The notes under the pieces: generated by a model
Databases searched by the model: none
The model's input: the letters and a program-made list of their open reading frames with translations, nothing else
What the model was told of the DNA's origin: nothing
Assembly (NCBI GenBank): GCA_015200345.1
Contig: CP054187.1
Coordinates: forward strand, 976,470 to 1,040,469
Direction of reading: 5' to 3'
Length of the DNA: 64,000 nucleotides
Source: Planctomycetia bacterium
GTDB lineage: Bacteria; Planctomycetota; Phycisphaerae; UBA1845; UTPLA1
Translations under genes and position numbers: made by a program
In this document: positions 1-64,000 of the stretch, in pieces
Layout of the letters: each line of letters starts with the position of its first letter
Numbering within the stretch: position 1 is the first letter of the stretch

Positions 1-345
1 GGCCGGCGCGTTTGCAAGCCGACGAACACCGACGGTCACGCGGCTGACCGACAACGCCGTATTGGCACCCATCGTCGCATTGGGAACCGGGACGTCATCA
101 AAAGCCACGCGGAGCGGATCGGCTGGCGTGAGGGTACCTGCCGACGCCGGGTTGTAGCGGAAGCCGGTCTCCGTCATTCGGCTGTACACGACCGACGCGC
201 CCTCCACCGAACCATTTGCCGGCATCAGCGCGAACGGCGAGTTAGCCGATTGAATGGTATCAGGAACCACATCCGCGCTCGCGACAGAGACCGTCGCCAA
301 CAAAGCGACCGCAACGAGACATATGCTGATGTTCTTAGAAGCCAC
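1..345 (-). CDS. Exported protein, N-terminal part (runs off the left edge)
   Basis: An open frame of 115 codons without a stop runs from a GTG at 345 to the window edge. The GTG has a GGGAGAGG ribosome site about 6 nt upstream. The first ~21 residues form a signal peptide (VASKNISICLVAVALLATVS, then VASA before the mature start DVVPDT). The mature part continues with FDDVPVP and RVTVGVRRLANAP, a style common in secreted planctomycete proteins of the choice-of-anchor/PEP-CTERM kind, though no anchor is visible because the C-terminus is missing. The function is not recognisable. The gene is easily missed because it starts with GTG and is truncated. Confidence 0.75.
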   Translation of the reverse strand, partial: MASKNISICLVAVALLATVSVASADVVPDTIQSANSPFALMPANGSVEGASVVYSRMTETGFRYNPASAGTLTPADPLRVAFDDVPVPNATMGANTALSVSRVTVGVRRLANAPA

Positions 346-438
346 GTTTTCCTCTCCCTTGCGCCCTCCTTGGGCGCAGCGACACGGCACAATTCGTGCT
401 TGGGGTAGCTACAGCTTCCCCACACGAACAAACAACAG

Positions 439-466
439 ATTAACTTAAATGGACATGTTTTGTCAA
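439..466 (-). promoter_or_regulatory. Candidate promoter for the left-edge exported protein
   Basis: Reading the minus strand, a perfect TTGACA (461-466) is followed after 16 nt by GTTAAT (439-444), a 4/6 match to the -10 consensus. This would give a leader of roughly 85 nt before the GTG at 345. The surroundings are AT-rich compared with the genes. The rest of 346-560 shows no gene I can support. Confidence 0.45.
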
Positions 467-560
467 TATCCGAAGGGTCGAGAGGCAGCAAATTTCTCGA
501 TTCTGCCTGGTCAGCACCAAGTGTGTCTTCCACTTAGGAATGGGCATTCTTCGGCCGGAA

Positions 561-2507
561 TTATCTTGCCGACTCCACCCATTTACGCTCGTATTCTCCT
601 GCCCTTGCAAGGTCCCCCCTCTCTAAGAACAGAACGGACAGGTATTTACATCCAATTCGATAGTAGTTAAGCGTTTCGAGACCCATTATCCGGACCCGGG
701 ACGGCTCCACGACCTTTTCTTCCAGCTTCTTAATCGCCTCGGCATAGCTGTCCCCGGCGGCAAGGCGCTGGCCGGCGCGCTCCGCCACAAAGGCCTTGGC
801 AAAGTGCGCAAACGGATCATCCGGGGAGGCGCTAGCGAGGGACGAAGCGAGCGATTCCGCGGCGACGAGATCGTTCAGATTGAGAAGTCGCTGAACCAGG
901 GCGCATTGAATCGCGACATCGCGGGAGGCGGGGTCCGCAGCCGCGCGTAAGACCTTCAGCGCCTCATCCGGCTGCTGAAGGTTAACAAGACATTTTGATA
1001 AATTCATAGCGCAGCGCGCGTTGCCGGGGAGCCGGTCCAACGCGCGGCGGAAGTGCTCGGCGGCTGCCGCCCAATTCTTCTCCTGCATTCGGATCGCGCC
1101 GATGTTGTTGTGTGCGTTCCACGAATGAGGGTCCAGTTGCAGCGCTCGTTGCCAGAGCGACTCGGAAGATCGCCAGACGCCGCATTGTCGCCACGTCGCC
1201 CCCATGAGCAGCAGGATCGCCAGCGACGACGCCGCGCCCTGAATGCGCCAACGCAGGCGTGAACGGCGCCGACCAAGCCAGCTCGCTCCCAATAGGACCG
1301 CCAGGGGAATCGTCGCTACATACGAATACCGATCCGCCGTCAGCGCCAGGTTGGACGAAACCAATCCCAGCGTCGGAGAAATGATGATTGCGTATACAAT
1401 GAGCGAAACTGAAATCGCCGGCTTTCGCACAGCCAGTACGGCGGCTCCCGTCGCGATGATCGCAACGGCAGCGGCCGAAAGGACAAATCGCGGCGCGAAT
1501 GGATCAAACGGGATCGGCACCTCATAGACCGGACCAAGCCCGACGGGCCAAATCGTCTTTTCCAGGTAGAACCAAAGCGCATGAAACGTCTTGGCCAACC
1601 GCTCCGTCCAGGGTTGGGGTTCGCTGGAGATGATTCCATAGGCCGATTGAAGCCGATAGGAATAACGCCCCAGGACAAACGCCACCGCCGCAAAGGGAAC
1701 CTTCTCCGCGAGTCGGCTTGCGAATACGGCCAAGCGGTCGCGCGGCGAGCATTCCGTCGCCGTCAGCCTTCGCAACGGATATGCATCCAGGACAAGCAAC
1801 CCGAGCGGCCAAGTCAGCCCCCACACCTTTGCGAGCATTGACGCGATGTAAAACCCCAGCGCGGCTAGGTACCAGCGGGCGCGGTTTTCTCGGTTCGTTG
1901 CATAGCGCAGGTAGGCGCTGGTGCAAACCAGCAGAAAGAAAAGCGACACGACGTCCCGGCGCTCGGTGATCCAGGCAACGGACTCCACGCGGAGGGGATG
2001 AACCGCGAAGATCAGCGCGGCCAGTACGGCGCCTTGTGTCAATCGTTTCGTTGTGTTTTGGGCATCAGCGGTTTCGGGATCCAGCGCTGGGCACTGCGCA
2101 AGCTGGAGGATGCGGCGCGACAGGAAAAAGAGCAGGACGGCGTTCGCGGCGTGCCACACGATACTCGTCAGATGATAGCCGAGCGGGTTCATGCCCCAGA
2201 TGCAATAGTCCAGCCCGAGCGTCATCCAAGTCAGGGGTTGGTAATGCGCGAGGAGGGCATGGGTAAACATCCATTTCAATTGGGGAATTCCCAGGCCCCG
2301 GTAGTTCGGGTTCTCGGTGAACAGGAAGTTGTCATCCCAATTGAGGAACTCGCCCCGCAGCGCGGGCAGAAATGCGAACACCGTCACAATGGCAATACCA
2401 ACCGCGAAGATCGCGCTCCGGCGTCGCCCGCGTGCAATCGCCCCGCGGGAACCATCAATCAGATCGGGGGGGCGCAAGTTGACCTGCTGCATCCCCCGAT
2501 CATACAA
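561..2507 (-). CDS. TMTC-like multi-spanning membrane protein with C-terminal TPR repeats
   Basis: The 648-residue product has many hydrophobic segments over residues ~30-440 and then a soluble C-terminal part with tetratricopeptide repeats (LWQRALQLDPHSWNAHNNIG, then AAEHFRRALDRLPGNARCAM). The first external loop carries EFLNWDDN, the position where GT-C glycosyltransferases of the PMT/TMTC type keep acidic catalytic residues. The pattern NWDD ... QPLTWMTL ... NPLGYHLTS is typical of the TMTC/DUF1736-like family. By family knowledge it could transfer a sugar from a lipid carrier to exported proteins; this is inference. The frame opens with TTG at 2507, which has AGGGGG about 8 nt upstream; an ATG lies at 2492, so the start is uncertain. 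Confidence 0.75.
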   Translation of the reverse strand: MYDRGMQQVNLRPPDLIDGSRGAIARGRRRSAIFAVGIAIVTVFAFLPALRGEFLNWDDNFLFTENPNYRGLGIPQLKWMFTHALLAHYQPLTWMTLGLDYCIWGMNPLGYHLTSIVWHAANAVLLFFLSRRILQLAQCPALDPETADAQNTTKRLTQGAVLAALIFAVHPLRVESVAWITERRDVVSLFFLLVCTSAYLRYATNRENRARWYLAALGFYIASMLAKVWGLTWPLGLLVLDAYPLRRLTATECSPRDRLAVFASRLAEKVPFAAVAFVLGRYSYRLQSAYGIISSEPQPWTERLAKTFHALWFYLEKTIWPVGLGPVYEVPIPFDPFAPRFVLSAAAVAIIATGAAVLAVRKPAISVSLIVYAIIISPTLGLVSSNLALTADRYSYVATIPLAVLLGASWLGRRRSRLRWRIQGAASSLAILLLMGATWRQCGVWRSSESLWQRALQLDPHSWNAHNNIGAIRMQEKNWAAAAEHFRRALDRLPGNARCAMNLSKCLVNLQQPDEALKVLRAAADPASRDVAIQCALVQRLLNLNDLVAAESLASSLASASPDDPFAHFAKAFVAERAGQRLAAGDSYAEAIKKLEEKVVEPSRVRIMGLETLNYYRIGCKYLSVLFLERGDLARAGEYERKWVESAR

Positions 2508-2635
2508 AGCCGGCCCCCTTGCTCAATGCGCGCCATTCCTGCCTTTGTGCGTCGACGAGGCGCGACCGCCTCGCGCGCATCCTTCAGCCAATCGAGCTAT
2601 CATGAGAGGATCGAACAAGGTGCGAGTACCCACCC

Positions 2636-4630
2636 GTGAGTCAATTTGAAATCGTCTCGCCATTCCAACCCGCCGGGGACCAGCCGCGGGCGATCCAGCA
2701 GATTGTGGGCGGTTTCGCCGCCGGCAAGCGCTTCCAGACGCTTATGGGCGTCACCGGGTCGGGCAAGACCTTCACCATGGCGCACGTCATCGCGGCGATG
2801 GGCAAACCCACGCTGGTCATCTCGCACAACAAGACGCTGGCGGCCCAGCTTTACGAAGAGTTCGCCGAGCTATTCCCCCAAAACGCCGTCGAGTACTTCG
2901 TCAGTTTCTACGACTATTACCAGCCCGAGGCCTACATCCCCGCGCGTGATATTTACATCGAGAAAGACTCGTCGCGCAACGACGAGCTGGATCGTCTGCG
3001 GCTCTCGGCCACCAGCGCGGTCGTGAGCCGCCGCGACACGATTATTGTGGCCAGCGTCTCCTGCATCTTCGGACTCGGGTCGCCCGACGAATACAAGGCC
3101 AGCGTCATCCACATCGCGGTCGGCCAGAACCATCCCCGCGACGAGTTGCTCAAGAAGTTCGTCAACCTGCAATACGAACGCAACGATCTGGAGCTGAAAC
3201 GTAAAGCCTTCCGCGTGCGCGGCGACGTGATCGAACTGCACCCGGCCTACGAGGAGATTGCCTACCGCGTCGAAATGTTCGGCGACGAGATCGAGCGGCT
3301 CGCCACGATCAACCCGCTCACCGGCAAGGTGCTCCAGACGCACGATCAGTTGTACATCTACCCCGCGGTGCATTACGTCATGCCGCAGGATCGCATCGAG
3401 GCGGCCGTCGCGGGGATCCGCCAGGAACTCGATGAGAGGCTGAACTACTTTCGCCAGCAGGGCAAACTCCTGGAGGCGCAGCGATTGGCGGCGCGAACGA
3501 AGTACGATCTCGAAATGATTCAGGAAGTCGGCTACTGCTCGGGGATCGAGAATTACTCGCGGCATCTCGTAGGCAGCCCGCCGGGCGCGAAGCCCTACAC
3601 GCTGGTGGATTACTTCCCCGGCGATTTTCTGCTGATCGTGGACGAGTCGCACGCGACGATTCCGCAGATCGGCGCCATGTACAACGGCGACCGGGCGCGG
3701 AAGGAAGTGCTCGTGGAGCATGGGTTCCGCCTGCCCAGCGCGCTGGACAATCGCCCGATGCGGTTCGAGGAGTTCGAGAACATGTGGGGGCAGGTCTTGT
3801 TTGTGTCCGCGACGCCGGGACCGTATGAATTGAAGAAGTGCGGCGGCGAGGTCGTGGAGCAGGTGATCCGGCCGACGGGGCTGCTCGATCCCGTCATCAC
3901 GGTGAAGCCCGCGCGTGGACAGGTGCCCGATTTGTTGCACCAGATTCAGGCGCGGGCGGCTCGCGGCGAACGCACCTTGGTGACGACGCTCACCAAGCGC
4001 CTCGCCGAAGACCTCGCGGGCTACGTGCAGCAAACGGGCATCAAGGGCGCGTATCTGCATAGCGAGATCGACACGATCGAGCGGCTGATCATCCTGCGCG
4101 AGCTGCGCGACGGCAAATACGACGTGCTCATCGGCGTGAACCTGCTGCGCGAGGGGTTGGACCTGCCCGAAGTCTCGCTCGTGGCGATTCTCGACGCCGA
4201 CAAGGAGGGCTTCCTGCGCAGCGCGACGAGCCTGATCCAGACCATCGGCCGCGCGGCGCGCAACGTGAACGCCGAGGTGTTTCTGTACGCAGACAAGGTG
4301 ACGGCTGCGATGCAGCAGGCGATCGACGAGACGACGCGGCGGCGAGCGCTGCAGGAAGAATACAACCGTCAACACGGTATCACGCCGGAGACGATCAAGA
4401 AAGCCATCCGCCGCGGGCTGGAGGATCAGATCGCCGCGCGGAAGCGTGCCCGCGACGCCATCCACGCCCCGGAAGACGAGTTTGAGCTGACCGAGAGCAT
4501 CGCGGAGCTGGAACGGCAGATGCTGGAGGCGGCGGAATCGCTGGAGTTCGAGCGCGCGGCCTCGCTGCGCGATCGGATCAAGAAACTTCGCGAGGTTCCG
4601 GCGCTTACGATTCCACCTCGCAAGGCGTGA
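2636..4630 (+). CDS. uvrB: Excinuclease ABC subunit B
   Basis: UvrB is the DNA-damage-verifying helicase-like subunit of nucleotide excision repair and works with UvrA and UvrC in the cytoplasm. The 664 residues match the usual length. Visible motifs are Walker A GVTGSGKT (38-45), the beta-hairpin region around [11 protein letters not shown], the DESH box in [20 protein letters not shown], the helicase motif [18 protein letters not shown], and a C-terminal UVR domain ([20 protein letters not shown]) that binds UvrC. The start is GTG at 2636, giving [16 protein letters not shown], which aligns with the canonical N-terminus; the ribosome site is weak. It is divergent from the TPR membrane protein and monocistronic as far as visible. 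Confidence 0.97.
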
Positions 4631-4649
4631 ATTCTATTGCTACAAACTG

Positions 4650-4765
4650 TTTCAAAACTCCCTCTCACTTCCATGGAGAGGGTTGGGGGAGGGTTAATCA
4701 TTCCGTTCGAACCACATTTCCCCCTCACCCCACCTCTCCCCCAAGGGAGGAGAGGAATTTTGAAA
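4650..4765. repeat. Palindromic dispersed repeat, intergenic copy A
   Basis: A 116-bp imperfect palindrome bounded by TTTCAAAA and TTTTGAAA, with inner arms of CTCCCTCTC / GAGAGG type. Its reverse complement aligns almost end to end with a second copy at 23784-23899. The similarity continues about 10 nt past one end (CTACAAACTG here, CTACAAGCTG there). It encodes no protein and lies between uvrB and the heme-oxygenase operon, where its transcript could fold as a long hairpin. It looks like a non-autonomous REP/MITE-type element; no transposase is nearby. Confidence 0.8.
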
Positions 4766-4860
4766 TCGGTTAGCTTCACACTATCCGTTCGAATCATAAC
4801 CTGTTCAATACCAGTTACTTATGTGACAAAAAAAGCGCCGAAAATTCTCGACGGAGCCAC

Positions 4861-4916
4861 TTGCGACGGGACAATTGCGTCTTAGAATGGTCATTAATTG
4901 AGATTGAGTCTCAATT
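4861..4916 (+). promoter_or_regulatory. Promoter with Fur-box-like operator
   Basis: A -35-like TTGCGA (4861-4866), a 16-nt spacer and a -10-like TAGAAT (4883-4888) are followed at 4896-4916 by a palindrome with perfect 8-bp arms, AATTGAGA and TCTCAATT, around a 5-nt centre. The core TTGAGAnTnAnTCTCAA resembles the 7-1-7 Fur box. Its position over the expected transcription start, upstream of heme oxygenase, suits iron-dependent repression. Operator identity is inference. Confidence 0.5.
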
Positions 4917-4948
4917 TCGTTTGGCACGACTCCACGGAAGACTCTACG

Positions 4949-5149
4949 ATGCCCTCCATCATGCCGAAACCCGCTTCACACCCTTCGCCCGAACTGGCCG
5001 CGGCGCCGGACAACCAGACCGGGTTCTGGATTCGCGCACGTCGCTGGACCGCGCGGTTGGGCATGGCGGGGTTCCTGTTCTTTCTTGTCAAGGGTCTGCT
5101 CTGGCTGGCCATTCCAGCCATCCTTGCGAAGAAGGCCCTGGAGAATTGA
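4949..5149 (+). CDS. Small single-span membrane protein
   Basis: The 66-residue product has a short polar N-terminus and one hydrophobic segment near the C-terminus (MAGFLFFLVKGLLWLAIPAI), then AKKALEN. The ATG at 4949 is chosen because GGAAG lies 8 nt upstream and because upstream in-frame codons would overlap the Fur-like palindrome. It precedes heme oxygenase by 66 nt on the same strand, so both are probably transcribed together under the same operator. No family is recognised. A role in heme or iron handling at the membrane is only suggested by context. Confidence 0.6.
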   Translation: MPSIMPKPASHPSPELAAAPDNQTGFWIRARRWTARLGMAGFLFFLVKGLLWLAIPAILAKKALEN

Positions 5150-5215
5150 ATCGCCCCTCGACGGCGTATGAAGCCGATTGAGTCGCCTGACTTTTTATGA
5201 GAGGATCGAACGCCC

Positions 5216-5914
5216 ATGCAGATTGATGAGTCAACCGTCGCCGCTCCAGCCGACATCATGGACGCGTTGCGCACCGGCACGCAGAAACTCCACGATCAGA
5301 CCGAATCCGGTGCGTTCAACGATGCCCTGCTCAAAGGCAAACTGCCGCTGGACTCGTACGTCGACATGCTCGGCCAGCTCCTGCTGGTTCACCGTGCGCT
5401 GGAGCGCCGATTGCGCGAGCACCGCGCCGCCCATCCGGTCATCGGCCGCGTTCTGCGCGAGCACTATCTCCAGGAGCCGTACCTGCTGGATGATCTCGCA
5501 TATTTTGGTCGCAACCCGGAACAGATCGAGCCCCTGCCGTCGGTTCGGGCCTTTGAGGCGCAGCTCGACCGCGCCGCGCAACAGAATCCAGCCGCGCTCC
5601 TGGGCTATCTTTATGTTCTGGAAGGCAGCAACAACGGCGGGCGGTTTATTGCGCGGGCGGTGCGGCGGGTTTATAACCTGCCCGAGACGCACGGCACGCG
5701 CTATCTCGACCCCTACGGCGAGCGACAGAAGGCGTACTGGCAGGAGTTCAAGGCGGACATGCGATCCGTGGAATTCTCCGACGCCGACCGCGCCGCCATC
5801 CTCGAAGCGGCCAACCAGATGTTCGTCGCCGTGATGCGCCTGCACGTCGAGCTGTATGCGCCGATCGCCGCGACGAAGCCCTCCGGCGGCAAATGCCCGT
5901 TTCACCACGGATGA
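5216..5914 (+). CDS. Biliverdin-producing heme oxygenase
   Basis: The 232-residue product has the bacterial heme-oxygenase pattern. An N-terminal helix carries KLHDQTE, with the likely proximal histidine. The distal-helix signature is GYLYVLEGSNNGGRFIA, including the glycines that sit over the heme. The enzyme opens heme to biliverdin, iron and CO in the cytoplasm. The start ATG has GAGAGGA 9-10 nt upstream. The C-terminus ends in KCPFHHG, a Cys-Pro-Phe-His tail resembling a heme regulatory motif. It lies downstream of a Fur-like box and a small membrane protein, which suits use of heme as an iron source. Confidence 0.88.
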   Translation: MQIDESTVAAPADIMDALRTGTQKLHDQTESGAFNDALLKGKLPLDSYVDMLGQLLLVHRALERRLREHRAAHPVIGRVLREHYLQEPYLLDDLAYFGRNPEQIEPLPSVRAFEAQLDRAAQQNPAALLGYLYVLEGSNNGGRFIARAVRRVYNLPETHGTRYLDPYGERQKAYWQEFKADMRSVEFSDADRAAILEAANQMFVAVMRLHVELYAPIAATKPSGGKCPFHHG

Positions 5915-5935
5915 AGCGCGGGGCGCGCTTCATCC
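5909..5935. terminator. Bidirectional hairpin between heme oxygenase and proC
   Basis: The arms GGATGAAGCGC (5909-5919) and GCGCTTCATCC (5925-5935) are perfectly complementary over 11 bp with a 5-nt GGGGC loop. The stop codons of both converging genes lie inside the stem (5912-5914 on plus, 5930-5932 on minus). There is no clear T-tract, so it is a hairpin-type terminator or mRNA end-protecting structure by position. Confidence 0.65.
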
Positions 5936-6775
5936 ATCCGCGAGCTTGCCCAGTTCCTGGCTGCGCCGATACGCCGCCAGCACCGCCTGCGTGACGTGCT
6001 CGGCGACGTTGCAATCCGTTAATTTGTTCATTGCGGCCTGGGTGGTGCCGCCGGGACTGGTCACGGCGGCGCGCAGTTCGGCGGGTGAGGCATCGGCTTG
6101 CAGCAGCATCGCACCCGCTCCGACGCAGGCATGCGCCGCCAGCACCTGGGCCGCCTCGGGCTTCAGCCCCGCCGCGACGCCGCCCTTCATCATCATCTCG
6201 ACAAAATAATAAAAATACGCCGGCCCGCTGCCCGCGACGGCCGTCACGGCGTTCATCAGATCCTCGCGCTCGACTTCCACGCATACGCCGCCGGCGTTGA
6301 AAAAATGCCGAGCCTCCTCGATGTCGTCATCGGTCGCCGCTTCGCCGCGAAACAGACCCGTCACGCCGCGGCCCAATCCGAAGGGCAGGTTGGGCATCGC
6401 GCGAACGACGCGCACCTGCGGACCACCCAGCACCGACGCGATCCGAGCCGTTGACTGCCCCGCCATCACGCTGATGAACAACTGATCCGCTGAAACAACC
6501 GGACGGATCGAGACCGCCGCATCGGCGAATCGCTGCGGCGTCACGCTCAACATGACCAGCCGAGAATCTTTCACGGCAGCGGCATTGTTCGCCGCGACGA
6601 CGACGCCGCGCGGCATCGGATGGGCAGCCAGATTCTTCGACGGCGTCACGATGATGCGATCGGGCTGAAGGTAGCCTGACTCAATCAGCCGGCGGACGAT
6701 CACGCCGGCGATGTGCCCCGTCCCGATGACGCCAAGTGCATACTTGTGAGGCGATGCCGACACGACTACCTCCAC
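5930..6775 (-). CDS. proC: Pyrroline-5-carboxylate reductase
   Basis: ProC reduces 1-pyrroline-5-carboxylate to proline with NAD(P)H, the last step of proline synthesis. The 281 residues carry an N-terminal Rossmann motif (ALGVIGTGHIAGVIV), the central VAGSGPAYFYYFVEMM, and the C-terminal signature RAAVTSPGGTTQAAM (P5CR signature). The length is normal. The start at 6775 overlaps the end of lon by 10 nt, so the two genes are co-transcribed and probably translationally coupled, an unusual pairing. Confidence 0.95.
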   Translation of the reverse strand: MEVVVSASPHKYALGVIGTGHIAGVIVRRLIESGYLQPDRIIVTPSKNLAAHPMPRGVVVAANNAAAVKDSRLVMLSVTPQRFADAAVSIRPVVSADQLFISVMAGQSTARIASVLGGPQVRVVRAMPNLPFGLGRGVTGLFRGEAATDDDIEEARHFFNAGGVCVEVEREDLMNAVTAVAGSGPAYFYYFVEMMMKGGVAAGLKPEAAQVLAAHACVGAGAMLLQADASPAELRAAVTSPGGTTQAAMNKLTDCNVAEHVTQAVLAAYRRSQELGKLADG

Positions 6776-9471
6776 GCTCGCGCAGCACCGGGATGACCGG
6801 TGCGACCCTCGCCGCGCGTGGGAACGCGCCTGCGCACGGGAACGGCGAGCGCCGACGCCGTACGACTTCGTTTTGACGGTGCGGCGCCCGGCTTGGCGGC
6901 GCGGTTTGCCGGGACAGCGACGCGCTTGGATCGCGCCGCCTGGCGCTTGCGCGCCGCGGATTTGGCTGGTTGCTTCTTCCCGTCGGCTTTCTGCTCCGAT
7001 CCCGCTCCCGCTGCTTCCGCGGGGCGGACCGGCTTTTCCAGAGACGCGCGCAGCACCTCGTCCACCGATTTCACCGCGACGAATCGAATGTGCTTGCGAA
7101 TCTCGGCGGGTATCTCCACGAGATCGCGCTTGTTGCGCTCGGGAATGATGACGGTCTTGATGCCGGCCTGGTGCGCCGCGAGGGCCTTCTCCTTCAATCC
7201 GCCGATCGGCAGCACCAGCCCGCGCAAGGTCACTTCGCCCGTCATGGCCACATCGCTTCGGCAGGGCCGCTGCGTCAGCAACGAGACCAGCGCCGTGAAC
7301 ATGGCAACGCCGGCCGACGGACCGTCCTTCGGAATCGCCCCGGCCGGGACGTGCACGTGCAGGTCGATCTTGGTCAGTCGCTCCGGCGAGATACCGTACT
7401 TTTTGGCGCTCGCGCGGACAATGCTGTAGGCGGCCTGGACGCTTTCCTTCATGACGTCACCGATTTGGCCGGTCAGTTGGAAGCCGCCCTTGCCGGGCAT
7501 GGCGGTGGCTTCGACAAAAAGGATTTCGCCGCCCAGCGGTGTCCAGGCAAGGCCGGTCACGACGCCGGGCGTGCTGGTGCGCAGGGCCACGTCGCGTTCG
7601 AACTTGATCGGCCCGAGGTAGGCGCCCAGCGCCTTGGGTGTGATGAAGAATGGGCCGCGCGCGTTTCGCGCGATCTTTGCCGCCACGCCGCGACAGATGG
7701 TTCCGATCTCGCGTTCGAGGTTGCGCACGCCTGCCTCGGCGGTGTACGACTCGATGATCGTCCGCAGGGCAGCGGTGCTGAAGTGAATCTGCCTGGCGGT
7801 CAGGCCGTTCTCATCGCGGCGCCGCGGGACGAGGTATTTCTTCGCGATGTGCAGTTTGTCGAGTTGCGTGTAACCGGGGATCGCGATGACTTCCATTCGA
7901 TCGCGCAGCGGCGGCGGCACGGCGTCGATGTAGTTCGCGGTGCAGATGAACATGACGCGCGACAGGTCGAACGGCACGCCGAGGTAGTGATCCTGAAACG
8001 TCGAGTTCTGGGCCGGATCGAGGACTTCCAGCAAGGCCGACGACGGATCGCCGCGGAAATCGCTGCCGATCTTGTCCACTTCGTCGATCATGAAGACGGG
8101 ATTGTTCGCGCCGGCCTTGCGAATCTCCTGAATGATGCGCCCGGGGATTGATCCGATGTAGGTGCGCCGATGGCCGCGGATGTCGGCCTCGTCGCGCACG
8201 CCGCCGACCGACATGCGGATGAATTTCCGGCCGATCGCGCGGGCGATGGACTGGCCGAGCGACGTCTTGCCGACGCCCGGCGGCCCGATGAAACAGAGGA
8301 TGGGTCCGCGGCCCTCGGGTTTGAGTTTGCGCACCGCGAGGAACTCGAGAATGCGCCGCTTGACCTTCTCCAGCCCGTAATGATCTTCGTTCAGCACGCG
8401 CTCGGCCTTGGCGATGTCGAGGCGGTCCGTCGTCGAGACGGCCCAGGGCATTTCACACAACCAGTGCAGGTAGTCGACGCCGCCGCTGTACTCGGGCGAG
8501 CCTTGCGGCATGCGTTCGAGGCGTGACAGCTCGCGCTGGGCCTCCTTCTCGACCTCGGGCGGCATCTTCGCTTCGCTGATCGCCTTGCGAAGCTCGACCA
8601 GCTCGGCCTCGCGCCCGTCGGTCTCGCCGAGTTCCTTGCGGATCGCGCGGAGCTGTTCCTGAAGGAAGTACTCGCGCTGCGTCTTGTCGATCTCGTTCTT
8701 GACCTGCGTCTGAATCTTGGCGGACAGTTCAAGGATTTCGAGCTGGTTGGCCAGCGCCTGGTTGATCTTGAGCAGGCGCAGGCGCACGTCGAACGTCTCA
8801 AGCAGTTCCTGTTTCTCGACCAGCCCTAGTGACAGGTTCGCGGCAAGAAAATCCGCCAGCGAGCTGGGCTTCTCGATGTTGTTGAGAATCGCGATGGCGT
8901 CATCGGGCACGCCGGGCGTCATCTCGATCACCCGCGCCGCCTGCTTGCGGGCCGTCTCGATCAACGCGCCAATCTCCGTGGACTGCGAGAAGGTGTCCTC
9001 GCGCGTGTGCGTAACGGCCTTCAGGTATGGCTCGGTCTGGACCATCCGCTCGATGCCGAATCGCATCAGGGCGTGGACGATGATCGACTGGTTCCCCTCG
9101 CTAAGGTTGAGCACCTTGAGAATCGAGACAACCGTTCCGACGCGGTACAAGTCGTCCAGCCCTGGGTCCTCGACGGACGCGTCGCGCTGCGCGACGACCC
9201 CGAGCACCTTGCCGGCTTCCAGCACGTCGGCCACGAGTTTCTTCGATTTGGGGCGGCCGATCGTCAACGGAGCAATCGTGCCCGGAAAGACAACGGTATC
9301 ACGGATCGGCAAAATGGGAATCGTATCGGGGATGACGATTTCCGCGTCCGTCGAAAGGTTGTCCGAAGCGGTTCGAGGAGCCACGATCGGGGGGGGCGCG
9401 CTCAACGGGGACGGCGATGTTGTGGGATCCTCGCCGAGATCTGCATCATCGAGGGCGTCGTCGGGGTTCAC
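6766..9471 (-). CDS. lon: ATP-dependent Lon protease
   Basis: Lon degrades misfolded and regulatory proteins in the cytoplasm. The 901-residue product has the N-terminal substrate domain from ~50 (IPILPIRDTVVFPG), Walker A GPPGVGKT at 396-403, Walker B MIDEVDKIG (~461-469), the catalytic serine in KDGPSAGVAM (Ser719) and Lys762 in GLKEK. The 43-residue Ser-Lys distance equals that of E. coli Lon. The start is GTG at 9471. After ~815 there is an ~85-residue tail rich in Lys, Arg, Ala and Pro that is absent from standard Lon and looks disordered and nucleic-acid-binding. proC follows with a 10-nt overlap. Confidence 0.97.
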   Translation of the reverse strand: MNPDDALDDADLGEDPTTSPSPLSAPPPIVAPRTASDNLSTDAEIVIPDTIPILPIRDTVVFPGTIAPLTIGRPKSKKLVADVLEAGKVLGVVAQRDASVEDPGLDDLYRVGTVVSILKVLNLSEGNQSIIVHALMRFGIERMVQTEPYLKAVTHTREDTFSQSTEIGALIETARKQAARVIEMTPGVPDDAIAILNNIEKPSSLADFLAANLSLGLVEKQELLETFDVRLRLLKINQALANQLEILELSAKIQTQVKNEIDKTQREYFLQEQLRAIRKELGETDGREAELVELRKAISEAKMPPEVEKEAQRELSRLERMPQGSPEYSGGVDYLHWLCEMPWAVSTTDRLDIAKAERVLNEDHYGLEKVKRRILEFLAVRKLKPEGRGPILCFIGPPGVGKTSLGQSIARAIGRKFIRMSVGGVRDEADIRGHRRTYIGSIPGRIIQEIRKAGANNPVFMIDEVDKIGSDFRGDPSSALLEVLDPAQNSTFQDHYLGVPFDLSRVMFICTANYIDAVPPPLRDRMEVIAIPGYTQLDKLHIAKKYLVPRRRDENGLTARQIHFSTAALRTIIESYTAEAGVRNLEREIGTICRGVAAKIARNARGPFFITPKALGAYLGPIKFERDVALRTSTPGVVTGLAWTPLGGEILFVEATAMPGKGGFQLTGQIGDVMKESVQAAYSIVRASAKKYGISPERLTKIDLHVHVPAGAIPKDGPSAGVAMFTALVSLLTQRPCRSDVAMTGEVTLRGLVLPIGGLKEKALAAHQAGIKTVIIPERNKRDLVEIPAEIRKHIRFVAVKSVDEVLRASLEKPVRPAEAAGAGSEQKADGKKQPAKSAARKRQAARSKRVAVPANRAAKPGAAPSKRSRTASALAVPVRRRVPTRGEGRTGHPGAARAWR

Positions 9472-9555
9472 GATGGGATCCTCGCGAATGACCGGCCCGC
9501 AGCGCCATCCATCCGAACAGCGAGCGCTGTACGTCCCCCATATCGGTTATCCCAG

Positions 9556-9584
9556 AGTCTATTCCTCTCAAAATGAAGGGTCAA
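9556..9584 (-). promoter_or_regulatory. Candidate sigma-70-type promoter of lon
   Basis: On the minus strand TTGACC (9579-9584) is followed by a 17-nt spacer and TAGACT (9556-9561). The -35 overlaps the stop codon of the upstream TIM-barrel gene, so lon can be transcribed on its own. The leader is about 75 nt. I saw no CIRCE repeat. Confidence 0.45.
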
Positions 9585-10375
9585 ATAACCTGCGCGAAAA
9601 GAGTATTCCACTCGGCCCGGTGTGGAGGTTGCGCGGGGGACCTCACGAGAAGCGTCCCATCAAAGCGCGCAACAGCCATTGCCTTGAGTAGCGGAGCGAA
9701 TGCCTCGCCGATGGTCACGCCGCGCCAAATCACCGAGCGCGCGCGGTGCGCCAACGCACCGAGTCGTTCGGATGCCGGCGCAACCGTCGCCTCGTCCGCT
9801 TCAATCCCCGCACCGACCCAGGGCGAGTTCACCTGATCAAAAAACCATCGGGACTCGCTGGGCGAATGACAAACCCCGTGCGGTGAGACCATCACTACGA
9901 TCTCAATGGCCCGGCGCTGCGCCTCGAACCGCGCCGCGGCAAGGGCTTCCAGGGCCGCCCGGATTGCATCGTCACCGGGCAACGGTGATGTTCCCACACC
10001 GATCGGCACGACGGCTGGCAAGACAAGTTGCCTTGCTCCGAGCCATTGGGCGCGCTCCAGCGCGGTCGACAAGAGACCGGATGACGCCCCCGAGTGATGC
10101 ACCAGACCGCCCGGCTCGTTGCGGGGCAAGGTCAGCCATTCCAACGCGGTCGCTCCCGACAGGACCACGGCAGCAATGCTGACGCCTTTCGCCAAGGCCG
10201 ACTTCGCCGTGGCAACGCACTCCGATTCGCCGGATTCGAGCGAGATGGCCGCACCGCCCACACCCGGCTGATTCACATGCATCGCGACGATGTTGTAGCC
10301 GCGCTGCGCCGCCAGGTCGACCGTTAGATCAAACTCCTGTGCAGGTGAATCAAGCGTAATAATGGGCTTTGCCAC
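9581..10375 (-). CDS. TIM-barrel sugar phosphate isomerase/epimerase-like protein
   Basis: The 264 residues look like a divergent member of the xylose-isomerase-like TIM-barrel (AP endonuclease 2) family. Indications are LSTALERAQWLGARQLVLP followed by a long helix with ALEALAAARFEAQRRAIEIV, and ESRWFFDQVNSPWVGAGIE, the position where relatives have a Glu and Asp that bind metal. GTG at 10375 is used because GAGGA lies 9 nt upstream. The substrate cannot be told. lon follows downstream, probably with its own promoter. The metal ligands are not clearly complete, so this could be a non-catalytic relative. Confidence 0.55.
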   Translation of the reverse strand: MAKPIITLDSPAQEFDLTVDLAAQRGYNIVAMHVNQPGVGGAAISLESGESECVATAKSALAKGVSIAAVVLSGATALEWLTLPRNEPGGLVHHSGASSGLLSTALERAQWLGARQLVLPAVVPIGVGTSPLPGDDAIRAALEALAAARFEAQRRAIEIVVMVSPHGVCHSPSESRWFFDQVNSPWVGAGIEADEATVAPASERLGALAHRARSVIWRGVTIGEAFAPLLKAMAVARFDGTLLVRSPAQPPHRAEWNTLFAQVI

Positions 10376-10520
10376 GGCGTCGAATCCTCGAAACGCCGGC
10401 TACCCTATCGACGGCTTTGCGCGGAGGCAACGGCCGTGTGAACCAACTTGGCCTTTTGCAGATCAAGGTATGCGGCAGGACGGAGATTCCGACCGCCGTG
10501 GTTCATCGCACAGGAGTTGA

Positions 10521-10703
10521 TCAGGCAGGCTTCCGGAACTTCACTGGCACGCCAGGGTCCTGCACGGATGATTCGCGGTTCGTATTCGCCGGATCGGCCT
10601 CGTAAATTGCCGCACATTGGCGGCAGCGATAGCGCCGACCTTTCATGGAGCGCGGCAGCACAGCGGGGTGGTTACACTGCGGACAGGTTACGTAGAGCGG
10701 CAC
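10521..10703 (-). CDS. Small zinc-ribbon protein
   Basis: A ~60-residue protein has two knuckles, CPQC and CRQC, separated by 18 residues (CPQCNHPAVLP ... RYRCRQCAAIYE), the usual four-cysteine zinc ribbon. The start GTG at 10703 is preferred over longer in-frame GTGs because AAGGGAG lies 8 nt upstream. It precedes the TIM-barrel gene by about 145 nt on the same strand. The function is unknown; such ribbons bind nucleic acid or proteins. The stretch 10376-10520 holds nothing else I can support. Confidence 0.55.
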   Translation of the reverse strand: MPLYVTCPQCNHPAVLPRSMKGRRYRCRQCAAIYEADPANTNRESSVQDPGVPVKFRKPA

Positions 10704-10964
10704 AGCGGGAACTCCCTTCGGCTCGGCAGAAATGACGGCAGCTTCCTTCACGGCAACGGCATCCGCGCGCCCCGGCCGCCTCGCCACGACCCGGCGTCGT
10801 TTACAGCAGATGAGACCTTGCGAACCACCCCGACCCTGTCAGAATGGTTAACGTTGACATTCAAGGAGTATTTCGCCGTTGGCAGCAGAATATTTTGTAT
10901 AGGCTTAGCGTGTGGCGCGATTCTCGGACGCCGGATGTCGCTATGGTTTCCTGTCGTACGCCCC

Positions 10965-10970
10965 TATAAT
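10965..10970 (+). promoter_or_regulatory. -10 element upstream of the SRP RNA
   Basis: A perfect TATAAT lies 30 nt before the predicted 5' stem of the SRP RNA. No convincing -35 is seen at 16-18 nt. A CGCCC/GGGCG inverted repeat between it and the RNA may belong to a precursor leader. The remainder of 10788-10964 shows no gene. Confidence 0.4.
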
Positions 10971-10999
10971 TCGCCCTGCCTCCGACCGCGCCGGGCGAT

Positions 11000-11113
11000 T
11001 TCAGGTGCGGCCTGGTCTCATGCAATGAGATGTCGTGGACAACGGGTCAGGCTGGAAACAGAGCAGCCCATCTGCTACAGCCATGTGCCGTGAGTCGCTG
11101 GGCCGCACCTGAA
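11000..11113 (+). ncRNA. ffs: Signal recognition particle RNA, small (4.5S) bacterial type
   Basis: The closing stem TTCAGGTGCGGCC (11000-11012) pairs perfectly over 13 bp with GGCCGCACCTGAA (11101-11113). Inside is the universal domain IV: GGTCAGG, then a CTG/CAG stem capped by a GAAA tetraloop, then AGCAGCC (11045-11068). This matches the Ffh-binding loop of E. coli 4.5S RNA, with AGG opposite AGCAG. The length of ~114 nt fits the hairpin-type SRP RNA without an Alu domain. The position directly upstream of dnaX is a widespread bacterial gene order. The product scaffolds Ffh for co-translational targeting of membrane proteins. Confidence 0.93.
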
Positions 11114-11172
11114 GTCGCTCGCATCGCCCGGGGGATCGCGCAGGAATCGCATCGGAAACCAGGGAAGGACGC

Positions 11173-12672
11173 ATGTCATACACGGTGCTGGCGAGAAAAT
11201 TCCGCAGCCAGACCTTTGACGAGGTCGTTGGGCAGGAGTCCGTCGTTCAGACGCTTCGCAATGCGATCGCGCAAGGGCGCGTTCATCACGGCTACCTGTT
11301 CACCGGGACACGCGGCGTCGGCAAGACCTCGATGGCGCGGATTCTCGCCAAGAGTCTGAACTGCCACGCGGCCGACGGGCCGACGGTGACGCCCTGCGGG
11401 GCGTGCGATTCGTGCCTGAACGTGGCGCGCGGCGAAGACGTGGACGTGGTGGAGATCGACGCGGCAAGTAATACGGGCGTCGATAATATTCGCGAGCTGC
11501 GGTCCAACGCCGTGTATCGCCCGGCGCGCAGCCGATTCAAGATTTACATCATCGACGAGGTTCACATGCTTAGCACGGGCGCCTTCAACGCCCTGCTCAA
11601 GACGCTGGAAGAGCCGCCGAGTCATGTGAAGTTCATCCTCGCCACGACCGAAGTGCAGAAAGTGCCCGCGACGATTTTGAGCCGCGTGCAGCGCTTTGAT
11701 TTCCGCCCCATCGCACCGCTCGACATCGCCGCGCAGCTCAAACACATCTGCGGCGCCGAGGGCGTCACGGTCGAAGACGCGGCGCTGCGCCGACTCGCGC
11801 GACTGGCCAACGGTTCCATGCGCGATGCCCTGTCGCTGCTCGATCAGGCCCTTTCGATGACCACCGGCTCGCTCACGGCCGACGGCTTGGCCGAGTTGTT
11901 CCCCGCGGCGCACGACGAGCTGGCGGCCGAGTTGATCGACAAGCTGGCCGATGGCGACGCAGCCGGCGCGTTGACCGTGCTGGATCGTTCGTTGAGCGGC
12001 GGGCAGGCGCTGGACACGTGGTGCTCGATGCTGATCGGGCAATTGCGCGATCTGATGATCGTGCGCGTCTGTGGTCCGGAGACCGACTTGGCCGACGTGC
12101 CGCAGGTGTTGATTGAGCGGATCGCGAAACAATCGGCACGGTTCGATGCCGGAGCGTTTGTATACATGATTACCGTACTCGAGGAGCTTCGCCGCAGCGT
12201 GAAGTCCAGCGGCAGCGGTCGAGCACTGGTGGAAGCCGCGGTGGTCCGGCTCTGCGACGCGGCGAAGTTCTCGTCCATCGAATCGCTGCTGGAGCGCGTC
12301 GAAGCGGCCGCAGGGGGCAACGCCGCTTCATCCTCCGCGCCAAGCTCATCGCCACCTCGAACCGTATCAAGCGCGCCGGCATCGCCGCGGCCCGCGCCGG
12401 CCGCATCCGGTTTCAGTACTCCCGCAGCCGCGCCGCGAACGGCGCCGTCGGGGCGACCCGCTCCTTCCGGCCAGCCGGCTTCGAAGCCCTCCGCCGCGGC
12501 GCCGCAGCCGATCGCGCCGCCGCGCCGCCTGACGCAGGCCGAGCTTCGCGCTGCGCAATCCGACCCGACCGTTCGCAGCGCGCTGGAGCTTTTCGGTGGG
12601 CAGGTGGTGGATGTGAAACAGGGACCCTCCGGCGGCCCCGCGGAATCGAGCGGGGCGCCCGTCGAAGACTAA
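11173..12672 (+). CDS. dnaX: DNA polymerase III subunits gamma/tau
   Basis: DnaX is the clamp-loader ATPase of the replicative polymerase. The 499 residues contain SYTVLARKFRSQTFDEVVGQ at the N-terminus, Walker A GTRGVGKTS (~45), a zinc module including CGACDSC, Walker B IIDEVHMLS, and sensor ATTEVQKVPATI. The region after ~385 is Pro/Ala/Ser-rich and low in complexity, a tau-like linker, followed by a short tail. The start ATG has GGGAAGGA 3-10 nt upstream. I see no A-rich slippery site that would produce gamma by frameshifting. The gene is followed by ybaB and recR in the classic order. Confidence 0.96.
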   Translation: MSYTVLARKFRSQTFDEVVGQESVVQTLRNAIAQGRVHHGYLFTGTRGVGKTSMARILAKSLNCHAADGPTVTPCGACDSCLNVARGEDVDVVEIDAASNTGVDNIRELRSNAVYRPARSRFKIYIIDEVHMLSTGAFNALLKTLEEPPSHVKFILATTEVQKVPATILSRVQRFDFRPIAPLDIAAQLKHICGAEGVTVEDAALRRLARLANGSMRDALSLLDQALSMTTGSLTADGLAELFPAAHDELAAELIDKLADGDAAGALTVLDRSLSGGQALDTWCSMLIGQLRDLMIVRVCGPETDLADVPQVLIERIAKQSARFDAGAFVYMITVLEELRRSVKSSGSGRALVEAAVVRLCDAAKFSSIESLLERVEAAAGGNAASSSAPSSSPPRTVSSAPASPRPAPAASGFSTPAAAPRTAPSGRPAPSGQPASKPSAAAPQPIAPPRRLTQAELRAAQSDPTVRSALELFGGQVVDVKQGPSGGPAESSGAPVED

Positions 12673-12702
12673 CGACGTTATCAACCCGTTCAAGGAGATC
12701 GC

Positions 12703-13044
12703 ATGTTCGGACAACTCGGCAACATCGCCGGCATGATGAAGCAGGCGAAGGAACTTCAGGGGAAGATGAAGGAGATGCAGGAGTCCATCGCCGCGTCGCG
12801 CTACACGGCCGACAGCGGCGCGGGCGCGGTCACGGCGACCGTGACCGGCAAGCTGGAACTGATCGACGTGAAGATCAATCCTGAAACGGCCAAGTCCGGC
12901 GATGTGGAGATGCTCGAAGACCTGGTGAAATCGGCCGTTGCGGCGGCGCAGCGCAAGGCGGCCGAGGGCGTGCGTGCGGAGATGGCCAAGCTCACCGGCG
13001 GTCTGAACCTGCCGGGGCTGGATGGATTGCTGGGCGGGGCCTAA
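12703..13044 (+). CDS. YbaB/EbfC family nucleoid-associated protein
   Basis: The 113-residue product has the YbaB pattern: Met/Lys/Gln-rich helix (GMMKQAKELQGKMKEMQESI), a central strand region (VTATVTGKLELIDVKINPE) and a second helix. Family members form dimers that bind DNA as tweezers. AAGGAG is 7-9 nt before the ATG. It lies 30 nt after dnaX and just before recR, the usual dnaX-ybaB-recR operon tied to replication and repair. Confidence 0.93.
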   Translation: MFGQLGNIAGMMKQAKELQGKMKEMQESIAASRYTADSGAGAVTATVTGKLELIDVKINPETAKSGDVEMLEDLVKSAVAAAQRKAAEGVRAEMAKLTGGLNLPGLDGLLGGA

Positions 13045-13063
13045 TCCGAGGAATCTGGACACC

Positions 13064-13666
13064 GTGCCCGATCCACTTCCATCATCGCTTGCCCGCCTGA
13101 TGGCCGAGTTTGAGAAGCTCCCCGGCATCGGGCCGCGCAGCGCCGAGCGGCTGGCGTTTCATATCCTCAAATCCGAAAAGGACGCGGCCCTGGGGCTCGC
13201 GTCGGCCATTCGCGAGGTGAAGGAAAACGTCCGTCACTGCCGCATCTGCTACAACCTTACCGAAGCCGACCCGTGCCCGATCTGCACCGATGCGAAGCGC
13301 GACGCGTCGATCGTGTTTGTGGTCGAGCAGCCCAAGGACGTGCTGCTGCTGGAGGCGACGGGGCTGGTGCGCGGGGTGTACCACGTGCTGCTGGGTCACA
13401 TCTCGGCGCTGGACGGCATCGAGCCGGGCGATCTGACGATTGACGCATTGGTGGCACGCGTGAAAAAAGGCGGCGTGAAGGAGATCGTGCTGGCGACCAA
13501 TCCGACGATGGAGGGCGAAGGCACGGGCCTGCACATCAAGAGCGTGTTGGCTTCCACCGGTGTGCAGATCACGCGTCTGGCCCGCGGCCTGCCCCGCGGC
13601 TCGCAGATTGAATACGCCAACCGCGCGATTCTTCAGGACGCCATTGAAGGTCGAAACGCGTTCTGA
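13064..13666 (+). CDS. recR: Recombination mediator RecR
   Basis: RecR works with RecO and RecF to load RecA on gapped DNA. The 200 residues have an N-terminal helix-hairpin-helix (KLPGIGPRSAERLAFHIL), a C4 zinc finger (CRICYNLTEADPCPIC), a Toprim domain starting at IVFVVEQPKDVLLLE, and the C-terminal LARGLPRGSQIEYANRAIL. The GTG at 13064 gives the usual family length, and CCGAGGAA lies 10-15 nt upstream. A longer frame reaching back into ybaB is not needed. It ends just before the convergent vWA gene. Confidence 0.96.
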   Translation: MPDPLPSSLARLMAEFEKLPGIGPRSAERLAFHILKSEKDAALGLASAIREVKENVRHCRICYNLTEADPCPICTDAKRDASIVFVVEQPKDVLLLEATGLVRGVYHVLLGHISALDGIEPGDLTIDALVARVKKGGVKEIVLATNPTMEGEGTGLHIKSVLASTGVQITRLARGLPRGSQIEYANRAILQDAIEGRNAF

Positions 13667-13675
13667 CGCCGCCGT

Positions 13676-15706
13676 TCACACCATCACCCGCCGGTTGTAA
13701 ACCCACCATTCCAGCAACAGGAATGCCATCGCCGTCGCGACCGCGTATGGCCAGAGCGGCTGGTTGATCTTGATCGCGCCGCTGAACGACGCGACGTTTT
13801 GGCCGCCGAGTTCAAAGGCATCGTTCGGGGCAATGTGGGACTCCGCCGGGTCGAGCAGATTCACCGCGAACGGCTCGATCGTCCGCGCGGTGTCGTCATA
13901 CGTCACGCGATAGAGACCCGTGTCGGAAGTTCGCGCGTAACTGGCCGTTCCGCGATCGGCGACGGGAACTTCGTCGATCTGTCCGTCGGGCCGCAGCACG
14001 CGCGCGGTCGTCGCGCCGGGCGGGACGGTCAGTGTGAGCGTTGCGCCGGGCTGAATCATGCGGCTGGTCTCGACCGTCTCGCCGCCGGCGAGATAACCCA
14101 GCGAGTTGAAGACAAACACGGGAAACGCGTACGAAATGAGCAAGTCCGATTCCAGCACGTCGAACGTCGTGATGACGTAGCGGTGGCCCGGGTCGGTGAG
14201 CATGACCATGATCGGCGAGGACTCGCCCTCGATCAGCGACTGCGCGTGGCCCGGCAGTTTCAGCTTGTGCCATTTCGAGACGAACATCGCTTCGTAGTTG
14301 ACGTTGCGAATCAGCGGGTGCGCTTCGTTGGCGTACACGATCGGCGTGCCGGGGACTTCCTCGCCGCGCGCGACGCCCTCGATTTTCGGCAGCCCGCCGA
14401 GAAAGAGATAATTCCCCGGCGGCAGGCGGTCGGTGTCGTGGTTGTCGAGGATCACGAGGTCGTACGCGGATCGCCCCTCGGCGGTCAGCTTCGCTTCTTC
14501 GATCGCCTCGTAGCGTGCCGGCGTCAGCGTATCGACCTGCTGGATGTCGAAGCTCCGCACCGCCCGCGTGACGTAATACTCCACCGGTCTGCGATCGGTC
14601 ACGAGCAGCACACGCAGTTCGCGCGGCGGATCGATCGGCGCGACCACGCGATTGTCCACCATCAGCGCATCGGTGCGATGTATCTTCACTTCGATCGTGC
14701 CGGCCTGCTCGTGCTCCATCTCGAAAAGAACGTTTCGCGCGTCGGGCAGGCGGTCGTCGCGCGACGCCGCCGAATCCCCTGCGCCGCCACCCGCGACCGA
14801 ACCGCCCTTCCGGCTCAATTCGGCGGGACCCAGCGTCACTTCCTGCACGGCTCCCGGCCCGGTCAGCAGCTTGCCGTCGAGGCTTAATGAGACATCTGTC
14901 GTCACTTGCGACGAGCCGAAATTCTGAACCCGCGCGAAGACCGACAGCACCCCCGGCCGGTCGATCTCCCGGCGAATGTCGAACGCGACGATGCCCACGT
15001 TGTCGACCGCTGCGCCGATTCGATAGAACCGCATCGTCCCCCGCGTCACGAACGGCTCTTGCGCGTCGGCGATGCGACCATCGCTGAACAATTCCAAATC
15101 GGCCGCCCCCTGCTGCGCGGCTTCGGGCGCGGCCACGCCCGGCGCGTCGATCTGGTTGCTCGAATACGCGACGGCCAATTGCAACGCCTCGCCGATGCGG
15201 CTCGGCCCGTCGACCGGCTCGATGCGCTCGATGGATCGGGCAAGGCGGCGCTTGTCGTCGGTGAAGCCACAGACAATTTCGGGCTTGTCGGAAAAGGCGA
15301 TGACCATCGCGCGCGATTCGCTCGGCAACTCTCGAATGAAATCCAGCGCCGCCTCTCGCGCAGCATCCATGCGCGTTGCGTCGGCCGATTCCTTCGTCTT
15401 CATGCTGGCCGATCGGTCGACGAGCAGCACGATGAGCTTCCCCGGCCGGCGCATGAACCGCGCGACCGGATCAGCGATGGCGAACAGCAGCGCCGCCAGT
15501 ACGATCAGTTGCAGAAGCAGCAGAAGATTGCGGCGGAGTTTTTGAAACGGCGCGTTGACCTGAAGGTCCTGCACGGCCTTCTTCCACAGCAGCGTGGACG
15601 AGACCTTGCGCTCCTGCCGGCGCAGTTTGAGAAAGTACAGCAATAGCAGCAGCGGCACCGCGATGCCGCCGACGATGGCCGCCGTCATCCACGATAGCAG
15701 GCTCAC
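13676..15706 (-). CDS. BatA-like membrane protein with von Willebrand factor A domain
   Basis: The 676 residues start with two membrane segments of the aerotolerance-regulator N-terminal type (AAIVGGIAVPLLLLLYFLKL; LLLLLQLIVLAALLFAIADP). A vWA domain from ~90 follows, with a MIDAS start VDRSASM (DxSxS). Then come a long beta-rich periplasmic region and a final membrane segment near the C-terminus (PYAVATAMAFLLLEWWVYN). Relatives sit in MoxR/Bat operons thought to act on envelope or metalloprotein maturation. It overlaps the upstream DUF58 gene by 4 nt. The MoxR-type AAA ATPase usual in such operons is not adjacent. Confidence 0.85.
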   Translation of the reverse strand: MSLLSWMTAAIVGGIAVPLLLLLYFLKLRRQERKVSSTLLWKKAVQDLQVNAPFQKLRRNLLLLLQLIVLAALLFAIADPVARFMRRPGKLIVLLVDRSASMKTKESADATRMDAAREAALDFIRELPSESRAMVIAFSDKPEIVCGFTDDKRRLARSIERIEPVDGPSRIGEALQLAVAYSSNQIDAPGVAAPEAAQQGAADLELFSDGRIADAQEPFVTRGTMRFYRIGAAVDNVGIVAFDIRREIDRPGVLSVFARVQNFGSSQVTTDVSLSLDGKLLTGPGAVQEVTLGPAELSRKGGSVAGGGAGDSAASRDDRLPDARNVLFEMEHEQAGTIEVKIHRTDALMVDNRVVAPIDPPRELRVLLVTDRRPVEYYVTRAVRSFDIQQVDTLTPARYEAIEEAKLTAEGRSAYDLVILDNHDTDRLPPGNYLFLGGLPKIEGVARGEEVPGTPIVYANEAHPLIRNVNYEAMFVSKWHKLKLPGHAQSLIEGESSPIMVMLTDPGHRYVITTFDVLESDLLISYAFPVFVFNSLGYLAGGETVETSRMIQPGATLTLTVPPGATTARVLRPDGQIDEVPVADRGTASYARTSDTGLYRVTYDDTARTIEPFAVNLLDPAESHIAPNDAFELGGQNVASFSGAIKINQPLWPYAVATAMAFLLLEWWVYNRRVMV

Positions 15707-16623
15707 TTGACCAGCCCCCGGTGTCGCAGATAGGTAAGAACGAGCGTTTCGAACGAGCTGTCGGACCGCGCGAGGTAATAGACCACGCCGCGCTGGCTGC
15801 CATACGCGCGGATTGCCTCGCAGTACGCCTGGAGATTGGCCTTGTAACGATCCATCAGCGGTTTACTGACGGTGATCTCCGCCACGTCGCCATCCTCGCA
15901 GTCCACGAGTTTGAGATCGCCCGTCAGGTCCGGCTCCATCTCCTGCGGGCTTAACACCTGTAACGCATAAATGTCCATCTGCCGACCGACGAGATAACGC
16001 AGCGCCTCCGCATACCCGCCCTTGTCGAGGAAATCCGAGATCAACAGACAGACGCCCTTGGTTGTATGACGCAGGGCGAACTGTTTCGCCGCCGCCGCCA
16101 GGTGGCTCCTGCCGCCCACCGGCGCATCGTCCAGAAAACGCACCATCTGCCCCGCCATCCGTCGGCCGCGAAGCCCCGCCAGATGTCCGAAGACGGAGTC
16201 GTTGTACAAATAGAGGTTGACGCGATTGTGGTTGCAAAGGCCGATGTAGGCGAGGGCGGCCGCGACCCGCTTGGCGTAGCGCGCCTTGGCCGGCTCACCG
16301 GTCTGCATCGAGCCGGACAAATCAAGCAGAACCGAGACAGACAGCTCTTCCTCTTCGAGGAACAACTTGAGAAACAGGCGGTCAAGCCGGGCGTAGATGT
16401 TCCAGTCGATATGGCGGATGTCATCGCCGATGACGTAATTGCGATAATCGGCGAACTCGGCGGATTCGCCCTTCCGCTTGCTGCGGCGTTCGCCCTTCAT
16501 GCGGCTGGCGTGGATGCGGCGCGAGACGATTTCAAGCTGCTCGAGCCGGGCCATGAAATCCTGCGTCAGCAGTTGACGATCATTCGCCGCGGTCTGCAAG
16601 GTCGGCTTGGGAGCAACGGCCAT
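15703..16623 (-). CDS. DUF58 domain protein
   Basis: The 306-residue product has the DUF58 core: FADYRNYVIGDDIRHIDWN near the middle, then a vWA-like fold with LLDLSGSM (a MIDAS-type DLSGSM). The start ATG at 16623 (MAVAPKPTLQ) is chosen as the conventional length; a longer frame adds ~39 basic residues that are probably not translated. Family members accompany MoxR ATPases and vWA membrane proteins. Here the vWA gene follows with a 4-nt overlap, so the two proteins probably act in one complex at the inner membrane. The exact function is unknown. Confidence 0.88.
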   Translation of the reverse strand: MAVAPKPTLQTAANDRQLLTQDFMARLEQLEIVSRRIHASRMKGERRSKRKGESAEFADYRNYVIGDDIRHIDWNIYARLDRLFLKLFLEEEELSVSVLLDLSGSMQTGEPAKARYAKRVAAALAYIGLCNHNRVNLYLYNDSVFGHLAGLRGRRMAGQMVRFLDDAPVGGRSHLAAAAKQFALRHTTKGVCLLISDFLDKGGYAEALRYLVGRQMDIYALQVLSPQEMEPDLTGDLKLVDCEDGDVAEITVSKPLMDRYKANLQAYCEAIRAYGSQRGVVYYLARSDSSFETLVLTYLRHRGLVK

Positions 16624-16833
16624 GGGGGTGTTTTCCCTATCTGTGGGATCCGACGCCTCACGCGGTCCATCATACGGTCGAGCGCGAGGCGGTCCAACGA
16701 ACGGTCTCCCATGGCAGCGCGAAGCTACTGCGCGGCGCACCGGCGCAGGAAGTCCTCAAAACGCTTGCAAGGATGCCCTGTTTTCCGATACAATCCAAGT
16801 GGTTCTGTGGTCGCATGTGAAGGAGCACGGCGT

Positions 16834-17163
16834 ATGTCGCAGAAAGATTCTTTTGCGGATGATTCCATGAATCAGGGTACCGTCGCCACCGCCCCAGCCC
16901 AGGCGCCTGCCAAACCGGACGCCAAGCAGCTTCCGCCCTATCGGGTGCTGCTGCACAATGACGACGAGAACACCATCGAGGAGGTCGTCGAAAGCATCCT
17001 CATGCTGACCCCCTTGCGCCATGCCGATGCCGTGATGAAGACATTCGAGGCGCACGAGACCGGCGTGGCCCTGCTGCTGGTCACCCATCGCGAGCGCGCG
17101 GAGCTGTACGTCGAGCAGTTTCGCTCACGCCGGCTTTCGGTCACCATCGAGCCGGCGGACTAA
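16834..17163 (+). CDS. clpS: ATP-dependent Clp protease adaptor ClpS
   Basis: ClpS hands N-degron substrates to ClpA(C)-ClpP. The 109-residue product has a disordered N-terminal ~35 residues and then the ClpS core: YRVLLHNDDENTIEEVVESI (the NDD residues help bind the N-degron), an AHETGVALLLVTHRERAEL segment matching the usual HxxG pocket helix, and QFRSRRLSVTIEPAD. AAGGAG is 8 nt before the ATG at 16834. It stands alone between divergent DUF58 and convergent beta-propeller genes; clpA/clpP are not in the window. Confidence 0.92.
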   Translation: MSQKDSFADDSMNQGTVATAPAQAPAKPDAKQLPPYRVLLHNDDENTIEEVVESILMLTPLRHADAVMKTFEAHETGVALLLVTHRERAELYVEQFRSRRLSVTIEPAD

Positions 17164-17173
17164 ACGCGCCCCG

Positions 17174-18634
17174 TTATTTCTCCGCGATGCAGTACAGGTG
17201 CGAGCGACCGCGCAGGAACAGCTCGTTCCCGACGGCCACCGGCGATGCATCGAAGCCGTCGTCGAGCTTGTTCGTCGCCAGGACGTTCAACTGCGGGCCG
17301 TCCTTCAGCACGATCGTCGTGCCGTTTCGCCCGGCTACGTACACCCGACCATCGGCCGCGAGCAGTGACGCGTAAACGCCGTCGATGCCGGTGAGCCGCT
17401 GTTTTTCGTAAACCGGCTCGCCGGTCTTTTTGTCGATGCAGGAAATCAGCGGGCGATTGTTGTCGATGAAGTACAGGTGCTTGCCGCAAGTGACGGCCGA
17501 TGGGACGTACGGCGTGTCGCGTTCGTACTTCCACGCGATGGCCGGCGAGTCGGTGATGTCGCCCTTGGCGCCGGCGTAGCGGATGGCCAGTGCGGCCGCT
17601 CCGCGAAAGCCGCTGATGCAGTAGAGCAGATCGCCGTCGATCATCGGCGAGGGGATGGTGTTGGCGGTCATGCCGCCGCAGCGCCAGATTTCCTTGCCGG
17701 TCTTCAGGTCGTAGGCACAGATGTGGTTCTGCGCCACGGCGACGACCTGCGCCTTGCCGCCGACATCGATCACCAGCGGCGTGCACCAGGACGTGTGCTC
17801 GTCGCGCGCGACGCGCCAAATTTCCTCACCCGTCTTTTTATTGAACGCAGCGATGAAGTCGTCGCCCTCGTGGTCCCACTGCACCACGATCGTATCGCCG
17901 TGCAGCGCCGGCGAGCTGCCCTCACCGAACTGGTTGCGCGTCTGCATCTTGCCCAGGTCCTTGCTCCACTTCAGCGTGCCGTCCATCGTGAGGCAGTGCA
18001 GCCCGCGCGAGCCGAAGAATGCGTAAAGGTGCTCGCCGTCGGTCACCGGCGAGTTCGATGCCTGCGTCGCGTCGGTGTGGCCCGACTCGTGCGGCTTTTC
18101 TTCCTTCACCGTCCTGGTCCAGATCGTCTTGCCGGTCTTGCGATCCAGCGCAAGTACCTCAAACCGATAGGTGTTCTTGGGAGCCTCCTGCCCGCGGCCA
18201 AAGCCGCCGCCACGTCTTCCACCGGGTCGCCGTGGACGCGGCTGATCGGGCTGTGCATCCATGACTTCCATCGACGAATCATGATGCGGCGCGGGCATCG
18301 GCGACAGGCCGCCCTCCTCTTCTCCGCCATCCGGACCGCCGCCGCCATCTTTCATCTCAATCGCCGTTTGAACATACACGCGATCGCCCCAGACAATCGG
18401 CGTCGCGTGGCCCTTGCCGGGAATCTCCATCTTCCAGCGGATGTTCTTCTCCTCGCTCCACTCCACAGGAGGTTTTGCTTTCGGCGCCACGCCGCTGTTA
18501 TGCGGCCCGCGCCACGCCGGCCAGTTCTTCTCCGCTTCGGCGGACGGTCCCGCGGCCCAGGCGGGGACCGCGACCGCGAACATCACCAGTCCCGCGAGCG
18601 ACGCCTTCGATCGATCAATTGTGTTGAATTGCAT
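17174..18634 (-). CDS. Secreted PQQ-like beta-propeller protein
   Basis: The 486 residues begin with a signal peptide (LAGLVMFAVAVPAWAAGP) and then hold repeated PQQ/BamB-type blades (KNTYRFEVLALDRKTGKTIW; FNKKTGEEIWR; YDLKTGKEIWR; CIDKKTGEPVYEK). A Gly/Asp/Pro/Arg-rich insert at ~105-150 separates the first blade from the rest. The start ATG has a strong GGAGGTG site. Planctomycetes encode many such exported propellers; without the quinoprotein active-site residues it is more likely a binding or structural protein than a dehydrogenase. It is probably periplasmic. Confidence 0.82.
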   Translation of the reverse strand: MQFNTIDRSKASLAGLVMFAVAVPAWAAGPSAEAEKNWPAWRGPHNSGVAPKAKPPVEWSEEKNIRWKMEIPGKGHATPIVWGDRVYVQTAIEMKDGGGGPDGGEEEGGLSPMPAPHHDSSMEVMDAQPDQPRPRRPGGRRGGGFGRGQEAPKNTYRFEVLALDRKTGKTIWTRTVKEEKPHESGHTDATQASNSPVTDGEHLYAFFGSRGLHCLTMDGTLKWSKDLGKMQTRNQFGEGSSPALHGDTIVVQWDHEGDDFIAAFNKKTGEEIWRVARDEHTSWCTPLVIDVGGKAQVVAVAQNHICAYDLKTGKEIWRCGGMTANTIPSPMIDGDLLYCISGFRGAAALAIRYAGAKGDITDSPAIAWKYERDTPYVPSAVTCGKHLYFIDNNRPLISCIDKKTGEPVYEKQRLTGIDGVYASLLAADGRVYVAGRNGTTIVLKDGPQLNVLATNKLDDGFDASPVAVGNELFLRGRSHLYCIAEK

Positions 18635-18766
18635 GGCACACCTCCGACGCGGAATGTACCCGTATTTTCCGGCTCTCGCCAGCAGGATTAGAATGCGCCG
18701 CGGAATGCAACGCAGCGCGGTTCGGCGCGCGGCAGTAACATGCGGGCACCGCGAGACAACGGCACC

Positions 18767-19108
18767 ATGAAACGAGAAGCACGCATCACTCGACTGGCTA
18801 CTTTGGTTGCCGTTGCATCACTGATTGGTTGCGCGGGGGTCTTGTACCGCCACATGGCGCCGCGGAAGCATTTGTCGCCGGATGGCCGATATGTTCTGAC
18901 CACCTTTGTCGAGCGCGACCCGGCCCGCGCGCTGCACTATCTATGTGTCGGCCTGCGCGTGACCGATGCGAGCGGCGGCGTCGTGTGGGAACATCGCACT
19001 CGCACGCCGGCGCGGGAGCCGTACAAGAGCGGCTGGGATGAATCCTCTCGCCGGGTCTGGCTGGCGAGCGGCAATCGACGCGATGAGTTCGATCCGTTCA
19101 CAAAGTAA
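18767..19108 (+). CDS. Small lipoprotein of unknown function
   Basis: The 113-residue product has a lipoprotein signal (LATLVAVASLIGCAG, lipobox LIGC) followed by ~85 residues with HLSPDGRYVLTTFVERDP and a C-terminal DESSRRVWLASGNRRDEFDP. An ATG 27 nt upstream (18740) is possible; neither start has a good ribosome site. It is divergent from the beta-propeller gene. No family is recognised. Membrane anchoring after export is the only supported statement. Confidence 0.55.
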   Translation: MKREARITRLATLVAVASLIGCAGVLYRHMAPRKHLSPDGRYVLTTFVERDPARALHYLCVGLRVTDASGGVVWEHRTRTPAREPYKSGWDESSRRVWLASGNRRDEFDPFTK

Positions 19109-19166
19109 TGACTCGCTTCGTGCATGACAATTGGGCGCGGCCAACATCATTTTGTTCCTGTCGATG

Positions 19167-19198
19167 AAAAAAGCCCCCGGCAGGATGGCCGAGGGCTT
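19167..19198 (-). terminator. Rho-independent terminator
   Basis: On the minus strand AAGCCCTCGGCC, a short loop, and GCCGGGGGCTT are followed by a run of T (TTTTTT). This is a classic intrinsic terminator 36 nt after the stop of the minus-strand exported protein gene at 19234. Confidence 0.85.
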
Positions 19199-19233
19199 CT
19201 GTGGACTGAAACTGCATTGGGTTTATCGACTCG

Positions 19234-19806
19234 TCACCGCCTCCAGCGAAGCGGCGTGAGGGGCAACCGCGCCGGCGTGCTGCGCGAGAACGTGTTCGCG
19301 CGAACCGTGCCGAACCGATCGGTGCTGCCGCCGGCCGTCGAGCCGGCCGTCGCGTTGAGCCGATTGTTCGAGGCGAATCCCCCGGCCGACGCGGTCCGCT
19401 GGAGCGGCCCCTGTGCCACGCTGAAACCGCCGCTGCTGGCGACCTGGCCGTTGAAGCCGATCGTGATGTTCAGGTTGCTGGCCACGGCAGCGGGCAGGAA
19501 CCGCGAAGCGACAGCGTTGCTGGCCGAGAACGTGATGCCGTTCTGATCGACGCCGACCGCCACGCCGCGGGCCACGTTTACATTTCCGGTGCGCGTCTGC
19601 GTCTGCACGTAGCCGCGACCGTCGCCGTTGTAGCCCGCCGTCGCCGCGGCGGTACCGAGGTTCGAGGCCGTCGCGCTGGAGGAGGCCTCGCCGGCGCGAG
19701 CCGTCGAAGCGAGGAGCATCAGGCTCATCGCGGAAGCTGCGCCCAGCACAACCAACTTGTGAAGCCGGCTGGTTTCGAGTTTCAGGGTGGCGGTTGCAGA
19801 GGTCAT
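19234..19806 (-). CDS. Exported Ala/Ser/Gly/Asn-rich protein
   Basis: The 190-residue product has a signal peptide (HKLVVLGAASAMSLMLLAST then ARAG) with mature start near GEASSSATASNLG. The mature part is rich in A, S, G, T and N, with VARGVAVGVDQNGITFSAS and LNITIGFNGQVASSGGFSVA resembling short beta-strand repeats. There are no cysteines and no PEP-CTERM anchor; the C-terminus is basic (PLTPLRWRR). The ATG at 19806 is preferred because AAAGGAAAA is ~7-15 nt upstream. It has its own terminator and sits next to a similar gene at 20015. Function unknown; a surface or matrix protein is plausible. Confidence 0.65.
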   Translation of the reverse strand: MTSATATLKLETSRLHKLVVLGAASAMSLMLLASTARAGEASSSATASNLGTAAATAGYNGDGRGYVQTQTRTGNVNVARGVAVGVDQNGITFSASNAVASRFLPAAVASNLNITIGFNGQVASSGGFSVAQGPLQRTASAGGFASNNRLNATAGSTAGGSTDRFGTVRANTFSRSTPARLPLTPLRWRR

Positions 19807-20014
19807 GGCACATTTTCCTTTCAAGGTCGGCCCGATGGCACTCATCGGGCGTCATCTGTTAGATGTCTGAACGACGTCATGGTTAGTGGAAGCTCCAGGG
19901 TCTCGTTCGCTCGACCCGGGCGAGATGCCCGTACCACCTTCTTGAGCCTTGTTCCGGCCGGCCGCCGTCGCTTCACCTGCGCGGCGACGACCGGCCCGGA
20001 GTCATTTCTCGCGG

Positions 20015-20737
20015 TCATCGGCCGCGTGCGTCAACCTTGACCGCCTCCGACAGACTGCGGCCGAAGTGTGTCGCCCGGCTGATCGCCGTCACGTTCGCCC
20101 GGCTGGCCCGGCCGCGACCGCTCATGCTGACGCCGAGGCTGTTGGACTGTGCCGAGCTGAAGAACCGCGAACCGGCCACGGCGCGAACGTTGCTATCGGC
20201 CCGGCCGCCGAACGTATCGGCGACCGAATCGCTGACTGCCGTCGCCCGGCCGCCGAAGGCGCCGTCGCTCTCGGCATGGCTGTCGCTCGTGGCGACACCG
20301 AATCGACTAAGCGACAGCGAACTCGAGCGGCTGTCGGCGACCGCATTGAAGCGCGAGTCGGCGTCGGCGCGGCTGTTGCTGATCGACACGCCGCGAATCG
20401 CCGCCGCGTTCGAGTCGCTGTAGGCGACGGCCCGGCCGCCGAGGACGCCTCGCGCATTCGCAGCGGAGTTCGAAACCGCCAGGCCGCCGTCGGCAATCGC
20501 ATTGGCATTGCTGACCGCCAGCCCCCGGCCGATTCCAACAGCCCGCGAGTCGGCGATGGCGCGGCCTCCGTTGGTGGCCGCGGCGGTGGCGTAAGCGTTG
20601 CCGTTTCCGACGCCGACGGCGGTTGCGCTGGCGGACCCGCCGTTGGAGGAGATGCTGGTGGCGACGACCTCGCCGGCGCGGGCCATGGAGACCATCGCAA
20701 GGCAGGTGACGATTGAGAGCAGCTTCGTTCGCATCAT
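20015..20737 (-). CDS. Exported repetitive protein with GGRA-type repeats
   Basis: The 240-residue product begins with a signal peptide (MRTKLLSIVTCLAMVSMARA, then GEVV). The mature region is built of short A/S/N/G/D-rich units: GGRAIADS, GGRAVAYS, GGRATAVS and GGRADSNV recur, alternating with LAVSNANA- and ISNSRADADS-like stretches. This resembles beta-roll or beta-solenoid repeats such as the YadA-head type, though I see no C-terminal autotransporter anchor. The ATG at 20737 has AAAGGAG ~10 nt upstream. It shares its mature start (ARAGE) and composition with the 19234 gene, so the two are a likely related pair. Confidence 0.65.
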   Translation of the reverse strand: MMRTKLLSIVTCLAMVSMARAGEVVATSISSNGGSASATAVGVGNGNAYATAAATNGGRAIADSRAVGIGRGLAVSNANAIADGGLAVSNSAANARGVLGGRAVAYSDSNAAAIRGVSISNSRADADSRFNAVADSRSSSLSLSRFGVATSDSHAESDGAFGGRATAVSDSVADTFGGRADSNVRAVAGSRFFSSAQSNSLGVSMSGRGRASRANVTAISRATHFGRSLSEAVKVDARGR

Positions 20738-20925
20738 GGGACTCGCTCCTTTCATATCAGAGCCGTGTGGAGATACCTTGTTCGGACCCGCTCGATCGAA
20801 GCTTCGTGTGGGTTCCTTCGCTAGACACCTGTCGGGCCGCCGGGTTGGCGCAGTTGCCGGGAAACCGGCGGGCGGCGACAATAAGCGGCCGAGCCAACCA
20901 ATTACTTGTTACGAGGAAATTCACC

Positions 20926-22914
20926 ATGCGTACCTATCGTTTGGGATTGAGCGGTGTCGTCGCGGCGTGGGTCGTGTTGAGCAGCCTGGCCGGCGCGGGA
21001 TTATCGGCGCGGGCCGAGGAGCGCGCGGGCAAGACGGACGTCGCCCGGCGCGAAGTCGGCGAAGTCATTCTCGAAAACGTGCCCGAGATTCCGGCCGCCC
21101 TGCGCGATCGCATGAATCAGTATCTGAACATGCGCGCCGCAGGCATTCTTGATTTCGAGGAATCGACCGGCGCGATTCTCATCTCGACGCGCTTCGGCAA
21201 CACCGACCAATTGCACATCGTCGATCACCCGCTGGGCGCGCGGCGACAGATCACCTTCTTCGATGAACCGGTGCGCAGCGGCGCCTTCGTGCCGGGCAGC
21301 AAGGGCCGCAAGCTGTTCTACCTGATGGACAAGGGCGGTTCGGAGTATAACCAGATCTACCTGCTCAACCTCGACGACGGCACCAGCCGCATGCTGACTG
21401 ACGGCAAAAGCCGCAACGAAGCGCTGACCGTCTCGCACGACGGCTCGCGCATCGCGTTCGCCAGTTCGCTCCGCAACGGTAAAGATACGGACATCTACCT
21501 CGCCGATGCCCCCGACTACAAGCCGCGTCTGGCGATCGAGGCGACCGGCGCGTACTACCCCGTCAGCTTCAGCCCCGACGCCAAACAGCTCTCGTTCATC
21601 GAATACATCTCCGAGAAGGTCGCCTACATCCACGTCATGGATACCGCGACCGGCAAGGCCAAACCAATCAGCAGCCGGGATGAGAAGTTCGCCTACGGTG
21701 GCGGAGCTTTCTCGGCCGACGGCAAGCATCTCTTTTTCACGTCCGATCGCGGAGGACAGTTCCACGTGCTCTACCGCCGTGACCTCGCCTCCGGCGCGGA
21801 CACCGCCATCACAACGAACCTGCCGTGGGATGTCGAAGGAATCGAAGTCTCTCCGGCCGGCAATTACATCGCCTTCACCGCCAACGAGGACGGCCAGTCG
21901 CGGCTCTACCTGATGCGTCCGGATTCATCGGGCTACGAGCCGGTCCCGGCGTTGCCGATGGGCGTGCTGGGCGGGCTGAAATTCTCAAATGACGGCAAGC
22001 GGCTGGGCTTGAGTCTTCAAACGCCGACCGGACCGTCGGACGTTCACGTCTATACGCCGGCCGACGGAAAACTGACCCGCTGGACGCAGAGCGAACTGGG
22101 CGGGCTGAACACCGACCGATTCATCACGCCGCAGCGCATCGCGTTCCCCACGTTTGATCAGGTCGACGGCAAGCAGCGAATGATCCCCGCGTATTACTAC
22201 CGGCCGCGCGGCAAGGGGCCGTTCCCGGTCATCATCAACATCCACGGCGGGCCGGAGGCGCAGGAGCGTGCGACGTTCAAGGGCATCGCGCAGTACTGGG
22301 CCAGCGAGTCGAACATCGCCGTGATCGTGCCGAACGTTCGCGGCTCGACCGGCTACGGGCGGGACTACCACATGCTGGACGACGGCTTCAAGCGCGAAGA
22401 CAGCGTCAAGGACATCGGCGCGCTGCTGGATTGGATCGGCAAGCAGGAGGAGCTGGATGCGAAGCGCGTCGCGGTGTACGGCGGGTCGTACGGAGGGTAC
22501 ATGGTGCTGGCGTGTCTGACGCATTACCCCGAACGCATCAAGGCCGGCGTGGACATCGTCGGCATCGCGAACTTCGTGACGTTCCTCGAGAAGACGGCGC
22601 CCTATCGGCGCGACCTGCGCCGCGTGGAATACGGCGATGAGAGCGACCCGAAGATGCGTGAGTTCCTGACGAAGATCAGCCCGCTCAACAACGCCGACAA
22701 GATCACCAGCGCGCTGTACGTGCAGCACGGCGCCAACGACCCGCGCGTGCCGGCTTATGAAGCCGAGCAGATCGTCAAGACGATGCGTGAAAAGGGCCGC
22801 ACCGTCTGGTACATGCTGGCCAAGGACGAGGGGCACGGCTTCGCGAAGAAAGCCAATCGCGATCTGGCGCTGCTCTCGGCGGTGATGTTTTTGGATGAGC
22901 AGTTGAAGAATTAA
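20926..22914 (+). CDS. Exported prolyl oligopeptidase family (S9) peptidase
   Basis: The 662 residues start with a signal peptide (GLSGVVAAWVVLSSLAGAGL). A WD40/TolB-like beta-propeller (repeats such as SHDGSRIAFASSLRNGKDTD and FSADGKHLFFTSDRGG) covers ~60-390, and an alpha/beta-hydrolase domain follows. Catalytic residues are visible: Ser in YGGSYGGYMVL, Asp in HGANDPRVP and His in DEGHGFA; INIHGGPEA forms the oxyanion region. It cleaves peptides after proline or similar residues, probably in the periplasm. The ATG at 20926 has ACGAGGAA 8-12 nt upstream. It is divergent from the repetitive protein gene. Confidence 0.92.
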   Translation: MRTYRLGLSGVVAAWVVLSSLAGAGLSARAEERAGKTDVARREVGEVILENVPEIPAALRDRMNQYLNMRAAGILDFEESTGAILISTRFGNTDQLHIVDHPLGARRQITFFDEPVRSGAFVPGSKGRKLFYLMDKGGSEYNQIYLLNLDDGTSRMLTDGKSRNEALTVSHDGSRIAFASSLRNGKDTDIYLADAPDYKPRLAIEATGAYYPVSFSPDAKQLSFIEYISEKVAYIHVMDTATGKAKPISSRDEKFAYGGGAFSADGKHLFFTSDRGGQFHVLYRRDLASGADTAITTNLPWDVEGIEVSPAGNYIAFTANEDGQSRLYLMRPDSSGYEPVPALPMGVLGGLKFSNDGKRLGLSLQTPTGPSDVHVYTPADGKLTRWTQSELGGLNTDRFITPQRIAFPTFDQVDGKQRMIPAYYYRPRGKGPFPVIINIHGGPEAQERATFKGIAQYWASESNIAVIVPNVRGSTGYGRDYHMLDDGFKREDSVKDIGALLDWIGKQEELDAKRVAVYGGSYGGYMVLACLTHYPERIKAGVDIVGIANFVTFLEKTAPYRRDLRRVEYGDESDPKMREFLTKISPLNNADKITSALYVQHGANDPRVPAYEAEQIVKTMREKGRTVWYMLAKDEGHGFAKKANRDLALLSAVMFLDEQLKN

Positions 22915-22964
22915 GGAACAACGTTTACGAGCGAACCAGGCGGCATCGGATCGATCAAGATCAG

Positions 22965-23055
22965 CGAGCCGCGAGCTTCAGCTCGCGCGGTGATGACAAG
23001 CGTTTGAGCGTTCATGCACGGCCGATTTGCCGCGCGGGCTGAAGCCCGCGGCTCG
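22965..23055. repeat. REP-like inverted repeat
   Basis: Two 26-bp arms, CGAGCCGCGAGCTTCAGCTC plus GCGCGG (22965-22990) and its near reverse complement (23030-23055), match at all but two positions. Each arm is itself a palindrome of the CCGCGGGCTTCAGCCCGCGG kind. The 39-nt centre is unrelated. It fills the gap between the S9 peptidase and the DUF1801 gene and may end the upstream transcript. It looks like a bacterial interspersed mosaic (paired REP) unit. Confidence 0.7.
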
Positions 23056-23116
23056 TTGTGTCGGCAGTTTGACGTCGTTCGTCATGGCCATTTGTCGTAA
23101 CCCAGGAGCCGGTTTC

Positions 23117-23641
23117 ATGCAGAGCAAAGCACAATCCGTCAAGGAATATCTCGCGGAGCTTCCCTCCGACCGCCGCGCCGCCATCGAAGCCGTGCGACAG
23201 GTTATTCTCAAGAACCTCAAGGGCGGCTACGAGGAAGGCATGACCTACGGAATGATCGGCTATTACGTGCCGCACAGCCTTTATCCCGCGGGATATCACT
23301 GCAACCCGAAGTTGCCGCTGCCGTTTGCGGGACTCGCTTCGCAGAAGCAGCACATGTCGCTCTACCTGATGAGCATGTACGACTGCTCGGACGGCGTTGA
23401 CGAATTTCGAAAGGCCTGGGCCAAGACGGGCAAGAAGCTCGACATGGGCAAGTGCTGCATCCGCTTCAAGAAGCTCGAGGATCTCGCGCTGGATCTGATC
23501 GGCAAATCCATCGCCAACATGCCGGTCAAGAAATGGATCGAATACTACGAAACGTCGCTGCGTGATCATCGCAAGAAGAAGCCGACCGCCAAAACCTCGC
23601 CCGCGGCCAAGCGAAAAACGAAAGCCACGCGCGCCAAATAG
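23117..23641 (+). CDS. DUF1801 (YdhG-like) protein
   Basis: The 174-residue product matches the DUF1801 fold: VKEYLAELPSDRRAAIEAVR at the N-terminus, EEGMTYGMIGYYVP, and KKLDMGKCCIRFKKLEDLAL towards the end. A basic C-terminal tail (KKKPTAKTSPAAKRKTKAT) follows. The ATG at 23117 is chosen because AGGAG lies 8 nt upstream. Members include an iron-chaperone-like protein in Bacillus, but the function is generally unknown. It is convergent with argH, 8 nt away. Confidence 0.82.
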   Translation: MQSKAQSVKEYLAELPSDRRAAIEAVRQVILKNLKGGYEEGMTYGMIGYYVPHSLYPAGYHCNPKLPLPFAGLASQKQHMSLYLMSMYDCSDGVDEFRKAWAKTGKKLDMGKCCIRFKKLEDLALDLIGKSIANMPVKKWIEYYETSLRDHRKKKPTAKTSPAAKRKTKATRAK

Positions 23642-23649
23642 AGGCCGAC

Positions 23650-25131
23650 TCATCCCGACGCCGAGTCCGCGCTGCGGCGACGGAGCATTTCCTCCGCCAC
23701 GCGGCGCGTTTCAGCCGGCGCCGCGCTGCCGATCGTTTGATAGGACTGAATCGCGGCAAGCGGGTCAAACTGCTTAGAACTGGTTTCAAAACTCCTCTCC
23801 CCCTTGGGGGAGAGATTGGGTGAGGGGGAAAAGTGGTTCAAATGAAATGATTCACCCTCACCCCGACCCTCTCCCTGAAAGGGAGAGGGGGTTTTGAAAC
23901 AGCTTGTAGAGCCATCGGAAGGCTGACTTGAATTGCCTGGTGATTGCCCCGTGCCGTTTCGCACCTGCGTCGCGACGGCATGGTGCGCTTCGCGCAACGG
24001 CACGCCGTCGCGCACGAGCTGCTCCATGCGAAGCGTCGCGAAGATGTCCCCCACATTCATCGACGCCGCCAGCCGCGACGCGTCGAAGTCCATCCCCTCG
24101 ACAAACGCATGGAGCAACTCACATAAGAAAAACGCCTTGCCCGTCGCATCGCGCACGATCGGCTTGATGCACTGCAAGTCCCGGTTGTAGCCCGATGGCA
24201 ATCCCTTGAGCAGCAACAGCGCGTGGTGGTGCGCGGCCGGAAGCGCCGCCGCTTCGCCGCGCAGCAGCTCCATCGCATCGGGATTGAGCTTATTCGGCAT
24301 CATCGAGGAGCCGGTGGCGAACGCCGGCGGGTAGCGTGTCCATCGCAGCGGCGACTGCGAAAAAAGAATGAGGTCCGCCGCGAACGATTGGAAATGCAGC
24401 GCCGTCTGCGCCGCCAGCGCCAGCCATTCCACGCATTCATCGCGCGTTGACGTGTCGTAGAGCGCATTGAGCGACGGCTGCTCGAAGCCCAGTTCGCGCG
24501 CGAGGATGGCTCGATCGATCGCAATGGATGATCCTGCCACGGCCCCCGCCCCCAGCGGGCAGCGCTGCCTCCATTGAGACACCTGAAACGCCGCCGACGC
24601 CGCAAGACGATCCAGTGCCACCGCGTATCGAAGCGCCCAGAACCCCGCGCTGCCCGGCGCGGCGAACTGCGTGTGCGTCATCATCGGCATCGGCAGATCG
24701 GCCCATTCCTTCGCCCGCCGCGCCAACAGCGCGACCAACTCGCCGAGCTTCGCGCCGAACCGCTCACCCGCATCAATCACGAACATCCGCAGCAGCGTCG
24801 CCACCTGATCGTTGCGCGACCGGGCCGTGTGGATTTTCCGTCCTGCTTCGCCGGCGGCTTCGGTGAGCTTCGCCTCAATCCACGTGTGCAGGTCTTCTGC
24901 GGGCGAATCCGGGCACGGCGCACCGAGAAATTGCTGTTCCAACGCCTCCAGCGCGCCGCGCAGGCTCGCCGATTCGTCGGCTGACAGAACCGACGCCGCG
25001 GTGAGCGCCTTCGCACTGGCTCGCTGCAAGCGAAGCTCAAACGGCAGCAGGAACCAGTCGTCGCGCAGGCTGGTGTTCACCTGGGCGAAGGTCGGATGCA
25101 GCGGTGTGTCTTGTTTCCACAGCGTGGACAT
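23650..25131 (-). CDS. argH: Argininosuccinate lyase with an inserted palindromic repeat
   Basis: ArgH splits argininosuccinate into arginine and fumarate, the last step of arginine synthesis. The 493-residue product has KIHTARSRNDQVATLL and the fumarate-lyase signature GSSMMPNKLNPDAMELLRG. Near the C-terminus, residues ~411-450 (FKTPSPFQGEGRGEGE ... FSPSPNLSPKGERSFETS) are encoded by the palindromic repeat at 23784-23899; this stretch is foreign to the family. Before it stands the normal LREAHHAVATQVRN, and after it DPLAAIQSYQTIGSAAP. The frame stays open across the insert. The start ATG at 25131 overlaps argG by 95 nt; it is the last gene of the arg operon. Confidence 0.93.
   Translation of the reverse strand: MSTLWKQDTPLHPTFAQVNTSLRDDWFLLPFELRLQRASAKALTAASVLSADESASLRGALEALEQQFLGAPCPDSPAEDLHTWIEAKLTEAAGEAGRKIHTARSRNDQVATLLRMFVIDAGERFGAKLGELVALLARRAKEWADLPMPMMTHTQFAAPGSAGFWALRYAVALDRLAASAAFQVSQWRQRCPLGAGAVAGSSIAIDRAILARELGFEQPSLNALYDTSTRDECVEWLALAAQTALHFQSFAADLILFSQSPLRWTRYPPAFATGSSMMPNKLNPDAMELLRGEAAALPAAHHHALLLLKGLPSGYNRDLQCIKPIVRDATGKAFFLCELLHAFVEGMDFDASRLAASMNVGDIFATLRMEQLVRDGVPLREAHHAVATQVRNGTGQSPGNSSQPSDGSTSCFKTPSPFQGEGRGEGESFHLNHFSPSPNLSPKGERSFETSSKQFDPLAAIQSYQTIGSAAPAETRRVAEEMLRRRSADSASG
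23784..23899. repeat. Palindromic dispersed repeat, copy B, inside argH
   Basis: This is the second copy of the 116-bp element seen at 4650-4765, in inverted orientation. It is bounded by TTTCAAAA and TTTTGAAA. Terminal inverted repeats run about 28 bp (from AGAACTGGTTTCAAAAC on one side and ACAAGCTGTTTCAAAAC on the other strand). It adds ~39 codons to argH without a stop in the reading frame used. Confidence 0.85.
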
Positions 25132-26350
25132 TCCCCGCCTCCGGTGCGGATCGTCCGACGGCCGTGAGCCAGGCCAGCCGGATGAATCCGTCGGCATCTT
25201 TATGGGAAAAGGTGCTTTGTTCAAACGTGGCGAGGCGCTGGCTGAAGATGGCCTGCGGCGCGTCGATCTTCGCGACGTACGGCGAATGCGAAAGATCGAC
25301 GGTGACTGCGCCGGTCAGATGCGCCATGACCGCGTCGGCCGCGCGCTCCAGCACGACGCGCTGGTCGGAGAAATACTCTCCGCGATAGATCGTCGCCCCA
25401 TAATCGCGCCCCAGCGCGGCGTAATGATCGTACAGCGGCTTGTTCAGGCAGGTGCGCGCGAGCGCGTCGGCGGCGGTGTGCAGCAGCTTGGCCGCGGGGT
25501 TGATATACAGCCCGCGCGACTTGATGCCCGTAAAGCGATTCTCGATCACGAGGTCCCACGCCCACGGCGCCGCGCGGTGGCGGTGATTCAGCGTTGTGAC
25601 CAGTTCACTCATCTCCATCGCCGCGCCGTCCAGCGCGAGGGGCACGCCCTTGTGGAACGTGATGGTCGTCCTGCCGGCTGCGTGCGGAACGGAACACGCA
25701 GCCGAGACGCCGCCGGCAAAGCGCGATGCGACCGCCGCGAGCACCTCGTCCACGTCCACGTCGGCCGCCGGGTCCTCCAGCGCGCCGCCCTCGACCGACA
25801 GATGCCAGAGATTCTCGTCCATGCTGTACGTCTTGGTCAGTTCGAAATCGTCCTCGATGCCGTGCGCGCGGATGTAGTCGATCAGGTCCCTGCGGCCGGA
25901 CAGGTCCCAGATTTTCCACGGTGCGACCACGGGCATTTCCGGAGCAAGCGAGCGATAGGCGAACTCGAAGCGAATCTGATCGTTGCCCTTGCCGGTCGCG
26001 CCATGGGCCAGTGTCGCACCGCCCAGCTCGCGCGCCCGGCGGACCTGTTCCAGCGCGATGAACGGCCGAGCCAGCGCCGTGCCGAGCCGGTAGGTTCCCT
26101 CGTACGTTGCCGCCAAACCGGCCGCGTATGGCAGGATCGCGCGGCACATCAGCGGTCGGGCGTCACGCGCGACGGCCGTCTTCGCGCCGAGACGAAGAGC
26201 CTTTTCACACAGGGCTGTGACGTCTTCCTCCTGGCCGACATCGACCAGCACGGTGTGCACGTCGTAGCCCTGCTCGCGCAGCCAGACGACGATGGCGGTG
26301 GTATCCAGCCCGCCGGAGTAAGCCAGGACGCAGTTCTTACGATCGCTCAT
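25037..26350 (-). CDS. argG: Argininosuccinate synthase
   Basis: ArgG joins citrulline and aspartate with ATP. The 437 residues contain the P-loop-like LAYSGGLDTTAIVVWL, the substrate segments YEGTYRLGTALARP and HGATGKGNDQIRFE, and end canonically around DADGFIRLAWL. A further ~42 residues (from TAVGRSAPEAG) follow and overlap the argH start by 95 nt, as if the original stop were lost. The ATG at 26350 has TTGGAGACAAGA directly upstream and overlaps argR by 14 nt, so the three genes are translationally coupled. Confidence 0.96.
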   Translation of the reverse strand: MSDRKNCVLAYSGGLDTTAIVVWLREQGYDVHTVLVDVGQEEDVTALCEKALRLGAKTAVARDARPLMCRAILPYAAGLAATYEGTYRLGTALARPFIALEQVRRARELGGATLAHGATGKGNDQIRFEFAYRSLAPEMPVVAPWKIWDLSGRRDLIDYIRAHGIEDDFELTKTYSMDENLWHLSVEGGALEDPAADVDVDEVLAAVASRFAGGVSAACSVPHAAGRTTITFHKGVPLALDGAAMEMSELVTTLNHRHRAAPWAWDLVIENRFTGIKSRGLYINPAAKLLHTAADALARTCLNKPLYDHYAALGRDYGATIYRGEYFSDQRVVLERAADAVMAHLTGAVTVDLSHSPYVAKIDAPQAIFSQRLATFEQSTFSHKDADGFIRLAWLTAVGRSAPEAGNVHAVETRHTAASDLRPGEHQPARRLVPAAV

Positions 26351-26825
26351 TCTTGTCTCCAAACCACTTTTCCAGTCGGCGCAGGGCGACGGTCTGCGAC
26401 CGCCGATTCGCCGTGGCGAGAAAAATCGTGTCATCCCCCGCGACGCTGGCGACAATCGCCGGCTCGCGGGCCTGATCAATGGCAACGCCGATGGCTTGTG
26501 CCATCCCCGTCGTGGTGCGCAGGACGATTAGGTGCGGCCCGCAGACGGTGAACCGTTGCACGGCGGCCGCCATCGACGTCGGGTTCCCGCGCGTCGGCTC
26601 CAGCACCGGTCGACGATGCGCAGCGGCTGCCTCGGAAGCCGGCAGTTCGTACCGACCGGCCACTTTTCGCACGCCCAGTTCGCGCAGATCTCGGCTCAAG
26701 GTCGATTGATCGACGACCAGCCCGCGGCCACGCAGGGCCTTGCGCAGGTCGGCCTGGGTCCGGGCCTGCCCGGCCCGCACGAGCCGCCGCAATTCCGCGT
26801 GTCGCCGCGCCTTCGTCGCGTCCAT
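26337..26825 (-). CDS. argR: Arginine repressor
   Basis: ArgR senses arginine and represses arginine-synthesis genes as a hexamer. The 162-residue product has the N-terminal winged helix with QSTLSRDLRELGVRKV (recognition helix) and the C-terminal arginine-binding domain with RTTTGMAQAIGVAIDQ and VASVAGDDTIFLAT, including the conserved GDDT. The ATG at 26825 (MDATKARRH) is preferred; an ATG 15 nt upstream overlaps the -10 element. argG follows with a 14-nt overlap. It probably controls its own operon through the ARG-like boxes at 26834-26870. Confidence 0.93.
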   Translation of the reverse strand: MDATKARRHAELRRLVRAGQARTQADLRKALRGRGLVVDQSTLSRDLRELGVRKVAGRYELPASEAAAAHRRPVLEPTRGNPTSMAAAVQRFTVCGPHLIVLRTTTGMAQAIGVAIDQAREPAIVASVAGDDTIFLATANRRSQTVALRRLEKWFGDKNERS

Positions 26826-26831
26826 TCCGGG

Positions 26832-26859
26832 ATTATACATATTATGTCACAGTTTGCAA
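26832..26859 (-). promoter_or_regulatory. Promoter of the arg operon, probably leaderless
   Basis: On the minus strand TTGCAA (26854-26859), a 16-nt spacer and a perfect TATAAT (26832-26837). The argR ATG begins 6 nt after the -10, so transcription would start at or next to the A of the start codon, giving a leaderless mRNA. No ribosome site precedes this ATG. Confidence 0.6.
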
Positions 26860-26870
26860 CATAAAATGCA
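26834..26870. promoter_or_regulatory. Pair of ARG-box-like operators
   Basis: TGCAACATAAAATGCA (26855-26870) and TATACATATTATGTCA (26834-26849) both resemble the ARG box, an AT-rich core between TGnAT and ATnCA half-sites. Their centres are 21 bp apart, the spacing of paired E. coli ARG boxes, and they cover the -35 and -10. Autorepression by ArgR is the natural reading. Confidence 0.55.
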
Positions 26871-26917
26871 GTACGTTTTTTCCGCTGCTTGGCGGGTTGG
26901 GTAACAGCAAAAAGAGG

Positions 26918-27039
26918 TCAGAGCCGGCTCGTGTCGAGCCGGTATTCGGGAATAAACCCCTCTCGCGGCGAGCGAGAAATGTTCCGTGTTTTTCGGAGCA
27001 ATTGCTTCAATTCACCGGGCCGAAACGGTCCGGCTCTGA
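26918..27039. repeat. Structured inverted-repeat element
   Basis: Outer arms TCAGAGCCGG (26918-26927) and CCGGCTCTGA (27030-27039) are perfect complements. Inside are further hairpins: CCGGCTCG-TGT-CGAGCCGG and CCGGGCCGAAACGGTCCGG. Total size is ~122 bp, close to that of the 116-bp element, but the sequence differs. It lies in the 237-bp gap between argR and the MBL-fold gene, in which I see no gene. The AAAGAGGTCAGAGCC edge is reminiscent of REP elements. Confidence 0.5.
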
Positions 27040-27062
27040 TCGACCGTCGCGATCGCACGGCC

Positions 27063-27842
27063 CTACAACACGGAAATGACTTGCCCGTCATACGCCAGCG
27101 CCATGCCTGCCGGGAGCGTGCGATTGGTCTCTTCGTGCCCCAGTTCGTGGGCGATGTGCGTGAAATACGTCTGCCGTGCGCCGATGCGCCGGGCGTGGTC
27201 CACGGCCTGCTCCAAATTAAAGTGCGTCGGATGGGGCCGATGGCGCAGGGCATCGAGAATCAAAAGGTCCAGCCCTTCCAGCAGCGGCCACGACGCCGCC
27301 GGAATCTCGCTCACGTCCGTGCAATAGGCGAAGTCGCCGACGCGATACCCCAGCACGGGCAATCTTCCGTGCAGGAGCGGAATCGGCGTCACCGTCACGC
27401 CGGCTGCTTCGAACGGCCCATCGATCGCATGCAGCGTCAGCCGCGGCTTGGCGCTGGGGTAGTCCGGCTCGTCTTCGAAAACGTACGCGAACATGGCGCG
27501 GAGCCGTTCGAGCGTCGCGGGCTGGCCGAAACAGGGAAGTTCGGCCTGCTGGAGCCAGTTAAATCGACGTATGTCGTCAAGCCCGGCGAGGTGATCGATA
27601 TGATGATGCGTGAACAGCACGGCATCGACCCGGCGGACATCGTTTGCCAAACATTGCAATCGCAGCTCCGGCGACGTATCGACCAGCAGGTGCGCATCGC
27701 CACGGCGGATCAGGATGCTCGGTCGCGTTCGCTGGTCGCGCGGGTCGGCCGAGGTGCAGACGGCGCAGTCGCAGGCGATCATCGGGACGCCGTGCGACGT
27801 GCCGGAGCCAAGCACGTGAACCGTGAGGGGCTGGTCGCTCAT
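27063..27842 (-). CDS. MBL-fold metallo-hydrolase (PhnP/RNase Z-like)
   Basis: The 259 residues have the metallo-beta-lactamase fold: GSGTSHGVPMIACDCAVC at the N-terminus (the Cys pair is typical of PhnP-like proteins), VDTSPELRLQCL, the metal motif FTHHHIDHLAGLDDIR (HxHxDH), YCTDVSEIP and HIAHELGHEETN. Relatives hydrolyse cyclic phosphodiesters or similar phosphate esters. The ATG at 27842 is chosen because it starts directly at the fold (MSDQPLTVHVLGSG). It is divergent from the L,D-transpeptidase gene. The substrate is not known. Confidence 0.88.
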   Translation of the reverse strand: MSDQPLTVHVLGSGTSHGVPMIACDCAVCTSADPRDQRTRPSILIRRGDAHLLVDTSPELRLQCLANDVRRVDAVLFTHHHIDHLAGLDDIRRFNWLQQAELPCFGQPATLERLRAMFAYVFEDEPDYPSAKPRLTLHAIDGPFEAAGVTVTPIPLLHGRLPVLGYRVGDFAYCTDVSEIPAASWPLLEGLDLLILDALRHRPHPTHFNLEQAVDHARRIGARQTYFTHIAHELGHEETNRTLPAGMALAYDGQVISVL

Positions 27843-27932
27843 TTCGGGGCGATTATAGCGGGCTTTCGCGGTCCGACGGGGCACCCCAACCGGACGCAGG
27901 AGGCCGCCGCGCAGGACTGCCGATAGACCTTC

Positions 27933-28970
27933 ATGCGCGGAATGTCCTTCAGATTGATGCGCTGCTTCGTGCTCGTGCTGTCGCTCACAACGCTGACGGC
28001 GCACGGTTCACAATACGCGAAGCGCGAACGGCCCGCTCAACCTGCTCGCGGGACTGCGCCTGAACGTTCAGCGCCAATCGGCGCGAAAGGCGCGGCCAGT
28101 GACGACGTCGTGCTGGCGCTTCAGGTCGCGCTGGACCGCTCCGGGTTCTCGCCCGGCGTGATCGACGGGGCGTTCGGCGGCAAGACGAGAATCGCGATCG
28201 AAGCTTTCCAGCGCTTCGCCGGACTGCCTGCAACCGGCTCCCCCGACGCCGCGACGGTGGAAAGGCTTCGTGTGGCCGATCGACCCGCGTTGCAGACCTA
28301 TGAAGTGACCGCGTGGGACCTGTCGCAGATCAAGCCCCCGCCCCATCGCTGGGAGGAAAAGGCCAAAGCCTCGCTACTCGGCTACTCCTCGGCGCTGGAG
28401 ATGCTCGCCGAGCGCGGCCATTGCTCGCAGGCGCTGGTCCGGCGACTCAATCCCGGCATGCGATTTGAGCGGCTCGCGCCCGGGGCGCGCGTCATGCTGC
28501 CAAACGTGAACGAGCCGGCGGAGGTGCGCCGCGCGACATTCATCGAGATCGACCTCGCTCGCAAGATCGTCTTCGCGCTCGATGCCCGCGGCAACGTCGT
28601 CGGCCTGTTTCATTGCTCCATCGCCAAGGACAAGGCCAAACGACCGCGCGGTCAGGCCAACGTTGTCACGGTCAACCGCAATCCCGAGTACCTGTTCGAC
28701 CCCGCGATGTGGCCCGAAGTCAAAGACGTGAAACGCAAGCTGCTCATCCCCGCCGGGCCGAACAACCCCGTCGGCCTCTGCTGGATCGGCCTTTCACTCC
28801 GCGGATACGGCATGCACGGCACGCCCGAGCCGGAGCTGATCGGCAAGACCGGCTCGCACGGCTGCTTCCGCCTCGCAAACTGGGACGCGATTCGGCTTGG
28901 GAAGATGGTGCGGGTCGGCACGCCGGTTCGGTTCAGCCAGCAATCCGATCGGTTGGCCGCGTCGCGTTAG
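27933..28970 (+). CDS. Exported L,D-transpeptidase (YkuD) with peptidoglycan-binding domain
   Basis: The 345-residue product has a signal peptide (LMRCFVLVLSLTTLTAHGS), a PG_binding_1 domain (VVLALQVALDRSGFSPGVID, then RIAIEAFQRFAGLPATG), a LysM-like middle, and a C-terminal YkuD domain (FIEIDLARKIVFALDARG) with the catalytic motif YGMHGTPEPELIGKTGSHGC. Such enzymes make 3-3 peptidoglycan crosslinks or attach lipoproteins to the wall in the periplasm. This supports a peptidoglycan-containing envelope. The start could also be the ATG 9 nt downstream. A membrane glycosyltransferase follows after 12 nt. Confidence 0.92.
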   Translation: MRGMSFRLMRCFVLVLSLTTLTAHGSQYAKRERPAQPARGTAPERSAPIGAKGAASDDVVLALQVALDRSGFSPGVIDGAFGGKTRIAIEAFQRFAGLPATGSPDAATVERLRVADRPALQTYEVTAWDLSQIKPPPHRWEEKAKASLLGYSSALEMLAERGHCSQALVRRLNPGMRFERLAPGARVMLPNVNEPAEVRRATFIEIDLARKIVFALDARGNVVGLFHCSIAKDKAKRPRGQANVVTVNRNPEYLFDPAMWPEVKDVKRKLLIPAGPNNPVGLCWIGLSLRGYGMHGTPEPELIGKTGSHGCFRLANWDAIRLGKMVRVGTPVRFSQQSDRLAASR

Positions 28971-28982
28971 AATCCTCGGCCG

Positions 28983-30614
28983 GTGGCACGTACTGAATCA
29001 CATTCCGATCGCGCCGATCGCGGCACAGGCCGATGGGCATATCTGATCGTCGTTGCCTGCACGCTCTGGCACATTTGGGCCGCCGGGCATTACACCGTCT
29101 TCGACGACGAAGCCTTCAGTTGCCGGCGATACACACTACCGATGCGCGAGATGCTCGTCGCGCTGTGGCATGGGGCCGAGCCGGACCCGCCGTTGTATTA
29201 CATAGCGCAGAATCTTTGCGTGCGAGCGTTGGGCGTGGGGCCGCTGGAGCTGCGCGCTGTGTCGATCACGCTCTTCGCAGCGGGCCTGTTGATGATCCGC
29301 GCGGCGGCGGCGGCGTGGTTTGATCGAACGACTGCACTGGCCGCCATGGTGATTTGCGCATTGCACCCGGCGCATCTGATGCTGGGCTTCGCGGCGCGGT
29401 GGTACAGCGCGATGTTTCTGGCGGTCGCATGGTTGATGTGGGCGACGGCGACGCTGCGCGGCGATCCGCGCAGCGCGAGCGAAGCGGTTCTTTCAAAGCC
29501 ACAAAGCGAACGCATCGGGTGGCGGGTTTTGCATTGGTCGCTGGCCGCCGCAACGGTCTGCTACATCAATTACTTCGGTCCGGTCTTGGTGGGCCTGTTC
29601 TGGCTGGTCGGCATTGGCGCCAATCCACGGAAAAGTGGTCGCTGGCTCATTGCAATCCTGGTGGCAATGCTGCTCTACGCACCGTGGGCACCGGCCTTCT
29701 GGCGGCAACTCATGAGTTTCCCCGACATCTCCGGCGGGTGGCGCAGCGCCGCCGCCACCGCCGCCCGTACTGCCATGGCCCTGACAACGGGCAGCGTCGC
29801 TTCGGTGCAAGCCTGGTGGGTCTGGGGACCGATGGCGATGTTCGCTGCCTGCGCAGTCGCACTGCTCGTTCGTTATCGTCGCTCGGCTGGCGGAATCGCG
29901 CTGGTCGTCCTCGGTTGCATCGCCGCCGGGGCCGCCTCGCGCACCATGCTCGATAAGTACGTTCTCTCCTTCAGCGGCATCACCGGTGTCCTGATCGCGT
30001 CACTCCTCCGCCGAGGTCTCGCGGAGCCTGCGCGCGATCGGCGGCTTGCTGCCACCATCGCCACGACCGCGCTGGCAAGTGCGTGGATCGGCTGCGGCGT
30101 CAACCTCGCGCGCGGGCAGCACCTCGCCAGTCTGCGCTGGCATGACCCCTTCGCGAAAGTCGTGCAGGATCTGCTCCACGACCGCACCGCGCCGCCCGCG
30201 GATCAGTGGGTCATGAGTCACCCCTCTGCGTGGTATTACTTCGGCCTCGAATCGATGCGATCGCGCGCGGTCGCCGACGATGCCATTCGAGTGGATCCCA
30301 CTGCCTGGCGGCGGCTCGCGGTGCCGGGAGAAACTATGGACATGACAAGGGTACCCTTGACTGCTGAAGCCATGCTCCCGCGTCTGGCGCTGGAATCGCC
30401 TGATCGAATCCTCACGATCGAAGCGGCCGACTTCGCGGATTCGCCATCCTGGAAGAACCTCCAGGAGACCCTGGAAGCCGGCTATTTCGTGGAACGGGAG
30501 CGGACCTGGCTGGAAGATCATGATAGCGCGCTCAAAGACCGGATCGATCCACGATTTCACCATCCCCGATGGCGGATCACGGTTCGATTCTGGCGGCGGA
30601 TTCCCTCCTCCTGA
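28983..30614 (+). CDS. GT-C type membrane glycosyltransferase (PMT/ArnT-like)
   Basis: The 543 residues hold about ten hydrophobic segments. The first loop carries FDDEAFSCRRYTLP, the Asp/Glu pair of GT39/GT83-type enzymes, followed by AEPDPPLYYIAQN. The C-terminal ~150 residues are soluble and include WVMSHPSAWYYFGLES. Such proteins take a sugar from a polyprenyl-phosphate donor at the outer face of the inner membrane. The start is GTG at 28983, 12 nt after the L,D-transpeptidase, with no clear ribosome site, so coupled expression is likely. Acceptor and sugar are unknown. Confidence 0.8.
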   Translation: MARTESHSDRADRGTGRWAYLIVVACTLWHIWAAGHYTVFDDEAFSCRRYTLPMREMLVALWHGAEPDPPLYYIAQNLCVRALGVGPLELRAVSITLFAAGLLMIRAAAAAWFDRTTALAAMVICALHPAHLMLGFAARWYSAMFLAVAWLMWATATLRGDPRSASEAVLSKPQSERIGWRVLHWSLAAATVCYINYFGPVLVGLFWLVGIGANPRKSGRWLIAILVAMLLYAPWAPAFWRQLMSFPDISGGWRSAAATAARTAMALTTGSVASVQAWWVWGPMAMFAACAVALLVRYRRSAGGIALVVLGCIAAGAASRTMLDKYVLSFSGITGVLIASLLRRGLAEPARDRRLAATIATTALASAWIGCGVNLARGQHLASLRWHDPFAKVVQDLLHDRTAPPADQWVMSHPSAWYYFGLESMRSRAVADDAIRVDPTAWRRLAVPGETMDMTRVPLTAEAMLPRLALESPDRILTIEAADFADSPSWKNLQETLEAGYFVERERTWLEDHDSALKDRIDPRFHHPRWRITVRFWRRIPSS

Positions 30615-30744
30615 CCAAGGGCGGCGCGGCCAAACACTCCATCTCGATTGAGTCACCGGGACGGAATCGGGTATAATCAAAACTCTGACGGATCGAACAT
30701 GCCTGCCAACCGGTCAACCCGGAATGGCGAGAGGGGAAAATCGC

Positions 30745-32463
30745 GTGAACATGCTTCGAGTTGCTGCGACGTTGACGGTTTTATTCTGCGCGTTGACAGG
30801 CGCCTCACCGGCCGTGGCGCAAATGTTCGTCGAGTCCAGCACGACGCGTTTTCCGCAGCCGGACCCGAACGAATACACCAATCAATGCACCCTCGGCGAT
30901 ATCGACGGCGACGGCGATCTGGACATTGTCTGGGCCAATGGCGGCAACTTCAGCTCCGCCGGCACGAACCAGCTCGCGCGCATTTACATCAATGATGGCA
31001 CGGGGGTCTTCACCGATCAGAGCGTCGCTCGCGGCGCGGCCAGCGGCCTCTTTCGCGGCGTCGAACTGGGCGACGTCGACAACGACGGCGATCTCGACGT
31101 GGTCCTCGCGGAGGATTTCAACCGGCAGCCGAACCTGCTCATCAACAACGGCAGCGGCTTCTTCACCGACGAATCCGCCACGCGATTGCCCGCCACAACC
31201 CTCGGCAGCAGCCGAGCGCAGTTCGCCGACATCGACAACGACGGTGATCTCGACCTGTATTTCACGAACGGCGGCGCGAGCCGATGGGGTTCAGGCCAGA
31301 ACCGCATTTATGTCAACAACGGCGCGGGCGTCTTCACCGACGAAACCGCGACGCGCCATCCTGCGGCGGTGCTGGCCGAGCCGCAGGATGCCATCTTCGG
31401 CGATATTGACGGCGACTACGACCTCGACGTGCGGACCGCGAGCACGGGAAGCAACGCGAGCCGGCTTTATCGCAATAACGGAGCGGGCATTTACAGCACC
31501 GTCGCGGGCATTCCGGCTGACGCGAACTGCTACTCCTACGACTTCGGCGACATCGACGGCGACGATGATCTCGACCTGCTCGGCGCGAACGCATCCAGCT
31601 CCGGCAATAATTCCGAACTCATGCTGCGCAACGACTCCGGCGGTACCGTTTTCACCAACGTCAGCGCCAATCTCGTCCCCAATCCGACGGTCGACGACAA
31701 CGATAGCAAGTTCTTCGACTATGACAACGACGGCGATCTCGATCTGATCGTCGCGCGGCTGGGCGGCACGGCCGAGCGAATCTACAACAACAACGGCAGC
31801 GGCGTGTTCACCGAAGTCACCGGCCTGATCACCGCCATCAGCGATTCGACGCTCGACTTGAAAGTCGGCGACGTGAATGGTGACGGCCGATTGGACATCG
31901 TCACGGCCCAGGGCGAGTCGGGCAGCTTCCGCAATCGCCTGTACATCAACACGACCGGCCCGGTGGACACGCGCGCGCCGCGCATCGTCGCCACCGAGTC
32001 GATTCCCGACAACAGCAACGTCACGTCGCCGTTCGTGGTGCGTGCCGCGATTCTCGATGACATGTCGTCGGATCGAAACTTCTTCGACCGAGGCATCACG
32101 TTGAACTACTCCATCGACGCCGGGCCGGTCCAGCAAGTCGCCGCGCGTCACAGCGGCGGGCAGGTCTACCGCGCGGTCATTCCGCCCGTCGGGTGCGGCG
32201 GCGTGGTCTCGTACTTCTTCACGGCGCGCGACTTCGCCAACAATCTCGGCACAGGCCCCACCAGGATGTTCACCGTCACCCCCACGCTCATGCCCGGCGA
32301 CCTCGACGCCGACGGCGACGTCGACCACGTCGACGGCCAGATCCTCGCCAACGTGCTGATCGGGCTGGACTCCGACCCCGGTCACATCTGCCGGGCCGAC
32401 CTCAACGGCGACACGTTGCGCGACGGGCAGGACGTGATCTCATTCGTCGCGCGAATCCCCTGA
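30745..32463 (+). CDS. Secreted FG-GAP/VCBS repeat protein with dockerin-like C-terminus
   Basis: The ~572-residue product has a signal peptide (LRVAATLTVLFCALTGASPA, then VAQ) and at least six FG-GAP/VCBS calcium-loop repeats (GDIDGDGDLDIV, GDVDNDGDLDVV, ADIDNDGDLDLY, GDIDGDYDLDV, GDIDGDDDLDLL, FDYDNDGDLDLI, GDVNGDGRLDIV), the parts of a beta-propeller. The end carries PGDLDADGDVDHVDGQ and ADLNGDTLRDGQD, two EF-hand-like loops as in type I dockerins. The GTG at 30745 has GAGGGG 8 nt upstream; an ATG exists at 30724. Its stop region overlaps the convergent peptidase gene by 24 nt. Likely an extracellular or surface binding protein. Confidence 0.88.
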   Translation: MNMLRVAATLTVLFCALTGASPAVAQMFVESSTTRFPQPDPNEYTNQCTLGDIDGDGDLDIVWANGGNFSSAGTNQLARIYINDGTGVFTDQSVARGAASGLFRGVELGDVDNDGDLDVVLAEDFNRQPNLLINNGSGFFTDESATRLPATTLGSSRAQFADIDNDGDLDLYFTNGGASRWGSGQNRIYVNNGAGVFTDETATRHPAAVLAEPQDAIFGDIDGDYDLDVRTASTGSNASRLYRNNGAGIYSTVAGIPADANCYSYDFGDIDGDDDLDLLGANASSSGNNSELMLRNDSGGTVFTNVSANLVPNPTVDDNDSKFFDYDNDGDLDLIVARLGGTAERIYNNNGSGVFTEVTGLITAISDSTLDLKVGDVNGDGRLDIVTAQGESGSFRNRLYINTTGPVDTRAPRIVATESIPDNSNVTSPFVVRAAILDDMSSDRNFFDRGITLNYSIDAGPVQQVAARHSGGQVYRAVIPPVGCGGVVSYFFTARDFANNLGTGPTRMFTVTPTLMPGDLDADGDVDHVDGQILANVLIGLDSDPGHICRADLNGDTLRDGQDVISFVARIP

Positions 32464-33603
32464 CGACTGCGTGGCGACCGGCTGGCTTGCCGCTTTGAGT
32501 TCCATGCGTTTTTCGGCCGTGTCCGCGATCAGAGCCTGTATTGATTTGATTCCTTCGATCAGGGCGGAACGCATCGGCGGCGCCGAGCCGCTGTGGCCTG
32601 CTGCTTCGACCAGCACCAGTCGCGCTCCGGGGATCGCTTTCATCAAGCGCCACGCCGCGATGGGCGGGCAGATCACGTCGTATCGCCCGTGGCAAATAAC
32701 TGTTGGAATGCCGGAGAGTTTCGGCGCGTCCGCGAGTAGCTGCCCCTCCTTCAAGAAGCAGTTGTTCGCCATGTAATGATTCTCGATCAGCGAGAAAGCG
32801 TACACGTCTTCAGCATCGAGGATTTCCTGCACCTCTGCGTCGCTGGTGACCAGCGCCGCGAGCTTGGTCTCATACGCCGCCCACGCGCGGGCCGCCTTGT
32901 CGCGCGTCGCTTTGTCTTTGCTCTGGAGCAGTTCGAGAAACTGGACCGGGTACGTCTTCTCATCCGGCCTGGGCACGATGGATTTGAGCTGCTCGAACAC
33001 CTCGGGGTAATACTGCGCGACGCCGCCGTGATAGAAATGATCGATCTCCTCGCGCGTGGCGGTGAAGATGCCGCGCAGCACGAGGGAGCTGACGTGTTTC
33101 GGGTATTTTTCGGCGTAGGCCAGCGCCAGCGTCGAACCCCACGAACCGCCAAAGAGCTGCACGCGCGGCAGACGCAGCGCGAGGCGCAAGCGCTCGATGT
33201 CATCCACGAGCGCCTGCGTGTTGTTGTCGCGCAACTCGGCGTGGGGTTTGCTCTTCCCCGCACCGCGCTGATCGTGCAGGATGATGAAGTATCGCTTCGG
33301 ATCGTGAAAGCGGCGCATGTTCGGCCCGCAGCCGCCGCCGGGACCGCCGTGCAGGACCATGACGGGGATGCCGCGCGGATTGCCGCATAATTCATAGTAG
33401 ATTTCGTGGATGTCCGAGACTTTCAGGTACCCCGTCTGAAACGGCTCGATCGGCGGGTAGTAATCCTGCAAGGACTCGCCGGGCACCTGGGCCAATGCGT
33501 TCGGAGAGGCCGAAAGCAAGCCGATCCATGCCGCGGTCAACAGGAACGCAACGGCAGTCGGATCCGAAAGGAATCGACGATTCAAACGACGCGAGGATTT
33601 CAT
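32440..33603 (-). CDS. Exported proline iminopeptidase
   Basis: The 387-residue alpha/beta hydrolase matches proline iminopeptidase (S33). It has VMVLHGGPGGGCGPNM (oxyanion), HDQRGAGKSKPHA, the nucleophile GGSWGSTLALAYAEKYP, Asp in CHGRYDVICPP and His in EAAGHSGSA. It removes N-terminal proline from peptides. Unlike the usual cytoplasmic enzyme it starts with a signal sequence (AVAFLLTAAWIGLLSASPNA, then LAQ), so it is probably periplasmic. The ATG at 33603 is preferred; a longer frame reaches 33648. A second exported proline-type peptidase (20926-22914) lies in the window. Confidence 0.9.
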   Translation of the reverse strand: MKSSRRLNRRFLSDPTAVAFLLTAAWIGLLSASPNALAQVPGESLQDYYPPIEPFQTGYLKVSDIHEIYYELCGNPRGIPVMVLHGGPGGGCGPNMRRFHDPKRYFIILHDQRGAGKSKPHAELRDNNTQALVDDIERLRLALRLPRVQLFGGSWGSTLALAYAEKYPKHVSSLVLRGIFTATREEIDHFYHGGVAQYYPEVFEQLKSIVPRPDEKTYPVQFLELLQSKDKATRDKAARAWAAYETKLAALVTSDAEVQEILDAEDVYAFSLIENHYMANNCFLKEGQLLADAPKLSGIPTVICHGRYDVICPPIAAWRLMKAIPGARLVLVEAAGHSGSAPPMRSALIEGIKSIQALIADTAEKRMELKAASQPVATQSSGDSRDE

Positions 33604-33681
33604 GCAGCGCATGTTGCGCGGAGAGCCGCAATCCTGCAACGGCAGCAAAAGGCTTACGACGGCTAACGTGCTTCCCGTTGA

Positions 33682-34392
33682 TTAGTACGCTCCCCGGCCG
33701 CTCAACACGGCGGGAATCGTCTTGAAGAGGATTTGCAGGTCCAGCGCCAGCGACCGATTGCGGATGTACCAGACATCCAGCGCCAGCCATTCCTCGTAAG
33801 GAATTTCCGTCCGCCCGCTGACCTGCCACAGACACGTGATGCCCGGTTTCACGCTCAAACGCAACCGCTGGTCGGCCGTGTCGGTGCGGACCTCGTCCAG
33901 CGGCAGGGGCCGCGGGCCGACGAGGCTCATGTCGCCGCGGAGGACGTTGAGGAATTGCGGAAGCTCGTCGATGCTCGTGCGCCGCAGCCATCGGCCGACG
34001 GTCGTCACGCGCGGGTCGTTTCTCATCTTGAAACACGGACCGGTCGGCAGGCTGTTCAGCCGGCGAAACAGCTCTTTGTCGTCGTCCGCGCCGTTGTACA
34101 TGGTGCGGAGCTTGTACATGGTGAAAGGCACATGCCCCCGGCCGGCGCGCGGCTGCTTGAAAAAGACCGGCCCGCGCGAAGTGAGCTTGATCGCCACCGC
34201 CGCCGCGAGCAAGATCGGCGCCGCCAGCACCAGCGCGATGCATGAGATCGCCACGTCAAGCATGCGCGATACGACCGCATAGCCGCGGTTCGCGCGCGAC
34301 GCAGACGGCGCCAGCATCGATGGCAATGCCACGCGCCCGTCGGCTCGTTCGAGCACGGAAATCGCGACGGCGGTAGACTTGATCGCGGACAT
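33682..34392 (-). CDS. Priming sugar transferase (polyprenyl-phosphate glycosylphosphotransferase)
   Basis: The 236-residue product is a short WcaJ/EpsL-type enzyme: one membrane hairpin (ISCIALVLAAPILLAAAVAI), then FFKQPRAGRGHVPFTMYKLR, LRRTSIDELPQFLNVLRGDM and LVGPRPLPLDEV, the family's catalytic signature. It transfers a sugar-1-phosphate from a nucleotide sugar to undecaprenyl phosphate, starting polysaccharide repeat-unit assembly. The start ATG has GGGGAAGGGGAAG just upstream. It is the last gene of the minus-strand exopolysaccharide locus. Confidence 0.93.
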   Translation of the reverse strand: MSAIKSTAVAISVLERADGRVALPSMLAPSASRANRGYAVVSRMLDVAISCIALVLAAPILLAAAVAIKLTSRGPVFFKQPRAGRGHVPFTMYKLRTMYNGADDDKELFRRLNSLPTGPCFKMRNDPRVTTVGRWLRRTSIDELPQFLNVLRGDMSLVGPRPLPLDEVRTDTADQRLRLSVKPGITCLWQVSGRTEIPYEEWLALDVWYIRNRSLALDLQILFKTIPAVLSGRGAY

Positions 34393-34501
34393 GCTTCCCC
34401 TTCCCCGAACCGCGACGACGCCGGGCCGCCGCGGTCATGCAGTGCGATCGTATATCAACGGCGGCATCGGCACGCCGCCCCCGCGGCGCGCGTCTCCCAT
34501 A

Positions 34502-35314
34502 TCATACCATTTGACCCGTTCGGATTCCTACCCCCCCGTCCTTGACCCCGCGCCGGCCAATGGCCCATTTCAACGTCCGAAACACAAAAACGGGGTTCCC
34601 CGCCAGATACCGCCGCCACTTTCCGATCGGGTCCATCAGAAGTCGGTACAGCCATTCACCGCCCATTCGACACAACCATGCCGGTCCGCGCCGCTCCACA
34701 CCCGCGTAGTAGTCGAACAACGCTCCCACGCACCACTTCACCGGCGCTGTCAGCTTGTGTCCATGTTCGGCCAGCCACAACTCCTGTCGCGGGCTGGACA
34801 TGCCCACGAATACAATATCGGGCCTTGTCGAATTGATGGACTCGATGACTGTGCCGGACTCGGCCAGATCGAAATGACCGTGGTGCGTCCCGGCGATGCG
34901 AAGCGCCGGGTGCGCTCGGGTCAGTGCCTCGGCTGCTTTGTCCGCCACTCCGGGTTGGCTGCCGAGCAGAAAAATCGAAACGCCCGCTTCCGCGCACGCC
35001 GACGCCATGAGCGGAAAGTAATCCGCCGCCGTCATGCGCTCGGGCAGCCGCGCACGGCTCCAGCGGCTGGCCCAGACGAGCGAAGCACCATCGGCATACA
35101 GCAGGTCGCAGCTGGAAAGCACCCGGCGGAATCGTTCATCGCGCCAGGCGAGGTTCATCGTGTGCGCGTTCGCGTAGCAAGCCGTGGTGGGCACTCCGGC
35201 TTTGGCGCGCGCGACGGCCGTCGCCGCGAGCGATGCGATGTCCAGCGGCGCGAGCGGCATGTCCAGCACGTCCACCGCCGGCGGCAATTCAATGTACCGC
35301 GACCAATCGGTCAC
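34502..35314 (-). CDS. WecG/TagA/CpsF family glycosyltransferase
   Basis: The 270 residues contain the GT26 pattern: TACYANAHTMNLAWRDERF, LYADGASLVWASRW, IFLLGSQPGVADKAAEAL, RPDIVFVGMSSPRQELWL and VGALFDYYAGVERRGP. Family members add N-acetylmannosaminuronic acid, ManNAc or a related sugar to a lipid-linked acceptor. The start is GTG at 35314 with a strong GGAGGAAG site. It overlaps the upstream GT4 gene by 26 nt, so the two are coupled. Its product probably extends the lipid-linked sugar made by the priming transferase. Confidence 0.92.
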   Translation of the reverse strand: MTDWSRYIELPPAVDVLDMPLAPLDIASLAATAVARAKAGVPTTACYANAHTMNLAWRDERFRRVLSSCDLLYADGASLVWASRWSRARLPERMTAADYFPLMASACAEAGVSIFLLGSQPGVADKAAEALTRAHPALRIAGTHHGHFDLAESGTVIESINSTRPDIVFVGMSSPRQELWLAEHGHKLTAPVKWCVGALFDYYAGVERRGPAWLCRMGGEWLYRLLMDPIGKWRRYLAGNPVFVFRTLKWAIGRRGVKDGGVGIRTGQMV

Positions 35315-36527
35315 TCGCCTTCCTCCACGGCTTCAGAAGCCGTGTGTAGAGCGCCTCGTACCGACCCACGACATCCCGCGCGTGGAAGCGACGCTGCATC
35401 GTCGCCTGCGCCGCGCGACCCAGCCGCGCCGCAAAGGTCGTATCGTGCAACACGCGACCCAGCGCGTGGGCCAGCAAGTGCGGACGATTCGGCTCGACCA
35501 GCAAGCCGTCGTGTTCATCGGTCAGGGCTTCAGGAATCCCGCCGACGCGCGTCGCGACGATCGGACGAGCCATCGCCATCGCCTCCAGCAGCACGTTCGG
35601 CATGCCCTCGGACTTGCTCGGCAGGCAAACCACGTCGGCCGCAACAATCGCCGACCAGACGTCGCGTGTAAACCCGGCAAGCTTCACGACCTCCTCGACC
35701 TGCCGTTCGAGAATGCGACTTTGGAGCGCTTCGCGATCCGGACCTTCACCCAGGACGATCACACGCACATCAGGATGCGTATCGCGCAGCACCGACGCGG
35801 CGTCGATCAGCGTATCGATCCCTTTCTCATAGCTAAGCCGCGCCAGGGTGAGGATGACTTTTTCATCGCCGCAGCAGCCCCAGCTTGCACGGGCGATTCC
35901 CGCCGCGCGAACATCGACCGACGCCGGCGGTTCCACGCCGGTGTGAATCACCGTGACGTGGTCGGCTTTCATCCCGTGCCGCGCCACGCAATCGGCCTTC
36001 ACGGCCTCCGATACGGCGATGGCGTGCGTGGGAAGTCGCGCGCACGCCGCGTCGATCAGCCAATCGCTGCGGCGCCGCTTCTCGCGGCGATAATCCCCCA
36101 TCGCGTAAACGGTTGACAACACGACTGGAACACCTGCCAGCCGCGCGCCCACCGCGCCGTAGATATCGGCGCGAAGCAGATGGGTGTGAACAATGTCCGG
36201 CTTGAGGCGGGCGATCAGCCGCTGCGCGCGAAACATGGCGCGAGGGTCCAGCTCCCTCGGCACGCCGAGGTCGAACGTCTGGACGCCCAGCGCCTCAAGC
36301 TGCGCCTGCATCGGGCCGCCGCCGTAGAAACAAGCGGCCGACATCTGAAACCTGCGCCGATCCAGGTGCCGCGCGATTTGCAGCAGCCATTTCGTGTCGG
36401 TCTTGATGGCGAACGTGGAAACGAGGTGGAGCAGACGAACCGGCTCGTCCGTCGAGGCCAGCGCGGTTGCGGAATATGCGTTTGTATGCATTCCAAGCAT
36501 GGGATACCCATCCAAACCGCGAGGCAC
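35289..36527 (-). CDS. GT4 family glycosyltransferase
   Basis: The 412 residues have a GT-B fold: LLHLVSTFAIKTDTKWLLQI at the N-terminus, PDIVHTHLLRADIYGAVGAR, LTLARLSYEKGIDTLIDA, and the donor-site motif SKSEGMPNVLLEAMAMARPI (EX7E) followed by VATRVGGIPEAL. It transfers a sugar from a nucleotide donor with retention, probably on the cytoplasmic face of the inner membrane. The frame opens with GTG at 36527, with ATGs at 36500 and 36491 as alternatives; the start is uncertain. The 160 bp upstream (36528-36687) hold no gene I can see. Confidence 0.9.
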   Translation of the reverse strand: MPRGLDGYPMLGMHTNAYSATALASTDEPVRLLHLVSTFAIKTDTKWLLQIARHLDRRRFQMSAACFYGGGPMQAQLEALGVQTFDLGVPRELDPRAMFRAQRLIARLKPDIVHTHLLRADIYGAVGARLAGVPVVLSTVYAMGDYRREKRRRSDWLIDAACARLPTHAIAVSEAVKADCVARHGMKADHVTVIHTGVEPPASVDVRAAGIARASWGCCGDEKVILTLARLSYEKGIDTLIDAASVLRDTHPDVRVIVLGEGPDREALQSRILERQVEEVVKLAGFTRDVWSAIVAADVVCLPSKSEGMPNVLLEAMAMARPIVATRVGGIPEALTDEHDGLLVEPNRPHLLAHALGRVLHDTTFAARLGRAAQATMQRRFHARDVVGRYEALYTRLLKPWRKASDRLVAVH

Positions 36528-36687
36528 ACTGATGCGAGCGGAACCCTCGGCGCACCGCGTGCCGCGTCCGCTCGATTCAGCCTACGATACAACGCTTCAC
36601 CGTGCGCACGGCAGGCCGCGCGTACGCTGCATCAATGGGATTATCGTAACCTGTGATCGGACGTGGGCCTATTGCGCGGGCCGGTTT

Positions 36688-38898
36688 TCAAACGGCACTC
36701 GGAGCGGCTCGGATCGCCCGCCTTGTCGATGACCTTTTCCGCGGCCCGCGCGCCGCGACGACGGCAAACAAGTCCGAAAAAGCCCCGGCCATGTGTTCGA
36801 CGCCGAACTCGTGAACCACCCGCCGCCGCGCGGTCTCGACAATCCGATGACGCAGGTCGGCATCGGTCGCCAGGCGTTCCACCGCCAGCGCCAATCCCTC
36901 CGGATCGGCCGGGCGCGTCAGCAATCCGGTCTGCTCGTGGACCAGAAACTCACCGAGGCAGCCGACGTTGGGTGCGACGAACGGCACGCCGCACACCGCC
37001 GCCTCCAGCATGCTGACGCTGAAGCACTCGATCTCGCTGCACAGGCACGCCACGTCCAGCCCCGGCAGCAGATCGGGCACGTCGTGCCGCGCGCCAAGCA
37101 ACCGCAGCCGCTCGTGATCCAGCCCCGAGGCCTCGGCGGCTGCCAGGACCGCGTCGCGGTTCGGTCCGTCGCCGATGATGAAAAATCGCATGTTCGGGAA
37201 ACGCCCCGCCAGCGTTCGCGCCGCGCGAATGAAGGCATCGTGTCGCTTTTCCGCGCGCAGGTTCGCGACGATCCCCACGGAAAATTGATCGTCCGCGAGC
37301 CGCAGCGCGCGCCGAGCCGCGCTGCGCGACCGGCCAATGAAGGCGTCCAATTCAATCGCGTTGCGAATCACGGCGATTCGCCCGGCTGGGACTTTCTCAT
37401 GGCGAATCATCGCATGGCGCTGTCGTTCACCCAGCGCCACGAACACGTCCACAAACCGGTACAACGCGCGATTGGCCGTCTCGAAGTGCTGATGCCCGGC
37501 GCGCGGGAACCAGTGCGACCAGACGACCACGGGCGTGCGACGCGTCGCCGCGGCCACGGTGGACCAGAACATCCGATCGCCGCCGCTGTGCGCCACCGTG
37601 ACGAGGTCGATGGCCTCGTCTCGCAGCAGCCGTCGAAGCCGGGGAATGACCGCTACATCCGTCTTGTGATGGAGCAATTGCTCGTGGACCAAGATACCCC
37701 GTGCGCGAAGGTCGGCGGCGAGCGGGCCGGCATCCTTCAGGCAGGCAATCACCGGTTGCACGCCGCGCGCGGGCAAATGCTTCGCCAGCGACGCCAGCAT
37801 CAGCTCCGCGCCGCCGGGTTCGAGCCGATTGGTGACAAACAACACACGCAGAGGTCGATCGATCGCCCCGGTGCGATCCCTCGCGCCGATCGACGCAGGC
37901 CCATTGAGCAATACGCCGGATGTACGACGAAGCTCGTCCCCGCGCAGCGCCGGTTGCGGCTCACGCGTCAAAGACGACCGATGGCGGATGCGCTCGGCCG
38001 CGAACGCGCGCACGCCCTCGATCATCCCCCGCAGCTCCAGCCAGTGCTCGCGGCGCGTCAGCCCCCAGGCCGCATGCATGATGGCGATCACCAACAGGCT
38101 CCACACAATCAGCGCCCAGCGCCCCGGCGACATGCGGCAAGTCCTGGTGAGGATGTACAGGTAATTTCGGCTCGTCATGAAGCCGAATCGGTGCGGGTCG
38201 CCCCGGCCCCCGGTCTCGCGCCGATGGACGACGTTCGTCTGAATCGCCTCCAGCAGCCAATGGCGCGGCGCAAGGCGATAGCCCATCTCGCGGTCTTCGC
38301 CCAGCGCGTACTGCGTGAGCGACTCATCAAAGGGATTCGCCAGCACCACGTCACGCCGCAACGCCATCGCCGCGCCCGACAAATGCGCCAGAGGTCGAAC
38401 GCGATGCGGCTCCCACGCCAGCATCGCAGGCGGCGCGCCGCGCGCGGCGGAATTCACGTCCGGCCGCACGCGCCACCAGCCCGCGATGCGATAGCCAAGC
38501 TGCCAGATTCGGGCAGCGCGTCCTTGAAGACGCGGCTCTTCGAGGACCGGCGAAACGGCTGCGACGCGCGGGTCCGCCATGATCGCCGCGATTTCCTGCA
38601 CGAAATTCGCCGCACAGGTCACGTCGTCGTCGAGGTAAATCAACACGTCGGCCGTCGCCCGCTGCGCGGCAACGTTGCGCGACCGCGTCAATCCGGGTTC
38701 GTGCTTGCGATGGTAGATGAACCCGATATGGTGATGCGCGGCATCACGCGCGAGGTCGCCTCGTGCGACGTCGTCCATGCGGCCGTCGTCAAGGATCAGC
38801 AATTCATCGGGCTTGCGCGATTGCGACCAGACCGATGCGAGCGTTTCGCGAAGCGCTTCGGGCCGATCCTTCGTACAGATGACAATCGCGATTCGCAC
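36688..38898 (-). CDS. Fused GT2 and GT4 glycosyltransferase
   Basis: The 736-residue protein joins two enzymes. Residues ~1-280 form a GT2 (GT-A) domain: RIAIVICTKDRPEALRETLA, LLILDDGRMDD and the acidic LIYLDDDVTCA motif. A hydrophobic segment follows (ALIVWSLLVIAIMHAAWGL), and from ~345 there is a GT4 domain (VLFVTNRLEPGGAELMLASL, GIVANLRAEKRHDAFIRAAR, and CSEIECFSVSMLEAAVCGVP as donor motif). It could add two sugars in succession. The GTG at 38898 leaves a 34-nt gap after the flippase; a longer frame would overlap it. The central segment would tether it to the inner membrane. Confidence 0.88.
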   Translation of the reverse strand: MRIAIVICTKDRPEALRETLASVWSQSRKPDELLILDDGRMDDVARGDLARDAAHHHIGFIYHRKHEPGLTRSRNVAAQRATADVLIYLDDDVTCAANFVQEIAAIMADPRVAAVSPVLEEPRLQGRAARIWQLGYRIAGWWRVRPDVNSAARGAPPAMLAWEPHRVRPLAHLSGAAMALRRDVVLANPFDESLTQYALGEDREMGYRLAPRHWLLEAIQTNVVHRRETGGRGDPHRFGFMTSRNYLYILTRTCRMSPGRWALIVWSLLVIAIMHAAWGLTRREHWLELRGMIEGVRAFAAERIRHRSSLTREPQPALRGDELRRTSGVLLNGPASIGARDRTGAIDRPLRVLFVTNRLEPGGAELMLASLAKHLPARGVQPVIACLKDAGPLAADLRARGILVHEQLLHHKTDVAVIPRLRRLLRDEAIDLVTVAHSGGDRMFWSTVAAATRRTPVVVWSHWFPRAGHQHFETANRALYRFVDVFVALGERQRHAMIRHEKVPAGRIAVIRNAIELDAFIGRSRSAARRALRLADDQFSVGIVANLRAEKRHDAFIRAARTLAGRFPNMRFFIIGDGPNRDAVLAAAEASGLDHERLRLLGARHDVPDLLPGLDVACLCSEIECFSVSMLEAAVCGVPFVAPNVGCLGEFLVHEQTGLLTRPADPEGLALAVERLATDADLRHRIVETARRRVVHEFGVEHMAGAFSDLFAVVAARGPRKRSSTRRAIRAAPSAV

Positions 38899-38932
38899 GT
38901 CGCCGCCCCCGGCCCCCTCTCGCGGCCTCAAA

Positions 38933-40675
38933 TCAGGTTCGCCCGTTTCGCCATCGCCCCATCGCGCGCAACGGCGGCACATGGCGAAGCGACTCGAGAA
39001 TGTAGCCGTTGATTCGCTGACGCTCGTCCGCGGAAAAGACCAGCTCCGTCTTCCACGCGACCAGCAGCACCAGCACGGTCCCCACGGTCAGCAGGAGCGG
39101 ACTTAGCGCCAGCAGGCAGGCCGCCCCCAGAACGATAAACGTGCCCCGGTCCAGTCTCGTGCACTCGGCTTGAATCAACCAGACACAGAGTGCCAGCGAT
39201 GTGGCAATCGCCAGGACGCCGCACCAGGCGGCGCTGTCCAGACCGCGCGGCCCGCTGAATCCGGTCGTAAAAAACCATGACGCATGGCCCGCGGCCCATT
39301 GCCACCCCGCCGTACGCATCACGCGCGCTTGGTGAGGCCCCGCCAGCCAGAACGCATACAACACGTTCGCGGCCACACCGGCCGCCCACGGCCAGAACAT
39401 GTGCCGCGTCTTCTCAATCAGGTGGAAATGAATGGGCAGGAACGCGAGATACGCCCCCATCAGGAAGAACAACAGGTGAATCGGGAGAATCGCCGCGCCG
39501 TCGGCGTACTCGACGCGAAACATCAGAATGATATAGTCCTTCGCCAGGGCCAGCATCGCGCAAAACACGAACAACGCCAGGCCCGTCCCGCGGAACGCCA
39601 GCGACAACTGCCGCTGCGCCGCCTCGCGACCGCGATTCTCCCAGGTCTTCGTCACGATCGTCATGACCACGGTCACCACCGCCACCGCACCGATCAGGAC
39701 AAATTGCCCGATCTGGCGCACGGCGTTGAAGACGGCGACCGCCTCCTGCCCCTGAATCTTGTTAAGGTACCACGCCGGATAGTAGACCAGCACCTGCCAG
39801 GTGATGCCGGCGAGCGTCGTCCAGACGCTGAACTTGAGCAATCGCCGGGCAAAGCCGCCTTCCTCCGTCAGCTCGTGCTGCCCGTGCCAGCGCCCGATCG
39901 TGCGGACAAAACCGAACCCGAACCACGTGATCGGCAGCGCCAGCGAAATGCCGTACACCGCCGTCAGCGTGAAGGCGCTAAGGTGACCCGTGACGATGGC
40001 CACGATGCTCAACGCGAGAAAGAGCAATCCGTGTGCCATTTCCATGACCGATAGGGCCGTGAACATGCGCAAGCCCTTGAACACGGCCAGGAGATAGAAA
40101 TAGACAATCAGCAGAGCCGTCACGACGGCAGACAGGCGAGCCAGTTCCGGCGCGTCGGCCGAGAACAGCCGCCGCACTTCCGGATCGGTGAACTGGGCGT
40201 AGAAAAAGTCGCCCAGCGGCTGCGCGAAGATACAGATGACGCCGACGCTGATCATCGTGATCGCACCGAGCAGTAGAAACGATTTGCGCACGAACGCCAG
40301 GAGCGTGCCCTGCTTCTCGTGCTGGGGGACGTACCGCGTGACTGCTTCATTCAGTCCGAGACTGCACAGCGGCGTCATGACGTTCATCACCGCGAGGATC
40401 ATCGTCAGCAGACCGAACTGCTGCTGCGTCATGAACCAGGTCAGCAGGATGATGCGAAAAAAGTTGATCAGCCGGAAAGCAACGGTCGCCGGCAGATACA
40501 ACCCCATCGCCTGGTGCAGCGGCGAGTTGGAGAACATGCCCGTCGGCGCGCCGTGAGACGTCTGGCCCAGGGACTCTCCGCCGGCGTCGCCGTTCAGTGG
40601 TTCGTGCGCCATCGCCGGCGGAGCCGCTTCCGCCGCCGCATCACCCTGTCTCGAAATGTGCAGCACGGCTTTCAC
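38933..40675 (-). CDS. Oligosaccharide flippase (Wzx-like)
   Basis: The 580-residue protein has 12-14 hydrophobic segments in the MATE/Wzx pattern, for example VAFRLINFFRIILLTWFMTQ, FGLLTMILAVMNVMTPLCSL and GLNEAVTRYVPQ, which is characteristic of polysaccharide flippases. About 50 polar residues precede the first segment. It would move the lipid-linked repeat unit across the inner membrane. The start GTG overlaps the stop of the O-antigen-ligase-like gene (GTGA). An unusual segment with a WAAGHASWFFTTGF loop lies towards the end. Confidence 0.88.
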   Translation of the reverse strand: MKAVLHISRQGDAAAEAAPPAMAHEPLNGDAGGESLGQTSHGAPTGMFSNSPLHQAMGLYLPATVAFRLINFFRIILLTWFMTQQQFGLLTMILAVMNVMTPLCSLGLNEAVTRYVPQHEKQGTLLAFVRKSFLLLGAITMISVGVICIFAQPLGDFFYAQFTDPEVRRLFSADAPELARLSAVVTALLIVYFYLLAVFKGLRMFTALSVMEMAHGLLFLALSIVAIVTGHLSAFTLTAVYGISLALPITWFGFGFVRTIGRWHGQHELTEEGGFARRLLKFSVWTTLAGITWQVLVYYPAWYLNKIQGQEAVAVFNAVRQIGQFVLIGAVAVVTVVMTIVTKTWENRGREAAQRQLSLAFRGTGLALFVFCAMLALAKDYIILMFRVEYADGAAILPIHLLFFLMGAYLAFLPIHFHLIEKTRHMFWPWAAGVAANVLYAFWLAGPHQARVMRTAGWQWAAGHASWFFTTGFSGPRGLDSAAWCGVLAIATSLALCVWLIQAECTRLDRGTFIVLGAACLLALSPLLLTVGTVLVLLVAWKTELVFSADERQRINGYILESLRHVPPLRAMGRWRNGRT

Positions 40676-42285
40676 CGCCGCCCTCCTCGCGCAGCGGGCG
40701 CGGCGCCGGCGATCAGACCGTTTGGCCGCGGCGGCACACGAGGCCTGCCTGCGGACCGGGCGCGAGCGGCCGGGTCACTGGAACGCCGCAGGGGTGACGG
40801 GGAGAGCAATTCATTCAGCGCGACGGGCACGGCGCTAAGGCCGAAGAAAAGACTATTGGCGAAGGGGTTGTCGCTGGTCTCGCGGAAAGTGCCGTCGATG
40901 AAATACGCCATCGCGAGAATCCAGTACAACACGAGCAGGTCCGGCCCGATCAGGCGCGGACTGGTACGCGGCAGCTTGCGGTAAAGCTGAATGCTGAACC
41001 GCACGAGCGCGATCACGGTGAGCAGATAAAGCGTGATGCCGACGATGCCCGTTTCAGCGAGGATCGAGAGCATGTTGTTGTGTTCAAGGGCGGTCGTTCC
41101 GAAGGCGTAAAACGGGCTGGACGGATCGCGTGCGAAGTTCGGCGCATGATCGCGAAAATGCCCGAAGCCGACGCCGAAGAACGGATGCTCCTTCACGATT
41201 TCCCAGGTCATCTGCGCCAGACCGATGCGCAGAAGGATCGGCTCGGTGTCGGTCAGACCGCCCTTGCTGCGGTCGTCCGTCATGAAATTCCCCATGTTCA
41301 CAACGCCGATCACGAGAACCAGCGCGATCAGCAGCGACACAATAATGACACGGGTGGCCCGGCGCTGCGAGTACATCGCCCAGATCATCAGGCACAGCAC
41401 GAAGCTCAACCACACCGAGCGCGTGTACGTCCAGAAAATCGGCGGTAGCATCGCCGCGTTCAGCAGCAGCAGCCACCACCGCCCGACGCTGCGATGGTTG
41501 CGCGCCAGCACCAGGTTGTTAAAAAAGCAATAGCACAGCGCCAGCCCCATCGCGGGCGACAGCACGAACGGCCCACGCACACGGCCGAAGTGAATACCGA
41601 TGCTCGGGTCGGAAATGAACCGGGGAAAGATCAGGGCGTTGAGCTTGAAGCGCTCGCACCAGCCCGTAAAAGTCAAATAGACCGAGAGAATCACGAAAAA
41701 AATCGCCAGGCGCCGAAAGTCCCGCTCGTTGCGAAAAGCGTGCAGAACCAGGCCGAACACAACGAACGGAAAGATGTAGCCGCCGATGAGGCGATAGTGG
41801 ACGGTGACGACCGAGCGCGTCTCAAATCCGGAGACCAGCGCCGAAGCGAAGAAGTACGTCGCCAGCGCCAGCATGTACCCGCTGACCGGCCAGGCATGGC
41901 GCACCGGCACGCGCCCCAGCGCGATCATCGCCAGGAGCAGCAAGGCGAGGACGACCAGCCCGATACGCGGAATCGTCAGCGCGAAAAAGAGCGGCACCGA
42001 GACGCGCCAGAACTCCTCATGCAGCGCGATCAGCGTGACAAACCAGATCAGCACCGCCACGAGCAGATCGCCCTTGACGGCGTAAAACAGCAGCGCGGTC
42101 AACCCGCCCAGCGCCGACCAGAAAATCAAGACGCTTACCGAATCCGTCGCGAGCGTGGCAGAGAAGGCGATCCCCGCCGCGATCAGCAGCAGGATACCCA
42201 GCGACAGCAGCAGTGGCGTTCGTTGCGCAGTGAGTGATGCCAAGGCTGATCCATCCCCGCGGCCGCCGCTGAACCTGCCTCGCAC
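40672..42285 (-). CDS. O-antigen ligase/polymerase family protein
   Basis: The 537 residues contain ~11 membrane segments and the Wzy_C region with a large loop: FWTYTRSVWLSFVLCLMIWA, then EHPFFGVGFGHFRDHAPNF and EHNNMLSILAETGIVGITLY, the signature of WaaL/Wzy-type proteins. It polymerises lipid-linked repeat units or transfers the glycan to an acceptor at the periplasmic face. The C-terminal ~40 residues are Pro/Arg/Ala-rich and cytoplasmic. The start is GTG at 42285. It overlaps the flippase by 4 nt, giving the Wzy-Wzx pair expected in such loci. Confidence 0.88.
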   Translation of the reverse strand: MRGRFSGGRGDGSALASLTAQRTPLLLSLGILLLIAAGIAFSATLATDSVSVLIFWSALGGLTALLFYAVKGDLLVAVLIWFVTLIALHEEFWRVSVPLFFALTIPRIGLVVLALLLLAMIALGRVPVRHAWPVSGYMLALATYFFASALVSGFETRSVVTVHYRLIGGYIFPFVVFGLVLHAFRNERDFRRLAIFFVILSVYLTFTGWCERFKLNALIFPRFISDPSIGIHFGRVRGPFVLSPAMGLALCYCFFNNLVLARNHRSVGRWWLLLLNAAMLPPIFWTYTRSVWLSFVLCLMIWAMYSQRRATRVIIVSLLIALVLVIGVVNMGNFMTDDRSKGGLTDTEPILLRIGLAQMTWEIVKEHPFFGVGFGHFRDHAPNFARDPSSPFYAFGTTALEHNNMLSILAETGIVGITLYLLTVIALVRFSIQLYRKLPRTSPRLIGPDLLVLYWILAMAYFIDGTFRETSDNPFANSLFFGLSAVPVALNELLSPSPLRRSSDPAARARSAGRPRVPPRPNGLIAGAAPAARGGRR

Positions 42286-42348
42286 CGGCGCGACCGCGTC
42301 GCAACTGGCGTCCGCTCGTTGCGAACCGCCTGATCCTCTCCGGTGCCG

Positions 42349-43362
42349 CTAGGTGAACTGATAAACCAGCCCCGGAATCGGATCGGTCCGCTGATTCAGC
42401 ACAAGGCCCAGGCAACGCACCCCGGCGAGGTCCAGCCGCTTTTTGGCCTCGGCCGCTGTTTCACGCGGCGTGTCGCCGGCTTTGACGACCAGCACCGCGC
42501 CATCGACCAGCAGACCCAGCACCTGCGGGTCGGGATACGTCTTGGCGTTGGCGACATCGAGGATGACGTGATCAAACCGCTGCCGCAGTTGCGCGATCAG
42601 GCTCTGGGTCTGGCGGCTCTTGAGCAGGCCGAGCGGGTGCTCCGAAACCGGACCGCCGGCGATGACATACAGCTTGTGCCCGTTCCGCACGTCGACCGTC
42701 TGAATCGCGGCGTCCAGCGTCGCGCGACCGTTCAGAACGTCCGTCAATCCCGGCGACTCACGCAGGCCCATCAGCGAGGCGACTTGCGGATGGCGCACGT
42801 TGAAATCAACGAGACAAACGCGCAATTCCTTGTCCGCCTCGGCGCCGGTCAGGGCCAGGCCCACCGCGATCTGCGTCGCGCCTTCGCCCGCGCGTGCGCC
42901 CATGACAATCACCGACTTGGGCGGCGACTCATCGACGGCGAAGAAGATGTTGCCCCAAAGCTGGCCCAGCTCGGCTTCGGACTTCTCGCGCAGCTTGCAC
43001 TTGGCAGCCACGGACGGACCGCCGATCGCGGGACGCGATGGCGCCGGCGATTCCTTCGCCGGAGAAGTCGCCGTTTTCTCATCGAGGAACTCGGCCTGCG
43101 GCGGGGAAAACGCCAGATCGTCCAGATCGGACGTCGAGGTCGGACCGCCGTTTATTCTACGAATGTCTTCAATCGCCTCGTCGATCTTCTCAACCTCGTC
43201 CGTCCAGTCCAGCTCGACCACGTCCTCGTCCGATTCGCGCGGAAGTTCCGGCGGATTCTTCGAGGAAGCCGGCGGCGGCCAGATCTGCTCCGGCTGCGGG
43301 GGCGGCTCGCGCTCCCCTTCGCGTCGTTTCTTCGGATCGGGTTGATCGGGCAACTGCGCCAC
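42349..43362 (-). CDS. CpsD/CapB-like ATPase with degenerate nucleotide motifs
   Basis: The 337 residues have an acidic, proline-rich N-terminus (~1-110) and a ParA/BY-kinase fold (KSVIVMGARAGEGATQIAVG; RVCLVDFNVRHPQVASLMGL; FDHVILDVANAK). In active kinases the first motif ends GEGKS/T; here it is GEGATQ, so the catalytic lysine is missing. The second Walker A' aspartate is Asn, Walker B is altered, and no tyrosine-rich tail is present. It probably regulates the Wzz-like partner encoded upstream without phosphorylating it. GTG at 43362 has AGGGAG 9 nt upstream. The gap to the Wzz gene is ~134 nt. Confidence 0.85.
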   Translation of the reverse strand: MAQLPDQPDPKKRREGEREPPPQPEQIWPPPASSKNPPELPRESDEDVVELDWTDEVEKIDEAIEDIRRINGGPTSTSDLDDLAFSPPQAEFLDEKTATSPAKESPAPSRPAIGGPSVAAKCKLREKSEAELGQLWGNIFFAVDESPPKSVIVMGARAGEGATQIAVGLALTGAEADKELRVCLVDFNVRHPQVASLMGLRESPGLTDVLNGRATLDAAIQTVDVRNGHKLYVIAGGPVSEHPLGLLKSRQTQSLIAQLRQRFDHVILDVANAKTYPDPQVLGLLVDGAVLVVKAGDTPRETAAEAKKRLDLAGVRCLGLVLNQRTDPIPGLVYQFT

Positions 43363-43496
43363 GAAGCAAATCTCCCTCAACTGCCATTCTAGCTCGACGA
43401 AAGCCTTCCGTTAAGCGTTATCGGCGTTTCCCGGCCGCGTATTTCGTTTCAGAAGCGCATTTCGAGACGGCGATTTCTGCGCTGCACCGCACCGCC

Positions 43497-45122
43497 CTAC
43501 GCCGGAACCACCAGCCGCCGCCCGCGTTTCTTCACCGTGCCCAGCACCGGCACACCCAGGTACCGCTCGGCCTCGACGGTCGAACGCACCGTGTGATCAA
43601 AGTGATCGGCCAGGAAGGCCAGCGCGATCCCCAGCAGCAGCGACACCAGGCCCGCCACGATCGTGTAAATCATCGTCTGCGGCGAGATGGGCTTGTCGGG
43701 ATCGGGCATGGATGCCTCATCCAGAATGCTGATGTTCACCGGTTCACGCGAAAGCAACCGCGTCGCCATGGCATAGACGCGCTCCTGCTCCAATCGCTCG
43801 CGATGCTTCTGGGCGACTTCAAACTCGTTCTTCAGACGGGCATACTCCGCCAGCTTCGCCTGGACCTCGGCCCGCTCCTGGGCCACCTCTTTGACCAGCC
43901 CTTCGTTCAGTTTCTTCTGCGCTTCGCGGGCCTGAATGCTCGATTCCAGCCCCTTGCTGTACGCCACGATGCCGGCCAGCGCGTGCCGCTTCGTGCTGCT
44001 GACCTGGTACTTCAGGTACCGCACATCGCGACTGTCCTCCGTGAACTGCCCCTCGGCCTTGGCCAGCCGCGCCATCAGCATCGTCAGGTTCTTGGCAGTC
44101 TCGACGAACAGGACGTTGTCATACAGCAGCGAGGCCGGCACAGCCGCCATCGCCGCTTCGATCTGTTCGTCGGTCATCTTCTCGATGCCGCCCGGTTCGA
44201 AGCACGCCGCCGGCAGTTTCTCTTTGAACACCTGCAACAGCGACCGCTCCCGCGCGAGGTCCACGCTTAAGCCCGCGTCGCTCTCACGAATCTTGGTGTA
44301 AAGCACCTGAACGCCGTGTTCGGTTCCCGAACGCAGCAACTGCTCGAGCACGCCGACGTCGGCGGCGTTCTCCTGGATGAAATCGTGATACGCCTGCTCG
44401 CGCGCCTTGTATTCCTTGTCATAGCTCGCCACCACTTCCGTCATCAGCCGCTCGGCCGGCTCGTTCAGCGCCTGTTGCAGCTCCTGATAGCGAACGAGGT
44501 ACATGTCCGCCAACGCGCTCGCCGCCCGGTAGGCGTTCTGGAACGACGCGGGATCATCGCGATCGGCCGGGTAGTCCACTTTGATGGTGAACGTCTCGGT
44601 CATGCCGACCTGCTCGCCACCGGGGGTTTCGAGCTTGACGGCTTTTTGAAAGTCGATGAACGCAGCCTGATCTTCTTGAAGTAATTTGTCAACTTTTGGC
44701 TGGACCTTCTCGCCGTTCAGGAACACCATGGCGCCACGAAGCGCCTCCACCACCTTGCCATCCGGCTGTTTTTCCGCCTCGCGCCAGGCGCGGCGGTGCA
44801 TCTCCCATTGCTCATAGAGCCGGGGGTTCTCGGCGAGCACCTTGGTCCGCGCCAGCACCAGATCCGACATCACGATCTGCTGCTGGGCCTTGACGAAAAC
44901 TTCGAGCGTGCGCTCGGGCGAGTCAAGGCTCAACGGGTTCTTGTTCATCGGCCGCTTGTAGACCAGGCTGACCTGGCTGCGGTACTTCAGCGGGAACCAG
45001 TGCTGACAGCCGTACCAGGTGCCGCCCGCGCCCACAATGAAGATGACGAGGATCTTGCCCCAGTGCTCGAAGAGAATCCGGAGGATTTCCCGAAGCGATC
45101 GTGTTCCGTAGGCCGTGCTCAT
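43497..45122 (-). CDS. Wzz/PCP-type polysaccharide chain-length protein
   Basis: The 541 residues have an N-terminal membrane segment (ILVIFIVGAGGTWYGCQHWF), a long coiled-coil periplasmic region (~150-460) and a C-terminal segment (TMIYTIVAGLVSLLLGIALA) preceded by the proline-rich PDPDKPISPQ typical of PCP proteins. The end is FDHTVRSTVEAERYLGVPVL, the usual cytoplasmic tail where a kinase domain may be fused; here it is separate. It controls chain length and links the inner membrane to the Wza channel. GGGAAGCG precedes the ATG. The large periplasmic domain fits PCP-2a proteins. Confidence 0.9.
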   Translation of the reverse strand: MSTAYGTRSLREILRILFEHWGKILVIFIVGAGGTWYGCQHWFPLKYRSQVSLVYKRPMNKNPLSLDSPERTLEVFVKAQQQIVMSDLVLARTKVLAENPRLYEQWEMHRRAWREAEKQPDGKVVEALRGAMVFLNGEKVQPKVDKLLQEDQAAFIDFQKAVKLETPGGEQVGMTETFTIKVDYPADRDDPASFQNAYRAASALADMYLVRYQELQQALNEPAERLMTEVVASYDKEYKAREQAYHDFIQENAADVGVLEQLLRSGTEHGVQVLYTKIRESDAGLSVDLARERSLLQVFKEKLPAACFEPGGIEKMTDEQIEAAMAAVPASLLYDNVLFVETAKNLTMLMARLAKAEGQFTEDSRDVRYLKYQVSSTKRHALAGIVAYSKGLESSIQAREAQKKLNEGLVKEVAQERAEVQAKLAEYARLKNEFEVAQKHRERLEQERVYAMATRLLSREPVNISILDEASMPDPDKPISPQTMIYTIVAGLVSLLLGIALAFLADHFDHTVRSTVEAERYLGVPVLGTVKKRGRRLVVPA

Positions 45123-45215
45123 ACGCTTCCCATCTCAAACATGACGTCGGCGCCGGGCCGGCCTCGTCGGGCGGCCCAGACGCCGGGAATGTCACAAACT
45201 TGTCATCCTCCGCCG

Positions 45216-46376
45216 TTACGGGCCGATCTGGCCGCCGATGTTCGGCGGACCGACCTGCCGCGTCTTGAACGACGTCGGGTCGGCGCGGATCTCATACCCG
45301 AAGTTCATGCCCACCACGCCGCTGTAGGGCACGACCGACCGGATGCCGCGCGTAAAGACCATGTCGATCCAGTCGTTCATCTCCGCCAGTCCGGTGCGCG
45401 GCACATAGATAATATCGCCATCAGCAAGGTACAAGTCATGACGGAACTTGCTGCCGTTTGGCAACAATCCTTCCGGCGACGCCTTCTTCGCGTTCAGCAC
45501 TTCGGCAAGATTGAACAGGATCGCCTGCGGAATCGGCAGATATTGCCGACGCACGAGGAGGATCTTCGTCTGGTCCGCCCGAACCGACGGACCGCCCATG
45601 TGAATCAGCGCCTGCGTGATCGTCATCGGCGCGTGTGCCGTGATCATGCCCGGACCGTACACTTCACCCATCACGTAAATGCGCGTCGGCGCGAACTCCA
45701 GGGTCTGCACCGTCGTCTCCACTTCCTGCAAATCGTTCTCGACGTATAGCTGATCCAGAATCTTCTTGGCCTGGTGCACCGTCTTGCCCGCCACCAGCAC
45801 CTCCCCGATGTACGGCAGGTCGATCGTGCCGTCCGGCTTCACCGGAACCAAACGCGACTGACCGCGCGGGGCCGTGGTGATCGCCTTTTTCAACTCGACG
45901 ATCTTCACGTTCGCCGCTTTCACCGCCACCGTCACTTCCGGTTCGCGGATGTAGCGCGCGTACGCCTGGCGAAGCTGCTCCTCCAGCTCCGTTGCCGTGC
46001 GACCGGCTGCCCGAATCTGACCAATCAGCTTCAATCGAATCGAGCCGTCGGCCTGGACCGTTCGCTCCTGATCGAGTTGCTCCTGGTAGGGGAACTCGAC
46101 ATTCACAATGTCCTCGATCTTCAGCTCATAGGGTTTGTCCGAAACGATGTTCTTGACCTGGTAAATGATTTCCAGCACGTCGCCCGGCTGAAGCCGATAG
46201 GGCGGCCGGTCGAGCAATTGCTCGGGCAGACCGGTCCCGCCGACGAACGGCTGGTACAGCTCCGGCGGTTCGGCCGGCGCTGCATCCGGAATCTTGTGAT
46301 CGGTTCGAGAACAGCCCCCCAGGGCCGCGATCGTTGCGATCGTCATGAGTACGACTTGTCGCATTGCATTGGCCAT
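45216..46376 (-). CDS. Wza-like polysaccharide export lipoprotein
   Basis: The 386-residue product has a lipoprotein signal (VVLMTIATIAALGGCSRT, lipobox LGGC), the Poly_export domain (YRLQPGDVLEIIYQV; RTVQADGSIRLKLIGQIRAA) and SLBB domains (PDGTIDLPYIGEVLVAGKTV; RIYVMGEVYGPGMITAHAPM). It forms the outer-membrane export channel for the polysaccharide. A GGAG lies 9 nt before the ATG. It is followed by the Wzz-like gene after ~93 nt, which fits one transcript. Its presence implies an outer membrane. Confidence 0.93.
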   Translation of the reverse strand: MANAMRQVVLMTIATIAALGGCSRTDHKIPDAAPAEPPELYQPFVGGTGLPEQLLDRPPYRLQPGDVLEIIYQVKNIVSDKPYELKIEDIVNVEFPYQEQLDQERTVQADGSIRLKLIGQIRAAGRTATELEEQLRQAYARYIREPEVTVAVKAANVKIVELKKAITTAPRGQSRLVPVKPDGTIDLPYIGEVLVAGKTVHQAKKILDQLYVENDLQEVETTVQTLEFAPTRIYVMGEVYGPGMITAHAPMTITQALIHMGGPSVRADQTKILLVRRQYLPIPQAILFNLAEVLNAKKASPEGLLPNGSKFRHDLYLADGDIIYVPRTGLAEMNDWIDMVFTRGIRSVVPYSGVVGMNFGYEIRADPTSFKTRQVGPPNIGGQIGP

Positions 46377-46430
46377 TGTTCGCTACTCCGTTTCTTAACG
46401 CCTCCGCCGGCAGGGTCCGCACCGTGAACC

Positions 46431-47294
46431 CTACTGTGGCACGATCACCGCGCCGGGAGCGTGTTGCTTGACTTTCCCCAGCGCTTCCTGCGCCTGGCTC
46501 AACCTCAAATACTGTCCGACGTACACCATGTGCAGCGTCTCGCCGTCACGCTGCCGCTTCTCGGTTCGAGCAGAATGGCCCGCGGAGCGCAATTTCTGCG
46601 CCTGCTTCGATGCCGTGTCAGCGTCGCGATACGCACCGCACTGAATCGAAAAAAAATCGCCGGGCCAAGCCAGCATTCGCTGTGTCTGATCGGTAATGGA
46701 ACTGCCGGGATACCCTCGGACGACCGCGCCCCACTGCTCGCGTGCGTTTTTCCATTCACCCAATTGCGCCAGGCAGACGCCGTAGCGGAATCGCGCCAGG
46801 TCGTAAGGAGGTCGCTCGGGCAGATTGCGAAGCGCCAGCCGGAAATGCTCGGATGCCTTCTTTGCGTCACCCGCTTCAAAGGCCAGTTCGCCCGCCGTTG
46901 CGTGCGCCCGGGCGATCAGATCGCTGTTCTTTGAAAGCGCCAGACAGCGCTCGATGTCGGACTGCGCCGCGCCGCGATGGCCGCGATAGGCCAGGCACTG
47001 CGCACGAAGGTAGTACGCCTCGGCGGTTTCGAGAACGGAAGGATAAGCCTGAATCACTTCATCCAGCATGGACTTGGCCGAATCGTACCGGCCCGAGCGG
47101 AATTCTTTCTCCGCCTGAACCATCTGCGTCTTCGCGTGCGGCGGCAATTCGACGCATCCGATCACGCCAGGCAACAAAGCTGCACAAATCACCCAGCGAG
47201 GACGCAGCCGGCAAACCGCGCGCGCTTGCGGGGATCGCAATTGCAGCCGCACCGGCCGTGAGCGGGAATTAGACGTCCAGACCAGACCGTTCAC
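46431..47294 (-). CDS. TPR lipoprotein with C-terminal SPOR domain
   Basis: The ~287-residue protein has a hydrophobic stretch with lipobox (VICAALLPGVIGCVELPP), tetratricopeptide repeats (AKSMLDEVIQAYPSVLETAE; AAQSDIERCLALSKNSDLI; KKASEHFRLALRNLPERP) and a C-terminal SPOR domain (FFSIQCGAYRDADTASKQAQ ... VYVGQYLRLSQAQEALGKV). SPOR domains bind denuded peptidoglycan. The start is uncertain: GTG at 47294 has GGAG 5 nt upstream, but a longer frame begins at 47513 and GTG at 47252 would give a shorter leader. It heads the exopolysaccharide operon, upstream of the Wza-like gene. Confidence 0.8.
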   Translation of the reverse strand: MNGLVWTSNSRSRPVRLQLRSPQARAVCRLRPRWVICAALLPGVIGCVELPPHAKTQMVQAEKEFRSGRYDSAKSMLDEVIQAYPSVLETAEAYYLRAQCLAYRGHRGAAQSDIERCLALSKNSDLIARAHATAGELAFEAGDAKKASEHFRLALRNLPERPPYDLARFRYGVCLAQLGEWKNAREQWGAVVRGYPGSSITDQTQRMLAWPGDFFSIQCGAYRDADTASKQAQKLRSAGHSARTEKRQRDGETLHMVYVGQYLRLSQAQEALGKVKQHAPGAVIVPQ

Positions 47295-47561
47295 ACGCGC
47301 TCCATCGCATGGCTCCCCGCCCTCGCGGTTCGGGAAGCGCTTCGGCGAAATCCGTTTCCGGCGCAGGGTACGGACCATGCGCACGTCATCCTTATCGGTG
47401 CCCTGCCGTCGCGCTTTAGCTCTGGTTGCGGTCGGGCCGTCGGAACGACGAGTCATCCCGGCAATGATGCAAGTCGATCGGAACGTGGTGTTGAGTTGTT
47501 GTTCCCGGCTCATGCCTCACGGCTCTTCGCATTCAATCACAAATCCATGTCCTATCGGACT

Positions 47562-47589
47562 TTGACACTGATGGCCCCGGGCCTATAAT
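47562..47589 (+). promoter_or_regulatory. Consensus sigma-70-type promoter
   Basis: TTGACA (47562-47567), a 16-nt spacer and TATAAT (47584-47589): both hexamers are perfect. The start site would be about 47596, giving a ~70-nt leader before the LptD-like gene. It is the strongest promoter match I saw in the window. Confidence 0.75.
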
Positions 47590-47667
47590 GCCCGCCGAAC
47601 GGATGGGAGCTGGTTGCGGCGCGCGACGACGCTCCGGAGTCCGACACCTGCACGGCGGACCTGGCAA

Positions 47668-50643
47668 ATGCAACGGACTGTGCTTGCCCTCATCGCGGCT
47701 ACCGCCATCCTCCACGCCCATCCCCCGGTCGTTTCCGGCCAAGCCACCGCGCCGCCCGACCTCGCCGAGATTCAACCAGTCATCCCGCCCGGCATTAGCG
47801 ATTTCAACCTCGAGATCACCGGTCGTCTGGCCTACACCTGGGACAGCGCCGACGGCGAACACGTCACGGAAGTGCTTGGCGATTTCGTCGCGAACATGGG
47901 CGGCACGCGGTTGAGCAGCAAGGATGCCGTCATCTGGTTTCGCAACGCGAAATGGCAGGGCAAGCCGTACATCGATCTGGAGATTTTTCTTTGGCAGGAC
48001 GCCGAAGTGATCCAGCCGGCCGGCACGCGTGAGTCCGGTCCGGCGTTGCTGGTGACGCTCCGCACGTTCGGGCGGCTCGTCCTGAACTCCGCAGCGCACG
48101 CCGCGCAGTCCGATGAAGACGGCGAGCTATATAAGGAAGCCCGCAAGGCGCGGCGATTGCTGGACATGGCGCCCGCACCGGCGGCTGAATCGGCTGATTC
48201 GCCGGTCAGCGTCACGTCGAAGTCCGCCGCCCTGGCGCGCTTCGCCAAGCCGAAGCCCATCAAGGCGATCAACTTCACGGCGCAAAGCCTCACGTCGCAG
48301 GTCATTGACGGGCAGAACGTTGTCATCGCGCAGGAGGATGTCTTCGTTTCGCAAGGCGCGGCGTCGCAAAGCGGCGAGTACGTTGAGCTTCGCGCGAATG
48401 CGGCCGTGCTTTATCTCAAGCGCGAGCAGGTCGGCAACGCGATTCCCGGATTGATCGGCGGAGAATCGCGCAAGCCGGCGCGCAGCAGCGCGGCCTCGCA
48501 GCCGACGGAGGGCGGTCCGCCGCGCGTCAGCGGGGACGCGCGCGATCAGACCGACGCGGCGGCGCTCGAGGCGTTTGTGTCGGCGGTTTACTTGGAGGGC
48601 GATGTCGTGCTGGCGCGCGGGGATCGCATGATTCGCGCGCCGCGTTTGTATTACGATTTCGACGCCGATCGCGCCTTGATCCTCGATGCCGTCACGCGGG
48701 CCGTCGAGCCGACGCGCAATCTGCCCATTTACGTTCGGGCGCAGGAGATCCGCCAGCTCTCTTCGACGGAATACGAAGCAAACAAGGCGCAGTTCACCAC
48801 GAGCGAGTTTCATACGCCGCACGTGGCCATCGGCGCGGACCGGATCTATCTACAGGACAAGACGCCGCGCAACGAGTCCGGCGACGTCGTCGGCGTGCAG
48901 GCCGGCGCCTACAAAGCGTACAACACGACGCTCAACCTTGAAGGCATCCCGATTGCGTACTGGCCGTTTGCCGCCGGCGATTTCTCTACCGATCGCCAGG
49001 CGTTTCGCTCGGCCAAGATCGGCTACAACGGCGACTTCGGGTGGACTGCCGAAACGCGCTGGTCGCTGTTCAACCTGATGGGCCTGACCCCGCCGCCGGG
49101 GTTCGATGCGACCCTCAAGCTCGACTACTTCACCGATCGCGGCCCGGCGGTCGGCATCGACTCCGACTACCAGAACGACGACTACTACGGTCTGTTGCGT
49201 ACGTACTACATCAACGACGGCGGCTCGGACGAACTCGGCCCGGAGCGGAGCGGCCCGCCGGATCACGAGAACCGCGGGCGTGCCACGTGGCGACATCGCC
49301 AGTTTCTGCCAAAGGACTGGGAGCTGACGCTCGAAGCGTCGTACATCAGTGACGACAATTTCATGGAGCAGTACGAGCGCAACGAATGGGAGAACGGCAA
49401 GGAACAGGAGACGCTCGCTTACCTGCTCAAGCGGCAGGACAACTGGCAATTCAGCACGCTGCTCAACTACCGCATCAACGAGTTTCTGACCCAGACCGAG
49501 CACATGCCGGACAACGTGTTCAGCCTGATCGGCGAGCCGCTGGGTGAGATCGCGACCTTGTACAGCGAATCGCGCGTCGGTCTGGTGCGCTATCGGCCCG
49601 ACGATCGCCGCTATTTCGACGGGCAAAACCGCGACGACAACACCGGTCGCACCGGCACGGTCGTACGGGGCGATACGCGTGAGGAATTGCAGTTCCCGAT
49701 GCCCGATCTCGGCCCGGTCAAGCTCACGCCGTACCTGACCGGTCGCGTCGGCGGCTACGACGACGGCCCCAGCGGAGACGACCCGGACAACGAGAGCGGC
49801 AGCATCGGCCGCGTGTTTGGCGCGTATGGCGTGCGCGGCAACATGCTGATGAGCAAGTCGGACGACTCGATCGAATCGGAGTTCTTCGACCTGCATCGAC
49901 TGCGACATGTGATCAAGCCGGACTTCGCAGTCTGGAACGCACATGGGAACCGCGCGCCGCTGGAGATGACGCCGTTCGATTCCGGCGTGGAAGACATCGA
50001 CGATTTCGGCGGCGGCACGCTCGGCCTGCGCCAACGCTTGCAGACCAGGCGTGGCGGTCCGGGCAAATGGCGCACGGTCGACTGGATCGTCTTCGACGTG
50101 GAGGCGGGTTTCTTCAGCGACGCCCAGAAAAACGAGGACACGCATGGCGACTACATCCTCGCGCGGCCGGAAGACAGCATCTCCTCCAACTTCATCGCGA
50201 CGAACTTCCAGTACCGCATCAGCGATTCGACCGTAGTGGTGTACGATGGCGTCTATGACACCAACCGGGGCAACATGGGCAACTCAAACATCAGCCTGGC
50301 CGTCGAACGCGAGCCGCGAATGGCCTACTTCGTCGGCTGGCGCTACATCCACGACACCAACAACAGCCTCGTCGGGGGCGGGTTCAATTACAAGCTAAGC
50401 GAGAAACACACCGTCGGCCTGCGCGAGTTCTACGATGTGGAAGAAGGCCGCAACTACTCGACCGAGTTGATCTACATCCGCAAGTGGCCGCGGTGGTACA
50501 CAGCGGTAGCGTTGGACGTGGACAAGGCGATCGACGACGTGGGCATCAACTTCTCGATCTGGCCGGAAGGCGCCCCGCGCCTGGGCCTCGGCTCGAAGCG
50601 CTACACGGGCTTGGCGGATTCGGTGGGCATCCGTCCAAGGTAA
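47668..50643 (+). CDS. LptD-like (OstA) outer-membrane protein
   Basis: The 991-residue protein has a signal peptide (VLALIAATAILHAHPPVVSG), an OstA-like beta-jellyroll region in ~200-430 (INFTAQSLTSQVIDGQNVVI; EGDVVLARGDRMIRAPRLYY) and a long C-terminal region with many aromatic, amphipathic strands (WTAETRWSLFNLMGLTPPPG; TLKLDYFTDRGPAVGIDSDY), as expected for the LptD barrel. LptD inserts lipopolysaccharide in the outer leaflet. The ATG at 47668 is taken as start; 18 more in-frame codons lie upstream. It is monocistronic behind a consensus promoter. A divergent relative with another cargo is possible. Confidence 0.82.
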   Translation: MQRTVLALIAATAILHAHPPVVSGQATAPPDLAEIQPVIPPGISDFNLEITGRLAYTWDSADGEHVTEVLGDFVANMGGTRLSSKDAVIWFRNAKWQGKPYIDLEIFLWQDAEVIQPAGTRESGPALLVTLRTFGRLVLNSAAHAAQSDEDGELYKEARKARRLLDMAPAPAAESADSPVSVTSKSAALARFAKPKPIKAINFTAQSLTSQVIDGQNVVIAQEDVFVSQGAASQSGEYVELRANAAVLYLKREQVGNAIPGLIGGESRKPARSSAASQPTEGGPPRVSGDARDQTDAAALEAFVSAVYLEGDVVLARGDRMIRAPRLYYDFDADRALILDAVTRAVEPTRNLPIYVRAQEIRQLSSTEYEANKAQFTTSEFHTPHVAIGADRIYLQDKTPRNESGDVVGVQAGAYKAYNTTLNLEGIPIAYWPFAAGDFSTDRQAFRSAKIGYNGDFGWTAETRWSLFNLMGLTPPPGFDATLKLDYFTDRGPAVGIDSDYQNDDYYGLLRTYYINDGGSDELGPERSGPPDHENRGRATWRHRQFLPKDWELTLEASYISDDNFMEQYERNEWENGKEQETLAYLLKRQDNWQFSTLLNYRINEFLTQTEHMPDNVFSLIGEPLGEIATLYSESRVGLVRYRPDDRRYFDGQNRDDNTGRTGTVVRGDTREELQFPMPDLGPVKLTPYLTGRVGGYDDGPSGDDPDNESGSIGRVFGAYGVRGNMLMSKSDDSIESEFFDLHRLRHVIKPDFAVWNAHGNRAPLEMTPFDSGVEDIDDFGGGTLGLRQRLQTRRGGPGKWRTVDWIVFDVEAGFFSDAQKNEDTHGDYILARPEDSISSNFIATNFQYRISDSTVVVYDGVYDTNRGNMGNSNISLAVEREPRMAYFVGWRYIHDTNNSLVGGGFNYKLSEKHTVGLREFYDVEEGRNYSTELIYIRKWPRWYTAVALDVDKAIDDVGINFSIWPEGAPRLGLGSKRYTGLADSVGIRPR

Positions 50644-50826
50644 GCAATGCGGCCGCTTATTGCTCCGCCGATTCCATGCGTTCCGCCGGATCGGATGGCG
50701 AGGCACTTGGCGCGTTCGCGCCGTGCGGACCGCAGCAGCGGCGAAACACCATCTGCCTGCTCCTCCCACGGCCTCCCGAGGGTGGAACCATCTCAAAGGG
50801 TCGTGTGTCTGGTGACCGGCGGAACA

Positions 50827-50845
50827 GGTTTGCCCGCGGCAAACC
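50827..50845. other. Hairpin in a convergent gap (50644-50914)
   Basis: GGTTTGCC-CGC-GGCAAACC is a perfect 8-bp stem with a 3-nt loop lying between the converging LptD-like and DUF1460 genes. No T-tract follows. The remaining 270-bp gap shows only a weak 81-codon minus-strand frame (50657-50902) that I do not accept as a gene. Confidence 0.35.
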
Positions 50846-50914
50846 CGGAGAAACCCGTTGACGGAAACAGCCGGGCGTCTCATTCAGCGCGAAACACGAC
50901 ATCGATCGCGCAGG

Positions 50915-51766
50915 TCAACGTGCGCGAAGCGCCTTCACCCCCACGATGGTCGGATGCCGCTTGAGGTAATCCATCAGCGGCAGCTCCTGCACAGCCGGCT
51001 CGCCGGAATGCAGCAGCATCACGGTGCCGTTCGCGTCGTGCGTGATGAGGCCCAGGTGGCCGACGAAGGGCGATTTCTCGTTCTTGACAAACTCGATGAC
51101 GTCGGCGTCCGCCAGAACCGGCAACACCCGCTCGAGCGATGCGACCGGTATGTATTCGTCCGACCACTGCTGGACTGGAGCGTCCGTATTCAATCCGTAC
51201 TTCTCAAAAAAAGTTCTGCGATTGATTGTCAGCTTATAAGCACGCACGCTTGCGCCACCCAATGCCGCCGTTGTACTTTCAAACAGCCACGCGTTGTTCA
51301 CGTTCCAATCCGCCTCGGTGAAGTGATTGCGCGTGAGCAGGCCGATCCTGCCCTCGCGATAGCGAATCCGCCGCAAGGTGTCGAGGAACTCCGCTTTGTC
51401 GCGCGACAGGGCCATGGCCCACGTTTGCTCGACAAACGTCACGCAATCGCTCGCCGTCAGGCAATAAAGTGGATCGGGATCGTATGGTTCGGCGCCGCCC
51501 TCGCCCAGCGGACCGAGTTTGTAGGGCTGGCCGATCGTTCGGCGGGCGATTTCCACGACGCGCCGGCGCAGGTCCGGCTCGCGCGCGTGTAAATCGCGCA
51601 GATACGCTTCGAGGTCGGCATCTGTGAACTGCCAGAGCGGCTTATCGCCGTAGACGGGCAGCGCATCGGGGCCTGGCGGCCGACACCTGACGTTCAAAAC
51701 AGACGTCAGTAGAATCGCCAGCACAAGTGCCTGACGGGGCGATCTCGAAAAAATGCGAAGGTCCAT
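50915..51766 (-). CDS. DUF1460 (NlpC/P60-like amidase) protein
   Basis: The 283-residue product starts with a hydrophobic leader (QALVLAILLTSVLNVRC), possibly a lipoprotein signal, and carries the DUF1460 signature: SDCVTFVEQTWAMALS with the catalytic cysteine in DCVTFVE, RIRYREGRIGLLTRNHFTEA and FVGHLGLITH with the histidine. DUF1460 enzymes have a cysteine-peptidase fold and hydrolyse cell-wall peptides or amides. The ATG at 51766 is chosen; a longer frame reaches 51970 but would run into the divergent promoter region. It is divergent from the basic protein gene. Confidence 0.85.
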   Translation of the reverse strand: MDLRIFSRSPRQALVLAILLTSVLNVRCRPPGPDALPVYGDKPLWQFTDADLEAYLRDLHAREPDLRRRVVEIARRTIGQPYKLGPLGEGGAEPYDPDPLYCLTASDCVTFVEQTWAMALSRDKAEFLDTLRRIRYREGRIGLLTRNHFTEADWNVNNAWLFESTTAALGGASVRAYKLTINRRTFFEKYGLNTDAPVQQWSDEYIPVASLERVLPVLADADVIEFVKNEKSPFVGHLGLITHDANGTVMLLHSGEPAVQELPLMDYLKRHPTIVGVKALRAR

Positions 51767-51970
51767 CACGACACAGCTCAACGGCACGGCGACACACAAG
51801 CCCTTTTGCAACAGCGACTTATGGCTGCTCGGCCGATAACACCGTTCGCCCGGCCGCTCGGTAATTTCACAGAGTAACTTAACTTGCCCGCATTTCCAGC
51901 CGACCAGCACGGCAACAGGCCCCGGTACTGGACCAGGGGCCGACGCAAGACTCTTGTGAGGACAGGACAC

Positions 51971-52375
51971 ATGACTTTTACGAAGAGCAACAAGTCGGCC
52001 TTCAAGGCCCAGATCGTCCGAAAGCAGAAGGCGTTCAACCGACTGGTCAAGCGGTTCAAGGCCTGCACGAACCCGACCGAGCGACGGTTCATCAAGAACG
52101 AAGCCGCTCGAATCTGCAAGTGGCTGGTCAAGTACGCCCGGCAGTGGAAGAAGTTCGGTTTCGGTGGGAACACGTGGATCTGCAAGAACTTCAAGATGGG
52201 TCGCTTCACGAGCGTCAAGACCGCGACGCGCCGCGCCCGGAAGAGCTACGCTCGCAAGAGCTATGCCCGCAAGTCGCGCCGCAACGTCTCAAAGCGCAGC
52301 CGCGTCAGCAAGAGCTGGGCGAAGCGCCGGACGACCCGCACGCGCAACACGCGCCGCTCGCGCGTGGCGTGGTAA
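51971..52375 (+). CDS. Highly basic histone H1-like protein
   Basis: The 134-residue product has an N-terminal ~85-residue part rich in Lys, Phe, Trp and Cys (FKAQIVRKQKAFNRLVKRFK; AARICKWLVKYARQWKKFGF) and a C-terminal ~50-residue tail dominated by Arg, Lys and Ser (ARKSYARKSYARKSRRNVSK, then RTTRTRNTRRSRVAW) with a tandem YARKS unit. This composition suits DNA binding, as in bacterial histone H1-like proteins, though it could be an RNA-binding protein. The ATG at 51971 has GAGGACAGGA 4-13 nt upstream. It stands alone in a ~200-bp divergent region that I otherwise find empty, and two hairpins follow. Confidence 0.7.
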   Translation: MTFTKSNKSAFKAQIVRKQKAFNRLVKRFKACTNPTERRFIKNEAARICKWLVKYARQWKKFGFGGNTWICKNFKMGRFTSVKTATRRARKSYARKSYARKSRRNVSKRSRVSKSWAKRRTTRTRNTRRSRVAW

Positions 52376-52393
52376 CTCGCAATCAACGCTCGC

Positions 52394-52427
52394 CATCGCC
52401 CGGCCGGCCCAGCGTCGGCCGGCGATG
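52394..52427. terminator. Hairpin after the basic protein gene
   Basis: CATCGCCCGGCCG and CGGCCGGCGATG form a GC-rich stem (one bulge) 18 nt after the stop. No T-tract is present. It may serve both converging genes. Confidence 0.45.
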
Positions 52428-52446
52428 ATGAGCACAGGCTGAATGG

Positions 52447-52483
52447 CACCGGGCCTCGGCGAACTCCCGCTCGAGGCTCGGTG
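52447..52483. terminator. Second hairpin in the convergent gap
   Basis: CACCGGGCCTCG and CGAGGCTCGGTG pair with one mismatch, followed on the plus strand by TCTATTG. Together with the preceding hairpin it separates the basic protein from the YchF-like gene. Confidence 0.4.
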
Positions 52484-52504
52484 TCTATTGACGCGCAACG
52501 CGGA

Positions 52505-53569
52505 TCAGACGTTGAATCGGAAGTTGATGATATCGCCGTCGAGCACGACGTAGTGCTTGGGTTCGAGCCGCACCTTGTTGGCGGCCTTGACGCCTTTCAT
52601 GTCCTTGTGGGCCTCGAAGTCGGCGTAAGAAACCGTCTCGGCACGAATAAACCCGCGTTGAATGTCGCTGTGAATCTTCCCGGCGGCGTCGACCGCCGTC
52701 GTGCCCTTGGTGATCGTCCAGGCTCGGACTTCATCCTCGCCACAGGTGAGAAACGAAATCAACCCGACGGCGTCATAACACGCGCGGATCAGCCTCGCCT
52801 GGGCCGGCTCGGCGATGCCCAGGTCCGCGAGAAACGCGGCGCGATCGGCCGGCTCCAACTGCGACACTTCCATTTCAATCTCGGCCGCCAGGGCGATCGT
52901 CGCGCGGGCGTGCGGATGCTCAAAGGGCGGCGGGTTGCCGACCTCGGCCTCGCCGACGTTGACGACGACGATGACCGGCTTGAGCGTAAGAAACCCGAAG
53001 CTGGCGGCGATGCCGCGCTCCTCGTCGTTGTGAATGGCGCTGGAGACGGGTGACTCGCTTTCCAAGGCCTCGCGCACGCGCTTCATCATGGCCAGCTCGC
53101 GCAGCTCCGCGTCGCGCGTCTTGGTCGGCTTCTGCACGCTCTTTTCGAGTTTTTCGATTCGATTCGTCACCTGCTCCAAGTCGGCGAAGATCAGCTCGGC
53201 GTGCAACTCGTCCACGTCGGCGCGAGGATCGACCCGGCCGCGATAGGACGCAACGTTCGGCGATTCGTAACCGCGCACGACGGCCACGATGCCATCGCAC
53301 TTGCGGACGCTTTGCATGGCCTTGCGAAACTCCGCCACGCCTCCGGCATCGGCGAGGGAGAAACCTGGAATATCCAGGAACTCGAGGTGCGCCGGCGTGT
53401 ATTTCTTGGGCTTGTAAACCTCGGCGAGGTAGTCCAAACGCTTGTCGGGGACCGGCACGGATGCGAGGCGCTCGGCCGGCGCGTGACCGGTGTCATACGG
53501 CTGGCCCGTGATCGCGGAGAAAAGCGTTGACTTGCCCGATTGCATCGGGCCGATGAGAGCAAACTTCAT
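52505..53569 (-). CDS. YchF-type GTPase/ATPase with TGS domain
   Basis: The 354-residue product is an OBG/YchF-like P-loop enzyme. It has the nucleotide motif FALIGPMQSGKSTLFSAITG, EFLDIPGFSLADAGGVAEFR (G3), VIVVVNVGEAE (the NxxE motif that gives YchF its ATP preference) and a C-terminal TGS/DUF933 domain (GLISFLTCGEDEVRAWTITK). Standard YchF has GLPNVGKS in the first motif, so the GPMQSGKS here marks a divergent paralog. It probably binds the ribosome. The ATG at 53569 is certain by alignment; the upstream in-frame codons are not needed. A membrane-protein gene lies 26 nt upstream. Confidence 0.88.
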   Translation of the reverse strand: MKFALIGPMQSGKSTLFSAITGQPYDTGHAPAERLASVPVPDKRLDYLAEVYKPKKYTPAHLEFLDIPGFSLADAGGVAEFRKAMQSVRKCDGIVAVVRGYESPNVASYRGRVDPRADVDELHAELIFADLEQVTNRIEKLEKSVQKPTKTRDAELRELAMMKRVREALESESPVSSAIHNDEERGIAASFGFLTLKPVIVVVNVGEAEVGNPPPFEHPHARATIALAAEIEMEVSQLEPADRAAFLADLGIAEPAQARLIRACYDAVGLISFLTCGEDEVRAWTITKGTTAVDAAGKIHSDIQRGFIRAETVSYADFEAHKDMKGVKAANKVRLEPKHYVVLDGDIINFRFNV

Positions 53570-53595
53570 GGTGCGTACTCGGTGCGAGAAACTCG

Positions 53596-54117
53596 TCAGG
53601 GGGTGTCGTCGCGCTCGGCGGATTTCACGATTTCGTTCAGCGAGGCATCCGCCAACCAGAGAATTTTCACTTGCTGCCCGTCGTACATCAGCACGTTCCG
53701 ACAAGCCCGCGGGATCGACGCATGGGGCGTTGCACAGACCGCCATGGGAACCGGCTCGCCCGCGATCGGCGCGGTGTGCCAGTTGCGAACAATGAGATTG
53801 TAATGCTGCGAGGTGATCATTTCGCCGCCGGGCGGCGGGAGCCGCCGCCATTCCTCCTCGAGCAGCTCCCTGGGCAGCTTCGCCAAGTCGCGCCGGAGTG
53901 CTTCACGAAAGTAAGCCCTCATCGATTGCTCGCATACGTGTTGATGCTGCTGACCCCGCTGCCAGAGGATGATGAGCACGATGCCGGCCATGCCCAGCGC
54001 GAGCCACGCCATGCGCCGCCAGAACACCATCTTGCGTCGCAGGCTCCTCGCCTCTGACACCATGTCCATCGAATCGCTCTTCAACCCGCCTGCATTCGCA
54101 GGACCGGACTCCGTCAT
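53596..54117 (-). CDS. Single-span membrane protein of unknown function
   Basis: The 173-residue product has a basic cytoplasmic N-terminus (EARSLRRKMVFWRRM), one membrane segment (AWLALGMAGIVLIILW) and a ~110-residue periplasmic part with EQSMRAYFREALRRDLAKLP and RACRNVLMYDGQQVKILWLA. No family is recognised. The ATG at 54117 is one of several possible starts (frame open to 54210). It is 26 nt upstream of the YchF-type gene on the same strand, so they may be co-transcribed. Confidence 0.55.
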   Translation of the reverse strand: MTESGPANAGGLKSDSMDMVSEARSLRRKMVFWRRMAWLALGMAGIVLIILWQRGQQHQHVCEQSMRAYFREALRRDLAKLPRELLEEEWRRLPPPGGEMITSQHYNLIVRNWHTAPIAGEPVPMAVCATPHASIPRACRNVLMYDGQQVKILWLADASLNEIVKSAERDDTP

Positions 54118-54254
54118 GCGCGTGCTCACTGAACGATGAAGCAATCCCGGATCGAACCACCCGTCCGCTCGTCGTCCGGACAAGTCTAACACCCCCACCG
54201 CTCCCCGCATACCTGCCTACCCCCCCCGCGAATTCCTTCGGCTGCGGCTACGAT

Positions 54255-56228
54255 ATGGCCATGTCTGCCGCTTCCCCACCGCTTGGTCTCCACACTCGCC
54301 GTACCGGGTGCATTCTTGGCACGGCGGGCCATATCGACCATGGCAAGTCGTCGCTCGTGCAAGCGCTGACCGGGACCAATCCGGACCGGTTGCCGGAGGA
54401 GCAGGCGCGCGGCATGACGATCGAGTTGGGCTTCGCACAGTTGAGCTTGTCACGGGATGACGGCGCGGCGTGTCCCATGTCGGTCGGCATCGTCGATGTC
54501 CCCGGACACGAACGGTTTGTCCGCACGATGGTCGCCGGGGCGACGGGCATCGACTTGGCGATGCTGGTGGTCGCGGCGGACGACGGGGTCATGCCGCAGA
54601 CGCGCGAGCACGTGGAGATTCTTGATCTGCTGGGCATCGTGCGCGGCGTGATCGCGATCACGAAAGCCGACCTCGTCCGGGAGGATCGAATCGAGATCGT
54701 CCGCGAACAGATCGCCAAGCTGGTATCGGGGCTGCCGCTGGCGGAGTGGCCGGTCGTGGTGGTATCGGCACGCAGCGGACGGGGTCTGGATGCGATTCGC
54801 CGGACAATTGCCGAGCTCGCGGGCGAGTTGCCGGATCGCTCCGCGGGAGATGTATTCCGTCTGGCGATTGATCGCGTGTTCGCCGTTCATGGCCGGGGCA
54901 CGGTCGTGACGGGATCGGTGTTGTGCGGTCAGGCAACGACGCAGTCGACGCTGGAACTGCTGCCGGCCCGCGTCACCTGCCGAGTACGCGAGTTGCAGAG
55001 CCACGGCACCGCGGCGACGCGAGTCGGGGGCGGACAGCGGGCGGCGCTCAACCTGACCGGCATTGATCGCGAGCCGATCGAGCGCGGCATGGAGCTGGCG
55101 ACGCCGGGTTATCTCACACCGACGCGGTACGTGGACGCGCGCGTGCGATTGCTGCGTCGCGGCGAGCGGTCCTTTCGCTCGCACCAACGCGTTCGCGTCT
55201 GCATGGGCACATGCGAAACGCTGGCCATGCTCGTTGTGATCGGCGCACGAGAAATCGAACCCGGCGGCGACGCCCTTGTGCAACTGCGGTTCGCCGATCC
55301 GGTCGTCTGCGCCCACGGTCAGCGTTTCATCCTCCGCAATGAGACGGCCCAAGTTACACTCGGCGGCGGCGCGGTCATCCGGCCGGTTTCACAGCGATTA
55401 CGACGCGCCCAGCCGGATGTCGCGGCGTCTCTGGAGCGCTCCGAGTCAGCCGATGCGCAGGTTCGCCTCGAAGAGGCGTTGCGGGTCGCGGGATTCGAAT
55501 CGGCCACGCCGGCCGGACTCGCCTGCGCGGCGAGCTGCATGATCGGCGAGGTGTCGCCGATGCTGAACGCCCTGCGTGATCGCGGCGTGCTCGTTCGCGT
55601 CACGCCGGCGTGCGAAGTGCATCGTGACGCGATGGCGGCACTGGAGAATCGCGCAATGGCCATGCTGTCCCGGCATCATGCCGCGAATCCGGCGCAGCCC
55701 GGTCTCTTGCGCGATCGATTCGTCACCTGGCTGGAGAAGCGGTCCGGCGCGGGCATCGGCCGAGCCGTCGCCGCGCGGCTCGAACAGACCGGGCGCATCG
55801 TGGCGCGCGGTCCGTACGTCGCCGATCGGGCGTTTCAAGGCGCGGCGTCGGCGGAGGACGCGGCGCGGTTGGAGCGAATCGTGGAGGAGATCACGGCAGC
55901 GGGATTCGATCCTCCGGTTTGGTCGTCGCTTCGCGCTCTGACAGGCGTTTCCAGACCGCGCAACCGGGCGTTGGAGGAGCTCGCGCGGTGCGACGCGCGG
56001 CTTGTGCTTATGGCACCCCAGCAATTCATTGCCGCCTCGGTGTTGGCGCGGTTCGAGAAGGCGGTGCGCGAGCTTGGCGCGGGCGGCCGGCGTTTCACGC
56101 TGGCGCAGGTTCGCGATGCGCTGGGGTTGTCGCGCCGGGTGGTGCAACCGGTGCTGGAACATCTGGATCGCGCGCGCGTGACGCGGCGCGTGGGCGATGA
56201 GCGTGTGCTGGTCGAGGGCGAGCAATGA
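54255..56228 (+). CDS. selB: Selenocysteine-specific elongation factor
   Basis: SelB delivers Sec-tRNA to UGA codons that have a SECIS element. The 657 residues contain an EF-Tu-like G domain (GTAGHIDHGKSSLVQALTGT; DVPGHERFVRTM; ITKADLV), domains II-III (RVFAVHGRGTVVTGSVLCGQ) and a C-terminal set of winged helices (FTLAQVRDALGLSRRVVQPV) that bind SECIS. The length is normal for bacterial SelB. The ATG at 54255 is used (a second at 54261). It overlaps selA by 4 nt. This shows the organism makes selenoproteins, but none is recognised in the window. Confidence 0.95.
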   Translation: MAMSAASPPLGLHTRRTGCILGTAGHIDHGKSSLVQALTGTNPDRLPEEQARGMTIELGFAQLSLSRDDGAACPMSVGIVDVPGHERFVRTMVAGATGIDLAMLVVAADDGVMPQTREHVEILDLLGIVRGVIAITKADLVREDRIEIVREQIAKLVSGLPLAEWPVVVVSARSGRGLDAIRRTIAELAGELPDRSAGDVFRLAIDRVFAVHGRGTVVTGSVLCGQATTQSTLELLPARVTCRVRELQSHGTAATRVGGGQRAALNLTGIDREPIERGMELATPGYLTPTRYVDARVRLLRRGERSFRSHQRVRVCMGTCETLAMLVVIGAREIEPGGDALVQLRFADPVVCAHGQRFILRNETAQVTLGGGAVIRPVSQRLRRAQPDVAASLERSESADAQVRLEEALRVAGFESATPAGLACAASCMIGEVSPMLNALRDRGVLVRVTPACEVHRDAMAALENRAMAMLSRHHAANPAQPGLLRDRFVTWLEKRSGAGIGRAVAARLEQTGRIVARGPYVADRAFQGAASAEDAARLERIVEEITAAGFDPPVWSSLRALTGVSRPRNRALEELARCDARLVLMAPQQFIAASVLARFEKAVRELGAGGRRFTLAQVRDALGLSRRVVQPVLEHLDRARVTRRVGDERVLVEGEQ

Positions 56229-57676
56229 GCAAACACCAACGCAGCCGGCCGAATGCGCTGCGCGAACTGCCCTCCATGACGGCGCTTCTCAAGGCGGCCT
56301 CGGAGCGTGGCGACTTGAAACAGGCATCTCGCCGCGTTCTGACCGATGCACTGCGCGACGCGCTCGATGCCGTGCGGCATCGGATCGCGAGTGTATCCGT
56401 TGACCGCGATTCCCCCGGCGCCACCGCGGGCGGAACATGGATCGAGTCCATTCTCGCTGACGCCGCGGCGCGACTGGCCGCACGGCGCACCCCGCGGCTG
56501 GCGCGCGTCATCAACGCCACGGGCATCATCCTGCACACCGGACTGGGGCGAAGCGCGCTCGGTGACGCCGCTGTGCAACGACTGACCGAGGCGGCGGGCT
56601 ACTGCAACGTGGAAGTCGACCTCGATTCGGGCGAGCGCGGCCGGCGGGGGCTGTACGCCGAGCAATTGCTTCGCGAATTAACCGGTGCCGAGGCGGCACT
56701 GATCGTCAACAACAACGCCGCCGCGACGATGCTCGTGCTGCACGGATTGGCGCGCGGGCGTGAGGTCATCGTCTCGCGCGGCCAGCTCATCGAGATCGGC
56801 GGTTCGTTTCGGCTGCCCGAGGTCATGTCGGCCGGCGGAGCGATCCTGCGCGAGGTGGGCACCACGAACAAGACGCACCTTCGGGATTATGAAACAGCCA
56901 TCGTCGAGCGAACCGCCCTGCTGATGCACGTCCACACGAGTAACTACCGAGTCGTCGGGTTCTCCGAATGCCCGGCGGCGGCGGAGCTGGCGGCGCTGGC
57001 GCACGCGCGCGGGTTGGTCTTCTTTGACGATCTCGGCAGCGGCGCGCTGATCGACGACGACCTGTGGCGGCTGGCGAATGAACCCACCGCGACGGCCAGC
57101 CTGCGCGCCGGTGCCGATGTGGCGGCATTCAGTGGCGACAAGCTGCTCGGCGGTCCGCAATGCGGTATCCTGCTGGGCAAATCGAGCATCATCGACAAGC
57201 TGCGTCAAAGCCCGATGGCAAGAGCCTTGCGTGTGGACAAGCTGACGCTGGCTGCGCTGGAGGCGACGCTGGAGCTGTATCTCGATCCCGCGCGGGCACG
57301 GAGCGAGATTCCCACGCTGGCCCGGCTAACCGAAACGATTGAGTCCGTCGAAGCGCGTGCGCGACGACTTTGCGATGCCCTGCACGCGGCACTGGGTGCG
57401 AGACTCGGCCGCGATGCGTTCACCGCGCAGCGCGATGACAGCTTCGCCGGCGGCGGCTCGTTGCCGGCTTGGCCGCTGCCGACGGCCGTCGTCTGCTGGG
57501 CACCGCCGAATGATCGGCCGGTCGATGCGTGGTCGCGGCGGTTGCGGCTGGGTTCGCCGCCGGTGCTGGCACGCGTACAGGGGGATCGTGTATTGTTCGA
57601 CCTTCGCACGGTGCGTGAGGCCGAGCAGGCGGAGATTGTGACGGCGGTGGCGAGTGCGCTGGCGTCCGGTGAGTGA
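56225..57676 (+). CDS. selA: L-seryl-tRNA(Sec) selenium transferase
   Basis: SelA converts Ser-tRNA(Sec) to Sec-tRNA(Sec) with selenophosphate. The 483-residue product has the N-terminal domain (LRELPSMTALLKAASERGDL), INATGIILHTGLGRSALGDA, and the PLP-binding lysine in AFSGDKLLGGPQCGILLG. It is a fold-type I PLP enzyme of normal length. The start overlaps the selB stop (ATGA), and the stop abuts the next gene, so the three are probably one operon. Confidence 0.96.
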   Translation: MSKHQRSRPNALRELPSMTALLKAASERGDLKQASRRVLTDALRDALDAVRHRIASVSVDRDSPGATAGGTWIESILADAAARLAARRTPRLARVINATGIILHTGLGRSALGDAAVQRLTEAAGYCNVEVDLDSGERGRRGLYAEQLLRELTGAEAALIVNNNAAATMLVLHGLARGREVIVSRGQLIEIGGSFRLPEVMSAGGAILREVGTTNKTHLRDYETAIVERTALLMHVHTSNYRVVGFSECPAAAELAALAHARGLVFFDDLGSGALIDDDLWRLANEPTATASLRAGADVAAFSGDKLLGGPQCGILLGKSSIIDKLRQSPMARALRVDKLTLAALEATLELYLDPARARSEIPTLARLTETIESVEARARRLCDALHAALGARLGRDAFTAQRDDSFAGGGSLPAWPLPTAVVCWAPPNDRPVDAWSRRLRLGSPPVLARVQGDRVLFDLRTVREAEQAEIVTAVASALASGE

Positions 57677-57678
57677 CG

Positions 57679-58872
57679 ATGACCAAATACGCCATCATTC
57701 TTCCAGACGGCGCGGCCGATGAGCCGGTCCCGGCGCTGGGGGATCGAACGCCGCTGGAGGCGGCCGATCTCCCGTTCATGGATTCGGTCGTCAGCATGGG
57801 CCGCATCGGCGTGGTTCGGACTGTGCCCGATGGTTTCACGCCGGGAAGTGATGTCGCGACGATGTCACTTCTGGGCTACGATCCCGCGAAGCATTACACC
57901 GGTCGTGCCCCGATCGAAGCCGTGGCGAGGAACATCCCGATCCATCAGGACGACGTGGTCTTCCGCTGCAACTTGGTGAACCTCACCAACGGCGAGATGA
58001 CGGACTTCACCGCCGGGCATATTTCGTCGGTGGAGGCGGCCGGGCTGATGAAGGATCTCGATGCGGCCTTTGTGCGCGAAGGCGTGCGATTCCATCCCGG
58101 CGTGTCGTATCGCAACCTCATGACGATCCGCGATCCAAGTGCGATCGACGTCGCCTGCATGCCGCCGCACGACATTCCAAACGAGCCGGTCGATCAGTAC
58201 CAGCCGCGCGGTGGCGCGGCCCGGCGCATCCGCGACATCATGCTGCGCGCGTCGAAGATCGTCGCGGAACACGACATCAATCACGTCCGAACCGACCTGG
58301 GCGAAGTCCCGGCCAACGCGATCTGGCTCTGGGGGCAGGGCGTCGTGCCGATCATGCCGAGATTTCGACAGCGATACGGCGTTCGCGGTTCGGCCATCGC
58401 GGCCGTTGATCTCATCCGCGGGCTGGCCAAACTGCTGGGCTGGCCGATCATCGACGTACCGGGCGCGACGGGTTACATCGACACGGATTACGCCGCGAAA
58501 GGCCAGGCCGCCGTCACGGCGCTGGATGAATACGATCTCGTCGCCGTTCACATCGAGGCGCCCGACGAAGCCGGTCACCTGGGCAGCGCAGAAGAAAAAG
58601 TGAAGGCCCTTGAGCAGATCGACCGGCTCATCGTCGGTCCGGTGCTCGACAAATTGCGATTGTTCGACAAATGGCGCATTCTCATCGCGCCCGACCATCC
58701 CACGCCCGTCGGCCGCCGCACGCACACCGACACCCCTCCGCCCTTCTGCATGGCCGGCGCGGACCTGCCGCGCCTGCTTTCGTTTGACGCATTTACGGAA
58801 TCGACGGCCGTCCGCAGTGATCTGCGCATTGACCCGGGGCATGAATTGATGGAGTATTTCCTGCGTACGTAG
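57679..58872 (+). CDS. apgM: Cofactor-independent phosphoglycerate mutase, archaeal type
   Basis: This enzyme interconverts 3- and 2-phosphoglycerate in lower glycolysis. The 397 residues belong to the alkaline-phosphatase superfamily: YAIILPDGAADEPVPALG (metal Asp), VPDGFTPGSDVATMSLLGYD (catalytic Ser in GSDVATMS), HIEAPDEAGHLG and APDHPTPVGRRTHT (metal His). The start is ATG at 57679 or the in-frame GTG at 57673 that overlaps the selA stop. Placement behind selBA is unusual; a pyruvate kinase follows after a 142-nt gap. Confidence 0.92.
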   Translation: MTKYAIILPDGAADEPVPALGDRTPLEAADLPFMDSVVSMGRIGVVRTVPDGFTPGSDVATMSLLGYDPAKHYTGRAPIEAVARNIPIHQDDVVFRCNLVNLTNGEMTDFTAGHISSVEAAGLMKDLDAAFVREGVRFHPGVSYRNLMTIRDPSAIDVACMPPHDIPNEPVDQYQPRGGAARRIRDIMLRASKIVAEHDINHVRTDLGEVPANAIWLWGQGVVPIMPRFRQRYGVRGSAIAAVDLIRGLAKLLGWPIIDVPGATGYIDTDYAAKGQAAVTALDEYDLVAVHIEAPDEAGHLGSAEEKVKALEQIDRLIVGPVLDKLRLFDKWRILIAPDHPTPVGRRTHTDTPPPFCMAGADLPRLLSFDAFTESTAVRSDLRIDPGHELMEYFLRT

Positions 58873-58944
58873 GCGAGCAGAGATCCGTGGTCAGTAGGTT
58901 GCGGTTTGTGGTGAGTGAACCGTTTTGGGTCTTTCAATTCAGCT

Positions 58945-58960
58945 GGCGAGCTTGCTCGCC
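58945..58960. repeat. Short palindrome, left of pyk
   Basis: GGCGAGC-TT-GCTCGCC. The 18-nt sequence at 58945-58962 is the exact reverse complement of 60604-60621, so two copies flank pyk in inverted orientation. It falls in the untranslated leader if pyk starts at 59015. Confidence 0.55.
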
Positions 58961-59014
58961 GCGGACCGTGCTGCCCCGACCAGACGGCAGCGAGAATCTC
59001 GGAAAGCATCATCC

Positions 59015-60499
59015 ATGACCTCCGTCGATGCACGAAGCACCGCGCCACGTATCTCCACCAAGATCATCGCCACCATCGGCCCGGCGTCGCAGTCGCCCGA
59101 ATCGCTCCGCGCGCTGGCCCTGGCCGGCGTCGATGTCTTTCGATTGAACTTCTCCCACGGCACACTCGAACAACACGCGCAAGTCTTCGAGCGCATCCGC
59201 GCGATCAATCGCGAACTGGGCACGCACAAGGCCGTGATGGCGGATCTGTGCGGCCCGAAGATTCGCGTCGATCCCGTCGAGGATGACAGCTTTGTCATTG
59301 CCGTCGGCGACACGCTGGACATCGTCGGAGGGCACGTCGTCGGCAACCGCACCCGCGTCAGCACCAATCGCCCTGAAATCGTCCGCGAGGTTCAGGAGGG
59401 CCATCGCGTGCTGATCGACGATGGAAACGTGCGTCTGCGCGTCAGCCGTGTGCTGGAAGACCGCCTGCAATGCGTCTGCGAAGTCGGCGGGGCCATCTCC
59501 ACGCGCAAGGGCATCAACCTGCCGGACAGCATGCTGCAAATGTCGGCGCTCACGCAAAAGGACCGCGAGGATCTTGCCTGGGCCGTGCAGCACGGCGTGG
59601 ATTACGTCGCGATGTCGTTTGTACGCACCGCCGATGATTTGCAGGAGCTTCGCGCGCTGCTTCCGCAGACGCCCGACGCCCCGCGTATCGTCGCGAAGAT
59701 TGAAACGGTGCAGGCGATCCGCCACCTGACGAACATCATCGACGAAGCGGATGTCGTCCTCGTGGCGCGCGGGGACCTCGGCGTCGAAATGGACCTGGCC
59801 CGCGTGCCGCTGCTGCAAAAGCAGATCACGCGCCTTTGCGCCCTGGCCGCACGGCCCGTCATCATCGCCACGCAGATGCTTCAATCCATGGTCGAGTCGC
59901 CCACCGCCACCCGCGCCGAAGTCAGCGACGTCGCCAACGCCATTCTTGACAAGGCCGACGCGATCATGCTCTCGGCCGAAACATCCGTCGGCGAGTTTCC
60001 GGTCGACGCGGTCAACATGATGGTGCGCATCGCCGTCGAGACCGAGGGTTACGTCGCGCTGCAGCTTCGATCCGATCAGGACGAAGCCACCGACGCCGTC
60101 AGCCGCGTCGCTACGGCCGTCGCGCACGGCGCGAGCCTGCTGGCGCGTCAGCTCGATGCCCGGCTTGTGGCGGTGTGGACGCAAAGCGGCAACACGGCGC
60201 GCCTGCTTAGCAAAACGCGCATGCCCGCGCCGATCATCGGCCTGTCGCCCAATGAATTCGTCTGTCGCCGCATGGCGCTGTACTACGGCGTGACGCCGGT
60301 CTGCCTGAAGCGCGAGGAACGCATCCTCGCCATGCTGCGCGACGTGGACGACGCGCTCATCGAGAAGCGACTTGCCAGGCCGGGTGATCTCGCCATCGTC
60401 ATCGCCGGCACCCACCTCAACGACGTCGGCGCGACCAATGCCCTGCTGATTCACCTCGTCAGCACGGCCGATCAGGGCCTGCCCCGCTTCACCGGCTGA
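59015..60499 (+). CDS. pyk: Pyruvate kinase
   Basis: Pyk converts phosphoenolpyruvate and ADP to pyruvate and ATP. The 494 residues show TKIIATIGPASQSPESLRAL, the substrate-binding VFRLNFSHG, MADLCGPKIRVD, the signature IVAKIETVQAI with the catalytic Lys in AKIE, ARGDLGVEM and IIATQMLQSMVESPTATRAE. The C-terminal regulatory domain is complete. The ATG at 59015 is chosen as the family-typical N-terminus; the frame is open to 58925 but that part covers a palindrome. apgM lies upstream, so lower-glycolysis genes are neighbours. Confidence 0.95.
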   Translation: MTSVDARSTAPRISTKIIATIGPASQSPESLRALALAGVDVFRLNFSHGTLEQHAQVFERIRAINRELGTHKAVMADLCGPKIRVDPVEDDSFVIAVGDTLDIVGGHVVGNRTRVSTNRPEIVREVQEGHRVLIDDGNVRLRVSRVLEDRLQCVCEVGGAISTRKGINLPDSMLQMSALTQKDREDLAWAVQHGVDYVAMSFVRTADDLQELRALLPQTPDAPRIVAKIETVQAIRHLTNIIDEADVVLVARGDLGVEMDLARVPLLQKQITRLCALAARPVIIATQMLQSMVESPTATRAEVSDVANAILDKADAIMLSAETSVGEFPVDAVNMMVRIAVETEGYVALQLRSDQDEATDAVSRVATAVAHGASLLARQLDARLVAVWTQSGNTARLLSKTRMPAPIIGLSPNEFVCRRMALYYGVTPVCLKREERILAMLRDVDDALIEKRLARPGDLAIVIAGTHLNDVGATNALLIHLVSTADQGLPRFTG

Positions 60500-60605
60500 A
60501 CCGGCCGATTCCGCCGAAGCCCCGCACTGCAATCCTTGCGCGGATCAACGCGCGCCCGGCGTTTCGTCGATGAATAAAGGGGCCTGTGGCGTACGTTCGA
60601 GATGC

Positions 60606-60621
60606 GGCGAGCAAGCTCGCC
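60606..60621. repeat. Short palindrome, right of pyk
   Basis: GGCGAGC-AA-GCTCGCC, the inverted partner of the copy at 58945. It lies in the 189-bp gap between pyk and the GT4 gene, which otherwise shows no gene. Confidence 0.55.
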
Positions 60622-60688
60622 GGCGAAATGCAACCAGCGCCCGACTCACGGAACACGGCTTTTAACGACTCGCTTCAGGCAGTGCGTC

Positions 60689-61885
60689 ATGTCACTCATT
60701 ACTGTATGCCATCCGATCCATCGCTGGGCCGTCGGCGGGACCGAGCGGCAGCTCGCGACGATTCTGCGGCACCTGCCTGCTGATCGCTTCCGGCACATTG
60801 TGTTGACGCGCAACGGCGGGGTCATGCCGCCGCTTCCATCGAACGTGCGATCGATTGATCTGGCGCGTCCCCAAACCGACCCGCGATTCGCCGACGCACT
60901 GACCGAACAACTGATCGCGCATCGCGTGGACATCCTGCATCTGCGAGGCCTCTCCATGCTGCTCGACGGACTGGTGGCGGCCGAACGTGCGGGAGACATC
61001 GCAGTGGTACTGGGGTTTCACGGGTTTGAAACGGCCGAGGACGATTTGCCCGCGCTGCGCAAACCGGCGCTGGGTCGCGCGGCGCTCCGGTGCGACGCGC
61101 GCTGGGCGGTCAGCAAGTCCGCGGCACGCAGCATTGAGCGGAGCCTGCGTCTGCCGATGGGCTGCTTCGTCGCCAAGCCGAACGGCGTGGACGTGCACCG
61201 CTTCGCGCCGGCATCGGATCGCGCGGCGATTCGCGCGAGGCTGGGCCTGACCTCGGATCAACAAATCATCCTCTGCGTCGGGAACTACAAACCGGTCAAG
61301 GGCCAGGACGTGCTGCTGGACGCCGCGGCGATGCTACCGGCCGGCTGGACTAAAAAAACAATTTTTGTATTTATTGGCCGCGATGACCTGAACGGCGAAT
61401 TGCAGCGCCGCGCAGCAGCCCTTTCGCAGCCGAACTTCGTCGCACGCTTCAGCACGGATTGCGATGACCCGTTGCCGTGGTACCAGGCGGCGGATTTGTT
61501 CGTGTTGCCGTCGCGCTGGGAGGGGCTGTCCAACGCGCTGCTGGAGGCGATGGCGTGCGAACTGCCCGTGATCGCCGCGCAAATCGGCGGCAACGTCGAC
61601 GCGATCGAGCATGAGCGCAACGGCCTGTTCGTGCCGCCCGATGACGCCGGCGCGCTGGTTGTTGCTATCAAAAGACTGCTGACCGATCCGGCCAAGGCCG
61701 ATTCGATGGGCCGCGCCGCCCGTGTGCGCGTCACCGAGTGCTTTGACCAGCAAACCGCCGTCGCCCGCTACGCATCCGGCTACGAAGCGCTCGCGCGAAA
61801 ACTCCGCGCACGCCGCGCCGCTGCCCGGTCCACGTTGAACTTCTCGCATGACCCCGCCCTGGCTGACCTGGAGACGCATCCGTGA
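60689..61885 (+). CDS. GT4 family glycosyltransferase
   Basis: The 398 residues have a GT-B fold: MSLITVCHPIHRWAVGGTER at the N-terminus, ILCVGNYKPVKGQDVLLDAA and the donor-binding LPSRWEGLSNALLEAMACEL (EX7E) followed by PVIAAQIGGNVDAIEHERNG. It is a retaining glycosyltransferase at the cytoplasmic side. The ATG at 60689 is the natural start. It ends in GTGA overlapping the ABC permease start, so it is coupled to polysaccharide or lipid-linked glycan export. Confidence 0.9.
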   Translation: MSLITVCHPIHRWAVGGTERQLATILRHLPADRFRHIVLTRNGGVMPPLPSNVRSIDLARPQTDPRFADALTEQLIAHRVDILHLRGLSMLLDGLVAAERAGDIAVVLGFHGFETAEDDLPALRKPALGRAALRCDARWAVSKSAARSIERSLRLPMGCFVAKPNGVDVHRFAPASDRAAIRARLGLTSDQQIILCVGNYKPVKGQDVLLDAAAMLPAGWTKKTIFVFIGRDDLNGELQRRAAALSQPNFVARFSTDCDDPLPWYQAADLFVLPSRWEGLSNALLEAMACELPVIAAQIGGNVDAIEHERNGLFVPPDDAGALVVAIKRLLTDPAKADSMGRAARVRVTECFDQQTAVARYASGYEALARKLRARRAAARSTLNFSHDPALADLETHP

Positions 61886-62742
61886 CGATCCTGACCGCCC
61901 TGCGACCCGAACGCCCCGCCGCGTCCACCGGCCGGCTCGCCGCCCTGTGGCGCTATCGCGAACTCATGGGCATGCTGGCCTGGCGCGATATCCGCGTGCG
62001 CTACAAGCACTCGCTGCTCGGTGCGGCCTGGGCCGTCCTGCCGCCCGTTCTGATGATGGGTATTTTTACATTCGTATTTGGCACCGTCTCGGCCATCGAC
62101 CCGCGCGGGCTGACCGGCCATGCCGGCCTGCCCTACTCGCTCTTCGCCCTCGCCGGTCTCGTCCCCTGGACCTTCTTTGCCAACGCCCTGACCGCGGCCA
62201 CCGGTTCGCTCGTCGTCAACCGGCAGCTTGTGACGAAAATCTATTTCCCGCGCGAGGTCTTCCCCCTCGCCGCCATTCTTAGCGCCGCCGTGGACTTCCT
62301 CATCGCACTAACCGTCCTCGCCGCCTACGCCGCCTACCTGCACCTCACCGGCGCGTGGCAGCTCAACCTCTCCGCCGCGCTGCTGGCCCTGCCCGTGGTG
62401 CTGCTCGTGATGCTCTGTTTCATGATCGGCCTCGCCCTGCTGCTGGCCATGGCCAACCTCTTCTTCCGCGACGTAGCGTTTCTCTTCCGCTCCGTCATTC
62501 AGCTTTGGATGTTCGTTACCTGCGTCGTCTATCAGCTCGACGCGACGGCCGGATGGAAACGCGCCGTGATCCAGCTCAACCCCATGACGCCGATCATCCG
62601 CGGCCTGCGCGATTGCCTGCTCATGGGCCGCTGGCCCTTTGACGCCCCCTTCGCTCTCGCCGCCGCGATCAGCCTCGCGACGCTCGCCGTCGGCTGGACC
62701 TGGTTCGGCCGCCGCGAGGCCCGATTCGCCGAATGTATTTGA
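61882..62742 (+). CDS. ABC-2 type polysaccharide export permease (Wzm/TagG-like)
   Basis: The 286-residue protein has a cytoplasmic N-terminus with ELMGMLAWRDIRVRYKHSLL, the typical TagG/Wzm start, then six membrane segments (AAWAVLPPVLMMGIFTFVFG; FLIALTVLAAYAAYLHLTGA; LLALPVVLLVMLCFMIGLAL). It exports a lipid-linked polysaccharide together with an ATPase (Wzt/TagH). The ATPase gene is not seen in the window. The start GTG overlaps the GT4 stop. Confidence 0.9.
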   Translation: MTILTALRPERPAASTGRLAALWRYRELMGMLAWRDIRVRYKHSLLGAAWAVLPPVLMMGIFTFVFGTVSAIDPRGLTGHAGLPYSLFALAGLVPWTFFANALTAATGSLVVNRQLVTKIYFPREVFPLAAILSAAVDFLIALTVLAAYAAYLHLTGAWQLNLSAALLALPVVLLVMLCFMIGLALLLAMANLFFRDVAFLFRSVIQLWMFVTCVVYQLDATAGWKRAVIQLNPMTPIIRGLRDCLLMGRWPFDAPFALAAAISLATLAVGWTWFGRREARFAECI

Positions 62743-62870
62743 AATCCATCCGGGACGGGTGCCCCATCCTCGCGGAGCGAAGGTGGGGTCACGATGATGG
62801 AAAAACAGAGTCGTAGGGCGCGTCTCCGCCTCGGCGGATCTGTGACTCGACGCACCACGAGAAATGGGTT

Positions 62871-62890
62871 CCGCCGCATCACTGCGGCGG
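62871..62890. terminator. Hairpin between ABC permease and PEP-CTERM gene
   Basis: CCGCCGCA-TCAC-TGCGGCGG is a perfect 8-bp stem in the 204-bp gap between two converging genes. It has no T-tract. The rest of the gap (62743-62946) contains GC-rich, repeat-like sequence and no gene I can support. Confidence 0.45.
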
Positions 62891-62946
62891 CTCGGACCTG
62901 CACGAGCCGGCTCCTTGACGGTTGCGGCGCGGTTCAAGCGCGCGGT

Positions 62947-63690
62947 TCAAGCGCGGCGACGTTGATCGCGCTGGTGGGAGCGATCGCGCGGCCGCCGGCG
63001 GCGCAACATCACCGCCGGGGCGAGGAGCAGCGCGGCGGTGGCGGGCTCGGGGACGTAGTTGATGTGAATGACCGGATTGGGCCATTCGCCACCGAAGATC
63101 TGGAAGCCGGGATTCGCGCCGAAGGCGACGGCACGGCGGTTGTTGAAGGGGGGTTGGACACCAGGCTCGAAACCACCGAATCCCTCGGAGCCGGCGCGCA
63201 GCTGCGTCAGCGTGCCGGGGGCAATACCGGCCTGCGTCGTCAATACGTAACTGTGCAGGTTGTAGATGGTCGGCCCAGCCGGGATCGGGCTTCCGCCCTG
63301 CGGCAAACCAACAATGAGCGATGACAGCACGCCGTCGGGGCGGTTCTCAACTGGGGGCAGAACATGATTGGTGAATGGCGAACCGACGACACTTGTCTCT
63401 GACAAGCTCAACTGCGTGGCCGCCCCGGCCGGATCGCGTATCCAGAGCGAATAGCCCGTGAGCGTGCCGTCGTCGATTCGCGCGCGGGTTGTAATGCGCC
63501 ACTTGCACTCATTGACCGTCGCGTCGCAGCGTAGGAACAAGGATGTGCCGGTTGTTCCCTGTTGGTCAATGAACGAGTTTGGAGTCAACGGATCGGCGCG
63601 TTGCCAGGCGACAACGCCAGCATGACTCAATTGAAACGCATTTGTTCCGAAGGCAAGAAAGGTGGCGCAAAGCCAAGTGTTCTTGTACAT
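62947..63690 (-). CDS. PEP-CTERM sorted exported protein
   Basis: The 247-residue product has a signal peptide (LCATFLAFGTNAFQLSHAGV), a beta-rich mature part (TSLFLRCDATVNECKWRITT; YSLWIRDPAGAATQLSLSET) and a C-terminal PEP-CTERM tail: YVPEPATAALLLAPAVMLRR followed by basic residues. PEP-CTERM proteins are cleaved and anchored by an exosortase; no exosortase gene is in the window. GGGGAG lies 5 nt before the ATG. It follows a fibronectin-like gene by 19 nt. Confidence 0.8.
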   Translation of the reverse strand: MYKNTWLCATFLAFGTNAFQLSHAGVVAWQRADPLTPNSFIDQQGTTGTSLFLRCDATVNECKWRITTRARIDDGTLTGYSLWIRDPAGAATQLSLSETSVVGSPFTNHVLPPVENRPDGVLSSLIVGLPQGGSPIPAGPTIYNLHSYVLTTQAGIAPGTLTQLRAGSEGFGGFEPGVQPPFNNRRAVAFGANPGFQIFGGEWPNPVIHINYVPEPATAALLLAPAVMLRRRRPRDRSHQRDQRRRA

Positions 63691-63709
63691 GTCAACTCCC
63701 CTTTCCTGT

Positions 63710-64000
63710 TCAAGGCGCAGTCGTAAACGAGCGTACAGCACTGTATGTAAAGTGCCCGCAACTATCTCGCGATACGACTTGCCAGTAATAGGTGGTGCCG
63801 CTCTGCAAGCCAGAAATTTCGAACTCACTATCGGGCGTGCAGCATTGACTCGGTGTGGAGCAACAGGGGTTTTGGATGCACTGCGAACTAAGTGGCGGCG
63901 GATCGGTTGTTCCGATCGCAATTAAATAGCAATCCGTCTCATCGCTTTCATCCCACGTCAGCGTGACGGTGGTCGGGACGCCGGTGGCCTGGTGCAGCGG
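63710..64000 (-). CDS. C-terminal end of a fibronectin type III-like protein (truncated at the right edge)
   Basis: A continuous frame of 97 codons runs from the window edge to a TGA at 63710-63712. It reads VTLTWDESDETDCYLIAIGT, then a Cys-rich insert (SQCIQNPCCSTPSQCCTPDS), then FEISGLQSGTTYYWQVVSRD and VRSFTTAP at the end, which is a fibronectin III fold pattern with the typical YYWQV strand. No start codon is visible because the gene begins outside the window. It lies 19 nt upstream of the PEP-CTERM gene on the same strand, so both are probably one transcript of exported proteins. Confidence 0.7.
   Translation of the reverse strand, partial: PLHQATGVPTTVTLTWDESDETDCYLIAIGTTDPPPLSSQCIQNPCCSTPSQCCTPDSEFEISGLQSGTTYYWQVVSRDSCGHFTYSAVRSFTTAP

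Follow-up and report, generated by a model that had tools for sequence, protein, structure and literature searches.

The gene at 42349..43362 on the minus strand of the window, that is the whole stretch of 64,000 nucleotides analysed here, probably (we put this at about 70%) encodes a BY pseudokinase, a scaffold that completes a bipartite, phosphorylation-independent PCP-2 with the adjacent Wzz-like protein. The design is already known from Myxococcus (EcpK/EpsV) and Caulobacter (HfsB/HfsA), and the planctomycete family is most likely a deeply conserved further case of it; no planctomycete study of the protein was found in the literature searched. According to this proposal the CapB/Wzc-kinase fold would no longer transfer phosphate. 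The pseudokinase would form the cytoplasmic half of the PCP-2 and the Wzz-like PCP the other half, and it would bind the cytoplasmic tail of the PCP as CapB binds CapA. Such binding would stabilise or time the PCP around Wzy and the Wza-like exporter, and polymerisation and export would proceed without a cycle of tyrosine phosphorylation.

The gene and the motifs of its product are located as follows.

42349..43362, minus strand: stand-alone BY-kinase-like pseudokinase gene, 337 aa from GTG 43362; a low-complexity N-terminal region of about 130 aa is followed by the BY-kinase-fold domain
42940..42978, minus strand: helix 2 region, EAELGQLWGNIFF, EX2RX2R ring-contact motif lost
42871..42900, minus strand: loop derived from Walker A, GARAGEGATQ, in which codon 42877-42879 gives Ala and not the catalytic Lys
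42787..42813, minus strand: Walker A' LVDFNVRHP, first Asp kept, Asn at the second position
42541..42570, minus strand: Walker B HVILDVANAK, with the Asp retained but not the TPP
42352..42381, minus strand: C-terminal PIPGLVYQFT (PIPxFLYR in the family), without a Tyr-rich tail

The coordinates and sequence of the frame in the first-pass annotation were correct on re-reading. We prefer the start at GTG 43362 to the longer TTG 43380 because the GTG and a GGAG-like ribosome site upstream of it are found at the same position in most orthologs of family f1, while the TTG-extended frame is broken in a sister species (G001).

The loss of the Walker A lysine, the central claim of the annotation, was confirmed: GARAGEGATQ has Ala in place of Lys, and the following Ser/Thr is retained and then followed by Gln. 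The single protein as query had no match among named genome contigs, and a profile search then gave named relatives in ten Planctomycetota/Phycisphaerae MAGs. Extended to 298 genomes of the class, the profile search found orthologs in several families. The resulting group, set by profile score and hence independent of the residue at the Lys position, has 46 members from 46 genomes, and the substitution that a homolog search was to check proved conserved throughout. Lysine is never found at the position (46/46), which holds Ala in 65%, Val in 21%, and then Thr, Ser or Gly. Homologs with a normal GKS/T motif, which would have spoken against the annotation, do not occur in the group, and among its neighbours the lysine is kept only in L106 (family f14); 26 related domains of the same class have it. 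In a 197-genome sample of the phylum nothing outside the class came near the group (maximum 141.5 bits, against at least 175 within it). The source genome, a single contig of 3.88 Mb, has two further BY-kinase domains, one fused and Wzc-like (NGKTT) and one stand-alone (REGKS), both with Lys.

Ka/Ks between the two congeneric species is 0.037 for the pseudokinase domain and 0.038-0.052 for neighbour genes, and we therefore consider the gene to be under ordinary purifying selection. A sequencing error or a pseudogene is ruled out by these low values together with the 46 Lys-less orthologs.

For the trees, the Lys column and the two columns adjoining it were left out. The 46 orthologs form one group with SH-aLRT support of 93 in the first tree and 84 in a larger one, both below the starred level of 95. 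L106 adjoins this group and has the same gene order and an intact GEGKT. Other Lys-less groups, with Arg for the Lys in f8/f5 and Ser in the fused proteins of f68, lie near it with weak support (26). One ancestral loss of the lysine with regain in L106 and several separate losses fit these sequence trees alike. The L106 protein itself (L106:6895-7674, genome G128) keeps the Lys, but its Walker B Asp is changed to Glu and its ring-motif Arg is absent.

Lysine-less proteins of other kinds were also seen. The stand-alone BY-kinase-like proteins L117, L118, L121 and L130 have Arg at the position (GEGRS/GDGRS), and one beside a PCP (L170:6585-7484, G392) has Val (NEGVST). Among fused forms, the PCP-kinases L138, L139, L143 and L153 (f68) have Ser (DGSTS, EGSTG, DGSTT, DRSTT) and an altered Walker B, and the Wzc-like L171 / L030 (G116, f11) and L157 (G159) have GGGATT or SGVST in place of GKT/S.

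The remaining motifs of the domain are changed to different degrees. In the alignment an invariant Trp (46/46) takes the place of the second Arg of EX2RX2R. Nine Lys-containing relatives have a residue in this column; eight of them keep the Arg, and L106 has Cys. In active kinases this contact area is reported to be indispensable both for trans-autophosphorylation and for the synthesis of polysaccharide (PMC3795738). The alteration of Walker A' was overstated by the first-pass annotation: the first Asp is conserved in 97%, and Asn at the second position is found in 46/46 orthologs but also in 34% of the Lys-containing relatives, hence it is not diagnostic. For Walker B the claim holds for the TPP after the Asp, which is changed, and fails for the Asp itself (97% in orthologs, 96% in relatives). 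The loop Gly, the Ser/Thr and the two Asp residues are each 97-100% conserved in the orthologs. The tyrosine cluster is indeed absent: the final 45 residues hold 0-3 Tyr in the Lys-less group and up to 14 in Lys-containing relatives. Yet one Tyr, that of the C-terminal PIPxFLYR, is conserved in 42 of the 43 sequences having that column. The motif is also seen in some Lys-containing relatives. Thus the Walker A Lys, EX2RX2R and the Tyr-rich C-terminus of active BY-kinases of the CapB/Wzc type are all missing.

The fold, described earlier as intact in outline, is supported by the structure prediction. The domain model (pLDDT 89.5) superposes on CapA1B1 with Z 29.0 and rmsd 1.5 over 198 residues, and its best structure matches are the BY-kinases CapAB, VpsO, Wzc and Etk. 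In the fold comparison BY-kinases gave Z 23-29 and MinD Z 17.5. By sequence, VpsO and CapB are the closest solved relatives, and the best NCBIfam match is the polysaccharide tyrosine-autokinase family TIGR01007 (E 6.8e-31), where the score of 107.4 bits narrowly missed the cutoff of 108.05.

The gene lies in a polysaccharide locus with the following neighbours.

35289..36527, minus strand: glycosyltransferase GT2, conserved order, function predicted from reading the sequence
36688..38982, minus strand: glycosyltransferase GT1, conserved order, function predicted likewise
38933..40675, minus strand: Wzx-type flippase (Polysacc_synt 1.1e-14)
40672..42285, minus strand: Wzy-type polymerase/ligase (Wzy_C 8e-18)
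43497..45122, minus strand: partner PCP, Wzz/CapA-like, 541 aa, weak GNVR match, without kinase domain
45216..46376, minus strand: Wza-like OPX outer-membrane polysaccharide export protein (Poly_export 1.3e-32)
46431..47513, minus strand: TPR-SPOR protein, with whose gene the conserved block begins
47614..50643, plus strand: lptD homolog, in family f1 the divergently oriented neighbour of the locus

The conserved gene order runs TPR-SPOR, OPX, PCP, pseudokinase, Wzy, Wzx and two glycosyltransferases; in f1 it is flanked at one end by the divergent lptD. The PCP is directly upstream of the pseudokinase, or fused to it, in 36 of the 39 loci inspected, the window counted in; in the other three (L040, L043 and L049) no PCP was detected near the pseudokinase. 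The cytoplasmic tail of the partner PCP carries the conserved sequence DHFDHTxRSxxxAERYLGVPVLG. In its fold, absent catalytic Lys, lack of a Tyr-rich tail and a kinase-less PCP in the pathway, the protein agrees with a BY pseudokinase of the EcpK/HfsB kind, the Walker A' and B Asp being retained.

In one locus (L115:313-2547, G266) the PCP and a Lys-less pseudokinase share a single open frame of 745 aa, for which a stop lost through an error in the MAG could also account. We modelled the C-terminal part of this fusion (pLDDT 88.9). Aligned from model residue 7, it matches CapA1B1 (4jlv) with Z 33.9 and rmsd 1.6 over 226, and the helix and strand of the PCP tail sit where the CapA segment sits on CapB. 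It should be noted that the predictor's alignment included canonical fused Wzc rows, which biases the model to the canonical arrangement; an earlier fusion alignment with separate PCP tails misplaced the tails and was left out of the folding. The model therefore supports, without proving, a docking of the PCP tail on the pseudokinase like that of CapA on CapB. The proposal in the first-pass annotation, a CpsD-like pseudokinase acting through a Wzz-like partner, is the best supported by the shared Lys loss, the adjacency, the fusion and the model. The absence of catalysis and an effect on polymerisation are inferred, as is, from the model only, binding to the tail.

For the scaffold speak the losses of the Lys, the ring motif and the Tyr tail, the purifying selection, the gene order, the fusion frame and the modelled fold; against it speak the conservation of the Walker A Ser/Thr and of the Walker A' and Walker B Asp, and the three loci in which a PCP was looked for and not found. 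Judging from the conserved residues, the remnant of the catalytic site may do more than hold the fold. One could thus think of a variant of the scaffold that works as a nucleotide-binding switch, with no kinase activity, where occupancy by MgADP or MgATP alters the grip on the PCP. Nucleotide binding without catalysis is plausible because Lys-to-Met mutants of CapB and Wzc still hold nucleotide, as in CapA1B2(K55M)/ADP-Mg (PMC3795738) and the Wzc-K540M MgADP entries, and the loop Gly belongs to the retained residues as well. However, these residues could serve loop folding only, and it is the catalytic Lys that usually makes contact with the phosphates; we regard the switch as possible but rather unlikely. 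Equally tentative is the thought that the family might be a natural and old counterpart of Wzc K540M across a class of Planctomycetota, its PCP being run by nucleotide binding and not by tyrosine phosphorylation.

It seems improbable that the protein is still active as a kinase or ATPase, with an Arg close by taking over from the Lys and the lone C-terminal Tyr or a different protein as the target. Many orthologs read RRGDGA in the loop, and an Arg or Lys in the two positions preceding the loop Gly is commoner in the Lys-less orthologs (34/46) than in the Lys-containing relatives (5/26), a comparison that ignores kinship and whose counts are not independent since the sequences are related. The Arg is moreover missing in 12 orthologs, and the family has lost the ring motif for trans-phosphorylation. 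The conserved C-terminal Tyr would offer a target, but its motif occurs also in Lys-containing relatives and is therefore unconnected to the Lys change. Very improbable is a MinD/ParA-like role in positioning the exporter within the cell with no regulation of the PCP: the fold is that of the MinD/ParA superfamily, but BY-kinases match far better in structure, the tyrosine-autokinase family ranks first among NCBIfam models, and gene pairing and the one fusion are with a PCP.

The scaffold has an experimentally shown precedent in EcpK/EpsV of Myxococcus xanthus (PMC12004946, 2025), and a phosphorylation-independent bipartite PCP model has been proposed there for EcpK/EpsV and HfsB/HfsA. Set beside EcpK by description, our protein shares the stand-alone BY-kinase fold without a working catalytic motif or Tyr tail, the kinase-less partner PCP, the Wzx/Wzy pathway and the predicted docking of the PCP C-terminus; the difference is that EcpK is reported to lack any Walker motif, while the nucleotide site of the planctomycete protein is largely preserved. 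HfsB/HfsA of the Caulobacter crescentus holdfast, as described in PMC12004946, is likewise a stand-alone pseudokinase with a kinase-less PCP, though from another phylum and for another polysaccharide. The authors of that paper also suggest, on a sequence survey they cite, that the type is widespread. Staphylococcus aureus CapB/CapA (PCP-2b) has the same split of kinase and PCP genes, the same fold and the helix-strand docking modelled here, but the catalytic Lys, EX2RX2R and Tyr cluster of CapB2 are all absent from the planctomycete family. The E. coli Wzc K540M laboratory mutant resembles it in that the Walker A Lys is replaced while the fold and the rest of the nucleotide site are largely intact; unlike it, Wzc retains the ring motif and Tyr tail, and the planctomycete substitution is natural and old.

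The family would extend phosphorylation-independent PCP-2 systems to Planctomycetota, the substitution being held over several families of the class with strong synteny. Further, since it departs from active kinases at few residues and the Lys-containing L106 shares its gene order, it allows a clean comparison to show how the kinase reaction contributes to the control of polysaccharide chains.

A genome search for a locus-linked Tyr phosphatase found no CpsB/CapC phosphatase; two LMW-PTP genes are present, both distant from the locus. No tRNA gene was found within the window, which carries homologs of SelB and SelA (selenocysteine machinery) at 54255-57676.
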